The translations under genes were made by a program, and so were the position numbers. Shown here piece by piece: positions 1 through 53,316 of a DNA stretch of 53,316 bases (positions are counted from its first letter, which is position 1; every line of letters begins with the position of its first letter). This DNA comes from a virus. The stretch spans positions 1 to 53,316 of IMG/VR virus record IMGVR_UViG_3300022752_004390; one strand, written 5' to 3'. The notes below the pieces were generated by a model. It searched no databases. It saw nothing but the letters and a program-made list of their open reading frames with translations, and was not told where the DNA came from.

Positions 1-100
1 ATCTGCAGTAAAAACTACAGAAAATCCACAACCAGTTAAAGCTAAGGTACAAAAACCTCAAGTTAAACAAGTACAAGAAGTAGAAGAAGATCTATTGTAA
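1..100 (+). CDS. C-terminal end of an unidentified protein (partial)
   Basis: An open frame enters from the left edge (first full codon at base 2) and stops with TAA at 98-100, two bases before the next ATG. The visible 32 residues are rich in Lys, Gln, Pro and Val and end in VEEVEEDLL-like acidic residues followed by two leucines (the last six are VEEDLL). Such low-complexity acidic tails are typical of flexible C-termini, for example in ssDNA-binding or scaffold-type phage proteins, but no domain is visible and no function is assigned. Confidence 0.6.
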   Translation, partial: SAVKTTENPQPVKAKVQKPQVKQVQEVEEDLL

Positions 101-102
101 AA

Positions 103-1188
103 ATGGATATAGCTCTTAATATTCCTTTAAATAATTTAAGTTTTGGGCAAACTTCATTTGCTTTGCTTAAAAATTTATATGAAAGGAATTTTAATGCTAA
201 AATATTTCCAATAGGAAATAACATTGATCTTTCTAGTCAGAAAGTTGATAATGATCTTAATTTATGGATTAAAAAATCTATAGATGGGTCATTATCTTCT
301 TTCTCTAGAAAAGAAAAAATATTTAAACTCTGGCACTTAATGGGTAGTTTAGAAAGTTTTTCTGAAAAACAAATTCTTCTTTCATTTTATGAGTTGGATT
401 CTCCAACCAAAGAGGAGATAAATATTGTTAGAAATAATTACAAGACTATATTTACATCTAAATATACATGTGAAATTTTCAGAAATAGTGGATGTTCAAA
501 CATAGAATATGTGCCATTATTTTTTGATAAAAATAATTTTAATGTAAAGCAAAAGCAATTCTTTCAAGACGAAAGAATAACATTTAATTTAGTAGGTAAA
601 TTAGAGAAAAGAAAGAATCATAAAATTGTAATAGAGTCTTGGCTTAAAAAATATGGCAATAATCCAAAATATTTTCTTCAATGTTCTATTTTTAATCCAT
701 TTTTAAAACCAGAAGATCAACAAAATTTAATAAACTCTATTATGGATGGTAAAAGATATTTTAATATATCTTTCTTAGGTTTTATGCAGAGTAATGAAAC
801 TTATAATGATTATTTAAATAGTGGAGATATTATAATTGGTATGAGTGGTGGAGAAGGTTGGGGATTACCAGAATTTCATTCACTAGCTTTAGGTAAACAT
901 GCAGTAATTTTAAATGCTCATGTATACAAAGATTGGGCAAATGAAGAAAATTCTTGTTTAGTTAGTCCATCTTCTAAAATAGAAGCTTATGATAATATGT
1001 TCTTTCATAAGGGAGGAGTTACCAATCAAGGTAATATATACACATTCAAAGAAGATGATTTTATTGATGGATGTGAAAAAGCAATCAAAAGATTTCAATC
1101 TAATAAAATAAACTCTAATGGTCTAAAATTGCAAGAACAATATAGCATAGATAATACAGTATCTCAAATATTAAAATTAATGGAGTAA
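103..1188 (+). CDS. GT4-like glycosyltransferase
   Basis: A 361-residue protein with two Rossmann-like halves. The C-terminal half has the GT-B signature of family GT4: a phosphate-contacting segment VGKLEKRKNH near residue 165 and the sequence GEGWGLPEFHSLALGKHAVI near residue 250, which carries the usual glutamate pair that binds the nucleotide sugar. It probably transfers a sugar from an NDP-sugar to a glycan in the cytosol; donor and acceptor cannot be read. The start follows the upstream stop by two bases with no Shine-Dalgarno motif, so translation is likely coupled. It stands apart from the main glycan cassette at 7.2-20.5 kb but is of the same kind. Confidence 0.8.
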   Translation: MDIALNIPLNNLSFGQTSFALLKNLYERNFNAKIFPIGNNIDLSSQKVDNDLNLWIKKSIDGSLSSFSRKEKIFKLWHLMGSLESFSEKQILLSFYELDSPTKEEINIVRNNYKTIFTSKYTCEIFRNSGCSNIEYVPLFFDKNNFNVKQKQFFQDERITFNLVGKLEKRKNHKIVIESWLKKYGNNPKYFLQCSIFNPFLKPEDQQNLINSIMDGKRYFNISFLGFMQSNETYNDYLNSGDIIIGMSGGEGWGLPEFHSLALGKHAVILNAHVYKDWANEENSCLVSPSSKIEAYDNMFFHKGGVTNQGNIYTFKEDDFIDGCEKAIKRFQSNKINSNGLKLQEQYSIDNTVSQILKLME

Positions 1189-1189
1189 T

Positions 1190-1540
1190 ATGCCAGAATA
1201 TCTATATCAGCATCCTACTGATGGAAGAACAATTTGTTTAATTCAAGGAATCAATGATAAACATGAATATACTGATATAAAAGGTATTAAATGGAATAGA
1301 CTATTTACTAGTCCACAGATAAATACACAAGAAAAACTATCAGCAAATTCAAGTGATAAAGATTTTGCTAGAGTAACTTCTTCACAAAGAGGAAATGTTG
1401 GCGATCTTTTTGACAGAAGCAAAGAGCTTTCTGAAAAGAGGCAACAACTCTATGGTAAGGATCCAGTTAAGAATAAATATTTTAAAGACTGGAGTAAAAA
1501 ACGTAATGGTAAAAAACACCCTAAATCACACACTGATTGA
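1190..1540 (+). CDS. FmdB-like small protein lacking zinc-binding cysteines
   Basis: A 116-residue protein. Its first 40 residues (MPEYLYQHPTDGRT, then a stretch ending in WNRLF) follow the pattern of FmdB-family zinc ribbons: MP-Y-Y-C, a short spacer, then a hydrophobic KR-F end. The two CxxC pairs that normally hold zinc are replaced by other residues. The rest is polar and very basic at the end (KKRNGKKHPKSHTD). FmdB-like proteins occur in many phages without a settled role. The gene follows the glycosyltransferase by one base and converges on the minus-strand gene ending at 1542, with only one base between the stops and no visible terminator. The family call rests on pattern only. Confidence 0.5.
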   Translation: MPEYLYQHPTDGRTICLIQGINDKHEYTDIKGIKWNRLFTSPQINTQEKLSANSSDKDFARVTSSQRGNVGDLFDRSKELSEKRQQLYGKDPVKNKYFKDWSKKRNGKKHPKSHTD

Positions 1541-1541
1541 T

Positions 1542-1871
1542 TTATTTTCTATTTAAATGGTTTTGTATTATATCAAAATTACGATCTAACTTGGCTTCGA
1601 TTCTGTCAAAATAAACTTCAAAAGATTCTTTTGTAACATAAGTAGTACTTATCTTTAAAGCTAAATCAGCTATTTCTTGTTGATGCTTCCTTCCTTCTAA
1701 TTCCATTTCTTTTCTTAAAGTAATAAAATCACTAAAAGTTTTATCATTGATTTCCTTCATAAGATTCTCTTGCTTATCAAAAAGAGAGAATACTCTAGTG
1801 AATAACCATCCACCTAAGAAGGATAATGCCCCTAAAATAATATTAAATAATATTGTAATATCTAAATTCAC
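1542..1871 (-). CDS. small membrane-anchored coiled-coil protein
   Basis: A 109-residue protein with one hydrophobic segment near the N-terminus (about residues 6-27, ILFNIILGALSFLGGWLF) followed by a charged, probably alpha-helical stretch with coiled-coil character (residues 33-109). The layout, a membrane anchor plus a long helix, is common in small phage proteins near lysis or superinfection-exclusion genes. No catalytic motif or lysis neighbour is visible, so function is open. It lies downstream of nrdB; a GTGTAAT element is found 11 bases before its ATG. Confidence 0.6.
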   Translation of the reverse strand: MNLDITILFNIILGALSFLGGWLFTRVFSLFDKQENLMKEINDKTFSDFITLRKEMELEGRKHQQEIADLALKISTTYVTKESFEVYFDRIEAKLDRNFDIIQNHLNRK

Positions 1872-1900
1872 ATAGATAATTACACATCAATTAATAGATA

Positions 1901-2965
1901 TTATAGCTTTAAATCACCAAAATCTTTGTCTTCTATGTCTGTTTTTCTTGCGCCAACTTTATAGCTAGAAATCTCAGTTTCTTGAGGTGCAACTTGTACT
2001 TTGCTACTATCTAGATAACTATCATGCCATCCACCAATAGGGTTATCTTTTTGGTTGAATATCTTCTTATAACCTAAGCTCCTTAATCTGCTGTCACAAA
2101 GCCACTTTGAGTAGCCATCTAGAACCTCTGCATTTAATCCAAGTAAACTGCCATTACTAAAAAGATACTTGGACCATTCACTTTCATTCTTGGCTGCTTG
2201 TTCATAAAAAGCATAGATTTTATCTTCGCTTTTCTTGACTATACTTGTAAAACCTTCTTTATCTTCGTCTCTTAATATTTTAAGTAGATTTTGACTTACT
2301 GCAAAATGAAGAGCTTCATCACGTTGAATAAATTTTATAATTTTAGAGTTGCCTTCCATCTTACCACGATATCCAAAATAAAAAGAACAAGCAAAAGAAA
2401 CGTAAAATACAAGACCTTCCATTACGTTAATAGAAAGAATAGCGTCAAAAATCTTTTGTTTAGGGTCTTTCTTTTCATCATCGCCAAGAATTTTATCGAA
2501 ATTATCTCTAATCAATTGGGCGCGACTTGTAATTTCTTTATCTTCCATAATGCTATCAAAGAATTTAGTTGCATCTGGATAAACATTATTCAAAAGATAA
2601 GAATAAGAATAACTATGAATACCTTCAAATTGAGCCCATGTATTCATACAAATCTCAAGTTCTGGATTACTTACATAGTCTTTAAGAGAATGAATACTTC
2701 TGGAAAGCATACTATCGCCAAGAGTTTGAAATCTTAGATTACTATCAAAAACAAATCTTTCTGTATCTGTTAGATTATTGTAATCACTGCGATCTTTTCC
2801 TAAAGCTATTTCATGAGGCCACCAAAAATTTTCATTTTGTTTTTTAAACAATTCAAAAAATATTGGATATTTAAACCGATCGTATCTTTGAAGATTAAGA
2901 TCTTCACCAAGAAATAATGGTTGCTTTGTGGTGTCTATATTCTTAAAATTTAATACTGTTTTCAT
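1901..2965 (-). CDS. nrdB: class I ribonucleotide reductase, beta (radical) subunit
   Basis: The 354-residue NrdB builds the diiron-tyrosyl radical cofactor that NrdA needs to reduce ribonucleotides for phage DNA synthesis. The metal ligands can be read: an Asp in FDSNLRFQTLGDS, the Glu and His of FEGIHSYSYSY with the radical tyrosine at the expected place four residues after the His, a Glu in the helix with VMEGLVFYVSFACS, and the last Glu and His in QRDEALHFAV. All residues for an active class Ia/Ib-type tyrosyl-radical subunit are present. It starts three bases after the nrdA stop codon, so the two genes form an operon. The C-terminus (DKDFGDLKL) is the flexible tail expected to dock to NrdA. 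Confidence 0.95.
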   Translation of the reverse strand: MKTVLNFKNIDTTKQPLFLGEDLNLQRYDRFKYPIFFELFKKQNENFWWPHEIALGKDRSDYNNLTDTERFVFDSNLRFQTLGDSMLSRSIHSLKDYVSNPELEICMNTWAQFEGIHSYSYSYLLNNVYPDATKFFDSIMEDKEITSRAQLIRDNFDKILGDDEKKDPKQKIFDAILSINVMEGLVFYVSFACSFYFGYRGKMEGNSKIIKFIQRDEALHFAVSQNLLKILRDEDKEGFTSIVKKSEDKIYAFYEQAAKNESEWSKYLFSNGSLLGLNAEVLDGYSKWLCDSRLRSLGYKKIFNQKDNPIGGWHDSYLDSSKVQVAPQETEISSYKVGARKTDIEDKDFGDLKL

Positions 2966-2968
2966 GTG

Positions 2969-5230
2969 TTATAACTTACACGCACCGCTAGAACAATCTC
3001 TATCTTCTTTTTGGTCTAGGGATTGTTCTCTATCTCCATCATCTGTATTATTATAATAAAGGCTAATTAATCCAAGACTATATGCGTACATGATTTCTTT
3101 CATTACTTTAGCGTCTGGTAATATATTATTTTCATAATGACTATAGTTATAGTATACATTAGTTGATATAGCCATGTCAATATATTTTTGAATTACTGCA
3201 TTTATTTTTAATAATCCATTATTATCTTTAAGATCATAAGCTAATTCATAATTATCATCATACTTACCAATTCCTGGAACCATTACTGGAAGCTTGCCCA
3301 TTTTACTAGTTTTATAAGTAATAAGACTACGAATAGGTTCAACACCATTTGTGGAGGATTGAATAACCGAACTACTTTCACAAGGCATACAGGAAGATAA
3401 TGTTGAGTGTCTTAAACCATGTTCTTTAATTTGTTTTCTTAGCTTTTCCCAATCAAGAGATAGTTTTCTTTTACATATTTCGTCTACTTTATCTTTGTAA
3501 GTATCAATTGGTAATATGCCTTTAGAATATTTTGTATGATTGAATTTTTCACACTTACCTTTTTCTTTGGCTAATTCTAGACTACTCTTTAAAAGATAAT
3601 ATTGAAAGTATTCCATCCATTCATCAATTACTGGTAGTGACTTATCTGAACTATATTTTAATTCATTTTTAGCAAGAAAAGCTGCAAGATTAGTAATACC
3701 AACTCCAAGACTTCTACGTTTTTTAGCAAAATTTTCAGCAGCAACATTAAAGTAATCTTGAAGTTCAATGATTTCATCAAGAAATCTTACGATAAGATCG
3801 CAAGTCTTTTCAAGATCCTGCCAGTTTTTTATTTCTAGCATATTTACTGCCGAAAGAATGCACATTCCAATTTCCCCATTCTTGTCATTGTAATCGTTTA
3901 ATGGAATAGTTGGATGGATAACTTCTGTGCAAAGATTACTCATCGTAACTTTATCAGACCAAGCTCCATGCTCGTTAGCATGATCTACATTAAGAATATA
4001 AATACGACCAGTTTCAACTCTTTCTTTAATTATCAAAGAGAATAATTTTCTAGCAGATACTTTCTTTTTTAATTTTAATTTTTTAGATTCGCATTCTTTA
4101 TATACTTTATCAAAGTCTTTAGTTCCCCAAGCTTCGTAAAGCTCTGGAACTTCTGAATTATTAAATAATGTGATATCTTCATCTTTCAAAACTCTATCAT
4201 AGAATAATTTACTCATGCCAACAGTATAATCAAGCTTACGAACTCGATTGTCATCTGTTCCAGCATTATTCTTTAGTACAACAATATCTTCAATTTCATA
4301 ATGCCACCATTGAATATTGCAAGTTGCACTTCCACCTCTCAATCCATTCTGCTGCCAAGCTTTTACGCTACTTTCATAGATTTTTAAAAATGGAATTAAA
4401 CCAGTATGAACAACTTCGCCATTCTTGATTGGTGATCCAATAGCTCTAATCTTGCTAATATCAATACCAATTCCACATCTATTAGCTGTGGCCATACTAA
4501 CAGCAGTTGCACTAGCTGTAATACTTTCTCTTGTGTCATCTACGCCAATTAAACAACAACTAGCGTAATTTCTACTAGAAGTTCTTACTCCAGCCATTAC
4601 TGGCGTTGGTAAATTAATTTTATGCTTACTAATAGCGTCATAAAATTTTCTTACATAATTCAATCTTGAATCTACTGGATATTTCGCAAAAGCATAAGAC
4701 GCAATTAATATATAAGCAAATTGTGGGGTTTCATAAATTTGACCAGTGGTTCTATTTTTAATTAAATATTTATCGCAAAGCTGTTTAATTCCAGCGTAAG
4801 TGAAAGTAAAATCCCTTTCATGATCAATGAACTCTCCGATCTTATTTATTTCGTCTTCAGAATAATTTTCTAGAATTGAACTATCGTATACTTTATTCTT
4901 TATCCCTTGATTTAAAAACTCTGATAGTCTTGGAGCATGCTTTCCTTTCCAAACGTCTTTTCTTAATTGATAATTTAGAAGTCTAGCGGCAACAAATTGA
5001 TAATTTGGTTTTTCAGTTGAAATAAGATTAGCTGCACTTTCAATCAATAGGTTGTGTATCTCTTTGCTTGTGATACCATCATGTATGTTTATCTTTGCAT
5101 TGATTTCAATATCTGTTAAACTCACTCCAGCGTAACCATCAATTGCCCAGTTGATTACTTTATTTATTTTTTCTACATCAAATTTTTCTGTTGCACCATT
5201 TCTTTTCTTTATAATAACATTCTTGCTCAT
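2969..5230 (-). CDS. nrdA: class I ribonucleotide reductase, alpha (catalytic) subunit
   Basis: The 753-residue NrdA has an N-terminal ATP-cone regulatory domain (about residues 4-95, starting VIIKKRNGATEKFDVEKIN), then the ten-stranded barrel with the active-site cysteines (SCCLIGVDDTRES; SNLCTEVIHP with the thiyl-radical Cys; LSAVNMLEI), and a C-terminal CSSGACKL, the shuttle cysteine pair that re-reduces the enzyme. The ATP cone predicts dATP feedback control. It is upstream of nrdB in one operon. The ATG is preceded by a weak AGAAAG. The 460 bases upstream are not ordinary spacer: they hold a strong promoter and a large structured RNA pointing into this gene (see 5355-5650). Confidence 0.95.
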   Translation of the reverse strand: MSKNVIIKKRNGATEKFDVEKINKVINWAIDGYAGVSLTDIEINAKINIHDGITSKEIHNLLIESAANLISTEKPNYQFVAARLLNYQLRKDVWKGKHAPRLSEFLNQGIKNKVYDSSILENYSEDEINKIGEFIDHERDFTFTYAGIKQLCDKYLIKNRTTGQIYETPQFAYILIASYAFAKYPVDSRLNYVRKFYDAISKHKINLPTPVMAGVRTSSRNYASCCLIGVDDTRESITASATAVSMATANRCGIGIDISKIRAIGSPIKNGEVVHTGLIPFLKIYESSVKAWQQNGLRGGSATCNIQWWHYEIEDIVVLKNNAGTDDNRVRKLDYTVGMSKLFYDRVLKDEDITLFNNSEVPELYEAWGTKDFDKVYKECESKKLKLKKKVSARKLFSLIIKERVETGRIYILNVDHANEHGAWSDKVTMSNLCTEVIHPTIPLNDYNDKNGEIGMCILSAVNMLEIKNWQDLEKTCDLIVRFLDEIIELQDYFNVAAENFAKKRRSLGVGITNLAAFLAKNELKYSSDKSLPVIDEWMEYFQYYLLKSSLELAKEKGKCEKFNHTKYSKGILPIDTYKDKVDEICKRKLSLDWEKLRKQIKEHGLRHSTLSSCMPCESSSVIQSSTNGVEPIRSLITYKTSKMGKLPVMVPGIGKYDDNYELAYDLKDNNGLLKINAVIQKYIDMAISTNVYYNYSHYENNILPDAKVMKEIMYAYSLGLISLYYNNTDDGDREQSLDQKEDRDCSSGACKL

Positions 5231-5354
5231 ATTTTCTTTCTAAGGTAAAGAATAGTTTACAGTGTTTTTAATTTTTATAAAAGAAAAATAATCAAACTAG
5301 TGTTAATAACTTTATATCATACTAAACAAGTGTACTGATTTTATATCTTTTCTT

Positions 5355-5650
5355 AATAAATATTTCCCAATGAGCTCCTTACAAAGCAAAGCTTTCCCTG
5401 TATTTTACTACAGGATTGCTCGAGCCATTAGTTCTATTTCCCAATTGAGTCCGTAAGCCTTTCGGCCACCTAACACTTATCGGATGTCGGTAGGATCATC
5501 CATCGCGTGTTAGCCCTTACACCTACACTCCCAGAATTTCTTCTGGTTTCTCGGGTCGCAAGCTTTGATAGCGTTGCCCGACGTTAAGAACTAATCTAAC
5601 TCACCATTTTGAGGAGTATGGCAAACCTTTTCGCTTTGCAGCGAGATGTC
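5355..5650 (-). ncRNA. large structured RNA of unknown class, upstream of nrdA
   Basis: No protein is encoded here; on the minus strand the sequence has many perfect helices, several capped by GNRA tetraloops: a 5-bp hairpin with GCAA loop (5644-5631), a stem with TCGGG/CCCGA at its base (5581-5551), a 6-bp hairpin with GAAA loop (5546-5531), a 7-bp helix CTAACAC/GTGTTAG (5513-5507 with 5476-5470) enclosing a GGATG/CATCC stem, a 3-bp GCC/GGC hairpin with GAAA loop (5466-5457), and a 6-bp hairpin CCTGTA/TACAGG (5414-5397). A perfect 8-bp long-range helix TTAGTTCT/AGAACTAA (5594-5587 with 5435-5428) closes most of it. Base composition is clearly richer in G+C than the neighbours. It lacks the conserved blocks of RNase P RNA, tmRNA and group I introns. 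The 3' end is uncertain: no terminator is visible, so it may be a free RNA or the 5' leader of nrdAB. Confidence 0.75.
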
Positions 5651-5655
5651 GTATT

Positions 5656-5684
5656 ATAATACATCAATCAATATATTTTGTCAA
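5656..5684 (-). promoter_or_regulatory. sigma70-type promoter of the structured RNA
   Basis: On the minus strand a perfect TTGACA (5684-5679), 17 bases, then TATTAT (5661-5656) with an overlapping TATAAT. Transcription should start near 5650, exactly at the 5' edge of the folded RNA. It lies directly downstream of the glycosyltransferase gene ending at 5692. Confidence 0.8.
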
Positions 5685-5691
5685 ATAAAAT

Positions 5692-6372
5692 TTATTCAAT
5701 CATTTTATAGTAATCATGATCAAAATGTGGATTTAAATTTATTATTCCATTTTCTTTTATACAAAGTTTTTCGGCCCAATCGTAGATTTCTTTATTAGTT
5801 TTATTTCCCATACCAGAAATATGATAAGTATTCATTCCCCACCTATATATCATAGTAGGCTTTTTTGATGATATGAAAATTTTAGCATTATAATTATTCA
5901 TTGTTCTCATATCTTCAAGATAAGTTGTGTCATGACTTACAACTTTATTTAAATATTTTTTAGTAAAAATAATACCAGTATTAACATTTCCACTTATGGC
6001 TTTAAATTCATTGTTTAAAAAGTAGTAATGAGTACTACTTCTATATATATCATATCCAGGATTTTCTTTTAAGGTTTCTTTTGATATATTAATCGCATTG
6101 TCAGCTAATAAATCGTCATCCTCTAATCTATAAATATAATCATTCTTACATTGTGTATAACCATAATGATACTTGCTTTCAATAGAAGGAAATCGTTCTT
6201 TTAAATTTACAATTTTAATATTTGGATGATTTAAAATATATTCTACATTTTTATTATCATTAATAATAACCATCTCATCAGAATCATTTAAATTTTTTTG
6301 ATTTAAAAAAGAATATATAGCTTCTTCTAATAGATGTTTCCTTTGATATGTTATAGTAAGAAAGGAAATCAT
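5692..6372 (-). CDS. GT2-like glycosyltransferase
   Basis: A 226-residue GT-A fold protein: it begins MISFLTITYQRKHLLEEAI, typical of the nucleotide-binding start of family GT2, and has YRLEDDDLLADNAI near residue 90, the metal-binding acidic motif. It is shorter than many GT2 enzymes but keeps the core fold. It probably adds a sugar to a cell-surface or virion glycan. The gene is divergent from the DUF5856-type gene at 6418 and shares a short symmetrical promoter region with it. It is transcribed toward the structured RNA but that RNA has its own promoter. Confidence 0.75.
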   Translation of the reverse strand: MISFLTITYQRKHLLEEAIYSFLNQKNLNDSDEMVIINDNKNVEYILNHPNIKIVNLKERFPSIESKYHYGYTQCKNDYIYRLEDDDLLADNAINISKETLKENPGYDIYRSSTHYYFLNNEFKAISGNVNTGIIFTKKYLNKVVSHDTTYLEDMRTMNNYNAKIFISSKKPTMIYRWGMNTYHISGMGNKTNKEIYDWAEKLCIKENGIINLNPHFDHDYYKMIE

Positions 6373-6417
6373 ACTATATTTTACACATATTTATTGATTT
6401 TAAGTGTAATACTATAC
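6373..6417. promoter_or_regulatory. symmetrical divergent promoter with TTACAC/GTGTAA boxes
   Basis: The 45 bases between the two divergent ATGs contain TTACAC (6381-6386) and GTGTAA (6404-6409), inverted copies of one another. Read on the + strand this gives TTACAC, 18 bases, TGTAAT, then 7 bases to the ATG at 6418. Read on the - strand it gives TTACAC, 18 bases, TGTAAA, then 7 bases to the ATG at 6372. The same words thus serve as possible -35 and -10 boxes in both directions, or as an operator. Confidence 0.5.
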
Positions 6418-7095
6418 ATGCCAATACCCCAGCCAAAAGATAACGAAAAACAAAACGATTACATGGGTCGTTGCATGCATAAGGTCAATAAAGATAATCC
6501 AAAAATGGAAAATAAACAACAAGTTGCAATTTGTCTTAACACTTATAATAATCCTAAAAAGAAAAGCAAGGCAGAAGTTGAAATTGATTTCTCGGAACAA
6601 ATTAAAAACATGAATAAAGAAGAAGTAAAAATAGAAGAACCAACGAATACTGCAATAACTGCACCAGAAATTAAAGCTCAAGATAATATAGTTGATATAC
6701 CAGATGATCAAAATACTGAATCTTTAGATGGAGAAAAAATTCAAACAGCGATGCTTCAAATGCAAAAACAATACCAAATTTTCCATTGGCAAACAACTTC
6801 ATTCTCACAACACAAAAGTTTTGGAAAAATTTATGAACTTTTAGATGAAAGTATAGATACTTTTATTGAAACATATATGGGTAAATATGGCAGAGTAATC
6901 GCTGCCTCTAAGTTTAATCTTGAAATGTCAAATTATTCTGATTTAAATTTTATAACTGCAACAAATTCATATATTGAATTTTTGATTGGATTAAATGATA
7001 TGCTCGATGAAACTAAAGATTCAGATCTATTAAATACTAGAGATGAGATACTTGGCAGTTTAAATAGATTAAAATATCTATTAACATTAGTTTAA
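6418..7095 (+). CDS. ferritin/Dps-like DUF5856-type protein with phage N-terminal motif
   Basis: A 225-residue protein in two parts. Residues 1-45 (MPIPQPKDNEKQNDYMGRCM and following, with AICLNTY) match a motif often seen at the start of phage head-associated proteins, where a GRCM/ARCM segment is followed by Q-AIC. After a Lys/Glu linker, residues from about 105 to the end form a helical domain with IFHWQTTSFSQHKSFGKIYE and ESIDTFIETYMGKYGR, the pattern of DUF5856 proteins, which resemble four-helix Dps/ferritin-like bundles. His, Glu and Asp at ferroxidase-like positions are present, but iron binding is inference. I use ATG 6418 rather than an upstream in-frame ATG because the latter overlaps the divergent gene and the promoter. 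Confidence 0.65.
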   Translation: MPIPQPKDNEKQNDYMGRCMHKVNKDNPKMENKQQVAICLNTYNNPKKKSKAEVEIDFSEQIKNMNKEEVKIEEPTNTAITAPEIKAQDNIVDIPDDQNTESLDGEKIQTAMLQMQKQYQIFHWQTTSFSQHKSFGKIYELLDESIDTFIETYMGKYGRVIAASKFNLEMSNYSDLNFITATNSYIEFLIGLNDMLDETKDSDLLNTRDEILGSLNRLKYLLTLV

Positions 7096-7120
7096 CAAAG
7101 GCTTACGTCTTTGCAGTTTT
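7096..7120 (+). terminator. hairpin followed by T run
   Basis: Directly after the TAA of the preceding gene: a 7-bp stem CAAAGGC/GTCTTTG (one G-U pair) with loop TTAC at 7096-7113, then CAG and TTTT. It looks like a modest intrinsic terminator separating the DUF5856-type gene from the glycan cassette. Confidence 0.45.
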
Positions 7121-7157
7121 AACCCTATAAAAAATATAATTTGACTTAATATTATAA

Positions 7158-7186
7158 TTGATTTTTTAATAAAATTAGATTATAAT
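7158..7186 (+). promoter_or_regulatory. promoter of the glycan cassette (leaderless type)
   Basis: TTGATT (7158-7163), 17 bases, TATAAT (7181-7186). The expected transcription start, about 7 bases after the -10 box, is the second ATG (7193), so the mRNA would begin at the start codon. A second -35-like TTGACT lies at 7141-7146. Confidence 0.6.
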
Positions 7187-7192
7187 ATGATT

Positions 7193-8053
7193 ATGTCTAA
7201 AGTAATTTTATTAGGATCAAATGGGTTTGTTGGATCTTACTTTAAGACTTTTTTAGGAAATGATAATGAACTTGTTACTATAAATCGCAAAGAATGTGAT
7301 CTTCTTAATAAAGATAATTTATTTAAAATCATTAAATCTGTAAAAACAAATTATATTGTTAATTGCGCTGGATATACTGGTAAACCAAATGTAGATGCTT
7401 GTGAGAACAATAAACAAGCATGTTGGAATGGTAATGTTACTTTAGCCAAATATTTATCAGATATATGCTCTACATTAAATATTAAATATATACAAGTTTC
7501 AAGTGGATGCATATATACTGGAACAAAAGGCAAAAATGGTTTTAAGGAAATAGACGAACCTAATTTTTCGTTTGATCATCAACCTTGTTCTTATTATAGT
7601 GGAACAAAAGCTATTATGGAAGATCTATTAAAAAATGATCCTAATGCATATTTATGTAGATTAAGAATACCATTTAACAATATATCAAATCCTAAAAACT
7701 ATATAACTAAATTGATTAATTATAATAAATTACTAAATGCAGAAAATTCATTGACAAATATTAACGATTTTATAAAAGCTTGCCATTATTTAATAACAAA
7801 AAATTGTGAAACTGGAATATACAATATAACCAATACTGGATCAATTTATACAAAACAGGTTGTAAAATATATTAATAAACATATAACCGACAAGAGATTT
7901 GATTTTTTCAAAAATGAAAAAGAATTTTATTCTACAGCAGCAAAAGCTTTAAGATCAAACTGCATTTTAGATAATACAAAATTAAGAAAAACTGGATTTA
8001 AAATAAAAGATGTCGATTCAAGCATTGAAGAATCTATTAAAAACTACGCATGA
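7193..8053 (+). CDS. RmlD-like NAD(P)-dependent sugar reductase (SDR family)
   Basis: A 286-residue extended short-chain dehydrogenase. The N-terminal ILLGSNGFVGSYF is the GxxGxxG nucleotide-binding loop, VNCAGYTGKPNVDACE resembles the NAA-YT-VD-AE motif of dTDP-4-dehydrorhamnose reductases, and YYSGTKA carries the YxxxK catalytic pair. It may reduce the product of the dTDP-glucose 4,6-dehydratase encoded at 19537, but an epimerase partner (RmlC) is not seen, so the final sugar is unknown. The start is taken as ATG 7193 rather than ATG 7187 because 7187 abuts the -10 box. It overlaps the next gene by four bases. Confidence 0.75.
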   Translation: MSKVILLGSNGFVGSYFKTFLGNDNELVTINRKECDLLNKDNLFKIIKSVKTNYIVNCAGYTGKPNVDACENNKQACWNGNVTLAKYLSDICSTLNIKYIQVSSGCIYTGTKGKNGFKEIDEPNFSFDHQPCSYYSGTKAIMEDLLKNDPNAYLCRLRIPFNNISNPKNYITKLINYNKLLNAENSLTNINDFIKACHYLITKNCETGIYNITNTGSIYTKQVVKYINKHITDKRFDFFKNEKEFYSTAAKALRSNCILDNTKLRKTGFKIKDVDSSIEESIKNYA

Positions 8054-8901
8054 AAAATATAATTTTTATTTCAGATTACAGTTTGTCGCATTCCGCTGGA
8101 GGCGCACAAAGAAGTAATGATATAATTATTCAAAAAGGCAGAGAATTAGGATACTCTATATTAGAAGCAAATTTTAATTTTAATTTTAATACCGAAGATT
8201 TTAATCAATACGATATACTTATCTCATCTAATCTAGAAGCGATATACAAGCTAAATCCTAATATAATAGATAAAATAGCTTCTCATAAATATCATGTCAG
8301 ACTTGAACACGATTCAAATAGATACTTAAAACAAGATGATAGAGAAAAACTTTTTAGATCATGTAAAAAAACTGTATTTTTAACAAATTTTCATCATCAA
8401 TTATTTATTAATAATTATGGTGATATTTTTAATAATGTTAAAATAGTAGCAGACCCAATAGATACAGATATATTTTATAATCAAAATCAAGAAAGAGAAG
8501 ACAAAATTTTGTACGTTGGATTTATGCATGAACTAAAAGGTACATTATCATTTTTTGAATTTGCTATGGATAATCCTCAATTACGATTCGTTGTTGCAGG
8601 ATGGGGAACAAAAGTTTTTGATTTCTTAGCTAGAAATACTCCAAATGTAGAATACTTAGGGACAATTGTCCATGAGGATATGCCAAAACTTTTTAATAAA
8701 TATGAAACACTTTTTTATAGTCCAATTATACCAGAACCATTCTGTAGATCAGTTGCAGAAGGTACATTATGTGGAATAAAATTAATGTCATCTAGCTCAA
8801 ATATTATAGGATGCATGCATGAATTTCGAGAATTAGGTAAAGAAAAATTTATTGAAAATTGTAAAAATGCACCAGAAATTTTTTGGAAATCAATTATATG
8901 A
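8050..8901 (+). CDS. GT4-like glycosyltransferase
   Basis: A 283-residue GT-B protein. It begins with a GT4-like loop SAGGAQRSND after the first strand, has ILYVGFMHELKGT near residue 155 and FYSPIIPEPFCRSVAEGTLC near residue 220, where PEPF-R-VAEG matches the E-x7-E region that holds the donor diphosphate. It sits in the cassette with ATGA overlaps at both ends, so translation is probably coupled to its neighbours. Confidence 0.75.
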   Translation: MKNIIFISDYSLSHSAGGAQRSNDIIIQKGRELGYSILEANFNFNFNTEDFNQYDILISSNLEAIYKLNPNIIDKIASHKYHVRLEHDSNRYLKQDDREKLFRSCKKTVFLTNFHHQLFINNYGDIFNNVKIVADPIDTDIFYNQNQEREDKILYVGFMHELKGTLSFFEFAMDNPQLRFVVAGWGTKVFDFLARNTPNVEYLGTIVHEDMPKLFNKYETLFYSPIIPEPFCRSVAEGTLCGIKLMSSSSNIIGCMHEFRELGKEKFIENCKNAPEIFWKSII

Positions 8902-9692
8902 TTTATGATTGTTTTAATTTTTTGAACGAAGCTCATATTTTAGAAATTAGGATAGAAGAATTAAAATCCGTAGTTGATAAATTCGTAATTTGTGAATCGG
9001 ATATAACTGTATCCAATGTTATAAAACCTTTTTTTCTAGAGCAATCAGAAATTTATAATAAATATAAAGATAGAATCATATACCATAAATTAGAAATCGG
9101 TCAACAAATCTTGTCGTCTCAATTCAATGATCACAACAATGAATACAGACATACGTTAATGTATAATCAAAGAGATGCAATTATGAAAAGTTTATCTAAT
9201 TGCAACGATGAAGACATTATAATGTTTTCAGATTTAGATGAAATACCTACCGCGAAAGCAGTTAAACAATTAAATAATTTGCCATGCATTCTAAACTTAA
9301 GAGGCTTTTATTGGTATTTAAATACCCCAATATTCTCCCCAGTAAATCATTACTGGTTCCCATCAGTAATATGTGATTTTTATAAAAATATTAAAAATAA
9401 ATCATTTAATGAATTAAGAGAATCAAAATATAGTTTTAGACAAGTTCCAGAAGCAGGATGGCATTTTTCTCATTTAGGAGACGAAAATCAAATAGCATAT
9501 AAAATGCTAGCAAGCTCTCATAGCGAATATCACGCTCCACATTACACAGGCCCAATAAATATTAAAACAAGAAGAGAAAATTTAATAGATCCTTACGACA
9601 GAGGTGGATTTATCATTAATAAAGATGAGTCTATTATATTACCAGAATATGTATTAAATAATAGACAAAAATTTAATTATCTGTTAAAATAA
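8898..9692 (+). CDS. GT17-like N-acetylglucosaminyltransferase
   Basis: A 264-residue protein resembling family GT17 (beta-1,4-mannosyl-glycoprotein beta-1,4-GlcNAc transferases). Visible marks are the start MIYDCFNFLNEAHILEIRI, then VVDKFVICESD, a central MFSDLDEIP with the DxD metal motif, LNLRGFYWYLN, and the conserved GWHFSHLGDENQI segment. The true substrate in a phage setting is unknown. Start: ATG 8898, which overlaps the previous TGA as ATGA; an upstream TTG is less likely. Confidence 0.75.
   Translation: MIYDCFNFLNEAHILEIRIEELKSVVDKFVICESDITVSNVIKPFFLEQSEIYNKYKDRIIYHKLEIGQQILSSQFNDHNNEYRHTLMYNQRDAIMKSLSNCNDEDIIMFSDLDEIPTAKAVKQLNNLPCILNLRGFYWYLNTPIFSPVNHYWFPSVICDFYKNIKNKSFNELRESKYSFRQVPEAGWHFSHLGDENQIAYKMLASSHSEYHAPHYTGPINIKTRRENLIDPYDRGGFIINKDESIILPEYVLNNRQKFNYLLK
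9662..9690 (+). promoter_or_regulatory. leaderless-type promoter before the radical SAM gene
   Basis: TAGACA (9662-9667), 17 bases, TAAAAT (9685-9690), then six bases to ATG 9697. It lies inside the end of the preceding gene. Spacing matches the other leaderless-type promoters in this window; the boxes are weaker. Confidence 0.45.
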
Positions 9693-9696
9693 CTAT

Positions 9697-10794
9697 ATGG
9701 AAAATAAACATAAAGATTTAACCCAAAAATATAGCACTTGGGGCGATAAACTATTACAGCATACAGATGTTCTATATTCTATTCAAAAAGAGAAAGTTTT
9801 CAAACCAATAACAATTCAATTAGCCCCAATTGAAGCTTGTTCTAGCGGCTGTCCATTTTGTTCTGTTGCAGAAAGACCACTTAAAACATACATGCCATTT
9901 GAAAAGATTAAACAAACTCTTAAAGATTTTAAAACTCTTGGAGCTAAAAGTGTTGAGATTACTGGAGGTGGCGAGCCATTAATTTATAGAGACAAAGATA
10001 CTGGAGACGACATTAACTCTATTATAGAATATGCAAATAGCATAGGATACGATATTGGAATAATTACAAATACATTAAAGCTGAATAAGATTAAAAAAGA
10101 AAATTTTGATAAAATAGAATGGATAAGGATTAGTTTAATTAAATTAGACGAAGGATATAATCCAGAAGATTATGATTTCTGCGGTTTTCCAGCCGAAAAA
10201 ATGGGATTATCATATATCATATATGAAGGAGAAGAGGGAACTGGGACTAGATTAGGAAAAAAATACGAACCAACTAGTGCAGAAACAATAAGAAGAATAG
10301 CAAAAGTCTTAGAGCTTAACCCAACTTTAAAGTTTGTAAGAATTGCTGGAAACTGCTTAGTCAAGGGGAATAATGCAAGCATAAGAAATAAATTTAAAGA
10401 TACAATTGATGAAGTAGATAAGTTTAATAAAATCTTTATTAAAGATATTGGATATGATGATTCTCCATTTAATGACGGATGTTACGTTGGAATGATTCGT
10501 CCTTATATAGCTCCAGATCCACATGGAAAAAATCAATACTACGTCTACATTTGTACTAGTCATGTTTTAAATAAAAGAAATTATGATTTGGATTACTCGC
10601 TTTGCAAAGTAGAAGATATTCTTGATACTTGGAATAATATAAATCAAAAATTTAAAGACGGATCTTATCCTTACGAAGTAAAGGGTAATAAAGGAGAAAA
10701 TTGGGAAAATACATGCAAATACTGTTATTATAAATTTAATAATAAATTACTTCATACAGTATGTCAAGAGATGCCAAATAAAAATTTTCCATGA
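9697..10794 (+). CDS. radical SAM enzyme with C-terminal cysteine cluster
   Basis: A 365-residue protein with the radical SAM signature CSSGCPFC (CxxxCxxC), which binds the 4Fe-4S cluster that cleaves S-adenosylmethionine. ITGGGEPLIY follows at the expected GGE position. The C-terminus has CKYCYYKF and a final HTVC, suggesting an auxiliary iron-sulfur site as in SPASM/twitch enzymes. It lies in the middle of the glycan cassette and overlaps the methyltransferase-like gene by ATGA, so a sugar or lipid-carrier modification is plausible. The substrate cannot be read from sequence. Confidence 0.8.
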   Translation: MENKHKDLTQKYSTWGDKLLQHTDVLYSIQKEKVFKPITIQLAPIEACSSGCPFCSVAERPLKTYMPFEKIKQTLKDFKTLGAKSVEITGGGEPLIYRDKDTGDDINSIIEYANSIGYDIGIITNTLKLNKIKKENFDKIEWIRISLIKLDEGYNPEDYDFCGFPAEKMGLSYIIYEGEEGTGTRLGKKYEPTSAETIRRIAKVLELNPTLKFVRIAGNCLVKGNNASIRNKFKDTIDEVDKFNKIFIKDIGYDDSPFNDGCYVGMIRPYIAPDPHGKNQYYVYICTSHVLNKRNYDLDYSLCKVEDILDTWNNINQKFKDGSYPYEVKGNKGENWENTCKYCYYKFNNKLLHTVCQEMPNKNFP

Positions 10795-11399
10795 AATTTG
10801 AAAAAGAATACTATACTACAAATAATTACAAAGATTACTTGTTAAGAAAAGGACGTTATCAAAAATTAGCTAAAGAAATTGATGAATTCTTATATACTCT
10901 AGGTTTTAATTTCAAAAATAAATCAGTATTGGATTATGGATGTGCGGTAGGCTTTTTAATGGAAGGATTAAAAGAAATTGGTTATAAAAAAATTAAAGGT
11001 ATAGAAATATCTGAATGGGCAAAATCAATAGTTAAAAGCAAAAAACTCACAATTTTAAATTCAAATAAAATTCCACATCAAGATTTAGTGTTTTTTCTTG
11101 ATGTTTTAGAGCATATACAAGAATCAGAAGTAAATAAAATTTTAAAAAATATAAATACAGATTTTATATTAGTAAGAATTCCAGTATGCAAAAAAGATAA
11201 TGGAAATTTTTATTTAGAAATATCTGAAAAAGATTCAACTCATATAAATAGAAAAACCAAAAAAACTTGGGTTAATGTTTTTAATAGCAACGGATTTGAT
11301 TTAGTTTCTTTTATTAATTTGAATATAATCTATAATAGCGAGGGCGTATTTTGTGCTTTATTTAAAAATAAAAAAATTAGTCTATTAGATATTGTATGA
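10791..11399 (+). CDS. SAM-dependent methyltransferase
   Basis: A 202-residue class I methyltransferase. VLDYGCAVGFLMEGL (motif I, with a GCAVG glycine loop), IKGIEISEWA (acidic residue for the ribose) and VFFLDVLEHI (motif IV-like) are as in the Methyltransf_11/23 families. Its position between a radical SAM enzyme and a glycosyltransferase points to methylation of a sugar or glycan end, as inference. It overlaps both neighbours by four bases. Confidence 0.75.
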   Translation: MKFEKEYYTTNNYKDYLLRKGRYQKLAKEIDEFLYTLGFNFKNKSVLDYGCAVGFLMEGLKEIGYKKIKGIEISEWAKSIVKSKKLTILNSNKIPHQDLVFFLDVLEHIQESEVNKILKNINTDFILVRIPVCKKDNGNFYLEISEKDSTHINRKTKKTWVNVFNSNGFDLVSFINLNIIYNSEGVFCALFKNKKISLLDIV

Positions 11400-12127
11400 T
11401 AAAAATAATCTCTTGCTTCTGGAATGCCTCTAGATATATCGAAGGATGTATAAATTCAGTAAAAAATCAATCTCTTATAGATTTTAAAATGTATCTAATA
11501 GATGATGTTTCCACGGATGATACTATAGAAAAAATAAAATCATTAATAGACAATGATAAAAGGTTTGAGCTTATAGAGAATAAAGAGAAAAAATTTAAAT
11601 TAAAAAATATAGATGAATTAATTAGAGATGAGAATAAAATTAATAATGAAGACATTATAATTGAATTAGATGGAGACGATTCACTTGCCCACTATGATGT
11701 TTTAAATTTTATAAATAACAAATATAAAAATAACTCAAATCTATGGCTTACCAATGGAAGTTTTATGTATTCAGATGGAAGATATGGATTCTCATCTCCA
11801 GTTAATTACAAAAATATAAGAACCGATTTTTTTACATTTTCACATTTAAGAACTTGGAAAGCTCATTTATGGAAGAAAATTAAAAAAGAATCTTTTTTAG
11901 ATGAAAATAATGAATATTTCAAATCTGCAGCAGACGTAGCGTATTCTTTTCCTATGATTGAAATCGCAGGAAGTGATCACTATGAATTTATACCAAATAT
12001 ATTATTAATTTATAATGACGAGAATATCTATGCTGACAATAAACCTCATAGTGCAGCTGGAGGAATATCAGAACAAAGCAAGACTGCGAATTATATTAGA
12101 TTAAAAAAATCTTATAAACCTTCATAA
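11396..12127 (+). CDS. GT2-like glycosyltransferase
   Basis: A 243-residue GT-A enzyme: IISCFWNASRYIEGCINSVK is the classical GT2 start, YLIDDVSTDDT follows, and IELDGDDSLAH near residue 93 is the DxD metal site. No transmembrane segment is visible, so it is a soluble transferase of the cassette. ATGA overlap with the methyltransferase upstream; one base separates it from the next gene. Confidence 0.85.
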   Translation: MIKIISCFWNASRYIEGCINSVKNQSLIDFKMYLIDDVSTDDTIEKIKSLIDNDKRFELIENKEKKFKLKNIDELIRDENKINNEDIIIELDGDDSLAHYDVLNFINNKYKNNSNLWLTNGSFMYSDGRYGFSSPVNYKNIRTDFFTFSHLRTWKAHLWKKIKKESFLDENNEYFKSAADVAYSFPMIEIAGSDHYEFIPNILLIYNDENIYADNKPHSAAGGISEQSKTANYIRLKKSYKPS

Positions 12128-12128
12128 T

Positions 12129-13115
12129 ATGAAGATAAAATTTTATTTTCCAAGATGGATTTTTCCCAATAACCTAGGAGATAGCTTAGTTTGTACATTT
12201 GTTCCTAAAATTTTAAAAAAAATTTATCCAAATTCAGAATTAGAAATAATTACTTATGGCTTTTTGATTGATCTATTCAAATTGGATAAGAACGTAGATA
12301 TAGTTAGAGAACCAAATAAACAAGAACTATATTTAAATTTTCAACAATATGCATTTTCAGACGAACAACAAGAAGACATTAAAGTAATATACCCAGACTG
12401 GCATCCAAAGGTATTTTCTTTTTGGAAAGATAATTATAAGATGCTAGAAGATCATTCCACCGCAAATATTATAACAGTAAATTATCTTCTACAATTAAAA
12501 TTAGAACATTTATTATTTGATAAAGATATTAATTTTTTAGGATCTTTAAATATTGAAAGTAATCGCAATACTACAGAATTCATTAATATAGGCATAGTTC
12601 CTACCACTAAACTTTCTGGCAAAACCAATCCTCACCCAAGTTGCGATGGAAAAGGTTTTAGATTTAATGGCACAAAAGGATTGGAGTCTTGGAAAGAACT
12701 TATATCTACGATGAAAAACTTAAATAATAAAATAAAAATATTTGAATTCTCTAAAGAAAATTTTGGTCTTGGAGATTATCATTTTGAAGATAATGGTGAC
12801 ATTTTTACTTTAATTAAAAATGTTGATTTTATGGATTTTGGAATTATGAGCGATGGTGGTATTCATCACGCTTTCAATATAAGAAATAAACCAGTAGTGT
12901 TGTTTCAAGCGTGTTTAATTAATAAAGTAGAATTCTTTAAATTGGGCAATGCATTCTTTCCAGAGCACTTGCATTTAGAATGCAGAAAACATTGTCCTTC
13001 ATATTTTCTTCAAACTTTTGGTGGAGAAAATAAATCTTTATCATGCAAAAGAGAATGCGAAAATTTATCGCCAAAATTGCTTGGAGAATATATAATACAT
13101 AACGTTATAAAATGA
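12129..13115 (+). CDS. GT9-like (heptosyltransferase-type) glycosyltransferase
   Basis: A 328-residue protein with the GT9 layout: NNLGDSLVCTFVPKILKKIY near the N-terminus matches the GDxL-xxPxLxxLKxxxP pattern of ADP-heptose:LPS transferases, and FGIMSDGGIHHAFNIRNKPV near residue 238 matches the donor-binding S-DG--H-A segment. It has a C-terminal cysteine-rich stretch (CRKHCPSYF, later CKREC) unusual for GT9. It probably uses an NDP-sugar; the acceptor is unknown. Confidence 0.7.
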   Translation: MKIKFYFPRWIFPNNLGDSLVCTFVPKILKKIYPNSELEIITYGFLIDLFKLDKNVDIVREPNKQELYLNFQQYAFSDEQQEDIKVIYPDWHPKVFSFWKDNYKMLEDHSTANIITVNYLLQLKLEHLLFDKDINFLGSLNIESNRNTTEFINIGIVPTTKLSGKTNPHPSCDGKGFRFNGTKGLESWKELISTMKNLNNKIKIFEFSKENFGLGDYHFEDNGDIFTLIKNVDFMDFGIMSDGGIHHAFNIRNKPVVLFQACLINKVEFFKLGNAFFPEHLHLECRKHCPSYFLQTFGGENKSLSCKRECENLSPKLLGEYIIHNVIK

Positions 13116-13810
13116 AAAATGCAATATTCAGTTTAGTTTTAGGTAATCCAGAAAAATATAAATACAGTTTAAATACCATAGCTAACTATGCTAAAAAATA
13201 TCAAACGCCATACTTTGTATGCAACCAACAAAAAATACTATTTATAAATCATTATTTTGAAAAATTTCAATGTTTAGGATTGCTTAATGAATACGACAGG
13301 GTTTTATGTTTAGATGGAGATATATTAATAACTCCACATGCAAGAAATATATTTGATGTATATAATGACACAGATTATTTTTATGCATTTAATGAAAATG
13401 ACGAAGTAGAGCATATGAATAGAGATTCATGGATTGATACTTATTCTCCAGATTTTGACTGGCCAATTTATAATAATAGAAAAATGTATTTTAATTCTGG
13501 ATGCGTAATTTATTCCAAAAAGCATAAAGATATTTTTAAAACTATTCAAGAAATTCCCTTCACGCAAAAATGTTTTAGTATTGATGGAGGAGAACAAACG
13601 GCGTTAAACTATGCGATAGCAAAAAATAAAACTCCATTCAAATCACTAGATCATTGTTTTAACAGAATGGATCTTGGGCAGTATGATTTTAAAAATGATA
13701 GATATCAAGCCGATTTTATACATTATGCAGGACCATGCAAATATGGTAATGGAAATAAAAACGAAACAATAATTCAAGATTTTGAAAATTTATATGGAAA
13801 AATCAATTAA
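13112..13810 (+). CDS. GT8-like glycosyltransferase
   Basis: A 232-residue GT-A protein with VLCLDGDILITPHARNIFDV (the DxD motif and following helix typical of GT8 and related galactosyltransferases) and MYFNSGCVIYSKKH (the FNSGV-like motif). A late HYAG sequence near residue 210 fits the final metal-binding His region. Overlaps the upstream gene by four bases; the next gene starts inside its last 17 bases. Confidence 0.7.
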   Translation: MKNAIFSLVLGNPEKYKYSLNTIANYAKKYQTPYFVCNQQKILFINHYFEKFQCLGLLNEYDRVLCLDGDILITPHARNIFDVYNDTDYFYAFNENDEVEHMNRDSWIDTYSPDFDWPIYNNRKMYFNSGCVIYSKKHKDIFKTIQEIPFTQKCFSIDGGEQTALNYAIAKNKTPFKSLDHCFNRMDLGQYDFKNDRYQADFIHYAGPCKYGNGNKNETIIQDFENLYGKIN

Positions 13811-14516
13811 AATATTATCTTTAGTAATAAATTACGGCACAAATCAATCGAATTTTTGTCAGAATTTAATTGATTCTTTAATAAATATTGAATACGCAAA
13901 CGATATCATAGTATTCAGTAGTTCTAAAAATAATTTAAATAATTGCAACGAAATTATTTCTCAAAATTACAATGGATTTGATTTTGGAATAAATGCAATA
14001 GATTACTTAAAAAATAATAAATTAGATCAATATACCCATATTCTTGTAACAGAAAATGATTTACTTTTTAAAAATGATAATTTTAAAACTTTCTTTAATC
14101 ACGAACATAAATTAAATCAAAATGAAGCTATAGGTTTTTTAAGGTATGAATTTTTAAATGGGCAAAGATATTTGATTGACGGAAACTATGGCATAAATAA
14201 ACTTTCTTTTACTAGTCCGACAAAAGAAATACTAGAAATTAATGAATCTTATTTTACCCCAATTAATTGTCATCAAGGATGTTTTTTTCTACGCAAAGAT
14301 CAATTGCAAGAAGTTTTAGGTAAAATTAATATAGGTATAGAATTAGAAGAAAAAGTTTCTAAAGTATATTTTGCAAACCAATTTCCTGGAAGTGATATTG
14401 GAATAAAAAGAAAAATACCCATAAAAGAAATAGAAAATATATTAATACATCATCAACCTAATAAATATGTCAATATATACAAAGACTTGCCTAATATACA
14501 TGAGTTAAATAATTAA
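13794..14516 (+). CDS. putative GT-A type glycosyltransferase, family unclear
   Basis: A 240-residue protein. THILVTENDLLFKN near residue 85 is a possible acidic metal motif and NCHQGCFFLRKDQL further on resembles acceptor-loop regions of GT-A enzymes. No closer family is recognised. It is placed among glycosyltransferases by context. ATG 13794 is chosen over an upstream TTG that would lengthen the overlap. Confidence 0.5.
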   Translation: MEKSIKILSLVINYGTNQSNFCQNLIDSLINIEYANDIIVFSSSKNNLNNCNEIISQNYNGFDFGINAIDYLKNNKLDQYTHILVTENDLLFKNDNFKTFFNHEHKLNQNEAIGFLRYEFLNGQRYLIDGNYGINKLSFTSPTKEILEINESYFTPINCHQGCFFLRKDQLQEVLGKINIGIELEEKVSKVYFANQFPGSDIGIKRKIPIKEIENILIHHQPNKYVNIYKDLPNIHELNN

Positions 14517-14518
14517 AT

Positions 14519-15223
14519 ATGAATTCTTATGCAATTATAATGATTGGTTATAAATCTGTTGATAATATTATAAACAGAATAAATGAAGCTTATACAGATG
14601 GATCTCCAAATGAATTCATCTTAATAATAAATTACTACTCAGAAGAAAGTTATAAAATATTAGAATATGCAAAGAATGAACCAAGGATAACGCGATATAT
14701 ATATTGTAGTCAAAATATTGGATTCGCTAAAGCTATAAATTTAGGAGCAAGTATATCTAAATCCGATAATTTAATTATTGCTAATGATGATTGCGCTACT
14801 AATTCTCACACACACAAAAACCTTTCTCAAGCATTAAATGAAAAAGAAGAGAATGGAATCTCATGCGTAGAAATTGGAGGTAAGCATGGCGATATAATTC
14901 CTATTCCAAAAGGTTTTTTACTAGCGATAAAGAGATCTATAATATTAAAAATAGGTGGATATATTTATGATGAATGCGCATCACCTTTGGGTTGCGAAAC
15001 AGAACTAACATATAGGGCAAAAAATTATGGTTATGATTTAATATTAGCAAATAATTGTCACCATCAACATGTCCATGATATATCTAATCACCCGCAAACA
15101 ATGATCAACTATCTTGGGGTAGAAATGTCTCCGCAAGGCGAAAAAGCTTTTCAATTTGATACGGAAAGAATGTTAAATGAAAAAATAAATAAATGGAAGG
15201 AATTGATAAAAAATGAAAATTAA
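14519..15223 (+). CDS. GT2-like glycosyltransferase
   Basis: A 234-residue GT-A protein: YAIIMIGYKSVDNIINRI opens the nucleotide-binding domain, NIGFAKAINLGASISK is the usual N-G-A-N/G-G segment, and LIIANDDCATN is the metal-binding motif. FLLAIKRSIILKIGGYIYDE matches the region where GT2 enzymes have a hydrophobic stretch and GGFDE. Related to rhamnosyl-type GT2 transferases in pattern; specificity unknown. Confidence 0.8.
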   Translation: MNSYAIIMIGYKSVDNIINRINEAYTDGSPNEFILIINYYSEESYKILEYAKNEPRITRYIYCSQNIGFAKAINLGASISKSDNLIIANDDCATNSHTHKNLSQALNEKEENGISCVEIGGKHGDIIPIPKGFLLAIKRSIILKIGGYIYDECASPLGCETELTYRAKNYGYDLILANNCHHQHVHDISNHPQTMINYLGVEMSPQGEKAFQFDTERMLNEKINKWKELIKNEN

Positions 15224-16040
15224 TTTTTTTGATAAAAATACAGGTAAAGATAAAAACATAAATATGCATTGGCCACAAGATGTTGTCGAATACATCAAAC
15301 CACCTATGTTAGAGTTCGATGGAATATCTTTATTTACAGACGAAATGTGTTTTCATGAAGTGGTAGATCATGTAAAATCTAAATATAAAATAGCATGGGC
15401 GATGGAAAGTCCAGTTATTAAACCATATGTAGAATCTTATATCCAACAAATTGAGCACAAATTTGATTATATCTATATGTTTAATCCTCCAAAAAATAAT
15501 CCAAAATATAAACAATCTTATTTTGGTGCATGCTGGTTGACTAAAGACAATTGTAAGATTTATGAAAAAAATAAATTATTATCTATAGTTGCTTCTAATA
15601 AAAACTATGCTCCTGGCCATAAATTAAGACACGAAATTATTGCGAAAAAACTACATAAAGATTTAGAACTATGGGGAAGTGGATATAGATGGTTTAGTGA
15701 TAAACCAGAAGACAGAGTCCAACCATTTAAAGATTATATGTATGTAATAGCTATTGAAAATTGCCAATATCCAAATTATTTTACAGATAAAATTATAGAT
15801 TGTTTTGCTACTGGATGTATTCCAATTTATTGGGGAGATCCAAATATGAATCAACATTTTAATAAAAATGGGTTCTATACATGGAACACTATAGAAGATT
15901 TAATTGAAATACTTGGTAAAATTGGTCCAGAAGATTATTATAATAAAATGCCATATATCAAAGAAAATTATGATAAATTTGAAAAATTTGCATCTCCAGA
16001 TAAATGGCTGTACGATAATTGTTTTAAAATATTAAGTTAA
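15213..16040 (+). CDS. GT10 family (alpha-1,3/4-fucosyltransferase-like)
   Basis: A 275-residue protein with the hallmark C-terminal block of GT10 enzymes: VIAIENCQYPNYFTDKIID followed by FATGCIPIYWGDPN, the GDP-fucose binding region. LSIVASNKNYAPGHKLRHEI precedes it, as in bacterial fucosyltransferases. GT10 enzymes use GDP-fucose or related GDP-deoxyhexoses. The cassette encodes GDP-mannose 4,6-dehydratase (18395), which makes the precursor of such sugars, so donor supply and transferase sit together. Overlaps the previous gene by 11 bases. Confidence 0.85.
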   Translation: MKINFFDKNTGKDKNINMHWPQDVVEYIKPPMLEFDGISLFTDEMCFHEVVDHVKSKYKIAWAMESPVIKPYVESYIQQIEHKFDYIYMFNPPKNNPKYKQSYFGACWLTKDNCKIYEKNKLLSIVASNKNYAPGHKLRHEIIAKKLHKDLELWGSGYRWFSDKPEDRVQPFKDYMYVIAIENCQYPNYFTDKIIDCFATGCIPIYWGDPNMNQHFNKNGFYTWNTIEDLIEILGKIGPEDYYNKMPYIKENYDKFEKFASPDKWLYDNCFKILS

Positions 16041-16102
16041 TATTAGAAATTTTTTAATATATAGGATATAATCCTCTACGAAAGAACATAATCTAGAAGA
16101 GT
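16041..16102 (+). promoter_or_regulatory. probable promoter with leader and Shine-Dalgarno-like site
   Basis: The longest gap inside the cassette. TATAAT at 16067-16072 preceded by GG; the -35 region is poor. About 30 bases follow to ATG 16103, with AGAAGAG just before the start. This is one of few places in the window with a conventional leader and purine-rich ribosome site. Confidence 0.4.
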
Positions 16103-16912
16103 ATGAATAATATACTTATATTAGGATCAAGTGGGCAGATAGGTTCTGCTCTTAAGAATTACTTATCAAATAAGTACAATGTAAAAGAATTTGATATAGA
16201 AAGATGTTCAAAAGAAGATTTGCGAAATAGATATGTTTTAGACGAATTGCTAAAAGATACAGATTTTGTATTTTTCTTGGCTTTTGATGTGGGTGGATCT
16301 ACTTATTTAAAAAAATATCAAGATACAAAAAAATTCATGGATAATAATATAAAGCTTATGCTTTATACTTTTGAATCTTTAGAAAAATATAAAACACCAT
16401 TTATATTTGCTTCAAGCCAAATGGCAAATATGAGTTATTCAAATTATGGTATTTTAAAACATATTGGTGAAAAATACACTCAAATGTTGAATGGTATTTT
16501 AGTTAAATTTTGGAATGTTTATGGTTTAGAGATGGACGAGAACAAGTTTCATGTAATTACTGATTTTATTAAAGCCGCTAAATATCAAAAACATATATCA
16601 ATAAAAACATCTGGAGAAGAAGAAAGGCAATTCCTTCATGCAGATGATTGCTCTGCATGTTTAGAGATTTTAATGAATAAATATTCAGAACTCGCAAGAG
16701 ATAAAAATTATCATATTACTAGTTTTGAATGGACTAAAATTATCGATATAGCTAAAATAATAAGCTCAATATCTAATACAACTTATTCAACTGGCGAAGG
16801 ATACGACATTCAATTAAATAAAAAGAATGAAGCAGATCAATATATTTTGAATTTTTGGCAACCTAAAATTACTTTAGAAAATGGAATAAAAGATATATAT
16901 AATCAAATATGA
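16103..16912 (+). CDS. NAD-dependent epimerase/dehydratase (SDR family)
   Basis: A 269-residue extended SDR. ILILGSSGQIGSAL is the dinucleotide loop, FIFASSQMANMSYSNYGILK includes the Ser region and YxxxK catalytic pair, and VKFWNVYGLEMDEN matches the N-YGP segment of sugar epimerases. Somewhat short for the family. It probably modifies a nucleotide sugar made by the enzymes at 17.4-20.5 kb; the exact reaction is not readable. Confidence 0.75.
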   Translation: MNNILILGSSGQIGSALKNYLSNKYNVKEFDIERCSKEDLRNRYVLDELLKDTDFVFFLAFDVGGSTYLKKYQDTKKFMDNNIKLMLYTFESLEKYKTPFIFASSQMANMSYSNYGILKHIGEKYTQMLNGILVKFWNVYGLEMDENKFHVITDFIKAAKYQKHISIKTSGEEERQFLHADDCSACLEILMNKYSELARDKNYHITSFEWTKIIDIAKIISSISNTTYSTGEGYDIQLNKKNEADQYILNFWQPKITLENGIKDIYNQI

Positions 16913-17442
16913 TATATGATATTTATATGGAGAAATGCAATACTCCATCAGACATTAATGAGCATCTACCAGTAATTTATGATTATGTTAAAAAATGTAA
17001 TCATGCAACAGAATTTGGAGTTAGAGATGTAGTTTCCACTTGGGCAATTCTAGCTGCAAAACCAAATAAAATTGTATCTTATGATATATCTTATCATCCT
17101 AATATTTCCTACGCGCAAGAATTAGCAAAAAAAGAAAATATTAATTGGCAGTTTATTCAAGGAGATACTTTAGCTGTAGACATAGAAGAAACAGATTTTT
17201 TATTTATTGATACGTTACATATTTACGAACAACTTAAAAAAGAATTAAATATTCACGCTAAAAAAGTTAAAAAATATATATGCTTTCATGATACAACAAG
17301 TTTTGGAGAAGTTAGCGAATATGGTGGAGTTGGTTTATGGAAAGCTATACAAGAATTTTTAAATGAAAATAAAAATTGGAAACTTTTAGAAAGAAGAACT
17401 AATAACAATGGTTTTACAATCATAGAAAAAACACAAGAATGA
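16909..17442 (+). CDS. class I SAM-dependent methyltransferase-like protein
   Basis: A 177-residue protein resembling Methyltransf_24/cephalosporin hydroxylase-type folds: ATEFGVRDVVSTWAILAA in the motif I position, KIVSYDISYHP for the acidic ribose contact, DFLFIDTLHIYEQLKKEL (the IDG-H-Y-qv pattern) and YICFHDTTSFGE. The glycine loop is less canonical. It could methylate a sugar hydroxyl, inferred from context. Confidence 0.6.
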   Translation: MIYDIYMEKCNTPSDINEHLPVIYDYVKKCNHATEFGVRDVVSTWAILAAKPNKIVSYDISYHPNISYAQELAKKENINWQFIQGDTLAVDIEETDFLFIDTLHIYEQLKKELNIHAKKVKKYICFHDTTSFGEVSEYGGVGLWKAIQEFLNENKNWKLLERRTNNNGFTIIEKTQE

Positions 17443-18395
17443 AAAAAGCAATAGTATGCGGAGCAGGTGGTTTTATAGGATCACATTTAGTAAAAAGATT
17501 AAAAGACGAAGGATTTTGGGTAAGGGGAGCAGATTTAAAACTTCCACTATATTCCCAAAGTCCAGCGGATGAATTTTTAGTTGGAGATCTAACTGACCCT
17601 AATTTTGTAAAAAATGTAATATGTGAAGATGTAGATGAATTATATCAACTTGCAGCCGACATGGGTGGAGCAGGATATATTTTCACTGGAGAAAATGATG
17701 CAAACGTAATGCACAACTCAGCACTCATCAATTTGAATATTGCTCATGAAGCAGTTATTAAAAAAGTTAAAAAAGTTTTTTATAGTTCTTCTGCTTGTGC
17801 TTATCCAGAACACAATCAATTAGATCCAGAGAATCCGAAATGTTCAGAAGAATCAGCTTATCCAGCAGCCCCAGATAGTGAGTATGGTTGGGAAAAGTTA
17901 TTTAGCGAAAGAGTTTTCTTGGCATATAAAAGAAATTATGGACTAGATGTGCATATTGCTAGATATCATAATATTTTTGGTCCAGAAGGAACATATAAAG
18001 GAGGCAAGGAAAAAGCTCCAGCCGCACTCTGCAGAAAAGTAATAGATGCAAAAGATAATGGAGAAATTGAAATTTGGGGAGATGGAAAACAAACTAGATC
18101 ATTCTTATATGTTGATGAATGCATAGACGGAACAATTAGATTAATGAGATCAAACTTTGAGGGACCAGTTAATATTGGTTCAGAAGAAATGATTTCTATT
18201 AATGATTTTGCAAATATGATCATAGGGTTAAGTGGGAAAAATATTACTATTAAAAATATTCCTGGCCCACTAGGAGTCAGAGGTAGAAACTCTGATAATA
18301 AATTAATAAAACAAAAATTAAATTGGGCACCTTCAAGACCTCTCAAAGAAGGTATTCAAAAAACATTCGAATGGATTAAAAGCCAAATAAATTAA
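17439..18395 (+). CDS. GDP-mannose 3,5-epimerase-like SDR
   Basis: A 318-residue extended SDR. GAGGFIGSHLVKRLKDEGFW is the dinucleotide site; YQLAADMGGAGYIFTGENDA is the distinctive stretch of GDP-mannose 3,5-epimerases (LAADMGGMGFI-like); SSSACAYPEH and EYGWEKLFSE hold the Ser, Tyr and Lys; RYHNIFGPEGTYKGGKEKAP is the substrate loop, with the GGKEKAPAA sequence shared with plant and bacterial GME. It would convert GDP-D-mannose to GDP-L-galactose and/or GDP-L-gulose. It overlaps the GDP-mannose dehydratase gene by one base. Confidence 0.85.
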   Translation: MKKAIVCGAGGFIGSHLVKRLKDEGFWVRGADLKLPLYSQSPADEFLVGDLTDPNFVKNVICEDVDELYQLAADMGGAGYIFTGENDANVMHNSALINLNIAHEAVIKKVKKVFYSSSACAYPEHNQLDPENPKCSEESAYPAAPDSEYGWEKLFSERVFLAYKRNYGLDVHIARYHNIFGPEGTYKGGKEKAPAALCRKVIDAKDNGEIEIWGDGKQTRSFLYVDECIDGTIRLMRSNFEGPVNIGSEEMISINDFANMIIGLSGKNITIKNIPGPLGVRGRNSDNKLIKQKLNWAPSRPLKEGIQKTFEWIKSQIN

Positions 18396-19540
18396 TGAGT
18401 CAAAACTTTAAAGAAACTTATTACGGAAAAAAAATAGATACTGCAAATATTTTAAATATTGAAGATGCCAGTAGATTAATCAATAATAGAAAAACAGTAG
18501 TTATTACTGGAGTTACTGGTCAAGATGGAAGTCATATGGCGGATTTTTTATTGAAAAATACTGACTATCTAGTATTTGGAGGAGTCAGAAGGTTAAGTGT
18601 TTATAATCATGAAAATATCAAACATATCAAATCTGATAGATTTTATTTAATTAATTTTGATTTAACTGATTCTCATGCAATATCAAGAACAGTAGAAAAA
18701 CTTCAACCAGATTATTTTATTAATTTTGCTGCTCAAAGTTTTGTTGCTAGTAGCTGGGATTTCGCCCGTCAAACTTGGCAAACAAATTCTACATCAGTAC
18801 TTGATATATTAGAAGCAATTAGACTTTATAAACCATCATGCAGATTATATCAAGCTGGATCTAGTGAGGAATTTGGAAACGTAACCTATACTCCTCAAGA
18901 TGAAAAACACCCACTACGCCCAAGAAGTCCTTATGGAGCAAGTAAAGCTGCATCTAGACAACTTATTAAAGTTTATAGAGAATCTTATAACCTTTACGCT
19001 ATACAAGGTTGGTTATTTAATCACGAAGGAGTTCGTAGAGGAGAAGAGTTCGTAACCAGAAAAATAACTAAAAATGTAGCTAGAATTTATTCAGCAATAA
19101 AAAATAATCAAGACTTTATTCCATTAGAATTAGGAAACATAGAGGCTAAAAGAGATTGGAGTGATGCAGAAGATTTTATAGATGGGGTTTGGATGATGTT
19201 AAATCAAGATGTATACAACAAGAATTATAACGGCACACCAAATGATTATGTATTCTCTTCTAACGAAACTCATACAATTAAAGAATTTGTAGAAAAAGCT
19301 TTTTATATAGTTGGAATAAATGGAAAATGGATTGGAGAAAATGAACATTTAATTTATGTATCAGATAACAATAAAACATTAATGCAAATTAACCCTAAAT
19401 TTTATAGACCTGCAGAAGTTGAATTATTACTTGGAGACTCAAGGAGAGCAAGGCAAGAATTAGGATGGGCTCCAAAAATATCTTTTGATAGGCTTATAGA
19501 AAAAATGGTATTGTCAGATATTGAAAAGCTTAGTGAATGA
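18395..19540 (+). CDS. gmd: GDP-mannose 4,6-dehydratase
   Basis: A 381-residue SDR with VVITGVTGQDGSHMADFLL, the well-known GMD start, then NFAAQSFVASSW, AGSSEEFGN, SPYGASKAASRQLIKVYRES (catalytic Tyr and Lys) and FNHEGVRRGEEFVTRKIT, the GMD-specific NHESPRRGE-FVTRKI block. It makes GDP-4-keto-6-deoxymannose from GDP-mannose, the entry to fucose, rhamnose and perosamine-type sugars. The SPR to GVR change in the NHE block is a small deviation. No fucose synthase (wcaG) is recognised beside it; one of the less typed SDR proteins may take that role. Confidence 0.9.
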   Translation: MSQNFKETYYGKKIDTANILNIEDASRLINNRKTVVITGVTGQDGSHMADFLLKNTDYLVFGGVRRLSVYNHENIKHIKSDRFYLINFDLTDSHAISRTVEKLQPDYFINFAAQSFVASSWDFARQTWQTNSTSVLDILEAIRLYKPSCRLYQAGSSEEFGNVTYTPQDEKHPLRPRSPYGASKAASRQLIKVYRESYNLYAIQGWLFNHEGVRRGEEFVTRKITKNVARIYSAIKNNQDFIPLELGNIEAKRDWSDAEDFIDGVWMMLNQDVYNKNYNGTPNDYVFSSNETHTIKEFVEKAFYIVGINGKWIGENEHLIYVSDNNKTLMQINPKFYRPAEVELLLGDSRRARQELGWAPKISFDRLIEKMVLSDIEKLSE

Positions 19541-20514
19541 ATATTCTAGTGACTGGTGGACTTGGTTTTATTGGTTCTAATTTTATTAAATATATAATTA
19601 ATAAAAAAGAAGTTCATTCTATTCTAAATATAGACACCATAGGGAAATATTATGGAGCGGCAAATATAAATAATGTTAAATCTTTTAAGAATGATATTAA
19701 ATATAAATTTGAGGATTTTTGGTTGGAGAATTTAGGTTTTCCCATAGAGATTAAAAAATTTAAAAATATATTAAAAGAAAATAATATAACTCATATAGTC
19801 CATTTTGCTGCAGAATCCCATGTAGATAATTCAATATCTGATCCAAGAAAATTTTTTGAATCTAACATACTAGGAACATTCAACTTATTAGAAATCATTA
19901 GGGATTTTCCAGAGATTAGATTTCATCAAATTTCTACTGATGAAGTTTATGGTAGTTTAGGTAAAGAAGGTAAATTCACAGAAACAACGCCTTGCGCCCC
20001 AAATTCACCATATTCTGCTTCAAAAGCTTCTAGTGATATGTTAGTAAAAGCATATCACCATACCTTTAAAGCCTTAGTTACAATTTCTAATTGTTCAAAT
20101 AATTACGGCCCAAATCAACATAATGAAAAATTTATACCAGTAGTTATCAATTCTATATTAAACAATAAAAAAATACCAGTTTATGGAAATGGAAAAAATG
20201 TAAGAGATTGGATTTTTGTTGATGATCATTGTCAAGCAGTATGGTTAATACTTAATAATGGTAGAATTGGAGAGACTTATAACATAGGCGGAAACTGTGA
20301 AAAAACAAATTTAGAAATTATTAACAATATTTGTCACGCCATGAACCTTGATTCACAGAATTATATATCTTTTGTAGAAGATCGAAAAGGTCATGATTTT
20401 AGATATGCAATTGATAATTCAAAAATTAATAAAGAATTAAATTGGTTTCCAACAACATCATTTGAAGATGGAATATTAAAGACCATAGATTATTATAAAA
20501 ATAAAACTTGCTAA
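19537..20514 (+). CDS. rmlB: dTDP-glucose 4,6-dehydratase
   Basis: A 325-residue SDR: ILVTGGLGFIGSNFIKYI dinucleotide loop, HFAAESHVDNSISDP (the RmlB hallmark), HQISTDEVYGSLG with the catalytic TDE, SPYSASKASSDMLVKAYHHT with Tyr and Lys, and NCSNNYGPNQHNEKFIPVVI. It converts dTDP-glucose to dTDP-4-keto-6-deoxyglucose. It is the last gene of the cassette before the replication block. The RmlD-like gene at 7193 could use a derivative of its product. Confidence 0.92.
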   Translation: MNILVTGGLGFIGSNFIKYIINKKEVHSILNIDTIGKYYGAANINNVKSFKNDIKYKFEDFWLENLGFPIEIKKFKNILKENNITHIVHFAAESHVDNSISDPRKFFESNILGTFNLLEIIRDFPEIRFHQISTDEVYGSLGKEGKFTETTPCAPNSPYSASKASSDMLVKAYHHTFKALVTISNCSNNYGPNQHNEKFIPVVINSILNNKKIPVYGNGKNVRDWIFVDDHCQAVWLILNNGRIGETYNIGGNCEKTNLEIINNICHAMNLDSQNYISFVEDRKGHDFRYAIDNSKINKELNWFPTTSFEDGILKTIDYYKNKTC

Positions 20515-20536
20515 TATTATAAACTTATATTATAAA
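20508..20536 (+). promoter_or_regulatory. leaderless-type promoter of the recombination/replication block
   Basis: TTGCTA (20508-20513), 17 bases, TATAAA (20531-20536), then six bases to ATG 20543. The expected first transcribed base is at or next to the start codon. Confidence 0.55.
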
Positions 20537-20542
20537 TATAGC

Positions 20543-20896
20543 ATGTCTAGCGGTAAATTCACTCCTCATAAACTATGTCAATTTATAGTTAAGAAATATA
20601 TCAAAAATAATGTAAATTGGCCTAGAGAGATAAAGATTGCTAAAACTTTAATTAAAACTAATAAAGGATATTCTTTTTGGAATAGTTTAAGAGAATTAAA
20701 ATTACCTAGTTTAGCTTGGTTTTTAACAGATGAAGGCAAGGCGTTTTTAGCTATAGAGCATAAAAAGAATGAATTATGTTTAGATAATAAACAAGAAAAA
20801 ATAATACTTAATGAAAATAAAGTTGGGGAAGATAAAAAAGTTTGCCAAAAACCTAAAAGTCTGTTAGAATTTATTACATATGGCAAAAAAATCTAA
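20543..20896 (+). CDS. unknown protein preceding the RecA-like gene
   Basis: A 117-residue, Lys-rich protein, with a compact first 75 residues (MSSGKFTPHKLCQFIVKKYI, then an FWNSLRELKLPSLAWFLTDE segment) and a polar tail. No known domain is recognised. It overlaps the RecA-like gene by 17 bases, and its position suggests a role in recombination or DNA binding, as inference only. Confidence 0.6.
   Translation: MSSGKFTPHKLCQFIVKKYIKNNVNWPREIKIAKTLIKTNKGYSFWNSLRELKLPSLAWFLTDEGKAFLAIEHKKNELCLDNKQEKIILNENKVGEDKKVCQKPKSLLEFITYGKKI
20842..20870 (+). promoter_or_regulatory. promoter before the RecA-like gene
   Basis: TTGCCA (20842-20847), 17 bases, TAGAAT (20865-20870), nine bases to ATG 20880. It lies in the coding end of the preceding gene. 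A predicted leader of only one to three bases. Confidence 0.45.
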
Positions 20897-22022
20897 AGAA
20901 GAAATTATTGAATCATCTGGCCCAAGTGCATCAGATAGACTATTATCGTTTTTAAAAGACAATAAAGAAGATCATTACAATTTTGAAGATGAGATATATT
21001 ATAAAGTATCTACTGGTAGCTTAAACCTGGATATCGCTACAGGTGGTGGTTTATGCCCAGGGTTGCATAGATTTATTGGAATGAATGAAGGTGGTAAAAC
21101 CTCAGAAGCATTAGAAGTAACAAAGAACTTTTTGAAATCAGTAGAAAATTCTAGAGCTTTACTTTTTAAAGCAGAAGGAAGATTAAGCAAAGAAATCAAA
21201 GAGCGTTCTGGAATTAAGTTTGTAACTGATCCTAAAGAGTGGGTAGATGGAACTTGTTTCGTATTTGAATGTAATATTTTTGAAACTGTTTCAGAATTAA
21301 TGAAGGATCTTATTCAATCTAATGACGAGAATAAAAGGTACATCTTTATTCTTGATTCGGTTGACGGATTGATGACAAAAGGTGATGCCCAAAAAAGCAT
21401 GACTGAAGCAACTAAGGTTGCTGGAGGAGCAGTTATCTCATCAATGTTGATGAAGAAGATTTCTCTCGCTCTTTCTAAACGTGGTCATATGGCAATCTTT
21501 ATTAGTCAAGTTAGATCAGATATTAAACTTGACCCTTATGCAGCGAATAAGGATATTCGTCAAACTACTGCAACTGGTGGAAATGCGTTATTGCATTTTG
21601 CTAATTGGATTCTCGAATTCGAACCAAAGTTTAATAAAGACCTTATTCTTGAAAAACCAAATGATAGATATGACCCAGTAAAGAATAAGATTATTGGACA
21701 TAATGTAAAAATCGCTATTAAGAAATCCACTAATGAATCCACAAATTCAAAAGTTCAATATCCAATTAAATATGGTCGCAAAGATGGTTCATCAGTTTGG
21801 AAGGAGTATGAAGTAATTGATCAAATTCTTTCTTGGGAATTTGCATCAGCTAAAGGAGCATGGGTAACATTCTCAGATGAAATCATTGCTGAACTAAAAG
21901 AACAAAATTTAGAACTAAAAAAGCAACACCAAGGTATAGATAATCTAAGATCCTATCTAGAAGAAAATAAACCAATCGTTGATTATTTTTATAATAAATT
22001 TATTCAAACCCTTGCTTCATGA
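20880..22022 (+). CDS. RecA/UvsX-like recombinase
   Basis: The 380-residue protein contains the RecA core: TGSLNLDIATGGGLCPGLH leads to a Walker A loop GMNEGGKTSE (residues 67-76), then an acidic residue in FKAEGRLSKE, Walker B RYIFILDSVDGLM near residue 158, and an L2-like region after FISQVRSD ending in TTATGGNALLHFANWILEFE. It should form ATP-dependent filaments on ssDNA for strand exchange and replication restart. UvsX-like C-terminus rather than the bacterial acidic tail. The next gene overlaps its stop by four bases. Confidence 0.9.
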   Translation: MAKKSKEEIIESSGPSASDRLLSFLKDNKEDHYNFEDEIYYKVSTGSLNLDIATGGGLCPGLHRFIGMNEGGKTSEALEVTKNFLKSVENSRALLFKAEGRLSKEIKERSGIKFVTDPKEWVDGTCFVFECNIFETVSELMKDLIQSNDENKRYIFILDSVDGLMTKGDAQKSMTEATKVAGGAVISSMLMKKISLALSKRGHMAIFISQVRSDIKLDPYAANKDIRQTTATGGNALLHFANWILEFEPKFNKDLILEKPNDRYDPVKNKIIGHNVKIAIKKSTNESTNSKVQYPIKYGRKDGSSVWKEYEVIDQILSWEFASAKGAWVTFSDEIIAELKEQNLELKKQHQGIDNLRSYLEENKPIVDYFYNKFIQTLAS

Positions 22023-22438
22023 GATTATTAAATGTTAACGGAACTCTCGTTAACAAAAATGTAAGTAAATATCTAGTAAATTGGAATGGAAAATCCAGAA
22101 GTAAATTACAATTTAAATTCAAACAATTCTTTTATCCTTATTGGAAAAATCACATTGTATATGAAGAGTTTCCAGTTTATGGAAGCATGCTTAAAGTTGA
22201 TTTATTAAATGCAACAAAAAAGATAGCAGTCGAGATACAAGGCGATCAACACGAATCATTCAACAAGTTCTTCCATGATAATTCTAGATTTAAATATCTT
22301 CAAAGTATTAAAAGAGATGTTAAAAAAGAAAAATGGCTTGAAATGAATGAATTTAAATTCCTTCAAGTCTACGAATCTGATCTAAAAACTTTATCACCAC
22401 AATATATAGAAGAAAAGTGCGGAATTTTAATTATTTAA
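22019..22438 (+). CDS. Vsr/DUF559-like PD-(D/E)XK endonuclease
   Basis: A 139-residue protein with a compact nuclease core: SKLQFKFKQFFYPYWKN, then a catalytic pair in LKVDLLNATKKIAVEIQGDQ (D, then ExQ in place of ExK) and HESFNKFFHDN, followed by KRDVKKEKWLEMNEFKFLQV. This is the pattern of DUF559/very-short-patch-like nucleases, some of which act as mobile (homing) endonucleases in phages and others in repair. Here it is embedded in the replication operon with ATGA coupling, which favours a resident role. It could also be a free-standing homing nuclease serving the intron near 47.2 kb; no evidence links them. Confidence 0.65.
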   Translation: MRLLNVNGTLVNKNVSKYLVNWNGKSRSKLQFKFKQFFYPYWKNHIVYEEFPVYGSMLKVDLLNATKKIAVEIQGDQHESFNKFFHDNSRFKYLQSIKRDVKKEKWLEMNEFKFLQVYESDLKTLSPQYIEEKCGILII

Positions 22439-22450
22439 GTGTAAAATTAG

Positions 22451-22717
22451 GTGGTGACTAATAAGAAAAAATTCAATTTTCCAGATGCACTTTTAAAGCA
22501 AATTGATGAATGCAGTTTTGGTGGATATGTTCTTTTTAATTTCTCAAATAAAGGTGAGCCTCAAGTATTCACAAAGTTTGATAATCAAATAAATGCTATG
22601 GCACTTTTATATTATTTAAATACTTGGAGTCAAAGCGTAGATCAACTTAATCTAGAAGCCACAACAGATTTAATTGCCAGAAAAAATGACGAAGACGACC
22701 AAGAAGACGAAGATTAA
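22451..22717 (+). CDS. small acidic-tailed protein, unknown
   Basis: An 88-residue protein starting at GTG (22451, or the adjacent GTG 22454). The body (KKKFNFPDALLKQIDECSFG and a stretch ending in NTWSQSVDQLNLEATTD) is followed by a strongly acidic tail DDQEDED. The layout is like the 74-residue protein at 28639: an antiparallel-looking beta region with G and VF, a helix, then an acidic tail. It probably serves the replication machinery as an adaptor or DNA mimic; this is inference. GTGTAAA precedes the start. Confidence 0.6.
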   Translation: MVTNKKKFNFPDALLKQIDECSFGGYVLFNFSNKGEPQVFTKFDNQINAMALLYYLNTWSQSVDQLNLEATTDLIARKNDEDDQEDED

Positions 22718-22718
22718 C

Positions 22719-22747
22719 TTGACTTTTATTTTTTAATATAGTATCAT
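22719..22747 (+). promoter_or_regulatory. leaderless-type promoter before dnaB
   Basis: TTGACT (22719-22724), 17 bases, TATCAT (22742-22747), then eight bases to ATG 22756. The expected start of transcription is within one or two bases of the ATG. Confidence 0.6.
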
Positions 22748-22755
22748 AATTGTTG

Positions 22756-24240
22756 ATGATTTATTCTATTCAAGTAGAACGACATGTATTAAGTGGTTTA
22801 ATTAAATATCAAAATTTATTTGCAGAAGTAGATATTTTCTTAAATGATACCGACTTCTTTAATGAAGTTCATTCCACAATATATTCTGTTTATAAAAGCA
22901 TAGCTCATAAAGGCGAAAAAGTAGATAAAGTACTTTTAGCAGAAAAGATTAAAAATCTTGGTATATCTTTTAAAGATGATATTAATATATTTGACTACAT
23001 CGAAAACTTGGCATTCTCTCAGATCACAGAAGAAGCCACAATGAATGCTTGCAAAGAATTAATGAAATTAAGAATACGTAGAGAGATAATTCAAACAGCA
23101 GATAAATTAAAATCTTTCATAACAAAAAATGGTGATGACGCAATTGATAAAATTATAGCCGAAGCAGATTCTATTTATAATAATAAAATTTCATCCTATA
23201 TCTCAAAGGATGAACCAATCAATTTATTTGAAGGAGTCGAGGATATAATTGAGGAATTAGGAAATAATCCTAGAGAAGATTCTGGTTTAATTACTGGTTA
23301 TCCAGAGTTTAACAGACTATATGGTGGTTTAAAGAATGGAAACATTTATGCAATCGTAAGTCGTCCAGGTCAAGGAAAATCTACTTGGATAAATGATATA
23401 TGTTTTAACGTAGCAAAGAATCCAAAGAACAAAGTAAAAACATTAATTCTAGATACAGAAATGCAGACTTTTGATATTCAATTAAGAATGGTATCTTCTA
23501 TATCAGATGTACCCATGTGGTATCTTGAAACTGGAAATTGGCGTAAAAATGAAGACATGACTAAAAAAGTTAGAGCAGCTTGGGCGCATGTTAAAAATTA
23601 TGAACATTATCACTATCATGTTGGTAATAAAAACATTGATCAAATCTGTTCTATGATTCGCAGATGGTATTTGTCTAAAGTAGGCAGAGGAAACCAAGCT
23701 TTGATTGCTTATGATTATATCAAACTAACTGGAGAAAAGGTTGGTCAGAATTGGGCAGAACATCAAGCGATTGGAGATAAGATTGACAAACTTAAAAGAA
23801 TTTCAGAAGAAATTAATTGTCCAATCGTAACAGCCATGCAACTTAATAGAACTGGAGAAAACTTTAATAGAAACGCTTCAGCAGTTGTTGATGACAGTTC
23901 AGCTATTTCATTATCAGATAGACTACAATGGTTTGCTTCATTCGTAGCGATTTTCAGAAGAAAAACATTAGATGAATTAGCTTTGGATGGTCAACAATTT
24001 GGAACTCATAAGTTAATTCCAACTAAGACTAGATTCCAAGGTAGAGAAGCAGCGGGTCATCAAGACTTAGTTAGAAGACTAGATGCTACTGGTAAAGAAA
24101 CATGGGCGCAAAATTATTTAAATTACAATGTACAAAACTTTAAGATCGAAGAGCGAGGATCTTTACATGATATCGCTACAAGACAAAGAGAGCAATATCA
24201 ATTAAATGATCAAAGCGCAAATGACGGAGAATTATTGTGA
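22756..24240 (+). CDS. replicative DNA helicase, DnaB family
   Basis: A 494-residue DnaB-type helicase. The N-terminal domain opens with IQVERHVLSGLIKYQNLFAE; the RecA-like motor starts near residue 180 with GLITGYPEFNRLYGGLKNG and has Walker A VSRPGQGKSTWIN, H1a/Walker B-like LILDTEMQTFDIQLRM, and the later VTAMQLNRTGENF and DSSAISLSDRLQ motifs. It unwinds DNA ahead of the phage polymerase and recruits the primase encoded at 24881. The end NDGELL is an acidic-hydrophobic tail also seen on other proteins here. I choose ATG 22756 over upstream TTG codons, consistent with the promoter. Confidence 0.93.
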   Translation: MIYSIQVERHVLSGLIKYQNLFAEVDIFLNDTDFFNEVHSTIYSVYKSIAHKGEKVDKVLLAEKIKNLGISFKDDINIFDYIENLAFSQITEEATMNACKELMKLRIRREIIQTADKLKSFITKNGDDAIDKIIAEADSIYNNKISSYISKDEPINLFEGVEDIIEELGNNPREDSGLITGYPEFNRLYGGLKNGNIYAIVSRPGQGKSTWINDICFNVAKNPKNKVKTLILDTEMQTFDIQLRMVSSISDVPMWYLETGNWRKNEDMTKKVRAAWAHVKNYEHYHYHVGNKNIDQICSMIRRWYLSKVGRGNQALIAYDYIKLTGEKVGQNWAEHQAIGDKIDKLKRISEEINCPIVTAMQLNRTGENFNRNASAVVDDSSAISLSDRLQWFASFVAIFRRKTLDELALDGQQFGTHKLIPTKTRFQGREAAGHQDLVRRLDATGKETWAQNYLNYNVQNFKIEERGSLHDIATRQREQYQLNDQSANDGELL

Positions 24241-24896
24241 ACGTAAAATTAATATCTATAACTAAACCAGATATTGAAGGATTGAAAAATGCAGAAGATC
24301 TAGTTGCGTATTGCGCTAGAGTTAGCAATCCATCAAATCAAATGAATTCTGAATCCGCGCCGAAATTACTTAGCTTTTTAATTAAACATAAGCATTGGAG
24401 TCCATTTGAAATGGTTGATATGACAGTTGAAATTAAAACCAGTAGAGCGATTGCAGCACAAATCTTGAGGCATAGATCATTTAGTTTTCAAGAGTTTAGC
24501 CAAAGATATAGCGTCGCAACAGATTTCGAAGATATTGAATTTAGATTACAAGGAGATAAAAATCGTCAAGTAGGAGAGAATTTATTAGACCCAACAGATT
24601 TAAGATATGCAGATTTGTATAGCTCAGTCAAACAAGCCATAGAAGCTTCAACTGTAGCTTATGATAAGATGATTCAAGGAGGAATTGCAAAAGAAGTAGC
24701 ACGAATGATTCTTCCATTAACAACTGAAACGACAATGTATATGAAAGGGTCGCTTAGAAGCTGGGTTCACTATCTTGATTTAAGAACAGAACAGAATACT
24801 CAAAAAGAACATAGATTAATTGCAGATGAATGTAAGAATATTTTTATTCAAAATTTTCCTATAATAAGTGAGGCATTACAATGGAAAGTGGAATAA
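24237..24896 (+). CDS. thyX: flavin-dependent thymidylate synthase
   Basis: A 219-residue ThyX. The signature RHRx7S is present (R78-H79-R80 to S88 in LRHRSFSFQEFSQRYS), with HWSPFEM upstream and a C-terminal half ARMILPLTTETTMYMKGSLR plus a DLRTEQNTQKEHR region, both typical. It methylates dUMP to dTMP using FAD and folate, raising dTTP for an AT-rich genome; it complements NrdAB. Overlaps DnaB by four bases and the primase by 16. Confidence 0.95.
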   Translation: MNVKLISITKPDIEGLKNAEDLVAYCARVSNPSNQMNSESAPKLLSFLIKHKHWSPFEMVDMTVEIKTSRAIAAQILRHRSFSFQEFSQRYSVATDFEDIEFRLQGDKNRQVGENLLDPTDLRYADLYSSVKQAIEASTVAYDKMIQGGIAKEVARMILPLTTETTMYMKGSLRSWVHYLDLRTEQNTQKEHRLIADECKNIFIQNFPIISEALQWKVE

Positions 24897-25795
24897 ATAT
24901 TCACGAAGTGTTAACCAATATAGGTTATTCACTCAAAGATTGTGGAAAAGAATATAGAGCAAGACCAATCTATAGAGATAGCGACAACGATTCTGTTTTA
25001 AGGATTTATAAAGATTCTGGAAACTGGGTTGATTTTAAAGAAAATATAAGTGGCGATTTCGCTACTTTAATTAAACTTAGTCTAAAATTAGAAACTCAAG
25101 ACCAAGCAAAAACGTGGCTTAAAGAAAAGAATTTTGTTGGAAGCACAGTTCTTAAGGATGAAAAACCAAAGATTAAATCTGCAAAAACTTTTGATAAAGA
25201 TTTACTTTTAAAATTAAAAAAAGATCATGCTTATTGGATTAATAGAGGAGTATCAGAAGAAACCCTAAATCTGTTTTTAGGTGGAGTAGCAGATAATGGC
25301 AAAATGAAAAATAGATACGTATTTCCAATTCTTAATAGTAAAAAAGATATCGTAGGATTTTCTGGAAGAGATTTAAATTCTCAAAGCAAGATCAAATGGA
25401 AGCACTTGGGAGAAAAGATTAATTGGTGTTATCCTTTATTCTTGAATATTGATGACATTCAAAAATCTAAAGAAGTATTCTTGGTGGAAAGTATTGGTGA
25501 TTGTTTATCTCTATGGGAAGCTGGAGTTAAAAATACTATAGTTACTTTTGGATTAGAGGTTAGCGTATCAATTCTAAATATTTTACTAAAAGTTGATCCT
25601 ACTAAAATTTATATATCATTTAATAATGATCAAGAAAAAAATAACGCTGGGAATATTGCGTCAGAAAAAGCTTATAATAAATTATTAAGATATTTTGATT
25701 CAAGACAATTAGAGATTAAATTACCATCCAAGAAAGATTTTGGAGAAATGAGTTCCGAAGAAATATTACAATGGCACAAGAAACCAAAAATTTAA
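24881..25795 (+). CDS. DnaG-like primase without a cysteine zinc finger
   Basis: A 304-residue protein. The first 80 residues occupy the place of the CHC2 zinc-binding domain (RARPIYRDSDNDSVLRIYKD, then GNWVDFKENISGDFATLIKL) but the zinc-binding Cys/His set is missing. The middle includes YWINRGVSEETLNLFLGGV and RYVFPILNSKKDIVGFSGRD as in DnaG. The TOPRIM domain has VFLVESIGDCLSLWEAG (Glu) and IYISFNNDQEKNNAGNIA, where the usual DxD is softened to N-N-D. It probably makes primers with DnaB. Starts 16 bases inside thyX with GTGAGG upstream. Confidence 0.8.
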   Translation: MESGINIHEVLTNIGYSLKDCGKEYRARPIYRDSDNDSVLRIYKDSGNWVDFKENISGDFATLIKLSLKLETQDQAKTWLKEKNFVGSTVLKDEKPKIKSAKTFDKDLLLKLKKDHAYWINRGVSEETLNLFLGGVADNGKMKNRYVFPILNSKKDIVGFSGRDLNSQSKIKWKHLGEKINWCYPLFLNIDDIQKSKEVFLVESIGDCLSLWEAGVKNTIVTFGLEVSVSILNILLKVDPTKIYISFNNDQEKNNAGNIASEKAYNKLLRYFDSRQLEIKLPSKKDFGEMSSEEILQWHKKPKI

Positions 25796-26733
25796 AAGTT
25801 CTTTCAGCTTCTAGAATTAAGACTCTTGAAACTTGCTCTTGGGTTTACTGGAATAACTATCATACTAAAGTTCCACAATCTCAAAATGATGGAGCTTTAA
25901 GAGGAACTATTTGCCATACAGTTTTTGAACTACTTTTAAATAAAAGGCATCTTGAAAATTATAAGAGAATAATAAAAAAGAATGCAATTGATGGCGATAA
26001 AGGTGTCGATGCATTAGTTAAAAAATTAGCTAAAAAAGTTAAATTAGATGATAGCAATTATAAGCTATTAAATGATATGATTTTGGTTGGCTTAAAGCAT
26101 GATTTCTTTGGTGAGCATGGAGATATAGTTAAACCAGAGTATTCCTTTAATATCGAAAGTCAAGAGCCTAAATACCATATTCGAGGTTTTATAGATAAGC
26201 CTATTAAAACCAAAAAAGAAATGCATATAATCGACTACAAAAGCTCCAAATATAAGTTTAGGGGTGATGACCTTGAAGCCAATATTCAAGCCATGATGTA
26301 TAGTCTAGCGAGTAAGAAATTATGGCCGAAACTGAAGCCTATTGTAAAGTTCTTATTTCTTAGGTTTCCAAAGCAGCCTATTCAAGAGTTAACTTTTACA
26401 GATGAACAAATTACTGGCTTTGAACACTACTTAGAGCATATCAATGATTATGTTAATAAGTTTGATGAAAATTCTGCTAAAGCTAACTTTGCAATAGATA
26501 ACGAAAAGAATAAATGGATGTGCAAGGTAGGTGGCTGGAAATGTCCATATAAAGATCCTTATGAATATTATGTTAAATTAAATGATAAAGGTGAAGTAGT
26601 TGAAACTAGCCTAGAGAATAATTTCAAAGATATTAAAGGATTTAAAGTAGAAACTAGAAAATATGAAGGTTGCCCAAAATGGCCACAACTCAAGCAAGGC
26701 GAAAATCACGATGCTTTTGCTGATTTAAATTAG
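25771..26733 (+). CDS. RecB/Cas4-like PD-(D/E)XK exonuclease
   Basis: A 320-residue nuclease. LSASRIKTLETCSWVYWNNY and GTICHTVFELLLNKRH are the N-terminal motifs of the RecB/AddB/Cas4 nuclease family, and IRGFIDKPIKTKKEMHIIDY followed by KSSK is the catalytic D-x-DYK block; Q in LEANIQAMMYSL is the QhxxY motif. Cysteines (GWKCPYKDP, EGCPKWP) near the C-terminus together with the CSW cysteine could hold an iron-sulfur cluster as in Cas4. It likely resects DNA ends for the RecA-like and annealing proteins. No CRISPR is nearby. Confidence 0.85.
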   Translation: MAQETKNLKVLSASRIKTLETCSWVYWNNYHTKVPQSQNDGALRGTICHTVFELLLNKRHLENYKRIIKKNAIDGDKGVDALVKKLAKKVKLDDSNYKLLNDMILVGLKHDFFGEHGDIVKPEYSFNIESQEPKYHIRGFIDKPIKTKKEMHIIDYKSSKYKFRGDDLEANIQAMMYSLASKKLWPKLKPIVKFLFLRFPKQPIQELTFTDEQITGFEHYLEHINDYVNKFDENSAKANFAIDNEKNKWMCKVGGWKCPYKDPYEYYVKLNDKGEVVETSLENNFKDIKGFKVETRKYEGCPKWPQLKQGENHDAFADLN

Positions 26734-26736
26734 CTA

Positions 26737-26765
26737 TTGACACCATAACATATATTAATTATAAT
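26737..26765 (+). promoter_or_regulatory. leaderless-type consensus promoter before the PHP-domain gene
   Basis: Perfect TTGACA (26737-26742), 17 bases, perfect TATAAT (26760-26765), then six bases to ATG 26772. The strongest example of the window's leaderless pattern. Confidence 0.75.
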
Positions 26766-26771
26766 ATCCAA

Positions 26772-27524
26772 ATGGAAGTAATCCCATTATTTAAGTCTCA
26801 TTTTAGTATTGGAAGATCTATTCTTACTCTTGAAGACGAAGAGAAAGAAGATAATCAACCAGATTCTATTATAGATATAGCAAAAGATAACAACTTGAAA
26901 GAAGTTAATCTAGTTGAAGATAATATGACTTCATTTTTGCAAGCTTATACTAATACCAAGAAATATAATATTAACTTAAGATATGGATTAAGGATTTCTA
27001 TAAACGATGATATGAACGAAAGGTCAGAAGAGTCTCGTCAAAAAACCTCTAAAGTAGTTATATTCTTTAAGAACGAACAAGGCTACAAAGATTTAATTAA
27101 AATATTTTCAACTGCTGCGAAAGATGGTTTTTATTATGAACCAAGAATAGATTTCAAAACTTTAAAATCATTATGGAGTGATAAGAACTTAATATTATGT
27201 ATTCCATTTTATGATTCTTTTATTTTTAATAACACATTAAGAGGAACAGTTTGTGTGCCAGATTTAGAATTTACCAAACCAATATTATTCATTGAAAATA
27301 ATAGTCTTCCATTTGATCATATTATTAAGGCTAAAATTTTAGCTTACGCCAAAGCTAATAAACTAGAAACCTTAAATACTAAAAGCATCTACTATAAAAA
27401 CGGCAACGATTTTAAAGCATATCTAACCTTTAGATGTATCAACAATCGAACCACTTTGAATAAACCAGAATTATCACATATGACCAGTAATCGATTTTCT
27501 TTTGAAAGCCTAAATATTAAATGA
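26772..27524 (+). CDS. DNA polymerase III alpha, separate PHP-domain half (catalytic residues lost)
   Basis: A 250-residue protein matching the N-terminal PHP domain of DnaE. NLVEDNMTSFLQAYTNTKKY corresponds to the LTDHGNM--A-EFY segment, NINLRYGLRISI to the PI-GCE-Y segment, and KVVIFFKNEQGYKDLIKIFS followed by DGFYYEPRID to the LLAKNEEGYKNLIKL and F-Y-PRID block. Its end, NRFSFESLNIK, lies where DnaE has the NR-RFEG-EFYLKS link to the polymerase palm. Metal-binding His, Asp and Glu are mostly replaced, so it should be structural. The polymerase half is a separate gene 1.3 kb downstream (28853). No intein sequence is seen at either break. Confidence 0.75.
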   Translation: MEVIPLFKSHFSIGRSILTLEDEEKEDNQPDSIIDIAKDNNLKEVNLVEDNMTSFLQAYTNTKKYNINLRYGLRISINDDMNERSEESRQKTSKVVIFFKNEQGYKDLIKIFSTAAKDGFYYEPRIDFKTLKSLWSDKNLILCIPFYDSFIFNNTLRGTVCVPDLEFTKPILFIENNSLPFDHIIKAKILAYAKANKLETLNTKSIYYKNGNDFKAYLTFRCINNRTTLNKPELSHMTSNRFSFESLNIK

Positions 27525-27997
27525 ATAAAAAAGTAAATGAGTATGGCACTAAATGCCGACAAAGAGAAGATACAGAAGATCGTCTTATAGACTATAGAAA
27601 CTGGAAATATAAACAAAAATATTTATGGACTACAGATTTAGACCAAATAGAATGGACCAAAGAAAATGGTGAAGACGTTCCAGTAGCAATTTTGGAAATG
27701 ACTAGAATAGACAATGATTATTCAATACCACCAAATTCATATTTTGATAGCATAGTACAAAGAATGTTTACCAGAGATACGCAAGGAAGAAAAGCAGTTA
27801 TATTAGCTAATAAATTAAATGTGCCAGCTTTTATCGTAGCTTATTTAAAAAATATGAGTTACTTTATAATGTATGATATGAAAAAAAGAGATGGATGGAA
27901 AGTTTTAAATGAGGACGAATACATAGACTGGCATTATAAAATCAGAAATATAGAAAGACCTCAAATAGAAGAAGATCCTTTCGCGGATATAATTTAA
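27521..27997 (+). CDS. unknown protein, weakly PD-(D/E)XK-like
   Basis: A 158-residue protein between the two polymerase halves. WTTDLDQIEWTKENGEDVPV followed by AILEMTR has the D-(spacer)-hE pattern of PD-(D/E)XK-like folds, and LNVPAFIVAYLKNMSYFIMY looks like a later core strand pair, but the catalytic Lys is not evident. The C-terminus EEDPFADII resembles SSB-type acidic tips. It overlaps the PHP gene by four bases, so it is probably made together with the replication proteins. Function not known. Confidence 0.55.
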   Translation: MNKKVNEYGTKCRQREDTEDRLIDYRNWKYKQKYLWTTDLDQIEWTKENGEDVPVAILEMTRIDNDYSIPPNSYFDSIVQRMFTRDTQGRKAVILANKLNVPAFIVAYLKNMSYFIMYDMKKRDGWKVLNEDEYIDWHYKIRNIERPQIEEDPFADII

Positions 27998-27998
27998 T

Positions 27999-28637
27999 AT
28001 GGACGAGCATTTATTAAGATACGACAAGAGTAAAACTTTTGTTTTTATTGATTTAGAAACATTTAATCTTTGCTTGAATTTCTGCCATAATCTACCTTGG
28101 CAAATTGGAATGATAAAAGCTAAAGGTGATTTTAAAACTGATAGCAAGAATTTTTATATTAAGTGGAATACTGATTTGAAAATTAGTGATGATGCAGCAA
28201 GAATAACAAGATACGACCACAAGAAAGTTCAAAAGGAAGGTCTTGATATTAAAGAAGCTTTTCCCACAATCAAAGATTGGCTAGATCATGCAGATTATAT
28301 TGTTGGACACAATATTCTTGGTTTTGATATTTTCTTAATTAAAGAATTATATGAATCTATGGGTTGTCATTGGGATCATTTAATGAATAAGATAATTGAT
28401 ACTAATTGTATAGCTAGAGGGATAAAGTATGGAACTCCATATAAACCCAATACTGATTTATTAGAATATCAATATAAAACGTATCATACAAAACGAAAAG
28501 ATGTAAAAAGTAGCTTGACATTCCTTGGTAAAGAGAATAGTATAGATCATGACTATGATAAATTGCATGATGCAATTAATGATCTTGATCTTAACTTAAA
28601 AGTTTGGAATAAATTAAAGTGGCAAATTGAGTTATAA
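27999..28637 (+). CDS. DnaQ-like 3'-5' proofreading exonuclease (DEDDh)
   Basis: A 212-residue DEDD-family exonuclease. Exo I: FVFIDLETFN with D18 and E20; Exo II: VGHNILGFDIFLIKELY with its Asp; Exo III: KLHDAINDLDL with the HxAxxD arrangement that marks the DEDDh type. It is the expected proofreading activity for the DnaE-type polymerase and is encoded between the two alpha-subunit genes, like an epsilon subunit in a compact operon. A PHP domain that has lost its metal site would not proofread, so this gene likely provides all proofreading. Confidence 0.88.
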   Translation: MDEHLLRYDKSKTFVFIDLETFNLCLNFCHNLPWQIGMIKAKGDFKTDSKNFYIKWNTDLKISDDAARITRYDHKKVQKEGLDIKEAFPTIKDWLDHADYIVGHNILGFDIFLIKELYESMGCHWDHLMNKIIDTNCIARGIKYGTPYKPNTDLLEYQYKTYHTKRKDVKSSLTFLGKENSIDHDYDKLHDAINDLDLNLKVWNKLKWQIEL

Positions 28638-28638
28638 T

Positions 28639-28863
28639 ATGGGATCTTTAGATGATGTATATGATTTGACGCAAAAGCTAGAAGATAGCGGCATAGAGTA
28701 TCTTCTTATAACTGTTCAAAAGGGCAAAAAGCAAGGCAAAGCAGATGTATTCTTTCATTTAAAAGATAAGTCTTCCATGAGAATCTTAGCCACTGGATTA
28801 GCGGCTTTTGATAAACAAATAGATAAAATACAAAGAGAAGAAGAGGAAGAAGATGACGAATAA
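28639..28863 (+). CDS. small acidic-tailed protein, unknown
   Basis: A 74-residue protein starting at ATG 28639 (an upstream TTG in frame is less likely). The body includes GSLDDVYDLTQKLEDSGIEY and GKADVFFHLKDKSSMRI, followed by a helix and the tail EEEEEDDE. Size, layout and tail resemble the 88-residue protein at 22451. It overlaps the polymerase gene by 11 bases, suggesting it works with that enzyme. Confidence 0.6.
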   Translation: MGSLDDVYDLTQKLEDSGIEYLLITVQKGKKQGKADVFFHLKDKSSMRILATGLAAFDKQIDKIQREEEEEDDE

Positions 28864-31414
28864 AGATTTTAATAGTTTATTTGATCAAGTAGATTTACCT
28901 CTTTATGGAGTAAGACTTCCAGAGTTTAAAATAAATAATGAATACAAGCATGATTTAGAAGTAAGTGAAGATGTATCAAATTACGAATTTCTTAGAGCAT
29001 TAGCTTTAAAAGGATTTAAAAAGTTAAATCTTAAAAAAGACTCAGATTTATATAAAAAATATATTGAAAGAGCAAAGTACGAATTAGAAACTCTTAAAGA
29101 ACTAGAGTTTATTGATTATATTATTTTGGTTTGGAGTGTTATTGATTATTGCAACAAGAATAATATTCCAGTTGGATTAGGTAGAGGTTCAGCAGCGGGT
29201 TCTCTGATATTATATCTAATCGGGGTTACTCAAATTGATCCAGTTAAATATGATCTTTATTTTGAAAGATTTATATCCAAGATTAGAGCTAAAAAGCAAG
29301 TTGTTGATGGGGTAACCTATTTAGATGGCAGTTTGATGTGTGACGTAGATTTAGATATTTGTTATTATAATAGACATAAAGTTTTACAATATTTAGAAGA
29401 ACAATTCAAAGGTAAGACTAGCAAGATTTTAACATTAAATACATTGAGCGGAAAATTATTGATTAAAGAGTGTGGAAAAATTGTTGGAGAAAAATCAGAA
29501 CAAGAGATGACAGAAGTATCATCTTTGATTCCTAAAATCTTCGGACAAGTTAAAGATATCACCACAGCTTACGACGATGTACCTAAATTTAAAGAATGGT
29601 GTGACAATAATAAAGATATTTATGCTATCGCTCTTAGACTAAGGAACTTAATTAAAAATAAAGGTGTTCATCCATCTGGAGTTTTATTGTCTTATAATGA
29701 TCTAGAGAATTCTTGTCCAACTGAATTATCTGGAGATAAAGAAGCAGTATCAAGTTTTGACATGAGCTGGGTTTCATTATTTAATATTAAACTTGATATT
29801 CTAGGTTTAAGAAGCGTTTCTGTAGTAGATGACGTTTGTAAAAGTATTGGTAAAAAAATAACGGACATTGATTTAAATGATGAATCGATCTATAGAAATC
29901 TGCAAGACCTAAGAAATCCTCATGGTCTATTCCAGATTGAAGCGGAAACTAATTTTAAAGTTTGTCAAAAAGTTAAGCCCAAGAATCTAGAAGAATTAAG
30001 CGGAGTTTTAGCTTTAGCTAGACCTGGAGCTTTGCAATTTGCTGATAAATATGCTGCTCATACTAATTTTCAACAATCAGAAAGTATTCATCCATTCTTT
30101 GATGATATATTAAAAGATACTGGTGGAGTAGCTTTGTACCAAGAGCAATTAATGAAGATGGCTAATAAGATTGGATTCACATTGGATGAAGCAGAAATTT
30201 TAAGAAGAATTGTGGGTAAAAAGAAAACAGAAGAAATCAAAGCTTGGAAGAAGAAGATCGAAGACAAGATTAAAGAAAATAAACTTCCAAAAGAAGTAGG
30301 AGAAATCTTATGGAAAATCTTGGAGGATTCAGCGAACTATTCATTTAATAAATCACATTCAATCGCTTATGCAGCTTTAGCCGCAATTACTATTTATTTG
30401 AAGTTTAATTATCCTCAACAATTCTTTTTGTCTCTATTAAAGATGACTAGAAACGAACCAGATCCAATTGGTGAAATATCTAAGATTCAAAAAGAAATGG
30501 GACATTTTGATATTAAATTATTAAAGCCTCATATTATTAAATCTGAAATGGATTTCTCTATAGAAGGTTCAGATATCAGATTTGGACTATTATCAATTAA
30601 AGGTATTTCAGATAAATCAATTGAAAAGTTAAATGGATTTAGAAACAAGTATTCTAATAAGTTTGAAATTTTTCAAGCAGCAGAAGAAGCAGATCTTAAT
30701 ATTGGAGTATTATGCTCCTTGATTCAAGCTGGAGCTTTAACTGGATTTAAACAATCTAGAAGTAAAATAGTACTAGAAGCCCAACTTTGGAATATATTAA
30801 CAGCAAAAGAAAAAAAGTATGCGATTTCATTTGCGGAGCAATTTGATTATGATCTTATTAGAATAATTAAACATTTAAATGTATTTACTGATGAAAAGAA
30901 TAAAGTAATAATTAAGAGTTCTAGATTAGATACAATTAAATCTAAATACGAACCTTATCTTAAGATCTATAACCAAAATAGCAAAAGTGAAAGTTTCGCT
31001 AATTGGTATTATGAAAAAAGACTTCTTGGTTATACTTACGAAAGAACATTAAAAGATATTTTTCATGAAAAAAGAGAAGATTTATTACTTATTAATGAAA
31101 TTATTAATTTACCAGTAAATCAAAAAGTAGCATTAGTTGGAGAAATAACAGATGTATATTCTGGAACATCAAAAAATGAAAAGAAAACAAAATATCTAAG
31201 ACTTAAGGTATCAGATGAAACTAGCGATATTACTGTATTATTATTTAACGATAAGATAGAAAACTGCAAAACTCTTAATGGTAATAAGAATCCAGATGAA
31301 AAGAATATCGTGATAGTTAAAGGCATTAAAAAAGAAGATTGTATATTTGCTGATCTAGTGGCAATTCAAGATCATGATATATATATGAAACTTAGCGAAA
31401 TTAAAAAGATTTGA
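28853..31414 (+). CDS. DNA polymerase III alpha, polymerase half (DnaE without PHP domain)
   Basis: An 853-residue protein covering palm, fingers, thumb and C-terminal parts of DnaE. PVGLGRGSAAGSLILYLIGV (GRGSxAGS near residue 110) is the fingers/palm hallmark; the catalytic aspartates are in CDVDLDIC (D166, D168, aligned with PDFDVDF) and in KLDILGLR (D315). ALARPGALQ, YQEQLMKMANKIGFTLDEAE, RRIVGKKK and FNKSHSIAYA follow in the usual order. The last 110 residues look like the OB-fold (KVALVGEITDVYSGTSKNEK). The N-terminal PHP domain is absent and lies at 26772. Active-site residues are intact, so this is an active replicase. Confidence 0.9.
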   Translation: MTNKDFNSLFDQVDLPLYGVRLPEFKINNEYKHDLEVSEDVSNYEFLRALALKGFKKLNLKKDSDLYKKYIERAKYELETLKELEFIDYIILVWSVIDYCNKNNIPVGLGRGSAAGSLILYLIGVTQIDPVKYDLYFERFISKIRAKKQVVDGVTYLDGSLMCDVDLDICYYNRHKVLQYLEEQFKGKTSKILTLNTLSGKLLIKECGKIVGEKSEQEMTEVSSLIPKIFGQVKDITTAYDDVPKFKEWCDNNKDIYAIALRLRNLIKNKGVHPSGVLLSYNDLENSCPTELSGDKEAVSSFDMSWVSLFNIKLDILGLRSVSVVDDVCKSIGKKITDIDLNDESIYRNLQDLRNPHGLFQIEAETNFKVCQKVKPKNLEELSGVLALARPGALQFADKYAAHTNFQQSESIHPFFDDILKDTGGVALYQEQLMKMANKIGFTLDEAEILRRIVGKKKTEEIKAWKKKIEDKIKENKLPKEVGEILWKILEDSANYSFNKSHSIAYAALAAITIYLKFNYPQQFFLSLLKMTRNEPDPIGEISKIQKEMGHFDIKLLKPHIIKSEMDFSIEGSDIRFGLLSIKGISDKSIEKLNGFRNKYSNKFEIFQAAEEADLNIGVLCSLIQAGALTGFKQSRSKIVLEAQLWNILTAKEKKYAISFAEQFDYDLIRIIKHLNVFTDEKNKVIIKSSRLDTIKSKYEPYLKIYNQNSKSESFANWYYEKRLLGYTYERTLKDIFHEKREDLLLINEIINLPVNQKVALVGEITDVYSGTSKNEKKTKYLRLKVSDETSDITVLLFNDKIENCKTLNGNKNPDEKNIVIVKGIKKEDCIFADLVAIQDHDIYMKLSEIKKI

Positions 31415-31439
31415 CATTCTATTAAAGATAATATATCAT
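31411..31439 (+). promoter_or_regulatory. leaderless-type promoter before the ssDNA-binding candidate
   Basis: TTGACA (31411-31416), 17 bases, TATCAT (31434-31439), then six bases to ATG 31446. Overlaps the stop of the polymerase gene. Confidence 0.7.
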
Positions 31440-31445
31440 CACTAT

Positions 31446-31997
31446 ATGATATCATTCTACAAACCTAATAGTAAAAATACTGGAACAGCTTGCAGCTTTA
31501 CAGTAAATTCAAAAGATGCTTCAATTTGGAGTTCGTTAATTAAACAATCCTCTTGGAACGATGCTAAGAAAATCGGCTCGTTTTCTGAAAATCAAAATAA
31601 TCCAAATAAAAGTGTTAAGATTAAATTTTCTCTAACAGAAGCTGCGGGTCTTTTAGATGCTTTAGAAAGAAATACTGAATTTTCTGCATACCATACTTCA
31701 GAAAAGCAATCTACTCAAATCAAGTTATCTCCATATCTTAGGGATGAAAAGCAAGTTGGATTCTCTTATATGGTATCTAAAACAGATAAGCAAAATAGCG
31801 AAAATAAACAATCATATCTAATTGGTTTTTATTTTAATGAAGCTCGTCTATTAAAGCAGTTTTTATCTTATGCATTAGATTCTGTATTTGAATGTCAAAG
31901 AATAGAAACAATTAAAAAACTTAAAAATTCTAAAAAAGAAGATAATGACGATAATCAAAACGATGCCAAAACTGATAATGATGGCGAGCTTTGGTAA
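31446..31997 (+). CDS. probable ssDNA-binding protein
   Basis: A 183-residue protein: a conserved-looking beta-rich core (MISFYKPNSKNTGTACSFTV; then VKIKFSLTEAAGLLDALERN and FSAYHTSEKQSTQIKLSPYL) and a long polar, acidic tail ending in NDGELW. A compact core plus an acidic tail with a terminal hydrophobic residue is the layout of phage ssDNA-binding proteins, and the place right after the polymerase under its own strong promoter fits an abundant protein. No OB-fold motif can be proven by eye; a PC4/whirly-like fold is another option. Confidence 0.5.
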   Translation: MISFYKPNSKNTGTACSFTVNSKDASIWSSLIKQSSWNDAKKIGSFSENQNNPNKSVKIKFSLTEAAGLLDALERNTEFSAYHTSEKQSTQIKLSPYLRDEKQVGFSYMVSKTDKQNSENKQSYLIGFYFNEARLLKQFLSYALDSVFECQRIETIKKLKNSKKEDNDDNQNDAKTDNDGELW

Positions 31998-33919
31998 TGT
32001 CTAGGAAAAAGAAATTCTTATATCATTCAGATTTTGCTTTAGCCAAAACTGGCTTCGGCAGAGTATCAAAGTCTCTTTTAACTTATTTATATAAAACTGG
32101 AAAATATGATATCGTTCATTATTGCTGTGGAATGCAAGAAGGAAATCCAGATTTATTAAAAACGCCTTGGAAATCTTTAGGAACTTTACCCAATTCACCA
32201 GCAGAAATAGAACAATTAAATAAAGACCCAAATCAAGCAAGACTTGCTAGTTATGGTGCGTATTTTATAGATAAAGTTATAGAGCAAGAAAAGCCAGATG
32301 TTTATGTCGCAGCCCAAGATATTTGGGGGGTAGATTATAGCATAGGAAAGCCTTGGTTCAATAAGATTAAATCAGCGATTTGGACTACATTAGATTCATT
32401 ACCTATATTACCATCTGCTGTTTCTTGTGCGTCAAAATTAAAAAATTATTGGATTTGGAGTGATTTTGCTACTAAAGCCTTACATGATTTAGGCCATAAA
32501 GAAGTAGAAACAATACATGGACCAATTGATATAAATAATTTTTATAGATTATCTGAAGATGAAAGAAAGAATTTAAGAATTAAAAATAATATCAATCCAA
32601 ACGCTTTTATTATTGGTTTTGTTTTCAGAAATCAATTAAGAAAAAGTGTTCCAAACTTATTAGAAGGTTATGCTATTTGGAAAGCTAGAAATCCAGAAGT
32701 TAAAAACACTTACTTACTTTTACATACTCATTGGTCCGAAGGTTGGAATATTTATAAGTTAGCAGAGGAATATAATATACCTAAGCAAGAAATATTAACT
32801 ACTTATGTTTGTAAAAGCTGTGGTAACTATGAAGTTAAAAATTTTACTGGACAAGATATTGATTGTAAATTTTGTAAAGCTCAAAAATCTCAAATAACTA
32901 CTAATGTAGGAATTGGAATTACAGAAAAACAACTAAATGAAGTTTATAATTTGATGGATGTATATTGCCATCCATTTACAAGTGGTGGACAAGAAATACC
33001 AATTCAAGAAGCCAAATTGACGGAGTTAATTACATTAGTTACTAATTATAGCTGTGGAGAAGAGATGTGCTTGGATGAAGCTAATTCATTAGCTTTAGAT
33101 TGGGCTGAATATAGAGAGCACGGAACAGAATTTAGAAAAGCCTCAACTTTACCAAATTCAATAGCTAAACAATTACAAAAAGTATGGAAAATGCCCATAG
33201 AAAAAAGAAAAGAAATGGGCAGAAAAGCTAAAGAATGGACTGTAGATAATTACTCATCAGAAGTTATTGGCAATAAATTCGAAGAATTTATAGACTCAGC
33301 AGAACTTGCAAACTATAATAGTATATCAATAAATCCAGAACCACAAGATCCTTTATGCAAAATTCCACTAATAGAAGATAATTCTGAATGGTTAAAAGTT
33401 TTGTATGCAAAAATCTTAAAAAGACCAGAAGTTGATGAAAATGATGATGGTCATAAATACTGGATGCAGGAATTATCTAAAGGGCAAAAGCGTGAAGAGA
33501 TCGAAAAATATTTCAGACAAGTAGCTTGGCAAGAAAATGAAAAAAATAAAAAAGTAGAATTCAAAGACCTTCTTGATAAAGATGATCACGGAAAAAGAAT
33601 TCTATATGTTATACCAGAAGATGAGTCAGATGTATTTATGAGTAGTAGTTTATTTCCATCTATAAAAAGATTATATCCAAATTATAATTTATACGTTGCC
33701 ACAAAAAATGAATATTTTGATATACTAGATGGAAATCCTAATGTTCATAAAATTATTCCATTTGTACCACAAATGGAAAACCAAATATGGTGTGAAGGAA
33801 ATAAAGATTTTGAAGGTTATTTTGAAGTTGCATTTTTGCCTTATATTGGAACACAAAAAATATTAAATTATCTTCATAATGGTAAAGATAAAATTGAATT
33901 TGATATAAAAAATTTCTAA
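31997..33919 (+). CDS. multidomain glycosyltransferase (GT4, zinc ribbon insert, DUF4214, GT9-like N-domain)
   Basis: A 640-residue protein. Residues 1-430: GT4-type GT-B fold (YHSDFALAKTGFGRVSKSLL start; IIGFVFRNQLRKSVPNLLEG; CHPFTSGGQEIPIQEAKLTE for donor binding). Inside this domain is a zinc ribbon CKSCGNY with CKFCKAQ, unusual for GT4. Around 455-515: a DUF4214-like helical unit (WLKVLYAKILKRPEVDENDD, then YWMQELSKG). From about 530: RILYVIPEDESDVFMSSSLF and VHKIIPF, the first half of a GT9-like fold. The GT9 second half appears to be the next gene. Starts at ATG 31997 overlapping the previous TAA. Confidence 0.75.
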   Translation: MSRKKKFLYHSDFALAKTGFGRVSKSLLTYLYKTGKYDIVHYCCGMQEGNPDLLKTPWKSLGTLPNSPAEIEQLNKDPNQARLASYGAYFIDKVIEQEKPDVYVAAQDIWGVDYSIGKPWFNKIKSAIWTTLDSLPILPSAVSCASKLKNYWIWSDFATKALHDLGHKEVETIHGPIDINNFYRLSEDERKNLRIKNNINPNAFIIGFVFRNQLRKSVPNLLEGYAIWKARNPEVKNTYLLLHTHWSEGWNIYKLAEEYNIPKQEILTTYVCKSCGNYEVKNFTGQDIDCKFCKAQKSQITTNVGIGITEKQLNEVYNLMDVYCHPFTSGGQEIPIQEAKLTELITLVTNYSCGEEMCLDEANSLALDWAEYREHGTEFRKASTLPNSIAKQLQKVWKMPIEKRKEMGRKAKEWTVDNYSSEVIGNKFEEFIDSAELANYNSISINPEPQDPLCKIPLIEDNSEWLKVLYAKILKRPEVDENDDGHKYWMQELSKGQKREEIEKYFRQVAWQENEKNKKVEFKDLLDKDDHGKRILYVIPEDESDVFMSSSLFPSIKRLYPNYNLYVATKNEYFDILDGNPNVHKIIPFVPQMENQIWCEGNKDFEGYFEVAFLPYIGTQKILNYLHNGKDKIEFDIKNF

Positions 33920-33922
33920 TAT
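33894..33922 (+). promoter_or_regulatory. possible promoter before the GT9-like gene
   Basis: TTGAAT (33894-33899), 17 bases, TAATAT (33917-33922), only four bases before ATG 33927. It lies in the coding end of the preceding gene, so it may be chance; listed because spacing is near the window's leaderless pattern. Confidence 0.25.
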
Positions 33923-33926
33923 CTAT

Positions 33927-35087
33927 ATGCATATTCTAGAAGCATTTGCTACTTCCTCTGGTTTAAAAATATCAAAACCATATATTTATGAAAAATACTA
34001 TCCATTAAATTTTGATAAATATATAATAATTGAAACAAATGATTCAAAATATCAATCTAAAAATTATGATTATTGGCAAGAAGTTATTAGCCTAATCTTG
34101 CCTTCATTAAAAGAAAATAATATAAATATTCTACAAATATGTGGGCAGAATGATCCTAGATTACTTAATGCTTATACTGTAACTGGTTATACAGCAAATC
34201 AAAAAGCATATTTAATTAAAAATTCTGTAGTTTATATTGGTTCTAATTTATTAGGACTACAATTAGCTTCAAATTATAGTAAAAAAATCGTAGGTCTATA
34301 TGGAAATATTTATGCATCACAGAATAAACCATATTGGAGCAACGAAGAAGATCTAGTTTTGATTCAAGGTTTTCATGAAAAAACGAAACCATCATATGCC
34401 CCGCAAGAGAATCCAAAGGTTATAAATAATATAAAACCAGATATTTTGGCTCAAAGCATTTTAAATAGTTTAAATATTAAATATAAAATTAAAAATAAAT
34501 TCAAATCTATAGGCGCAAGTTATATGAATAAAACTATAGAACTTGTACCAAATATGGTTATTAATCCAGCTTCTTTTGGAGCACCAAATGTTATAGTCAG
34601 AATGGATATTGAATTTAATGAAAACTTTCTAGCAGCACAATTAGCTCAAAGTAAATGTTTAATTATAACAAATAAAACTATTTCAGAAAATTTGATAAAG
34701 ACATATAAAGCTAATATCACTCAAGTTGTATACAAAATTGAAAAAGAGAACGATCCTTTATTTATTAATTTATTAAAAAATGAAAACATTAGTTTTGCAT
34801 TAATATCAGCATTAGATCAAGAAGATATTAATAATATTAAAATTCATTATATGGATTTAGGTTTAATACTAAAACTCAATTATAAATCTAAAGAAGATTA
34901 TGATTGTGAAAATATAAAATACTATAAAAGTAATCATTTTATATTAAGTAATAGCAAATTATACATGAGTGAAGCTGCAGTAGAAAAAGACTTACCTATT
35001 AAAGATTTTGATCAAAACATTCAAGAAATCATTGATACTGATACCTTTTGGAAACACGCAGATAATTATGCTTTTTTAGTTGACTAG
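33927..35087 (+). CDS. GT9-like glycosyltransferase C-terminal domain plus extra domain
   Basis: A 386-residue protein. Residues 1-180 look like the donor-binding half of GT9 transferases: YIIIETNDSKYQSKNYDYWQ, then VVYIGSNLLGLQLASNYSKK and IVGLYGNIYASQ, matching the S-x-GL-HLA-x-Lxxxx-VxLYG pattern. The matching first half is at the end of the previous gene, so the two probably form one functional GT9 unit broken by a stop and seven bases. Residues 190-386 are of unknown type (VPNMVINPASFGAPNVIVRM and later). Confidence 0.6.
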   Translation: MHILEAFATSSGLKISKPYIYEKYYPLNFDKYIIIETNDSKYQSKNYDYWQEVISLILPSLKENNINILQICGQNDPRLLNAYTVTGYTANQKAYLIKNSVVYIGSNLLGLQLASNYSKKIVGLYGNIYASQNKPYWSNEEDLVLIQGFHEKTKPSYAPQENPKVINNIKPDILAQSILNSLNIKYKIKNKFKSIGASYMNKTIELVPNMVINPASFGAPNVIVRMDIEFNENFLAAQLAQSKCLIITNKTISENLIKTYKANITQVVYKIEKENDPLFINLLKNENISFALISALDQEDINNIKIHYMDLGLILKLNYKSKEDYDCENIKYYKSNHFILSNSKLYMSEAAVEKDLPIKDFDQNIQEIIDTDTFWKHADNYAFLVD

Positions 35088-35108
35088 TTTATATAAATAG
35101 ACTATCAT
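35080..35108 (+). promoter_or_regulatory. leaderless-type promoter before the annealing-protein candidate
   Basis: TTGACT (35080-35085), 17 bases, TATCAT (35103-35108), then seven bases to ATG 35116. The same box pair as before 22756. Confidence 0.65.
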
Positions 35109-35115
35109 ACTAATA

Positions 35116-35928
35116 ATGAGTCCAAAAATTAAACAACAAGATCAAACCGCTTCAATTGGAAGCTCTGCACTTTTTGATAGCAATATCAATATTATGCCAG
35201 AATTAAATGAACCAGTACTAGAAGTTGTTCCTCCTAAGCTCATCACAAGAAATAAATATGGCTTAATTGAGGATAAAAATACTAATTATACATACAATGA
35301 TGATGGAACTATTAATTGGCGTAAAATGGTTAAGCAAGAATATCTTGTTCCAAATAGACAAAAAACTCAAGAAACAGATGTATCTAAACTAGAAGATAAA
35401 GATCTACTTATTCTTTTAGGTGGAATTAAAGAACTCGCTCAAATTAGAGGTTATACTAGCGTTGAGTATAAAGTGGTTGCAGCTAGTGAAAATTATTTTG
35501 CAACATCCTGTAAAATTACATGGATTCCTAATTATGAAACTAATGGAAGAGTTATTGAGTTCGAAGCCCTTGCAGATGCCACTTTAAATAATACAAAGAG
35601 TTTCGCTAGATATTTTTTGGCAGCAATTGCTGAGAATAGAGCCTTTGTAAGATGCGTGCGTAATTTCTTAAAGATTAATATTGTATCACAAGAAGAATTG
35701 GGCGATGCAAAACTTCTTGAAGAAGCCGTAGTTTCAAATGAGAATCCGACTTCTCCACAAGTTCTCTTGGAGAAAGTTATGAAAGACAAGGGGATTTCTT
35801 TTGATTATCTCAAAGAAAAATTAATTAAAGAAAAATTCGAAGGGGCAGAGAGTCTTAATTCTCTTCAAGATATTCCAAAATCTAAAATATTTGAATTAAT
35901 TGATAGAATTAAAAAAATTAAAAAATAA
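35116..35928 (+). CDS. single-strand annealing protein candidate (Rad52/Erf-like)
   Basis: A 270-residue protein. The middle (DLLILLGGIKELAQIRGYTS, then VEYKVVAASENYFATSCKIT, FEALADATLNNTKSFARYFL and AAIAENRAFVRCVRNFLKI) has the beta-sheet then N-R-A-F-x-R-x-V-R-x-F helix pattern of phage Rad52/Erf-type annealing proteins. The C-terminal 80 residues are helical and charged and resemble protein-binding tails. It would pair single strands made by the RecB/Cas4-like nuclease. It converges on the tail-tip gene with no base between the two stop codons. Confidence 0.55.
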   Translation: MSPKIKQQDQTASIGSSALFDSNINIMPELNEPVLEVVPPKLITRNKYGLIEDKNTNYTYNDDGTINWRKMVKQEYLVPNRQKTQETDVSKLEDKDLLILLGGIKELAQIRGYTSVEYKVVAASENYFATSCKITWIPNYETNGRVIEFEALADATLNNTKSFARYFLAAIAENRAFVRCVRNFLKINIVSQEELGDAKLLEEAVVSNENPTSPQVLLEKVMKDKGISFDYLKEKLIKEKFEGAESLNSLQDIPKSKIFELIDRIKKIKK

Positions 35929-38900
35929 CTACGATGCCCTAAAAAATGGAATTCGTACACCAGTTCCATTTATATCGAGTCTAAAATAGCCAGAAGGCGC
36001 ATAAGTTCTAGTTGTTGAGTTTAAAACTTGATCTGAATTAAATAATAAACGTCCACCAGTACCACTTAAATTTAAGTAATAACCACTTGCTAATTTTAAA
36101 TCTCCACTATTTATTTGATTTTTTAGAAAAGCGTCACCACTTAGATTATTTATTAAACCAATAAGATAACCACTTACTCCAGATAATTGTTCAGCGTCAA
36201 CAATATTACTTAACTGGTTACTGATAGGAATTGGAATATTATTAGTTTGAGGCAAGAATGCTAAATTATTAACTATTTGTCTATCAGTATCAACAGCAGT
36301 TCCTTCATTATTAACTTTTGGAAATCTATAAGTAGCACCTAATCCAGTTGGAAATGCTTGGTAATCAACAGAGACAGCTTCTACGGTAGTATAAGTATTA
36401 TTAAAACAAAGCTTTGCACCATTGTATTGTCCTGCCCCTCCTACTCTCCAAGAAGATCCTGCGACACATGTTGGACAAGGTGTATAACCACATTGATTAA
36501 AACAATCTGCTAGATTTCCGCCTACGCAACCAGATTCATAATGGTTTCTAGTATAATTACCTAAATCATAAGTGCTTCCATTACTAAAATCTTTATCATA
36601 TTGAGCCATTAAATTATCTTCAAATTTAGTAGATGGTCTTAGTGCCATATATCCACTTTTAAGAATTCCACCGCCAGTACTCTTAGCAAAACTACTAGTT
36701 GTTGTAAAAGTATCAACTCCATTAAAAAATGCTTCTCTTAATTGAATTCCACTATTAGCCAACGCTTTAACAAAACTAGTATAACTTGGACTAGTAAATT
36801 GTTGATACATTATTTTATTTAAATTATCTGGTATCAAATAACCAGTAGCAGCTTTTTGATCAGTAAAAAATACATAAATACTTCCAATATAATTTTTAGG
36901 ATTTTTTAGTACTATTGATATATTATTATCACTATTTATAATAGCTGTAGCAGTATTTATATCATATTTTTCAGAAGTCATTTGATCATTTTGAAATCTT
37001 CCAAAAAGATAACCATGAGGTTGATTATAAGCTGTACCAGCTAAAGTTTTTTGAGATGTATATTTTGTTCCCCCATTTTCTTTTGCGTCAATAGTTATCC
37101 AAAATCCAGAAATTACATCATCTGTTAAGAATGATCTTAAATTTGCATCACTAAAGTTAACGAATGCTGCGAATTCTGCAGATAAAGCGCTAGGTGAGTA
37201 AAAATTTTCATAAATAACAGTTTCACTATTAACACCAGATCCATCAAAACCTCTAACTCCAAATCTCAATCTATAAGTTAATTCATCGTTTGTCCATACT
37301 TTTAAACTTGGCGCAAGATTTTCCATACTCCATTGAAGAGATAAAGTTTTATCATGAATTAAATTACCAGTATTTAAAGCTACAGATTGAAATCTTCCTG
37401 GTTGATTATCTACAACTGGAACCGTAGTTAAATCATCATAACTAGACCTATATTTAAAATTATTCAATTCAATTAAATTAGTATAATCTCCCAATAAATC
37501 AGAAGAAAAATAAAAATTTCCAGGTCTATAATTTCTAGAATAATATCCTTTTGGACTTATGCCATAAACTCTATAATAATAATTTTGATTATTTATTGTA
37601 GGAACATAATTTCCACTTGTAGGAATATTATTATCAGGAACTTGAATAGAACTTAAAAAGAACTCTTCATTTGGTACATTAACTGTCGTGCCTTGAATAT
37701 TAGCATATTGAGTTTGAAGATCATTACTTACAAAATCGCTTCCACTTTTAACATATATTTTCCAATAAGCTGTCTCATTGTTAATTGTATCTATCGCTCC
37801 ACTTATTCTGTAATTTAAATATAAATCTTCTGTTTTATATAAAAATAAACCACTTGGATAACTAGCTTCTTTTGATGAAATTGGAGTTATTACTGGAGCA
37901 TCTCCAAATGATATTCCAGATTCAACATATGCATATTTAGTTGGATTATATTCCATTGCGTTTATATTGTATTTAAACGGCTCAACTTCAGTTATTCCAA
38001 TAATTCTATATAATTCAGTTTCAGTATTTAATCCAAATCCGCTACCAGTTGTTTGAGCAGTCCAAATTGCTCCAGTATATAAATTATAATCAGTTGTATT
38101 GAATACTTTATTGCAGTTAATTTCGGTTAAAGTTTTTTCTGGATCATAACCTGTTGCTGTATTTACAAAAGATGAATTCATTTGAAAAAGTCCAGATTGA
38201 ATTTTACTTCTTTCATAACCAGTAATAAAATCAGAATAATTTGTTCCAGTTGCTCTTGATGTAGGTGTTAGAATTTCTAATTTATAAGTTTGTCCTGGAA
38301 AATTTGTTGTAAAATATCCAGAAATATTATTAAATTCTTCGTCAAGAACAAATTTATGTTTACCTCCAACTCCCGTATTAATTCCTAAAACTCTTCCTCC
38401 TAATCTATGCAGTAATCTATTTGAATCTTGAATTTTGATAACATCTCCTGGCCTTAAATATACTGAATCTAATCCCGCGGTAAAATCAACAGTTTCTGTT
38501 TCTAATTGCTCGCTAGCTAATGCCCACTTTCCAAGTCTATAAGCTTGTCCTCTGCTTGTACATCCAAATGCAGTAATTTCTAATTTTCTAATGCCATATT
38601 TTCTTACACCATCTGGATCTTCAACATGCTCAACTGTTGGTTTAGCAAAATAATTCATGTCATTATATCTAATTATTGCAACAGTATTTCTTGTTTTTTT
38701 ACTACTACTAGAATAATTGAAATCTCCATTTTCTACGTTAGAATTTGTAAATAAAACATAAGGATCTTTTGGCATGTCAGCAATTGCAAAAATTGCACCA
38801 TTAGCATAATAAGACATTCCTCGAAAAATACTAGTCATATCATTTAATAAACTAAATGCATCAGAAAAATCATTTATGACAGCATTACAAGTAAATCTTG

Positions 38901-40230
38901 GTTCTAATCCACCAAATCCATCATCAACAATTGTATCGCAATACTGAGCGATTTGATATATATTCCATTTATCTACTTGTTGATTTTTTATATATTTTCC
39001 CAATCCATATCTTTTATTTGTTAATATGTCATAATAACACCACGCTGGATTATCTGTCCAATAAAGTCCATTACCAGAAGGATGATATTCATCTGAAAAT
39101 CTACCATCCCAATCTCCATTATATGTTTTCTTAATTGGATCATAATTGCTTGGGATTTTCATTTTTAATAATTTAACATCGTATGATCTATCTGGAACGT
39201 TTTGAAAATATTCTGATGTAAATAGACTTTTAAAAATTGCAGATTTTGGATATATATAATCTTCTCTAAAAACTTCTGTAATCGAATCTACCGTTACAGA
39301 ATCTTTTAAATTTAATACTGTACTTTCTTTACTAGTCCTTTGTATTTGTACTCTCCATCCTAAAAATGTTAAATCATTTGGATCATATTTACCAGTTAAA
39401 TCAAATTTAAAAGTATCAATTATACCAGAACTTATTTTACCCTCGGTTTTTTCATCTCTTTCCAGAGATGGAATTTCAACATATCCACCACTAGTTATTT
39501 TAAAAATTTTAAATCTATAAGTTATGCTTCTATCTCTAATATCTCCTGCAGTTTGTGAAATTTTAGCAGTTTGACCACAACCTAAATCATAAGTTACACG
39601 ATCTTTATTTGGATCATTTTGTTGATCAAAAAGAGCCGTTATTTTTAAAGATACTATTAATTCACTTATATTTGTACTTTTAAAATCATAATTTTTAGCA
39701 AAATCTACTCCATATCTTAAAGTATCTCCTAGTGTTAAAGTTCTAGAAGCTTGGGGAACATCTGCTGAATTATTATTAGTAACATTTTTTAAATTACTAG
39801 TTAAATTTACTGCAGTAGTTTGATTTCCATTATCATATCTAAAATTAATTTGAGAATAATTATAATTTCCAGCATCATCAATTAATGGAACATTTTTCCA
39901 AAATATGGATCTTAGATAAGGATTATTTTCTTTACTATTATATTTATTAAAGATATAACTGGACCAACCAATTTGATTAGTTTGACCAGCATAAACATAT
40001 TTTCCACTTACTAAACCCTCGATTGGACCCTCAGAAATTAAATCTGTAACTTCTGTTTCTGTTCTAGAAAGAACTTTATCTGCTCCTGCTCCAGCTTTTA
40101 AAATACCTTCTGGCGCTTCAATCGGTGTATGCGGATCTGGTGGTGGACTAGGACTACAACTACTTCCACCTCCTCCTGCTCCTCTTAAAACTTTAGGATA
40201 AATCTTTTTATTATCTTCTTTTGAATTCAT
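35929..40230 (-). CDS. tail tip/central fibre protein, lambda gpJ-like
   Basis: A 1433-residue gpJ homologue, the protein at the tip of siphovirus tails that contacts the host receptor. The start (after a Gly/Ser/Pro-rich stretch) has SRTETEVTDLISEGPIEGLV, the standard gpJ beginning. Residues 390-640 hold the tip core: NPAWCYYDILTNKRYGLGKY, ending in LRPGDVIKIQDSNR, as in Phage-tail_3 and TipJ domains. From about 750 onward are fibronectin-like and fibre-like regions. A cysteine-rich patch near residue 1240 (CFNQCGYTPCPTC) and the C-terminal 120 residues may form the receptor-binding end. Last gene of the minus-strand tail block. Confidence 0.9.
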   Translation of the reverse strand: MNSKEDNKKIYPKVLRGAGGGGSSCSPSPPPDPHTPIEAPEGILKAGAGADKVLSRTETEVTDLISEGPIEGLVSGKYVYAGQTNQIGWSSYIFNKYNSKENNPYLRSIFWKNVPLIDDAGNYNYSQINFRYDNGNQTTAVNLTSNLKNVTNNNSADVPQASRTLTLGDTLRYGVDFAKNYDFKSTNISELIVSLKITALFDQQNDPNKDRVTYDLGCGQTAKISQTAGDIRDRSITYRFKIFKITSGGYVEIPSLERDEKTEGKISSGIIDTFKFDLTGKYDPNDLTFLGWRVQIQRTSKESTVLNLKDSVTVDSITEVFREDYIYPKSAIFKSLFTSEYFQNVPDRSYDVKLLKMKIPSNYDPIKKTYNGDWDGRFSDEYHPSGNGLYWTDNPAWCYYDILTNKRYGLGKYIKNQQVDKWNIYQIAQYCDTIVDDGFGGLEPRFTCNAVINDFSDAFSLLNDMTSIFRGMSYYANGAIFAIADMPKDPYVLFTNSNVENGDFNYSSSSKKTRNTVAIIRYNDMNYFAKPTVEHVEDPDGVRKYGIRKLEITAFGCTSRGQAYRLGKWALASEQLETETVDFTAGLDSVYLRPGDVIKIQDSNRLLHRLGGRVLGINTGVGGKHKFVLDEEFNNISGYFTTNFPGQTYKLEILTPTSRATGTNYSDFITGYERSKIQSGLFQMNSSFVNTATGYDPEKTLTEINCNKVFNTTDYNLYTGAIWTAQTTGSGFGLNTETELYRIIGITEVEPFKYNINAMEYNPTKYAYVESGISFGDAPVITPISSKEASYPSGLFLYKTEDLYLNYRISGAIDTINNETAYWKIYVKSGSDFVSNDLQTQYANIQGTTVNVPNEEFFLSSIQVPDNNIPTSGNYVPTINNQNYYYRVYGISPKGYYSRNYRPGNFYFSSDLLGDYTNLIELNNFKYRSSYDDLTTVPVVDNQPGRFQSVALNTGNLIHDKTLSLQWSMENLAPSLKVWTNDELTYRLRFGVRGFDGSGVNSETVIYENFYSPSALSAEFAAFVNFSDANLRSFLTDDVISGFWITIDAKENGGTKYTSQKTLAGTAYNQPHGYLFGRFQNDQMTSEKYDINTATAIINSDNNISIVLKNPKNYIGSIYVFFTDQKAATGYLIPDNLNKIMYQQFTSPSYTSFVKALANSGIQLREAFFNGVDTFTTTSSFAKSTGGGILKSGYMALRPSTKFEDNLMAQYDKDFSNGSTYDLGNYTRNHYESGCVGGNLADCFNQCGYTPCPTCVAGSSWRVGGAGQYNGAKLCFNNTYTTVEAVSVDYQAFPTGLGATYRFPKVNNEGTAVDTDRQIVNNLAFLPQTNNIPIPISNQLSNIVDAEQLSGVSGYLIGLINNLSGDAFLKNQINSGDLKLASGYYLNLSGTGGRLLFNSDQVLNSTTRTYAPSGYFRLDINGTGVRIPFFRAS

Positions 40231-40907
40231 TAACTTGTCCTTGATTCAGTATTTTTAACATAACTAGTATTAAATGAAGCACTAACAGTTTTAGATCCAA
40301 CAATAAGTCTTCCATATCCTACTGGAATAGGCCCACCTTCACCTCGCGTATTTGTTGGTCCATCAAAAAGATAAGATTTTCCACCCCCACCTTTCGCTGC
40401 TACTTCTGGAGCTTGAAATTCTGGAGCTACAAACGGAGGAGGAGAAGATAAGAGAGATAAAAATCCAGCAGCAGTTAAAGCTATTCCAGCTAAAATTAAA
40501 GCTGCACCAAAAACTGCACCAACTCCAGTAAATATTAATACTATACCAATAATAGTTAAAACAATTCCAGCTATAGCAGTAATTACTCCGCTAGCACCTT
40601 CTATAATTGGAATAATATCAATACTTTTTAAATCTTCGGTTTTATAACATACTGTTAAATTTGAATAAATTGCTTTTTCAAGGTCGTTCTCAATTTCATC
40701 TGGATTTTTAAAAATTTTAAAGTCTTTTTTATTTATAAGAACTCTATATTTTAAATTATCTTTTTCTAATTCATAAAGAGTTTTGTATAGAATTTTAGTA
40801 TTAGCTTCTATAGCCCTAATAGCTTCTCCTACGCTATTTACAGCTAAATTCCATTTAGTTTTTTTTACTTTTTCCGCCAATATGCCATGTAATTCTACTT
40901 CAACCAT
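40230..40907 (-). CDS. tail assembly protein, lambda gpI-like
   Basis: A 225-residue protein with the gpI plan: an N-terminal ubiquitin-like region (VEVELHGILAEKVKKTKWNL), then two hydrophobic helices (about 105-150, rich in Gly, Ile and Ala), and a C-terminal GGGGKSYLFDGPTNTRGEGG with IPVGYGRLIVGS, the conserved gpI ending. It shares its last base region with the gpJ start and is needed in lambda for tip assembly. No gpK (peptidase) gene lies upstream, unlike in lambda. Confidence 0.85.
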   Translation of the reverse strand: MVEVELHGILAEKVKKTKWNLAVNSVGEAIRAIEANTKILYKTLYELEKDNLKYRVLINKKDFKIFKNPDEIENDLEKAIYSNLTVCYKTEDLKSIDIIPIIEGASGVITAIAGIVLTIIGIVLIFTGVGAVFGAALILAGIALTAAGFLSLLSSPPPFVAPEFQAPEVAAKGGGGKSYLFDGPTNTRGEGGPIPVGYGRLIVGSKTVSASFNTSYVKNTESRTS

Positions 40908-40909
40908 AA

Positions 40910-41995
40910 TTATAATTCCTTAGAAGTTGCTGGAAATCCTCCAAATGGTAGTGGGCTATTAAATCTTTTTCTGCATCCTTTTAGCCTTTTAGAGCATTGA
41001 TCTGCAATCCAATAATTAGCATTAAATGGAGAATATCTATTATTATTCATTTTGGAAACAAAATAATATTTAATTCCATCTAATTCAACATAAACATATT
41101 GTCCTTTTGAATAATTTGCATTATTAGCTTTTTCCCATAAAACAGGATTTCCCTCTGAAACACCAACTCCTAATAAACTACTTATAGGTTCATCCTTGTC
41201 ATTTACAATTGGAATACCTAGATATCCACAACCTTCTCCTCTATAATCAAAAGAACAAGCTTCGCTATATAATGTTCTAAGTGGAAGTTTTATATTTTCT
41301 AAATCTAAAATTGAACTTAATTCATATTGCAAAACATTTTTATTTTCTTTTAATTTTCGATCAACATAATAAATATCTGGATTTAATTGAGCATAAGGAT
41401 CTGGATCAATTATAAAATCATCATCATTTATAATTCCACCTTTACTTTTAAAATTAACAGCATCAAGATATTTTAAAAAAGTTCTTTTCCTGGTTATCTC
41501 TAAACCAATTATATCACCAATTGATCTAACTGTATTTTTTATTTTTATAAAAAAATTATCATATGATTCAATTTGATTTTGGCTAGTAAAAGTTAATTTT
41601 GGTTTTGGTAAAGTACCTCTAGCCATCATTTCAAATCCTTCAATTAAAATTGGAAATGGAACATATCTTTTTCCCTGCCAAATTATTTGATTAAATAAAG
41701 TTGGACTATTTAAATTTGAACTACTATTTTCAAAATTGATAGTCATACTGTGAAAACGTAAAATTCCAAGTGGAGTATCTATTGTTGAGCTATTATATGG
41801 AAGATTTGCTACATTATTATATGGTATTGGAATTTCATTAGCAAAATTTAATTCTGCTAAATCTATGTCATCTCGATTTATTCCAAAATTCCTAAAATCA
41901 AATTCATATAAAGTTATTAAAGCAGATGGATTTAATTTAGAGCTTTCTGTAGATATTTTTTTTGTGCCAATTTGCTCGTTAGAATTAATACTCAT
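40910..41995 (-). CDS. minor tail protein, lambda gpL-like, with four-cysteine cluster motif
   Basis: A 361-residue gpL homologue. The C-terminal domain has CSFDYRGEGCGYLG and CSKRLKGCRKRFN with LPFGGFPA, the four cysteines that bind an iron-sulfur cluster in gpL proteins. The N-terminal half (LITLYEFDFRNFGINRDDID, then ILIEGFEMMARGTLPKP) is the tip-hub domain. It is larger than lambda gpL (232 residues), with added middle sequence between the hub and the cluster. Four-base overlap with the gpM-like gene. Confidence 0.88.
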   Translation of the reverse strand: MSINSNEQIGTKKISTESSKLNPSALITLYEFDFRNFGINRDDIDLAELNFANEIPIPYNNVANLPYNSSTIDTPLGILRFHSMTINFENSSSNLNSPTLFNQIIWQGKRYVPFPILIEGFEMMARGTLPKPKLTFTSQNQIESYDNFFIKIKNTVRSIGDIIGLEITRKRTFLKYLDAVNFKSKGGIINDDDFIIDPDPYAQLNPDIYYVDRKLKENKNVLQYELSSILDLENIKLPLRTLYSEACSFDYRGEGCGYLGIPIVNDKDEPISSLLGVGVSEGNPVLWEKANNANYSKGQYVYVELDGIKYYFVSKMNNNRYSPFNANYWIADQCSKRLKGCRKRFNSPLPFGGFPATSKEL

Positions 41996-42537
41996 ACATT
42001 TGCTGTTTCGGAAAATTTTGCTGTTATATTATAATTATTATAAAAATTATAAGCTACATCCCATTCATCACAAATAAATCTTTTTGGATAAGATTGAGAC
42101 GCATCAAAATTATATGGAAATGGTGCATCAAAAAAGAAAGAGTCTGCTGCTTTTCTTTTATGTAAGAAATGCGCTATTGCTCTTGTTTCATTTTTATCTC
42201 TTCCTTCAAAGTTTAAATTAAATTTTTGAAGATTATTATTTATTCCATCAGGTATACGTTGTTCATATCCATTACCAAATTTTATAACATTTATTGCTGG
42301 TTTCATTTGCAATTGAGAAGCATAAGTTGGTTTCCAAAAAAACTCTGGTTTTGTTAAAGCAGAGTAATATCTATATCCTCCCCAGTAAATATTCGAAGTG
42401 GAAGAGGTTGGAGTATGATTTAAATTATTATCAACTAAACTATAATAATAATTACTACCAGTTAAGATAATGTCATTTCTAACATATGATATGTTACTGT
42501 TATAACCACTTACGCTATATAATGATAAATCACTCAT
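41992..42537 (-). CDS. minor tail protein, lambda gpM-like
   Basis: A 181-residue protein. From about residue 60: FFWKPTYASQLQMKPAINVI, KFGNGYEQRIPDGINNN, LQKFNLNFEGRDKNETRAIA and FLHKRKAADSFFFDAPFPYN, the standard Phage_min_tail pattern. The first 60 residues (SGYNSNISYVRNDIILTGSN) are an extra domain not in lambda gpM. Starts at the divergent region 42538-42593. Confidence 0.85.
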   Translation of the reverse strand: MSDLSLYSVSGYNSNISYVRNDIILTGSNYYYSLVDNNLNHTPTSSTSNIYWGGYRYYSALTKPEFFWKPTYASQLQMKPAINVIKFGNGYEQRIPDGINNNLQKFNLNFEGRDKNETRAIAHFLHKRKAADSFFFDAPFPYNFDASQSYPKRFICDEWDVAYNFYNNYNITAKFSETANV

Positions 42538-42593
42538 TTTTTACCTTACACCTTTAGTATTATTACACCTATTAATAGTGTAATTAATTTATA
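42538..42593. promoter_or_regulatory. divergent regulatory region with three TTACAC/GTGTAA copies
   Basis: Between the gpM-like gene (-) and the tail-tube-like gene (+). TTACACC at 42546-42552 and 42563-42569 (17 bases apart) and GTGTAA at 42578-42583, the same word found at 6373-6417. On the - strand TTAACA-17-TATTAA can also be read as a weak sigma70 promoter. It may be a phage-specific (late) promoter or an operator. Confidence 0.45.
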
Positions 42594-43469
42594 ATGTTAA
42601 GAAGAATTGTTAAAGAAAATCAAAGGTTATTTATAGATTCTAAAGAGGTTCTAGGAATACAAGACTTTAGTTTTAACTATAATTTACCAATAGATCTTAC
42701 AAGATACCTTGGTATGGAAAGCGTTACTTTTTCTCATTCTAAACCAGTAACAGCAGAGATAACAGTTAATAAGCTTTTAATAGATTCTGATAATTTTATA
42801 AATTATACAGGAGATACCACATTTAGTGGGTATTTAGAATATAAAGATAAATATTTTGCTTTTAATTCGGGCATATTGAATAATTATTCTATTTCTTGTG
42901 CAGTTAATCAAATACCAACTTTAAATGCAAATTTAACAGTACTTGGCGAATTTGGAGAAGGAGTAGATAAAAGTTTATCAGTTTTGCCTAAAAACGATAT
43001 AACAATAGCGGATTATGGAGACATAGAAGTAAGTTTAAATGATTTTGAATTTAATAGGCTTCAAAATTTTACATTGACTATAGATACAAATAGAAATATA
43101 CTATACAAATTGGGCAGCTCTTATCCATTTCAAATAATTACCAATCCGCCAGTTATTACAAATCTTACATTTGGAATTAAAGTTGATGATTATCAAGTCA
43201 AAAATATAAGAGATTTATTGTGCCAATATAAGGTAGAATCTTTAGGCATAACATTTAAAGATTTTAAAAATCCAAATGGGTCTCCTATTTTATCTTTTAA
43301 TTTTAATGAAGCTATATTTCTTGGTGAGGGTTATCAAGGATCAGTTGGAGATTCTTCTATTGTTAATTTAACCTATCAAGCTTTTAGTAGACCTACTCTT
43401 CCAATTACAAATAGAAATAATCTACAGAACGAAGATACAATAGATTTGACTAATAATATTAGTTTTTAA
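42594..43469 (+). CDS. tail-tube-like structural protein on the opposite strand
   Basis: A 291-residue beta-rich protein, the only large + strand gene within the tail block. It shares order and short motifs with the two minus-strand proteins at 45032 and 45874: a repeated two-domain plan, LNNYSISCAVNQIPTLNANL in the same place as their L-SF-ASIEPN segments, and LGSSYPFQIITNPP matching their STYPSRVI and SSYPKTIK. This suggests a paralogous family of tube or tube-adaptor proteins. Its coding end overlaps the convergent membrane-protein gene by 11 bases. The TATAAT overlapping its ATG could be chance. Confidence 0.65.
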   Translation: MLRRIVKENQRLFIDSKEVLGIQDFSFNYNLPIDLTRYLGMESVTFSHSKPVTAEITVNKLLIDSDNFINYTGDTTFSGYLEYKDKYFAFNSGILNNYSISCAVNQIPTLNANLTVLGEFGEGVDKSLSVLPKNDITIADYGDIEVSLNDFEFNRLQNFTLTIDTNRNILYKLGSSYPFQIITNPPVITNLTFGIKVDDYQVKNIRDLLCQYKVESLGITFKDFKNPNGSPILSFNFNEAIFLGEGYQGSVGDSSIVNLTYQAFSRPTLPITNRNNLQNEDTIDLTNNISF

Positions 43470-43749
43470 TTTTAAAATAAATTTTATATAAAAAGCAAGC
43501 AAAAAGATGAGTTGATAATCCGCAAAATGGAAAAGAAAAGATTCCAAGAGTATAATAAAGAGGATTATAAAATAAACTAGTAAAAATCCCCATCCAAAAA
43601 CTAGAACACTCTGGGCATAATAGTGGTCGCCTAATATACGGAATCTTTGCAATGAAATTTCTTACTGGAGCAAATATATCAGAAAAACTCCAAACAAAAC
43701 TAACTCCTAAACTTAATATTATATAAGTAAGAAGTTCAAAAAAGATCAT
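43459..43749 (-). CDS. small membrane protein with CPEC motif
   Basis: A 96-residue protein with a hydrophobic N-terminal segment (about 3-24), then a short loop with LLCPECSSFWMG, then two hydrophobic stretches (about 55-90). This CPxCxxFW-G pattern resembles DUF1360-like phage and bacterial inner-membrane proteins. The ATG overlaps the stop of the 137-residue gene. The reading frame is supported by coupling and by the motif; function not known. Confidence 0.55.
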   Translation of the reverse strand: MIFFELLTYIILSLGVSFVWSFSDIFAPVRNFIAKIPYIRRPLLCPECSSFWMGIFTSLFYNPLYYTLGIFSFPFCGLSTHLFACFLYKIYFKIKN

Positions 43750-44159
43750 AGAAAGAATACGTTAACATATTCGTCATCAATTTTTGAAGTTGAGAATGCC
43801 CTAAAGTTTGCTCTTTCTTGAGTTAAGCGGTTTTGAAAAGTTTGCCATTCTGAAATTTTTACTTTTTCAACTACTCCAGCATATGATTTTACTGTATACT
43901 TTTGAGTAATTGATTGAAGATTAACTTCTAGTCCAGTATTTTCAATAAAATTATTTAAAAAATCAAGAGCTTTTTGTCTATTTGTATTAACATAATTCTC
44001 GACTTTAGATCTGCAACTACAATTTGGATTAGTACTTGCACTTTCTATGTCTGCATAAATTTCTGGCGCAACAGCTTGAAAGGCAGTTTTAAATTGTTGA
44101 TTTGATACTAATTCTAAGAATATCTTAGAAAGAAAAGGATAATCGTTTGGTATGCTCAT
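43746..44159 (-). CDS. unknown small tail-region protein
   Basis: A 137-residue, mostly helical protein. IESASTNPNCSCRSKVENYV contains two close cysteines (CSC) near residue 47. It is placed where tail-assembly chaperone or connector-type proteins may be found, but no family is recognised. TATAAT is found five bases before its ATG on the minus strand. Confidence 0.55.
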   Translation of the reverse strand: MSIPNDYPFLSKIFLELVSNQQFKTAFQAVAPEIYADIESASTNPNCSCRSKVENYVNTNRQKALDFLNNFIENTGLEVNLQSITQKYTVKSYAGVVEKVKISEWQTFQNRLTQERANFRAFSTSKIDDEYVNVFFL

Positions 44160-44178
44160 ATTATATTATATATTTAAT

Positions 44179-45024
44179 TTATTTTTTTTCTAATTTATCA
44201 TTTATTTCAAATAGCATTTTCTCTATTTGCATGAATTTATTGTCCATCCTCAAAAGGATATCTTCAAACATTTTTGATGCAATTTCATCTTCTATTTCTG
44301 GAAATGGAAGATTCAAGTAGGGTAATTTATTTTGCACAATATAAAAGTATTCATTTTCTTTATTTAAATTAGATATGTCAGTATAGGTTTTTATTAAAAT
44401 TTTATTTACTATTACTAATCCTTCTTTTACATTTTGAGGCAAAGGATTCAATAAATCTAAAATAATAAAATTATCTCTATAAGTAATATTTTTAATTAAA
44501 TTTGTTTGAAAACTTTTTGTTGTTGATTTCCTATAAAAATGATCAATATAAATTTTTGCTCCCGCATCACTTATAAATGGTACTCCTTGATCTGGAGGAG
44601 TTATATAAGCTCCTTTTTCTTCCATTTCTAAATCTATATTTGCGTCATCAATTTCTGTTACTCTTAAAATAGTTTTTTTATTATTTGAGACTAATCCATC
44701 TTGAGGATAAAAGTTTTGATTTTTATATATAACACCTTCTCTGCTAGACACCTCTTTGTATCCAAAAAATTCATACTCATCATAATAAATGTCTATATAA
44801 TCTCCAATTGAAAATTCTTTAGTGTTTTCAAAAATATGAATTTTATTTTCTGCTTCTATTTTTTTAAATTGTTTTTGAATTTTATAATTATCGAAACTGT
44901 CAATTCTTAGGGTAAATAAATCTTTATCAAAAACTAAAAATGTATTCTTCCGTAAAGGTATATTGGATATATTGGCGTTAATTAATATTCCATCTTGGAT
45001 TTTTGTGGCAGTATATCTTTCCAT
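44179..45024 (-). CDS. putative tail-associated structural protein
   Basis: A 281-residue beta-rich protein ending in a helical stretch (FEDILLRMDNKFMQIEKMLF, then EINDKLEKK) with coiled-coil character, which could form a trimer or attach to other tail proteins. No domain is recognised. It has TATAAT six bases before the ATG. It sits between the tube-like genes and the membrane gene. Confidence 0.55.
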   Translation of the reverse strand: MERYTATKIQDGILINANISNIPLRKNTFLVFDKDLFTLRIDSFDNYKIQKQFKKIEAENKIHIFENTKEFSIGDYIDIYYDEYEFFGYKEVSSREGVIYKNQNFYPQDGLVSNNKKTILRVTEIDDANIDLEMEEKGAYITPPDQGVPFISDAGAKIYIDHFYRKSTTKSFQTNLIKNITYRDNFIILDLLNPLPQNVKEGLVIVNKILIKTYTDISNLNKENEYFYIVQNKLPYLNLPFPEIEDEIASKMFEDILLRMDNKFMQIEKMLFEINDKLEKK

Positions 45025-45031
45025 TAATAGA

Positions 45032-45874
45032 TTATATGAAATATTTCAAGGATATTCTAGAATTTATAATATCATTAGGTTTAGTATTAAAGTTTTTATT
45101 CATTAAATAACCAGTTTTCAAGAATATCTCTATTCCCATAGAAGGAGATGTCATTCCTGTATATACGATTTTTGTGCCACTTATTATATTATTTATATCT
45201 CTTATACCAACCCCATAAATGTCTAGGTCAACCATTAAATCAATTTCTTCTTTATTGTATATTACTCTAGAAGGATATGTGCTATTTATATCATAAACCG
45301 CTTGAACATTAGCTGAATAATTAAAATCCATTCTTTTTACTTGATGTTTATTAAATTCATTATAATTATCTTTAAAAGCTATAAGAGTATTAGCACCATG
45401 AGCATAATAATATCCAGATGTGGAATTTATAGGATAATTTTCATTTCCAACACTTCCTGTGAATCCATTTGTTCCAGTATTATAAAATACAAACTCTGCT
45501 TGATTTTGAATTAAATTATTGGGTTCAATTGAAGCAGTAAAAGATCTTAAATAACCGCTTTCAAATACGCTATCACCAAATGCTATTTTAAAGTTATTTT
45601 TAACTCCATTTTCTGCAAATATATTATCAAAAAATACATTATCATAAGGCACTTGACTTATAAAATTGAGTTGAATTGTAGATGTTAATCCTTGGGAATT
45701 AAAACCTCTATATGGTTTTTTATAGTTTACCGCAAAAGCAAAATTTGCACTTGGGTTAATATTTAATGATACATTTTGAGCTATGAAATTATAGTAAGAA
45801 TATTCGCAATCTTTAATTCCAGAAGAATTATATGCTTCTAAAGTTATTGGTAAATTTTTATGAGAATAAAACAT
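45032..45874 (-). CDS. tail-tube-like structural protein
   Basis: A 280-residue beta-rich protein related in layout to the neighbouring 379-residue protein and to the + strand protein at 42594: similar N-terminal halves with NVSLNINPSANFAFAVNYKK, YLRSFTASIEPNNLIQNQAE, and a second half with NSTYPSRVIYNKEEIDLMVD. These resemble two-domain tail tube or tube-completion proteins. The start ATG overlaps the stop of the upstream gene. Function is inferred from position and paralogy. Confidence 0.6.
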   Translation of the reverse strand: MFYSHKNLPITLEAYNSSGIKDCEYSYYNFIAQNVSLNINPSANFAFAVNYKKPYRGFNSQGLTSTIQLNFISQVPYDNVFFDNIFAENGVKNNFKIAFGDSVFESGYLRSFTASIEPNNLIQNQAEFVFYNTGTNGFTGSVGNENYPINSTSGYYYAHGANTLIAFKDNYNEFNKHQVKRMDFNYSANVQAVYDINSTYPSRVIYNKEEIDLMVDLDIYGVGIRDINNIISGTKIVYTGMTSPSMGIEIFLKTGYLMNKNFNTKPNDIINSRISLKYFI

Positions 45875-47013
45875 TAGTAATATTTCGTAAACTTTCTTAA
45901 AGTTGTTACGACTCCATTATTCTGAGTAGTTGCGCTAGCAGAAATAGATTGAGCACCAGTTATTGATATAGAATAGTCTATATCTGGACAACATATTGCA
46001 GAAGAATTAATTGTAATTGATTTTGTATCTCCAGTATAAAGTATTCTTTTGTAAAGATTTTCTGTAAGCTCTAATTCTTCTACTGCGCCATGAAATTTTA
46101 TTGTTTTCGGATAACTTGAGCCAATTGTATTTATAGGTTGATGTTGTAATTTTATATTATAATTTAAACCAAAATACTCAGAAGGAAGTTCATTTTGCAG
46201 TTCAATAATTGCACCTTTTCCTATTGTATAACTTTTATTAGTAAAAGATCTAATATATATAATAGATTCAGATGAAATAACAGTATTATTTGCATTTGCA
46301 CCAGCTGCTGTTTTCCATCCAGCGCCAACACCTGTTTTACGATAATATAATACATTATTTATAACTAATAAATCTGCTGTTGCAGACGAGCCTCCTCCCG
46401 TAAAATCTTGAATATTAAAAACTGTATTTATTGTATTAGCTGATCCTCCTTTATAAACATAAATATTATTAGAATTATAAATTGTGTTATTATCCCTATT
46501 GTCATAAGGATATAGATTAGTTAATTTGTCTTTTTCTATCGAGATATTAGTTTCTATACCATGTAAAAAGTCTGCATCAATATTCGTATTAATTGGTAAT
46601 TGATACTTTCCAAATTGACCACTAGCAGGAGAATAACTTACAAAATTAACTTGCGCCGAAGCAACTGTGCTAGGATTAATACTTAATGAAAAACTTTCTA
46701 AATAACACTCTCTAAAAGTTAAACCTCCAATATCAACATAATATGGAGTAGCATTTTCAAATTGTCCACTTTTATGTAGTTCTAATATAGATCTTATTGG
46801 ATCATTATTTTGTATAAGATATTGAAAAGATACATTATTAGTTATATAACCGTTAGGAGATTGAAGTGAATAAGAATTATAATAACCTATTCCTTTGACT
46901 TCTGTTAGAGTATTTGTTGTGCTGCAATTTCCATTAGTAGCTACTAAAAATGACAAATTATTTAAATCACTTCCTACTCTTATGGGCGCGTGTTTGAAAG
47001 AAAGACTCTCCAT
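45874..47013 (-). CDS. tail-tube-like structural protein
   Basis: A 379-residue beta-rich protein of the same type as the 280-residue neighbour: FRECYLESFSLSINPSTVAS and SSYPKTIKFHGAVEELELTE are the shared features; an insertion of about 60 residues (rich in Asn, Gly, Ser) lies in the middle. It is the first gene after the group I intron (47040-47437). An in-frame stop 15 bases upstream of ATG 47013 argues that it starts here, unless the intron's 3' splice site is closer to the ATG and joins it to the upstream gene. No Shine-Dalgarno; GTGTAAA lies about nine bases before the ATG. Confidence 0.65.
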   Translation of the reverse strand: MESLSFKHAPIRVGSDLNNLSFLVATNGNCSTTNTLTEVKGIGYYNSYSLQSPNGYITNNVSFQYLIQNNDPIRSILELHKSGQFENATPYYVDIGGLTFRECYLESFSLSINPSTVASAQVNFVSYSPASGQFGKYQLPINTNIDADFLHGIETNISIEKDKLTNLYPYDNRDNNTIYNSNNIYVYKGGSANTINTVFNIQDFTGGGSSATADLLVINNVLYYRKTGVGAGWKTAAGANANNTVISSESIIYIRSFTNKSYTIGKGAIIELQNELPSEYFGLNYNIKLQHQPINTIGSSYPKTIKFHGAVEELELTENLYKRILYTGDTKSITINSSAICCPDIDYSISITGAQSISASATTQNNGVVTTLRKFTKYY

Positions 47014-47039
47014 ATAAGAGGATTTACACTATTAAATTA

Positions 47040-47437
47040 ACTAATTTAACTATATAAAATAGTATTTAAATTGGACTTTTACCCGTTTTAAAATTTGGTC
47101 CAGATGCGCTCCAGTGTCCTATTAATTTGGATATTTTCATATCTCAAAAAGCTTAGGTAGGAGTCGCATGATGTTATTATCTTTAATTTTAAATAAAGAT
47201 TTCTTATTGTTACCAATAAGTTCGGACTATGTCTTACTTGTTTTTAGCAAGTTTGGGCGCTCGTGTCTCTTTTATTGTTGCGGCAACTCAAGAGTTAGTC
47301 TCTACACCTTCTTGTATCAATAGAACCGCGATACAAGCTTGGCTCGGCGTTTTCCTAATTTCAAAGAACTATTTTTATTTTTTAGGACGTTCGCCGAATT
47401 CACTCAATGTGGGCATTGGTATTTACACCATTTTATG
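47040..47437 (-). ncRNA. group I intron (catalytic core), boundaries approximate
   Basis: The minus strand shows the conserved core in order. P4 GGCG/CGCC with AAC and AAA joining strands, P5 TCCTAA/TTAGGA, the Q-type CCGAGCCAAG, P6 CTTGTATC/GATACAAG (8 bp), the R-type GTGTAGAGACTAAC, P8 GTTG/CAAC, and the S-type AAGACATAGTCCG at 47235-47223. P7 is GACTA with TAGTC. P9 is a perfect CTTATTG/CAATAAG hairpin with a GTAA loop, then further hairpins including GATAT/ATATC with a GAAA loop. A candidate P1 is TACCAT/ATGGTG around 47440-47425, at the end of the 507-residue gene, whose TAA lies inside it. No homing endonuclease gene is inside. The 3' splice site is not resolved. Confidence 0.85.
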
Positions 47438-48956
47438 GTAGATAGTTTAGTAAAATTGGAAAACTGTAATTTTGACAAGAAGAATCACTAACATCAACAC
47501 TTATATTCCCAGAGAATTGACCCTCTGGAATTTGACCAGTATTTTCTATAGAAAAGAATATATCATTTTGAAAAGCGCCAGATTGATTATTATACTTTAT
47601 ATAATGTTCTTGAGGTAATGATCCATATGCTCCAGTTTCAAAATATACAGATCCATAGTTATTTAAAACATAAACATGAGTTTCCCCAGTAGCTTCCCAG
47701 AATAATTTTGCTTCTATGCTAGGATTGTGCCATCCTTTGTTTATTTTATTTAAACTATTAACTCCAGAAACTCCAACTCCAGTATTATAAATTGTTAATC
47801 CTAATGTAATTGGATCGTACCATCCACTTTGACTTTTCTCTATATTTATAGTTTCTCCAATTGGATACATAATAAAATTATTTATATTCTTAACATGAGA
47901 TCCAGTATATTTAAAATAAAAATTATCAAAACCAGCTCTTGCACCAAAATCATGTACTGAATAGATTACTGGTATTTGAATTCCTGTATAATTATAAATT
48001 GCGTTTTGTGGATAATTTCCGCTAAATTGTATATATCCAGTATATTGTTCATCGGGGATTAGATTAGAAGTATGAATTTCATAACCAATATTTCTTTTTC
48101 TAAAAAGATCTCTTCTCTTTGGCATTCTATTCATTACTCCAGCTCTTACTTTACTTTTTAATTTACTAAATTGAGTAAACTTTATATTTTCATCTAAAGA
48201 AATTGTTTGATAATCAAATCTATGATTTCCAGAGTTTGATATGTAAAAATTACCATATAAATCTTCGCCATAAATACCAGATTTTTTTATTATGAAATTT
48301 TCATTGTTATGTTTTAAATTTAAAAAGTTTTCTGTATTAGATTCACTACCTATGCTTGGATAGCATATCTTATGATCAATTCCATCTTTTATATCTAAAT
48401 CTCCAGTAGTCAAGAATATTTGATATCTTAAAATTCCTGGACCTGTTTTTTGTTTTTGAGCTTTAAAATCTCCATTGTCTGTAAAATTTAATCCGCTATC
48501 AGCAAATCTGTGAAGCATAATACAATTAATTCTTTTGCCCACAAGATCATCTATAGTTGCATTTCCTTCTATGTATACTTCGTTATAACCAATTTTTTCT
48601 CCACTATTTGTATACTTATATCCATATCTTTTAGATGCTTGTTCTGGAAATCCAGCATTAATTAAATCACCACTAGAAGCAAAATAATATTCTCCTATGC
48701 TTCCGCTTTGTGTTCCAGAATGATTTATTAATTCATATAAATTTTTATATGGAAAAGAAAAATCATTTTGTTTTCTTCTTGGTTCCCAGAATCCTAAAAC
48801 TGTACTATTAAATGATTTGTTATTATTTAAACAAGTAAAATTCTTAAGATCTACATAACCTCCAGAAAATGGCAAGGCTTCATTATTCCAAAATGGATTA
48901 GATCTTGAGGAAAATTTCCTTATTAACTGAACTCCTGATATATCTCCGTTTGCCAT
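47433..48956 (-). CDS. tail structural protein, possibly 5' exon of an intron-split gene
   Basis: A 507-residue beta-rich protein with many G-Y-F stretches (GFDNFYFKYTGSHVKN and similar), no recognised domain. Its stop codon TAA is inside the P1 helix of the group I intron, so the last residue or two may not be those in the mature protein: splicing would replace them with a downstream exon. The start ATG follows the 1132-residue gene by 24 bases. Confidence 0.65.
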   Translation of the reverse strand: MANGDISGVQLIRKFSSRSNPFWNNEALPFSGGYVDLKNFTCLNNNKSFNSTVLGFWEPRRKQNDFSFPYKNLYELINHSGTQSGSIGEYYFASSGDLINAGFPEQASKRYGYKYTNSGEKIGYNEVYIEGNATIDDLVGKRINCIMLHRFADSGLNFTDNGDFKAQKQKTGPGILRYQIFLTTGDLDIKDGIDHKICYPSIGSESNTENFLNLKHNNENFIIKKSGIYGEDLYGNFYISNSGNHRFDYQTISLDENIKFTQFSKLKSKVRAGVMNRMPKRRDLFRKRNIGYEIHTSNLIPDEQYTGYIQFSGNYPQNAIYNYTGIQIPVIYSVHDFGARAGFDNFYFKYTGSHVKNINNFIMYPIGETINIEKSQSGWYDPITLGLTIYNTGVGVSGVNSLNKINKGWHNPSIEAKLFWEATGETHVYVLNNYGSVYFETGAYGSLPQEHYIKYNNQSGAFQNDIFFSIENTGQIPEGQFSGNISVDVSDSSCQNYSFPILLNYLP

Positions 48957-48980
48957 ATATTTATAAATATTTACACAGTA

Positions 48981-51900
48981 TTAGCCAAAGAATTCAAAGA
49001 CCGTAACTTGTTGACACAGAGAAGGAGTTGTAGTCGCACTAGTTGTACTTGTGCTAGTAGTTGTAGTAGTTGTTGTAGTTGTTGTGGTTGTCGTAGTAGT
49101 GGTAGTAGGAGGAATTCCTTGAACTATTGGTGGACCACAATCTGTATCATCTGCTAAATATCCCTCTGTAGAGCAATTTGCTATAGTATAACACTCATAA
49201 CAAGTTCTTGGATTTTTGAAACACCCTGCTTCAAAATTAGTAGTGTTGTCTCCAACATTTACTGATACTGGGTATTTTCCTTGAGTAGTACATTCTAAAG
49301 CTGAACTTACTAAATATCCTCCATAAGTTCCAGCATAAGTAGAACAAGCGCAATTTGCACAATTAGCATCTGTTCCTGCTGGCGTGAAGGTTTGACACTC
49401 GCAATTTGGAAATACTTCACAAAGATCCATTCCAGTTCTTACTATTGATGGATTAATTGGCTTTGTTGAAGAGTTGCTTATATAAACACTTAATGTTCCT
49501 CCAGAATAGTCTATCCAAACATGCTTGATCTGTCCATCAGCAAGATCTACATTGCATAATTTTGTTTGTTGAACAGAGTTGACACTTCCATTTAAATTTA
49601 TTTCAACGTTATTATTGTAAAGACCCACTCCATATAGATCTTGTGGTGATCCATTGTTGTAAGTATCAAACCCTATTGCAATGCTATTATTTATTCCAGC
49701 ATATCCCATCCCATTCGCACTTCCACCAGCAGTATTAGATTGACTTTGAATTATGAAAGACATTCCATCCGCCCTACTATCACCTGAAGTCATTCTCATA
49801 GCAAAATAAACTTTAAATGGATAAACTCTTGTGCTATTCCAACTATCTCCATTACAATCTCTAAGTTTTATTGGTTTTTTTAAATAAAAATTTCCAGCTT
49901 GGTCAAGTTGATTGTTTGTTAAAACTATAGCATTTATATCAGCGTTTATATCTCCACTTATATATGCATCTCCAACTAAATTAATACTATGTTTATAAAA
50001 GTCTTGATTATAACTTATTATATTATAAATATTTTGGAAACTAAAAGCTAAGATTTCATGAGTTTCTCTATAACTGCTTTTAGTACCTGCTCCAAATCCA
50101 ACATAAGCATAATCACATCCAATCTCTGGACAACAACCAGGATCATCTTCTAAACATTTTACAAAATTAGATTTTTCTGTTACATTTTTAAGAAGATCTC
50201 TTTTTAAATTTTGATTTCCAAGTAAATCTTCTCCATACCTATAATATCCAGTTCCAACAACATTACAATATTCAGCAGACCAATTATATAAATTTCTAGC
50301 TTGATCTCCAGTATAAAATGATCCAGTATTCATATAATAACAATTATTACAAGATTGTGATTCTGTTTTATTTAAAGCACTTACATATGCATTTACAAAA
50401 GATGAATCTTGGCTATTAACTACAATATTGCCACTTTGATAGATTGGTATATTTGGAGTAGGATAATCAATTATTGTAGATGGAAAATTAATATTTTTAG
50501 CTATTGTTTTTTTCAATAAATTTTGTATTTGAGAATGATAAGATGATGTATCCTCGTAAGATAAACCAAAAAAAACTACATTATTACCAAATCTATCAGT
50601 TCCTCCAGCAGCATCAGGAAAAATATTTGAAAGTCTTTCGCTATTTATATAATTTCCAAAACTTTGAACTTTATTTTTATTGTCTACTAACACTATTGCG
50701 TTAGGGTTAGTATTATATTCTCTAACACCCGCAGTTATAAATGAATATGGTTTTTCATGAACGTTGGTTTCTAGCGCACTAAATCCTGCTGGACCTCCTA
50801 CAGGCTCGCTTTGAGTAGACCAAATTTGAAATTCTTTGCTAGAAGCATAACCCATTCTAAATCCACTTGCTTGATAACTTTCACTTGAAAAAAGTATTTC
50901 AAAATTAGCTGGAGTATTATTATAATTTTCTAATAAAAATAAAGTTGTCCAATTTCCAGTAAATTGAATTGGATAATTAGAATAACTTAAATAATCAGAA
51001 GGGGTTGAAATTTTATATCCGCTTTCAGTTCTATTAATATTTCCATTAAAAGTTCCACTAAAATTTGCTTTCTTTAAATCATAAAAATTATTTCCTGTAA
51101 AATTATATCCAGATTTTAATATCCAAATATTTTTAAATTTATCCCAAAGACTATACTCTTTTAATGCAATTACAAAATTATTAATATCTTGTCTAGTATT
51201 AAAATCTGATATTTTTGCTCTATTTATATAACTCAAAGCATCTGGATCTAAAATAGTAACAGAATTATTTGGACAAGGTAATGACATAGTAATATCATAA
51301 TTACAAGAATCGCAGTTTATATTGTTTAATATATTATTTTTTAAATTATTGACTTTAACTTCAGCATCACAAGTATTTTTATCTAAGTTAACATATCCAC
51401 TAGTTATTCCAGTAACGTTTCCAGTAAAATAACAATTATTATCATAAAGTTTTGGTTTAATATCAAGTGATGCTCCACTTTTTGGAATTATAAGATCAAT
51501 TGGTAATACTCCAGGATTAGAGATTGTAAAATTCATTCCACTTATAAAATTTATTTCAGTACCACTATAATTGTAACTATAATTTGTATAAGCAGCTAAT
51601 TTTAGTTTTCTTGGAATTTGGCTGTTTAAATAACCTGCGCCTGATGCATAAAATTTATTATCTAAAGCCGCTGTGAAACCAGAAAAATTTATAACTAATG
51701 GTATTGTATTGGCTATACATTGAGAAAATATTTCTCCAGATGTTTTAATATTTATATCTACATAAAAACCAGTTTCACCAATTCCAGTCGCTTCTACATT
51801 TATATTAAAAAATCCACTTCCGCTGCTTGTTGTTAATGGAAGATATTTATTTGGAGTCAAAGAAGGAATTGTATAACACTCATTATCTTCATTAAAAATT

Positions 51901-52379
51901 TTCCAAGAAGCTAGCCAAGGATATTTAACATCATCATTAGAATAATATAAATAATCAGAATCTATAGTAGAAGTATAATCTGTAATTACCCATTTATTTC
52001 CTGACCAAGCAATTTCTTGAGTTATAGGATTATTTTTTTTGTATTTTAATTTATTATTGTAAGTTGTGTATCCAGTATAACTTCCATTGATTGAAGTTGG
52101 ATTAGCTGAAGTAAGTGTTACTTTGCTTATTGAATTTTCTGTTCCAGTAAAAGGCACTTTTATTCCATTTACTATTACTCCGTAACTTATACCAGTATAT
52201 AAAGTTGTTAATGGCTGTGCGTAGTATCCAAATTGATTATATAAATTATTATAATATGAATTTAAAGGTTGACCGCTCCATAATAAACCAGTTAAAGTAC
52301 TAAAACCAGAATAAACTGGATCTAAACAAGAACCTGTATAAGTTTGAACTATTTGTTTCGAAGGTCTATTAAGGTTCAT
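48981..52379 (-). CDS. large tail protein with LamG-like and L-type lectin domains
   Basis: A 1132-residue protein. Around residues 390-615 is a concanavalin-like/LamG-like region (YSLWDKFKNIWILKSGYNFT; GNWTTLFLLENYNN). Around 800-980 is an L-type lectin domain: SRADGMSFIIQSQSNTAG, GYAGINNSIAIGFDTYNNGS and HVWIDYSGGTLSVYIS follow the bacterial/legume lectin pattern, including the metal-site-like D-F-D-T-Y-N. Then a cysteine-rich stretch, 18 threonines, and a short hydrophobic end. Probably a carbohydrate-binding tail or side-fibre adhesin. Its start is two bases after the tape measure stop. Confidence 0.75.
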   Translation of the reverse strand: MNLNRPSKQIVQTYTGSCLDPVYSGFSTLTGLLWSGQPLNSYYNNLYNQFGYYAQPLTTLYTGISYGVIVNGIKVPFTGTENSISKVTLTSANPTSINGSYTGYTTYNNKLKYKKNNPITQEIAWSGNKWVITDYTSTIDSDYLYYSNDDVKYPWLASWKIFNEDNECYTIPSLTPNKYLPLTTSSGSGFFNINVEATGIGETGFYVDINIKTSGEIFSQCIANTIPLVINFSGFTAALDNKFYASGAGYLNSQIPRKLKLAAYTNYSYNYSGTEINFISGMNFTISNPGVLPIDLIIPKSGASLDIKPKLYDNNCYFTGNVTGITSGYVNLDKNTCDAEVKVNNLKNNILNNINCDSCNYDITMSLPCPNNSVTILDPDALSYINRAKISDFNTRQDINNFVIALKEYSLWDKFKNIWILKSGYNFTGNNFYDLKKANFSGTFNGNINRTESGYKISTPSDYLSYSNYPIQFTGNWTTLFLLENYNNTPANFEILFSSESYQASGFRMGYASSKEFQIWSTQSEPVGGPAGFSALETNVHEKPYSFITAGVREYNTNPNAIVLVDNKNKVQSFGNYINSERLSNIFPDAAGGTDRFGNNVVFFGLSYEDTSSYHSQIQNLLKKTIAKNINFPSTIIDYPTPNIPIYQSGNIVVNSQDSSFVNAYVSALNKTESQSCNNCYYMNTGSFYTGDQARNLYNWSAEYCNVVGTGYYRYGEDLLGNQNLKRDLLKNVTEKSNFVKCLEDDPGCCPEIGCDYAYVGFGAGTKSSYRETHEILAFSFQNIYNIISYNQDFYKHSINLVGDAYISGDINADINAIVLTNNQLDQAGNFYLKKPIKLRDCNGDSWNSTRVYPFKVYFAMRMTSGDSRADGMSFIIQSQSNTAGGSANGMGYAGINNSIAIGFDTYNNGSPQDLYGVGLYNNNVEINLNGSVNSVQQTKLCNVDLADGQIKHVWIDYSGGTLSVYISNSSTKPINPSIVRTGMDLCEVFPNCECQTFTPAGTDANCANCACSTYAGTYGGYLVSSALECTTQGKYPVSVNVGDNTTNFEAGCFKNPRTCYECYTIANCSTEGYLADDTDCGPPIVQGIPPTTTTTTTTTTTTTTTTTSTSTTSATTTPSLCQQVTVFEFFG
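49025..49112 (-). repeat. poly-threonine coding tract
   Basis: Within the large lectin-containing protein: 18 consecutive Thr codons followed by a Ser/Thr/Ala mix and then Pro. The codons are mixed (ACT, ACA, ACC, ACG), so the run is kept by selection on protein sequence and is not a simple DNA repeat. Confidence 0.9.
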
Positions 52380-52381
52380 AA

Positions 52382-53316
52382 TTAACTTTGACTAGTTTTA
52401 CTTAATAAGCCTCCTGGACGTTTTTGTTCAATAATTGTAGATATAACATTCTGCTTAATCAATTGAGTAAATTCTTTCATATTCTTTTCTTTGGCTGCTT
52501 TATTAGAGTTTTTATTTTCATCATTTTGATCTGATGAATTAGAATTATCTTGAGAGTTTTCTGTTGTTTTTCCATCAGCTTCCATACTTATTTGAATTGT
52601 TATATTATTAGTATCTCCAGCAGAAGATGTTTGTTTATCTTTTTGATTTTTTAATGTTTCATTTAAATCTGCAATTGCAGTTGTTAATATATCTACATTT
52701 AAACTAGATTCTGTTCCGCCACCTAATATTGAATTTCCAACTTGTCCTCCATCAGCAAAACCTCTAACTTGACCATTATTTAATTTTTCAAAAAATCCAG
52801 TACCATATTTCTTTACTGCATTTTTATTAACAACAAATTCACCACCCATTAATAATGCTGGAATATCATCCTCTGCCATTCCTCCACTTGCAAAGCGAAA
52901 TCTATTACTTGTTGTTAATCCAGAACTTGTTCTACCAGAAGATGATGCATAAGAAGTTCCGCGACCTTTTAATACATTTTGTAGCATTGGTGAACCAATT
53001 GCGCCAGCTCCTAGCATTCCTAGCATTGGTAAATTTTTAGAAGAGAATAAACTACTAAATCCTCCAGATTGTTGAGCTCCACCATAAAGACTAGTTATTG
53101 CTCCATAATTGCTTCCTAAAGCGCTAGATGTTCCTCCCATGCCTCCTGGCATAGCAAATGCACTAGCTTTTGGTCCAAGAAGTCCACCGCCCATTCCACC
53201 ACCAAATCCCATCATTGCTCCACCAGCTATCCCCATAATAGCACTCATCCATGCACTTTGTAGCATTTGTTTTTGTTGTCTATTATAAGCATCTAATTCT
53301 TTTGCATAAGCTTGTT
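52382..53316 (-). CDS. tape measure protein, C-terminal part (partial)
   Basis: The frame is open to the right edge, so the gene continues beyond the window; an internal ATG at 53266 is not its start. The visible 311 residues have Gly/Met-rich hydrophobic stretches and then a phage tape-measure ending: IPALLMGGEFVVNKNAVKKY with GFFEKLNNGQVRGFADGG, found in the tails of many siphovirus tape measure proteins. After this comes a polar Asn/Gln/Ser-rich region. It sets tail length and is first in the minus-strand order shown here. Confidence 0.85.
   Translation of the reverse strand, partial: QAYAKELDAYNRQQKQMLQSAWMSAIMGIAGGAMMGFGGGMGGGLLGPKASAFAMPGGMGGTSSALGSNYGAITSLYGGAQQSGGFSSLFSSKNLPMLGMLGAGAIGSPMLQNVLKGRGTSYASSSGRTSSGLTTSNRFRFASGGMAEDDIPALLMGGEFVVNKNAVKKYGTGFFEKLNNGQVRGFADGGQVGNSILGGGTESSLNVDILTTAIADLNETLKNQKDKQTSSAGDTNNITIQISMEADGKTTENSQDNSNSSDQNDENKNSNKAAKEKNMKEFTQLIKQNVISTIIEQKRPGGLLSKTSQS

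Follow-up and report, generated by a model that had tools for sequence, protein, structure and literature searches.

A pseudoknotted phage RNA of about 300 nt with a conserved predicted promoter and two repeats that change in step

The 2'-deoxyguanosine and adenosylcobalamin riboswitches are cis-regulators known upstream of ribonucleotide reductase (nrd) genes. ROOL is a phage- or prophage-encoded, highly structured RNA with pseudoknots, GOLLD is an ornate phage-encoded RNA, neither of them with a known function, and OLE is an ornate structured RNA whose dimer has a symmetric A-A contact from chain to chain (PMC12286853). OLE RNAs are about 600 nt long and occur in extremophile and anaerobe Bacillota (PMC12054373). 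Here we describe an RNA that, like ROOL, is phage-encoded and highly structured with pseudoknots, but is much shorter, is built from other helices and conserved sequences, has no Rfam match and, in the DNA analysed, does not lie beside a tRNA island. With GOLLD it shares an ornate fold encoded by a phage; however, many GOLLD members exceed 800 nt, and neither an Rfam match nor a common 3' domain was recognised. It resembles OLE in its ornate fold, and the symmetric A-A contact of OLE is a lead for the identity-locked strands described below, whereas size, the Bacillota origin of OLE and the lack of any sequence or Rfam match separate the two. As with the riboswitches, a ribonucleotide reductase gene follows this structured RNA in the DNA analysed, but the RNA has no Rfam match, the sole test applied to that comparison, and is often not upstream of nrdA in relatives. 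The family is new, being absent from Rfam 15, and large phage RNAs, the loose class to which it belongs, have precedents.

The window analysed is the whole of IMG/VR virus record IMGVR_UViG_3300022752_004390, 53,316 bases, which encodes a DNA polymerase, a DnaB-like helicase, a UvsX-like recombinase, a thymidylate synthase and a central tail fibre J protein. A first-pass annotation of the sequence had pointed to a non-coding, GC-rich island with TTGACA-17-TATTAT at its 5' edge. Both features were recovered: the island has a GC content of 41-49% against about 20-31% in its surroundings, and on the minus strand a sigma-70-type promoter (5684..5656) matches the consensus at 11 of 12 positions. 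The island has a folding energy of -89.6 kcal/mol, compared with -74.3 ± 4.9 kcal/mol for shuffled sequences (z = -3.1). The RNA, about 291 nt, would extend on the minus strand from about 5649, where ACAT (ACAU in the RNA) lies close to the expected +1 position, to about 5359; its predicted 3' end lies near the second copy of the repeat treated below. This interval, 5359..5649, is matched at 298.8 bits by R1, a covariance model of type A sequences explained next. The gene is flanked on the same strand by an open reading frame (5692-6372) on one side and by nrdA on the other. The latter (2969..5230) encodes a class Ia ribonucleotide reductase alpha subunit (NF006578, 908.6 bits, cut-off 813), and adjoining it is nrdB (1901..2965, minus strand) for the beta subunit (NF006576, 334.9 bits, just below the cut-off of 346).

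Homologues were collected starting from a scan with NrdA, which gave 80 loci. Clear sequence matches upstream of nrdA were designated type A, and a gapped DNA pattern yielded further copies and the recognition of a diverged type B. Searching with model R1 brought up another 28 loci beyond type A (types B, C, D and E; E from 1e-22 to 1e-12), the majority of which do not precede nrdA, and a pattern for the 3' repeat added dozens more copies. In total, 66 distinct IMG/VR sequences of 290-320 nt fall into five sequence types (A-E) with one shared structure. A second covariance model, R2, built from types B and C only, recovers types A, D and E (E from 1.5e-18 to 6.7e-8 for A and E), with one significant copy per record. 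The carriers are apparently a group of uncultured aquatic phages, and the RNA was seen only in one phage clade, whose NrdA proteins are about 86% or more identical to that of the window; tests of generality are limited by this confinement. Neither model detected a homologue near nrdA in the wider NrdA clade or in the whole genome of Pelagibacter phage Mosig. DNA similarity searches of isolate phages and plasmids gave no convincing match, and two exact signature patterns were absent from 84,980 bacterial and archaeal genomes.

The shared structure comprises nine local or long-range helices and two pseudoknots. Type E was left out of the count since one of its helices could not be located; in the other types 4006 of 4105 pair cells (97.6%; 65 RNAs) are complementary. 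On the minus strand of the window the RNA begins with hairpin H1 (UCGC/GCGA; 5631..5644), complementary in all 260 pair cells across the types counted, and H2 (GCCAU/AUGGU; 5603..5622; 361 of 362). The long-range helix P1 follows, its 5' strand GAGUUAGAUUAGUUC (5588..5602) pairing with GAACUAAUGGCUC (5422..5434) in 690 of 694 cells with many compensatory changes. The first-pass annotation had already noted an 8-bp long-range helix in the island, and this holds as ATTAGTTC/GAACTAAT. P1 changes sequence between types while keeping its pairing, as AUUAGUUC/GAACUAAU in A, UAUCAAUCC/GGAUUGAUA in C and UAGUAUAUAGUCCC/GGGACUAUAUACUA in D. Within P1 lie H3 (CGGG-CAA-CGC ... GCG-A-CCCG; 5552..5580; 260/260 pair cells for H3a and 233/233 for H3b), H4 (CCAGAA GAAA UUCUGG; 5531..5546; 374/405), H5 with its inner H5b (CUAACAC ... 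GUGUUAG, inner GGAUG/CAUCC; 5470..5513; 438/438 and 248/265, respectively) and H6 (GGCC GAAA GGCU; 5456..5467; 404/416). H7 (UCCUGUA/UACAGGG; 5396..5415; 427/457) stands beyond the 3' strand of P1. An inner H3 pairing of GCAA with UUGC proposed by RNAalifold was rejected, types B-D supporting GG-CAA-CG..CG-A-CC. Three GNRA tetraloops had been reported for the island; the window copy does carry GCAA in H1 and GAAA in both H4 and H6, but the GNRA form is not kept in all homologues.

Covariation in homologues had been named at the outset as the test of a structured RNA, and it is strong. The full type A structure pairs in 98.2% of cells and contains 22 pairs in which both partners change; shuffled controls had 9.7 ± 1.7, and none of 500 reached 22. 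Types B and C together have 35 such pairs against 17.2 ± 2.6, again with none of 500 shuffles reaching the observed value. When the structure was displaced along the alignment only 31-50% of cells paired (33-47% for type A slid by 1-3 columns). This covariation, together with the recovery of types A and E by a model built from B and C only, shows that the RNA family is real.

Both pseudoknots are additions to the first-pass account. In PK1, GUAGG (5522..5526, minus strand) pairs with CCUAC in the H5b loop (5490..5494) in 311 of 315 cells, with covarying versions GUAGG/CCUAC, GUAGC/GCUAC, GUGGC/GCCAC and GUGGA/UCCAC and, read by eye, GUAGUU/AACUAC in type E. In PK2 the strand CAAAGCUU in the H3 loop (5560..5567) is complementary to AAGCUUUG (5387..5394), which lies at the end of a GG[G/U]AAAG element present in 66 of 66 RNAs. 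Across 65 RNAs the PK2 stem occurs in 14 versions of 6-9 bp, every one fully complementary, among them CGGAGCUU/AAGCUCCG, CAAAGCUU/AAGCUUUG, AUAGGCU/AGCCUAU, AAGGGCU/AGCCCUU, GAAGACUU/AAGUCUUC and CGCAAGCUU/AAGCUUGCG. A hairpin AAAGC-UCC-GCUUU that RNAalifold predicted for type A was dropped in favour of PK2, whose strands covary in all types.

Two pseudoknots and an invariant GG[G/U]AAAG recall the complexity of catalytic RNAs, and a ribozyme or the remnant of a self-splicing intron was considered. When cmscan was run against all 4227 families of Rfam 15 with permissive E-value limits of up to 1-5, the window RNA had no match at the gathering score; its sole match at E up to 5 was a chance hit to an lncRNA (14.1 bits against a cut-off of 80). 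No known family was matched by any of the RNA types tested, including riboswitches, ROOL, GOLLD, OLE, group I and II introns, RNase P and small ribozymes. This Infernal search had been proposed with the first-pass annotation, whose statement that the island shows no RNase P RNA, tmRNA, group I intron or cobalamin riboswitch agrees with the outcome. The group I model RF00028 gives no match in the RNA, yet easily detects a true group I intron within the same phage group (L027, 10563-10794; 59.3 bits). GGGAAAG presumably resembles the CR-I element of RNase P RNA; the CR-V element ACAG-N-AA is absent from the window RNA. Furthermore, the RNA interrupts no open reading frame, which like the Rfam results makes a catalytic or intron origin highly improbable. 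ARAGORN and Rfam likewise identify no tmRNA within the RNA itself, though both detect a tmRNA elsewhere in these phages. Open frames inside the RNA are short and vary in length among homologues, and a literature search of partial coverage returned no description of it.

The position of the RNA raised the possibility of a long regulatory leader of ribonucleotide reductase, which the first-pass annotation had offered beside a new ornate phage RNA. As a cis-acting leader or riboswitch the RNA would control nrdAB, and it does lie shortly before nrdA, in the same orientation, in the window as well as in types A, B and E. The annotation had seen no terminator between the two, and we found no terminator-like site there either, so that readthrough into nrdA is possible in type A. 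However, synteny rejects the leader. In types C and D the RNA is on the strand opposite to nrdAB and downstream of it, or at unrelated loci; a riboswitch is expected always to lie upstream of the gene it regulates and to share its transcript, and the positions compared here in types C and D are antisense or distant. At locus L061 an open reading frame of 371 aa separates the RNA from nrdA. Moreover, nrdA has an upstream element of its own, CTTT..TGTAA, at 63 of 64 loci, both those that have the RNA before nrdA and those that do not; this element is probably the nrdA promoter. No riboswitch family of Rfam was matched, and regulation of nrdAB in cis is thus extremely improbable. The element itself lies at about 5230-5350 in the window and also occurs upstream of nrdA in L004-L067.

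The predicted promoter of the RNA is conserved: TTGACA is present in 63 of 66 homologues, the 17-nt spacer in 66 of 66, at a fixed distance to the RNA, and the 5' end reads A[C/A]AU in all 66. Judged from these comparisons the RNA is very probably an independent gene rather than a leader. The suggestion of a new ornate phage RNA is supported by this conserved promoter, the strong covariation and the absence of an Rfam match in the types tested, whereas that of a reductase leader fails on variable locus and strand, the intervening frame in L061 and the separate nrdA element.

A direct repeat reported for the island was confirmed: ATTGGGAAATA occurs exactly at 5445-5435 and 5371-5361, and the window has no further exact copy. 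In the RNA each copy has the form GGA-N4-AUUGGGAAAUA, R1 at 5435..5452 and R2, at the RNA 3' end, at 5361..5378 (both minus strand). In 66 of 66 RNAs R1 and R2 are identical at 10-11 of 11 positions of the 11-mer, compared with a mean of 6.5 of 11 between RNAs with different repeats. The 11-mer itself changes from AUUGGGAAAUA in the window to AUUGGGAAGUU, ACUGGGAAGU or AUUGGAAAGU in relatives, AAAGAAAAGUU in types B-C and AGGGAAAAAG in type E. The prefixes toggle jointly (GGA/GGA, AGA/AGA, GAA/GAA), with TGA/AGA as the single exception. Columns 206 and 282 of the type A alignment switch between G and A in perfect step (18 of 18); no other column follows this toggle, the next best carrying only 0.38 of its information. 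Gene conversion could be the source of such lock-step repeats, but the four bases inside each repeat remain distinct in R1 and R2, an observation that speaks against simple gene conversion.

No intramolecular partner of the repeats is consistent across all types. The H1 loop CCCAAUU does not pair with the repeats in the RNA of the window, in L059 and L066 or in types B-D, and a short GAG/CUC-type contact from the P1-H3 junction to the H5b loop is possible but weak. Since the two copies stay identical while the 11-mer changes between phages, R1 and R2 are probably read alike by one putative partner. That they read each other is less likely. In its specific form, recognition by identity through parallel homo-base pairs (A-A, G-G and so on), within or between RNAs, we regard it as very unlikely; if true, an identity-paired helix would complete the fold as a new kind of conserved RNA-RNA recognition, and its signature, two segments always changing to the same letters, could be searched for elsewhere.

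Purine-rich repeats outside helices could also pair with U/C-rich sites, which would make the RNA a base-pairing regulator of several target messages. In ten phage records, however, a 9-11-nt repeat or its complement occurs only 0-2 times outside the RNA, not above the motifs of other phages, and the window contains 48 near matches to the repeat where 52.3 are expected. With neither a third repeat copy nor a complement enriched in the window or these ten records, and no trans targets found within the phage genomes, base-pairing regulation is decidedly unlikely.

For the shared-partner reading we propose the following mechanism. Transcription would start at the conserved ACAU just past the sigma-70 promoter, and host RNA polymerase would make the RNA early in infection, as established knowledge of promoters leads one to expect from a host-type promoter. 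The transcript would fold into a compact scaffold of 290-320 nt held by P1 and the two pseudoknots, presenting R1 and R2 as short, mostly purine-rich sites whose places in its 3' part are fixed. Two identical sites outside the helices of a rigid fold suggest titration or scaffolding of a single factor; acting in trans, the RNA would most likely sequester or hold together two copies, or dimer halves, of one host or phage RNA-binding factor. We give this explanation as a whole, the independent gene together with its two-site trans action, about an even chance.

The strong host-type promoter implies an abundant early RNA, which would also fit an RNA that mimics one of the host's or acts as its decoy, RNA polymerase, ribosome or RNase substrates being examples, and the same phages carry a tmRNA, itself a translation RNA. 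The absence of similarity to any Rfam family in every type tested, and of the two signature patterns from the bacterial and archaeal genomes searched, makes mimicry rather unlikely. A protein-free homo-oligomer or cage in the manner of ROOL and GOLLD, with the locked repeats or loops touching other copies, is an unlikely alternative for which ROOL, GOLLD and OLE are precedents (PMC12286853). The elaborate pseudoknotted fold is phage-borne, no single protein gene adjoins it in every context, and strands locked in identity would be apt for symmetric contacts from copy to copy. Nevertheless, the RNA does not reach half the length of GOLLD, with many members above 800 nt, lacks an Rfam match to ROOL, GOLLD or OLE, and has no conserved self-complementary loop that we could recognise.

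Whichever partner is involved, this is an added RNA family, spread across a phage clade, with a double-pseudoknot fold open to experiment. At about 300 nt it is short enough for routine biochemistry, its promoter should suit laboratory RNA polymerase, and two sites apparently read alike provide a built-in clue to the partner. Finding what binds R1 and R2 would show the role of phage RNAs of the ROOL and GOLLD kind in infection.

Several neighbouring features were recorded. A tmRNA gene is present in 42 of 48 phage records (among others L009 9837-10224, L014 9807-10196, L123 1003-1389 and L037 9868-10286); in types C and D some 300 bp separate it from the RNA gene. The tags it encodes are unusual, for example AKTAKYKGHISARVSLVEETASVA and AKTAKLKGSFSLRVSHNKKHLIAA. 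The 53-kb window, which may be incomplete, yielded no such gene. Between RNA and tmRNA in types C and D, divergent from the RNA, lies a small conserved open reading frame (MEIVKNKARW..., about 69-78 aa, no family assigned; L009 9576-9812). Near the RNA in some relatives is a phage nucleotide-synthesis cluster (L135 7728-8720; L174 1222-2334 and 2480-2902), with adenylosuccinate-synthase-like (below the PurA cut-off and weaker to PurZ), IMP dehydrogenase/GMP reductase-like and deaminase-like genes. In the window, a long run of open reading frames on one strand (7187-20514) contains, judged by eye, putative glycosyltransferases, sugar-nucleotide enzymes and a radical SAM protein.
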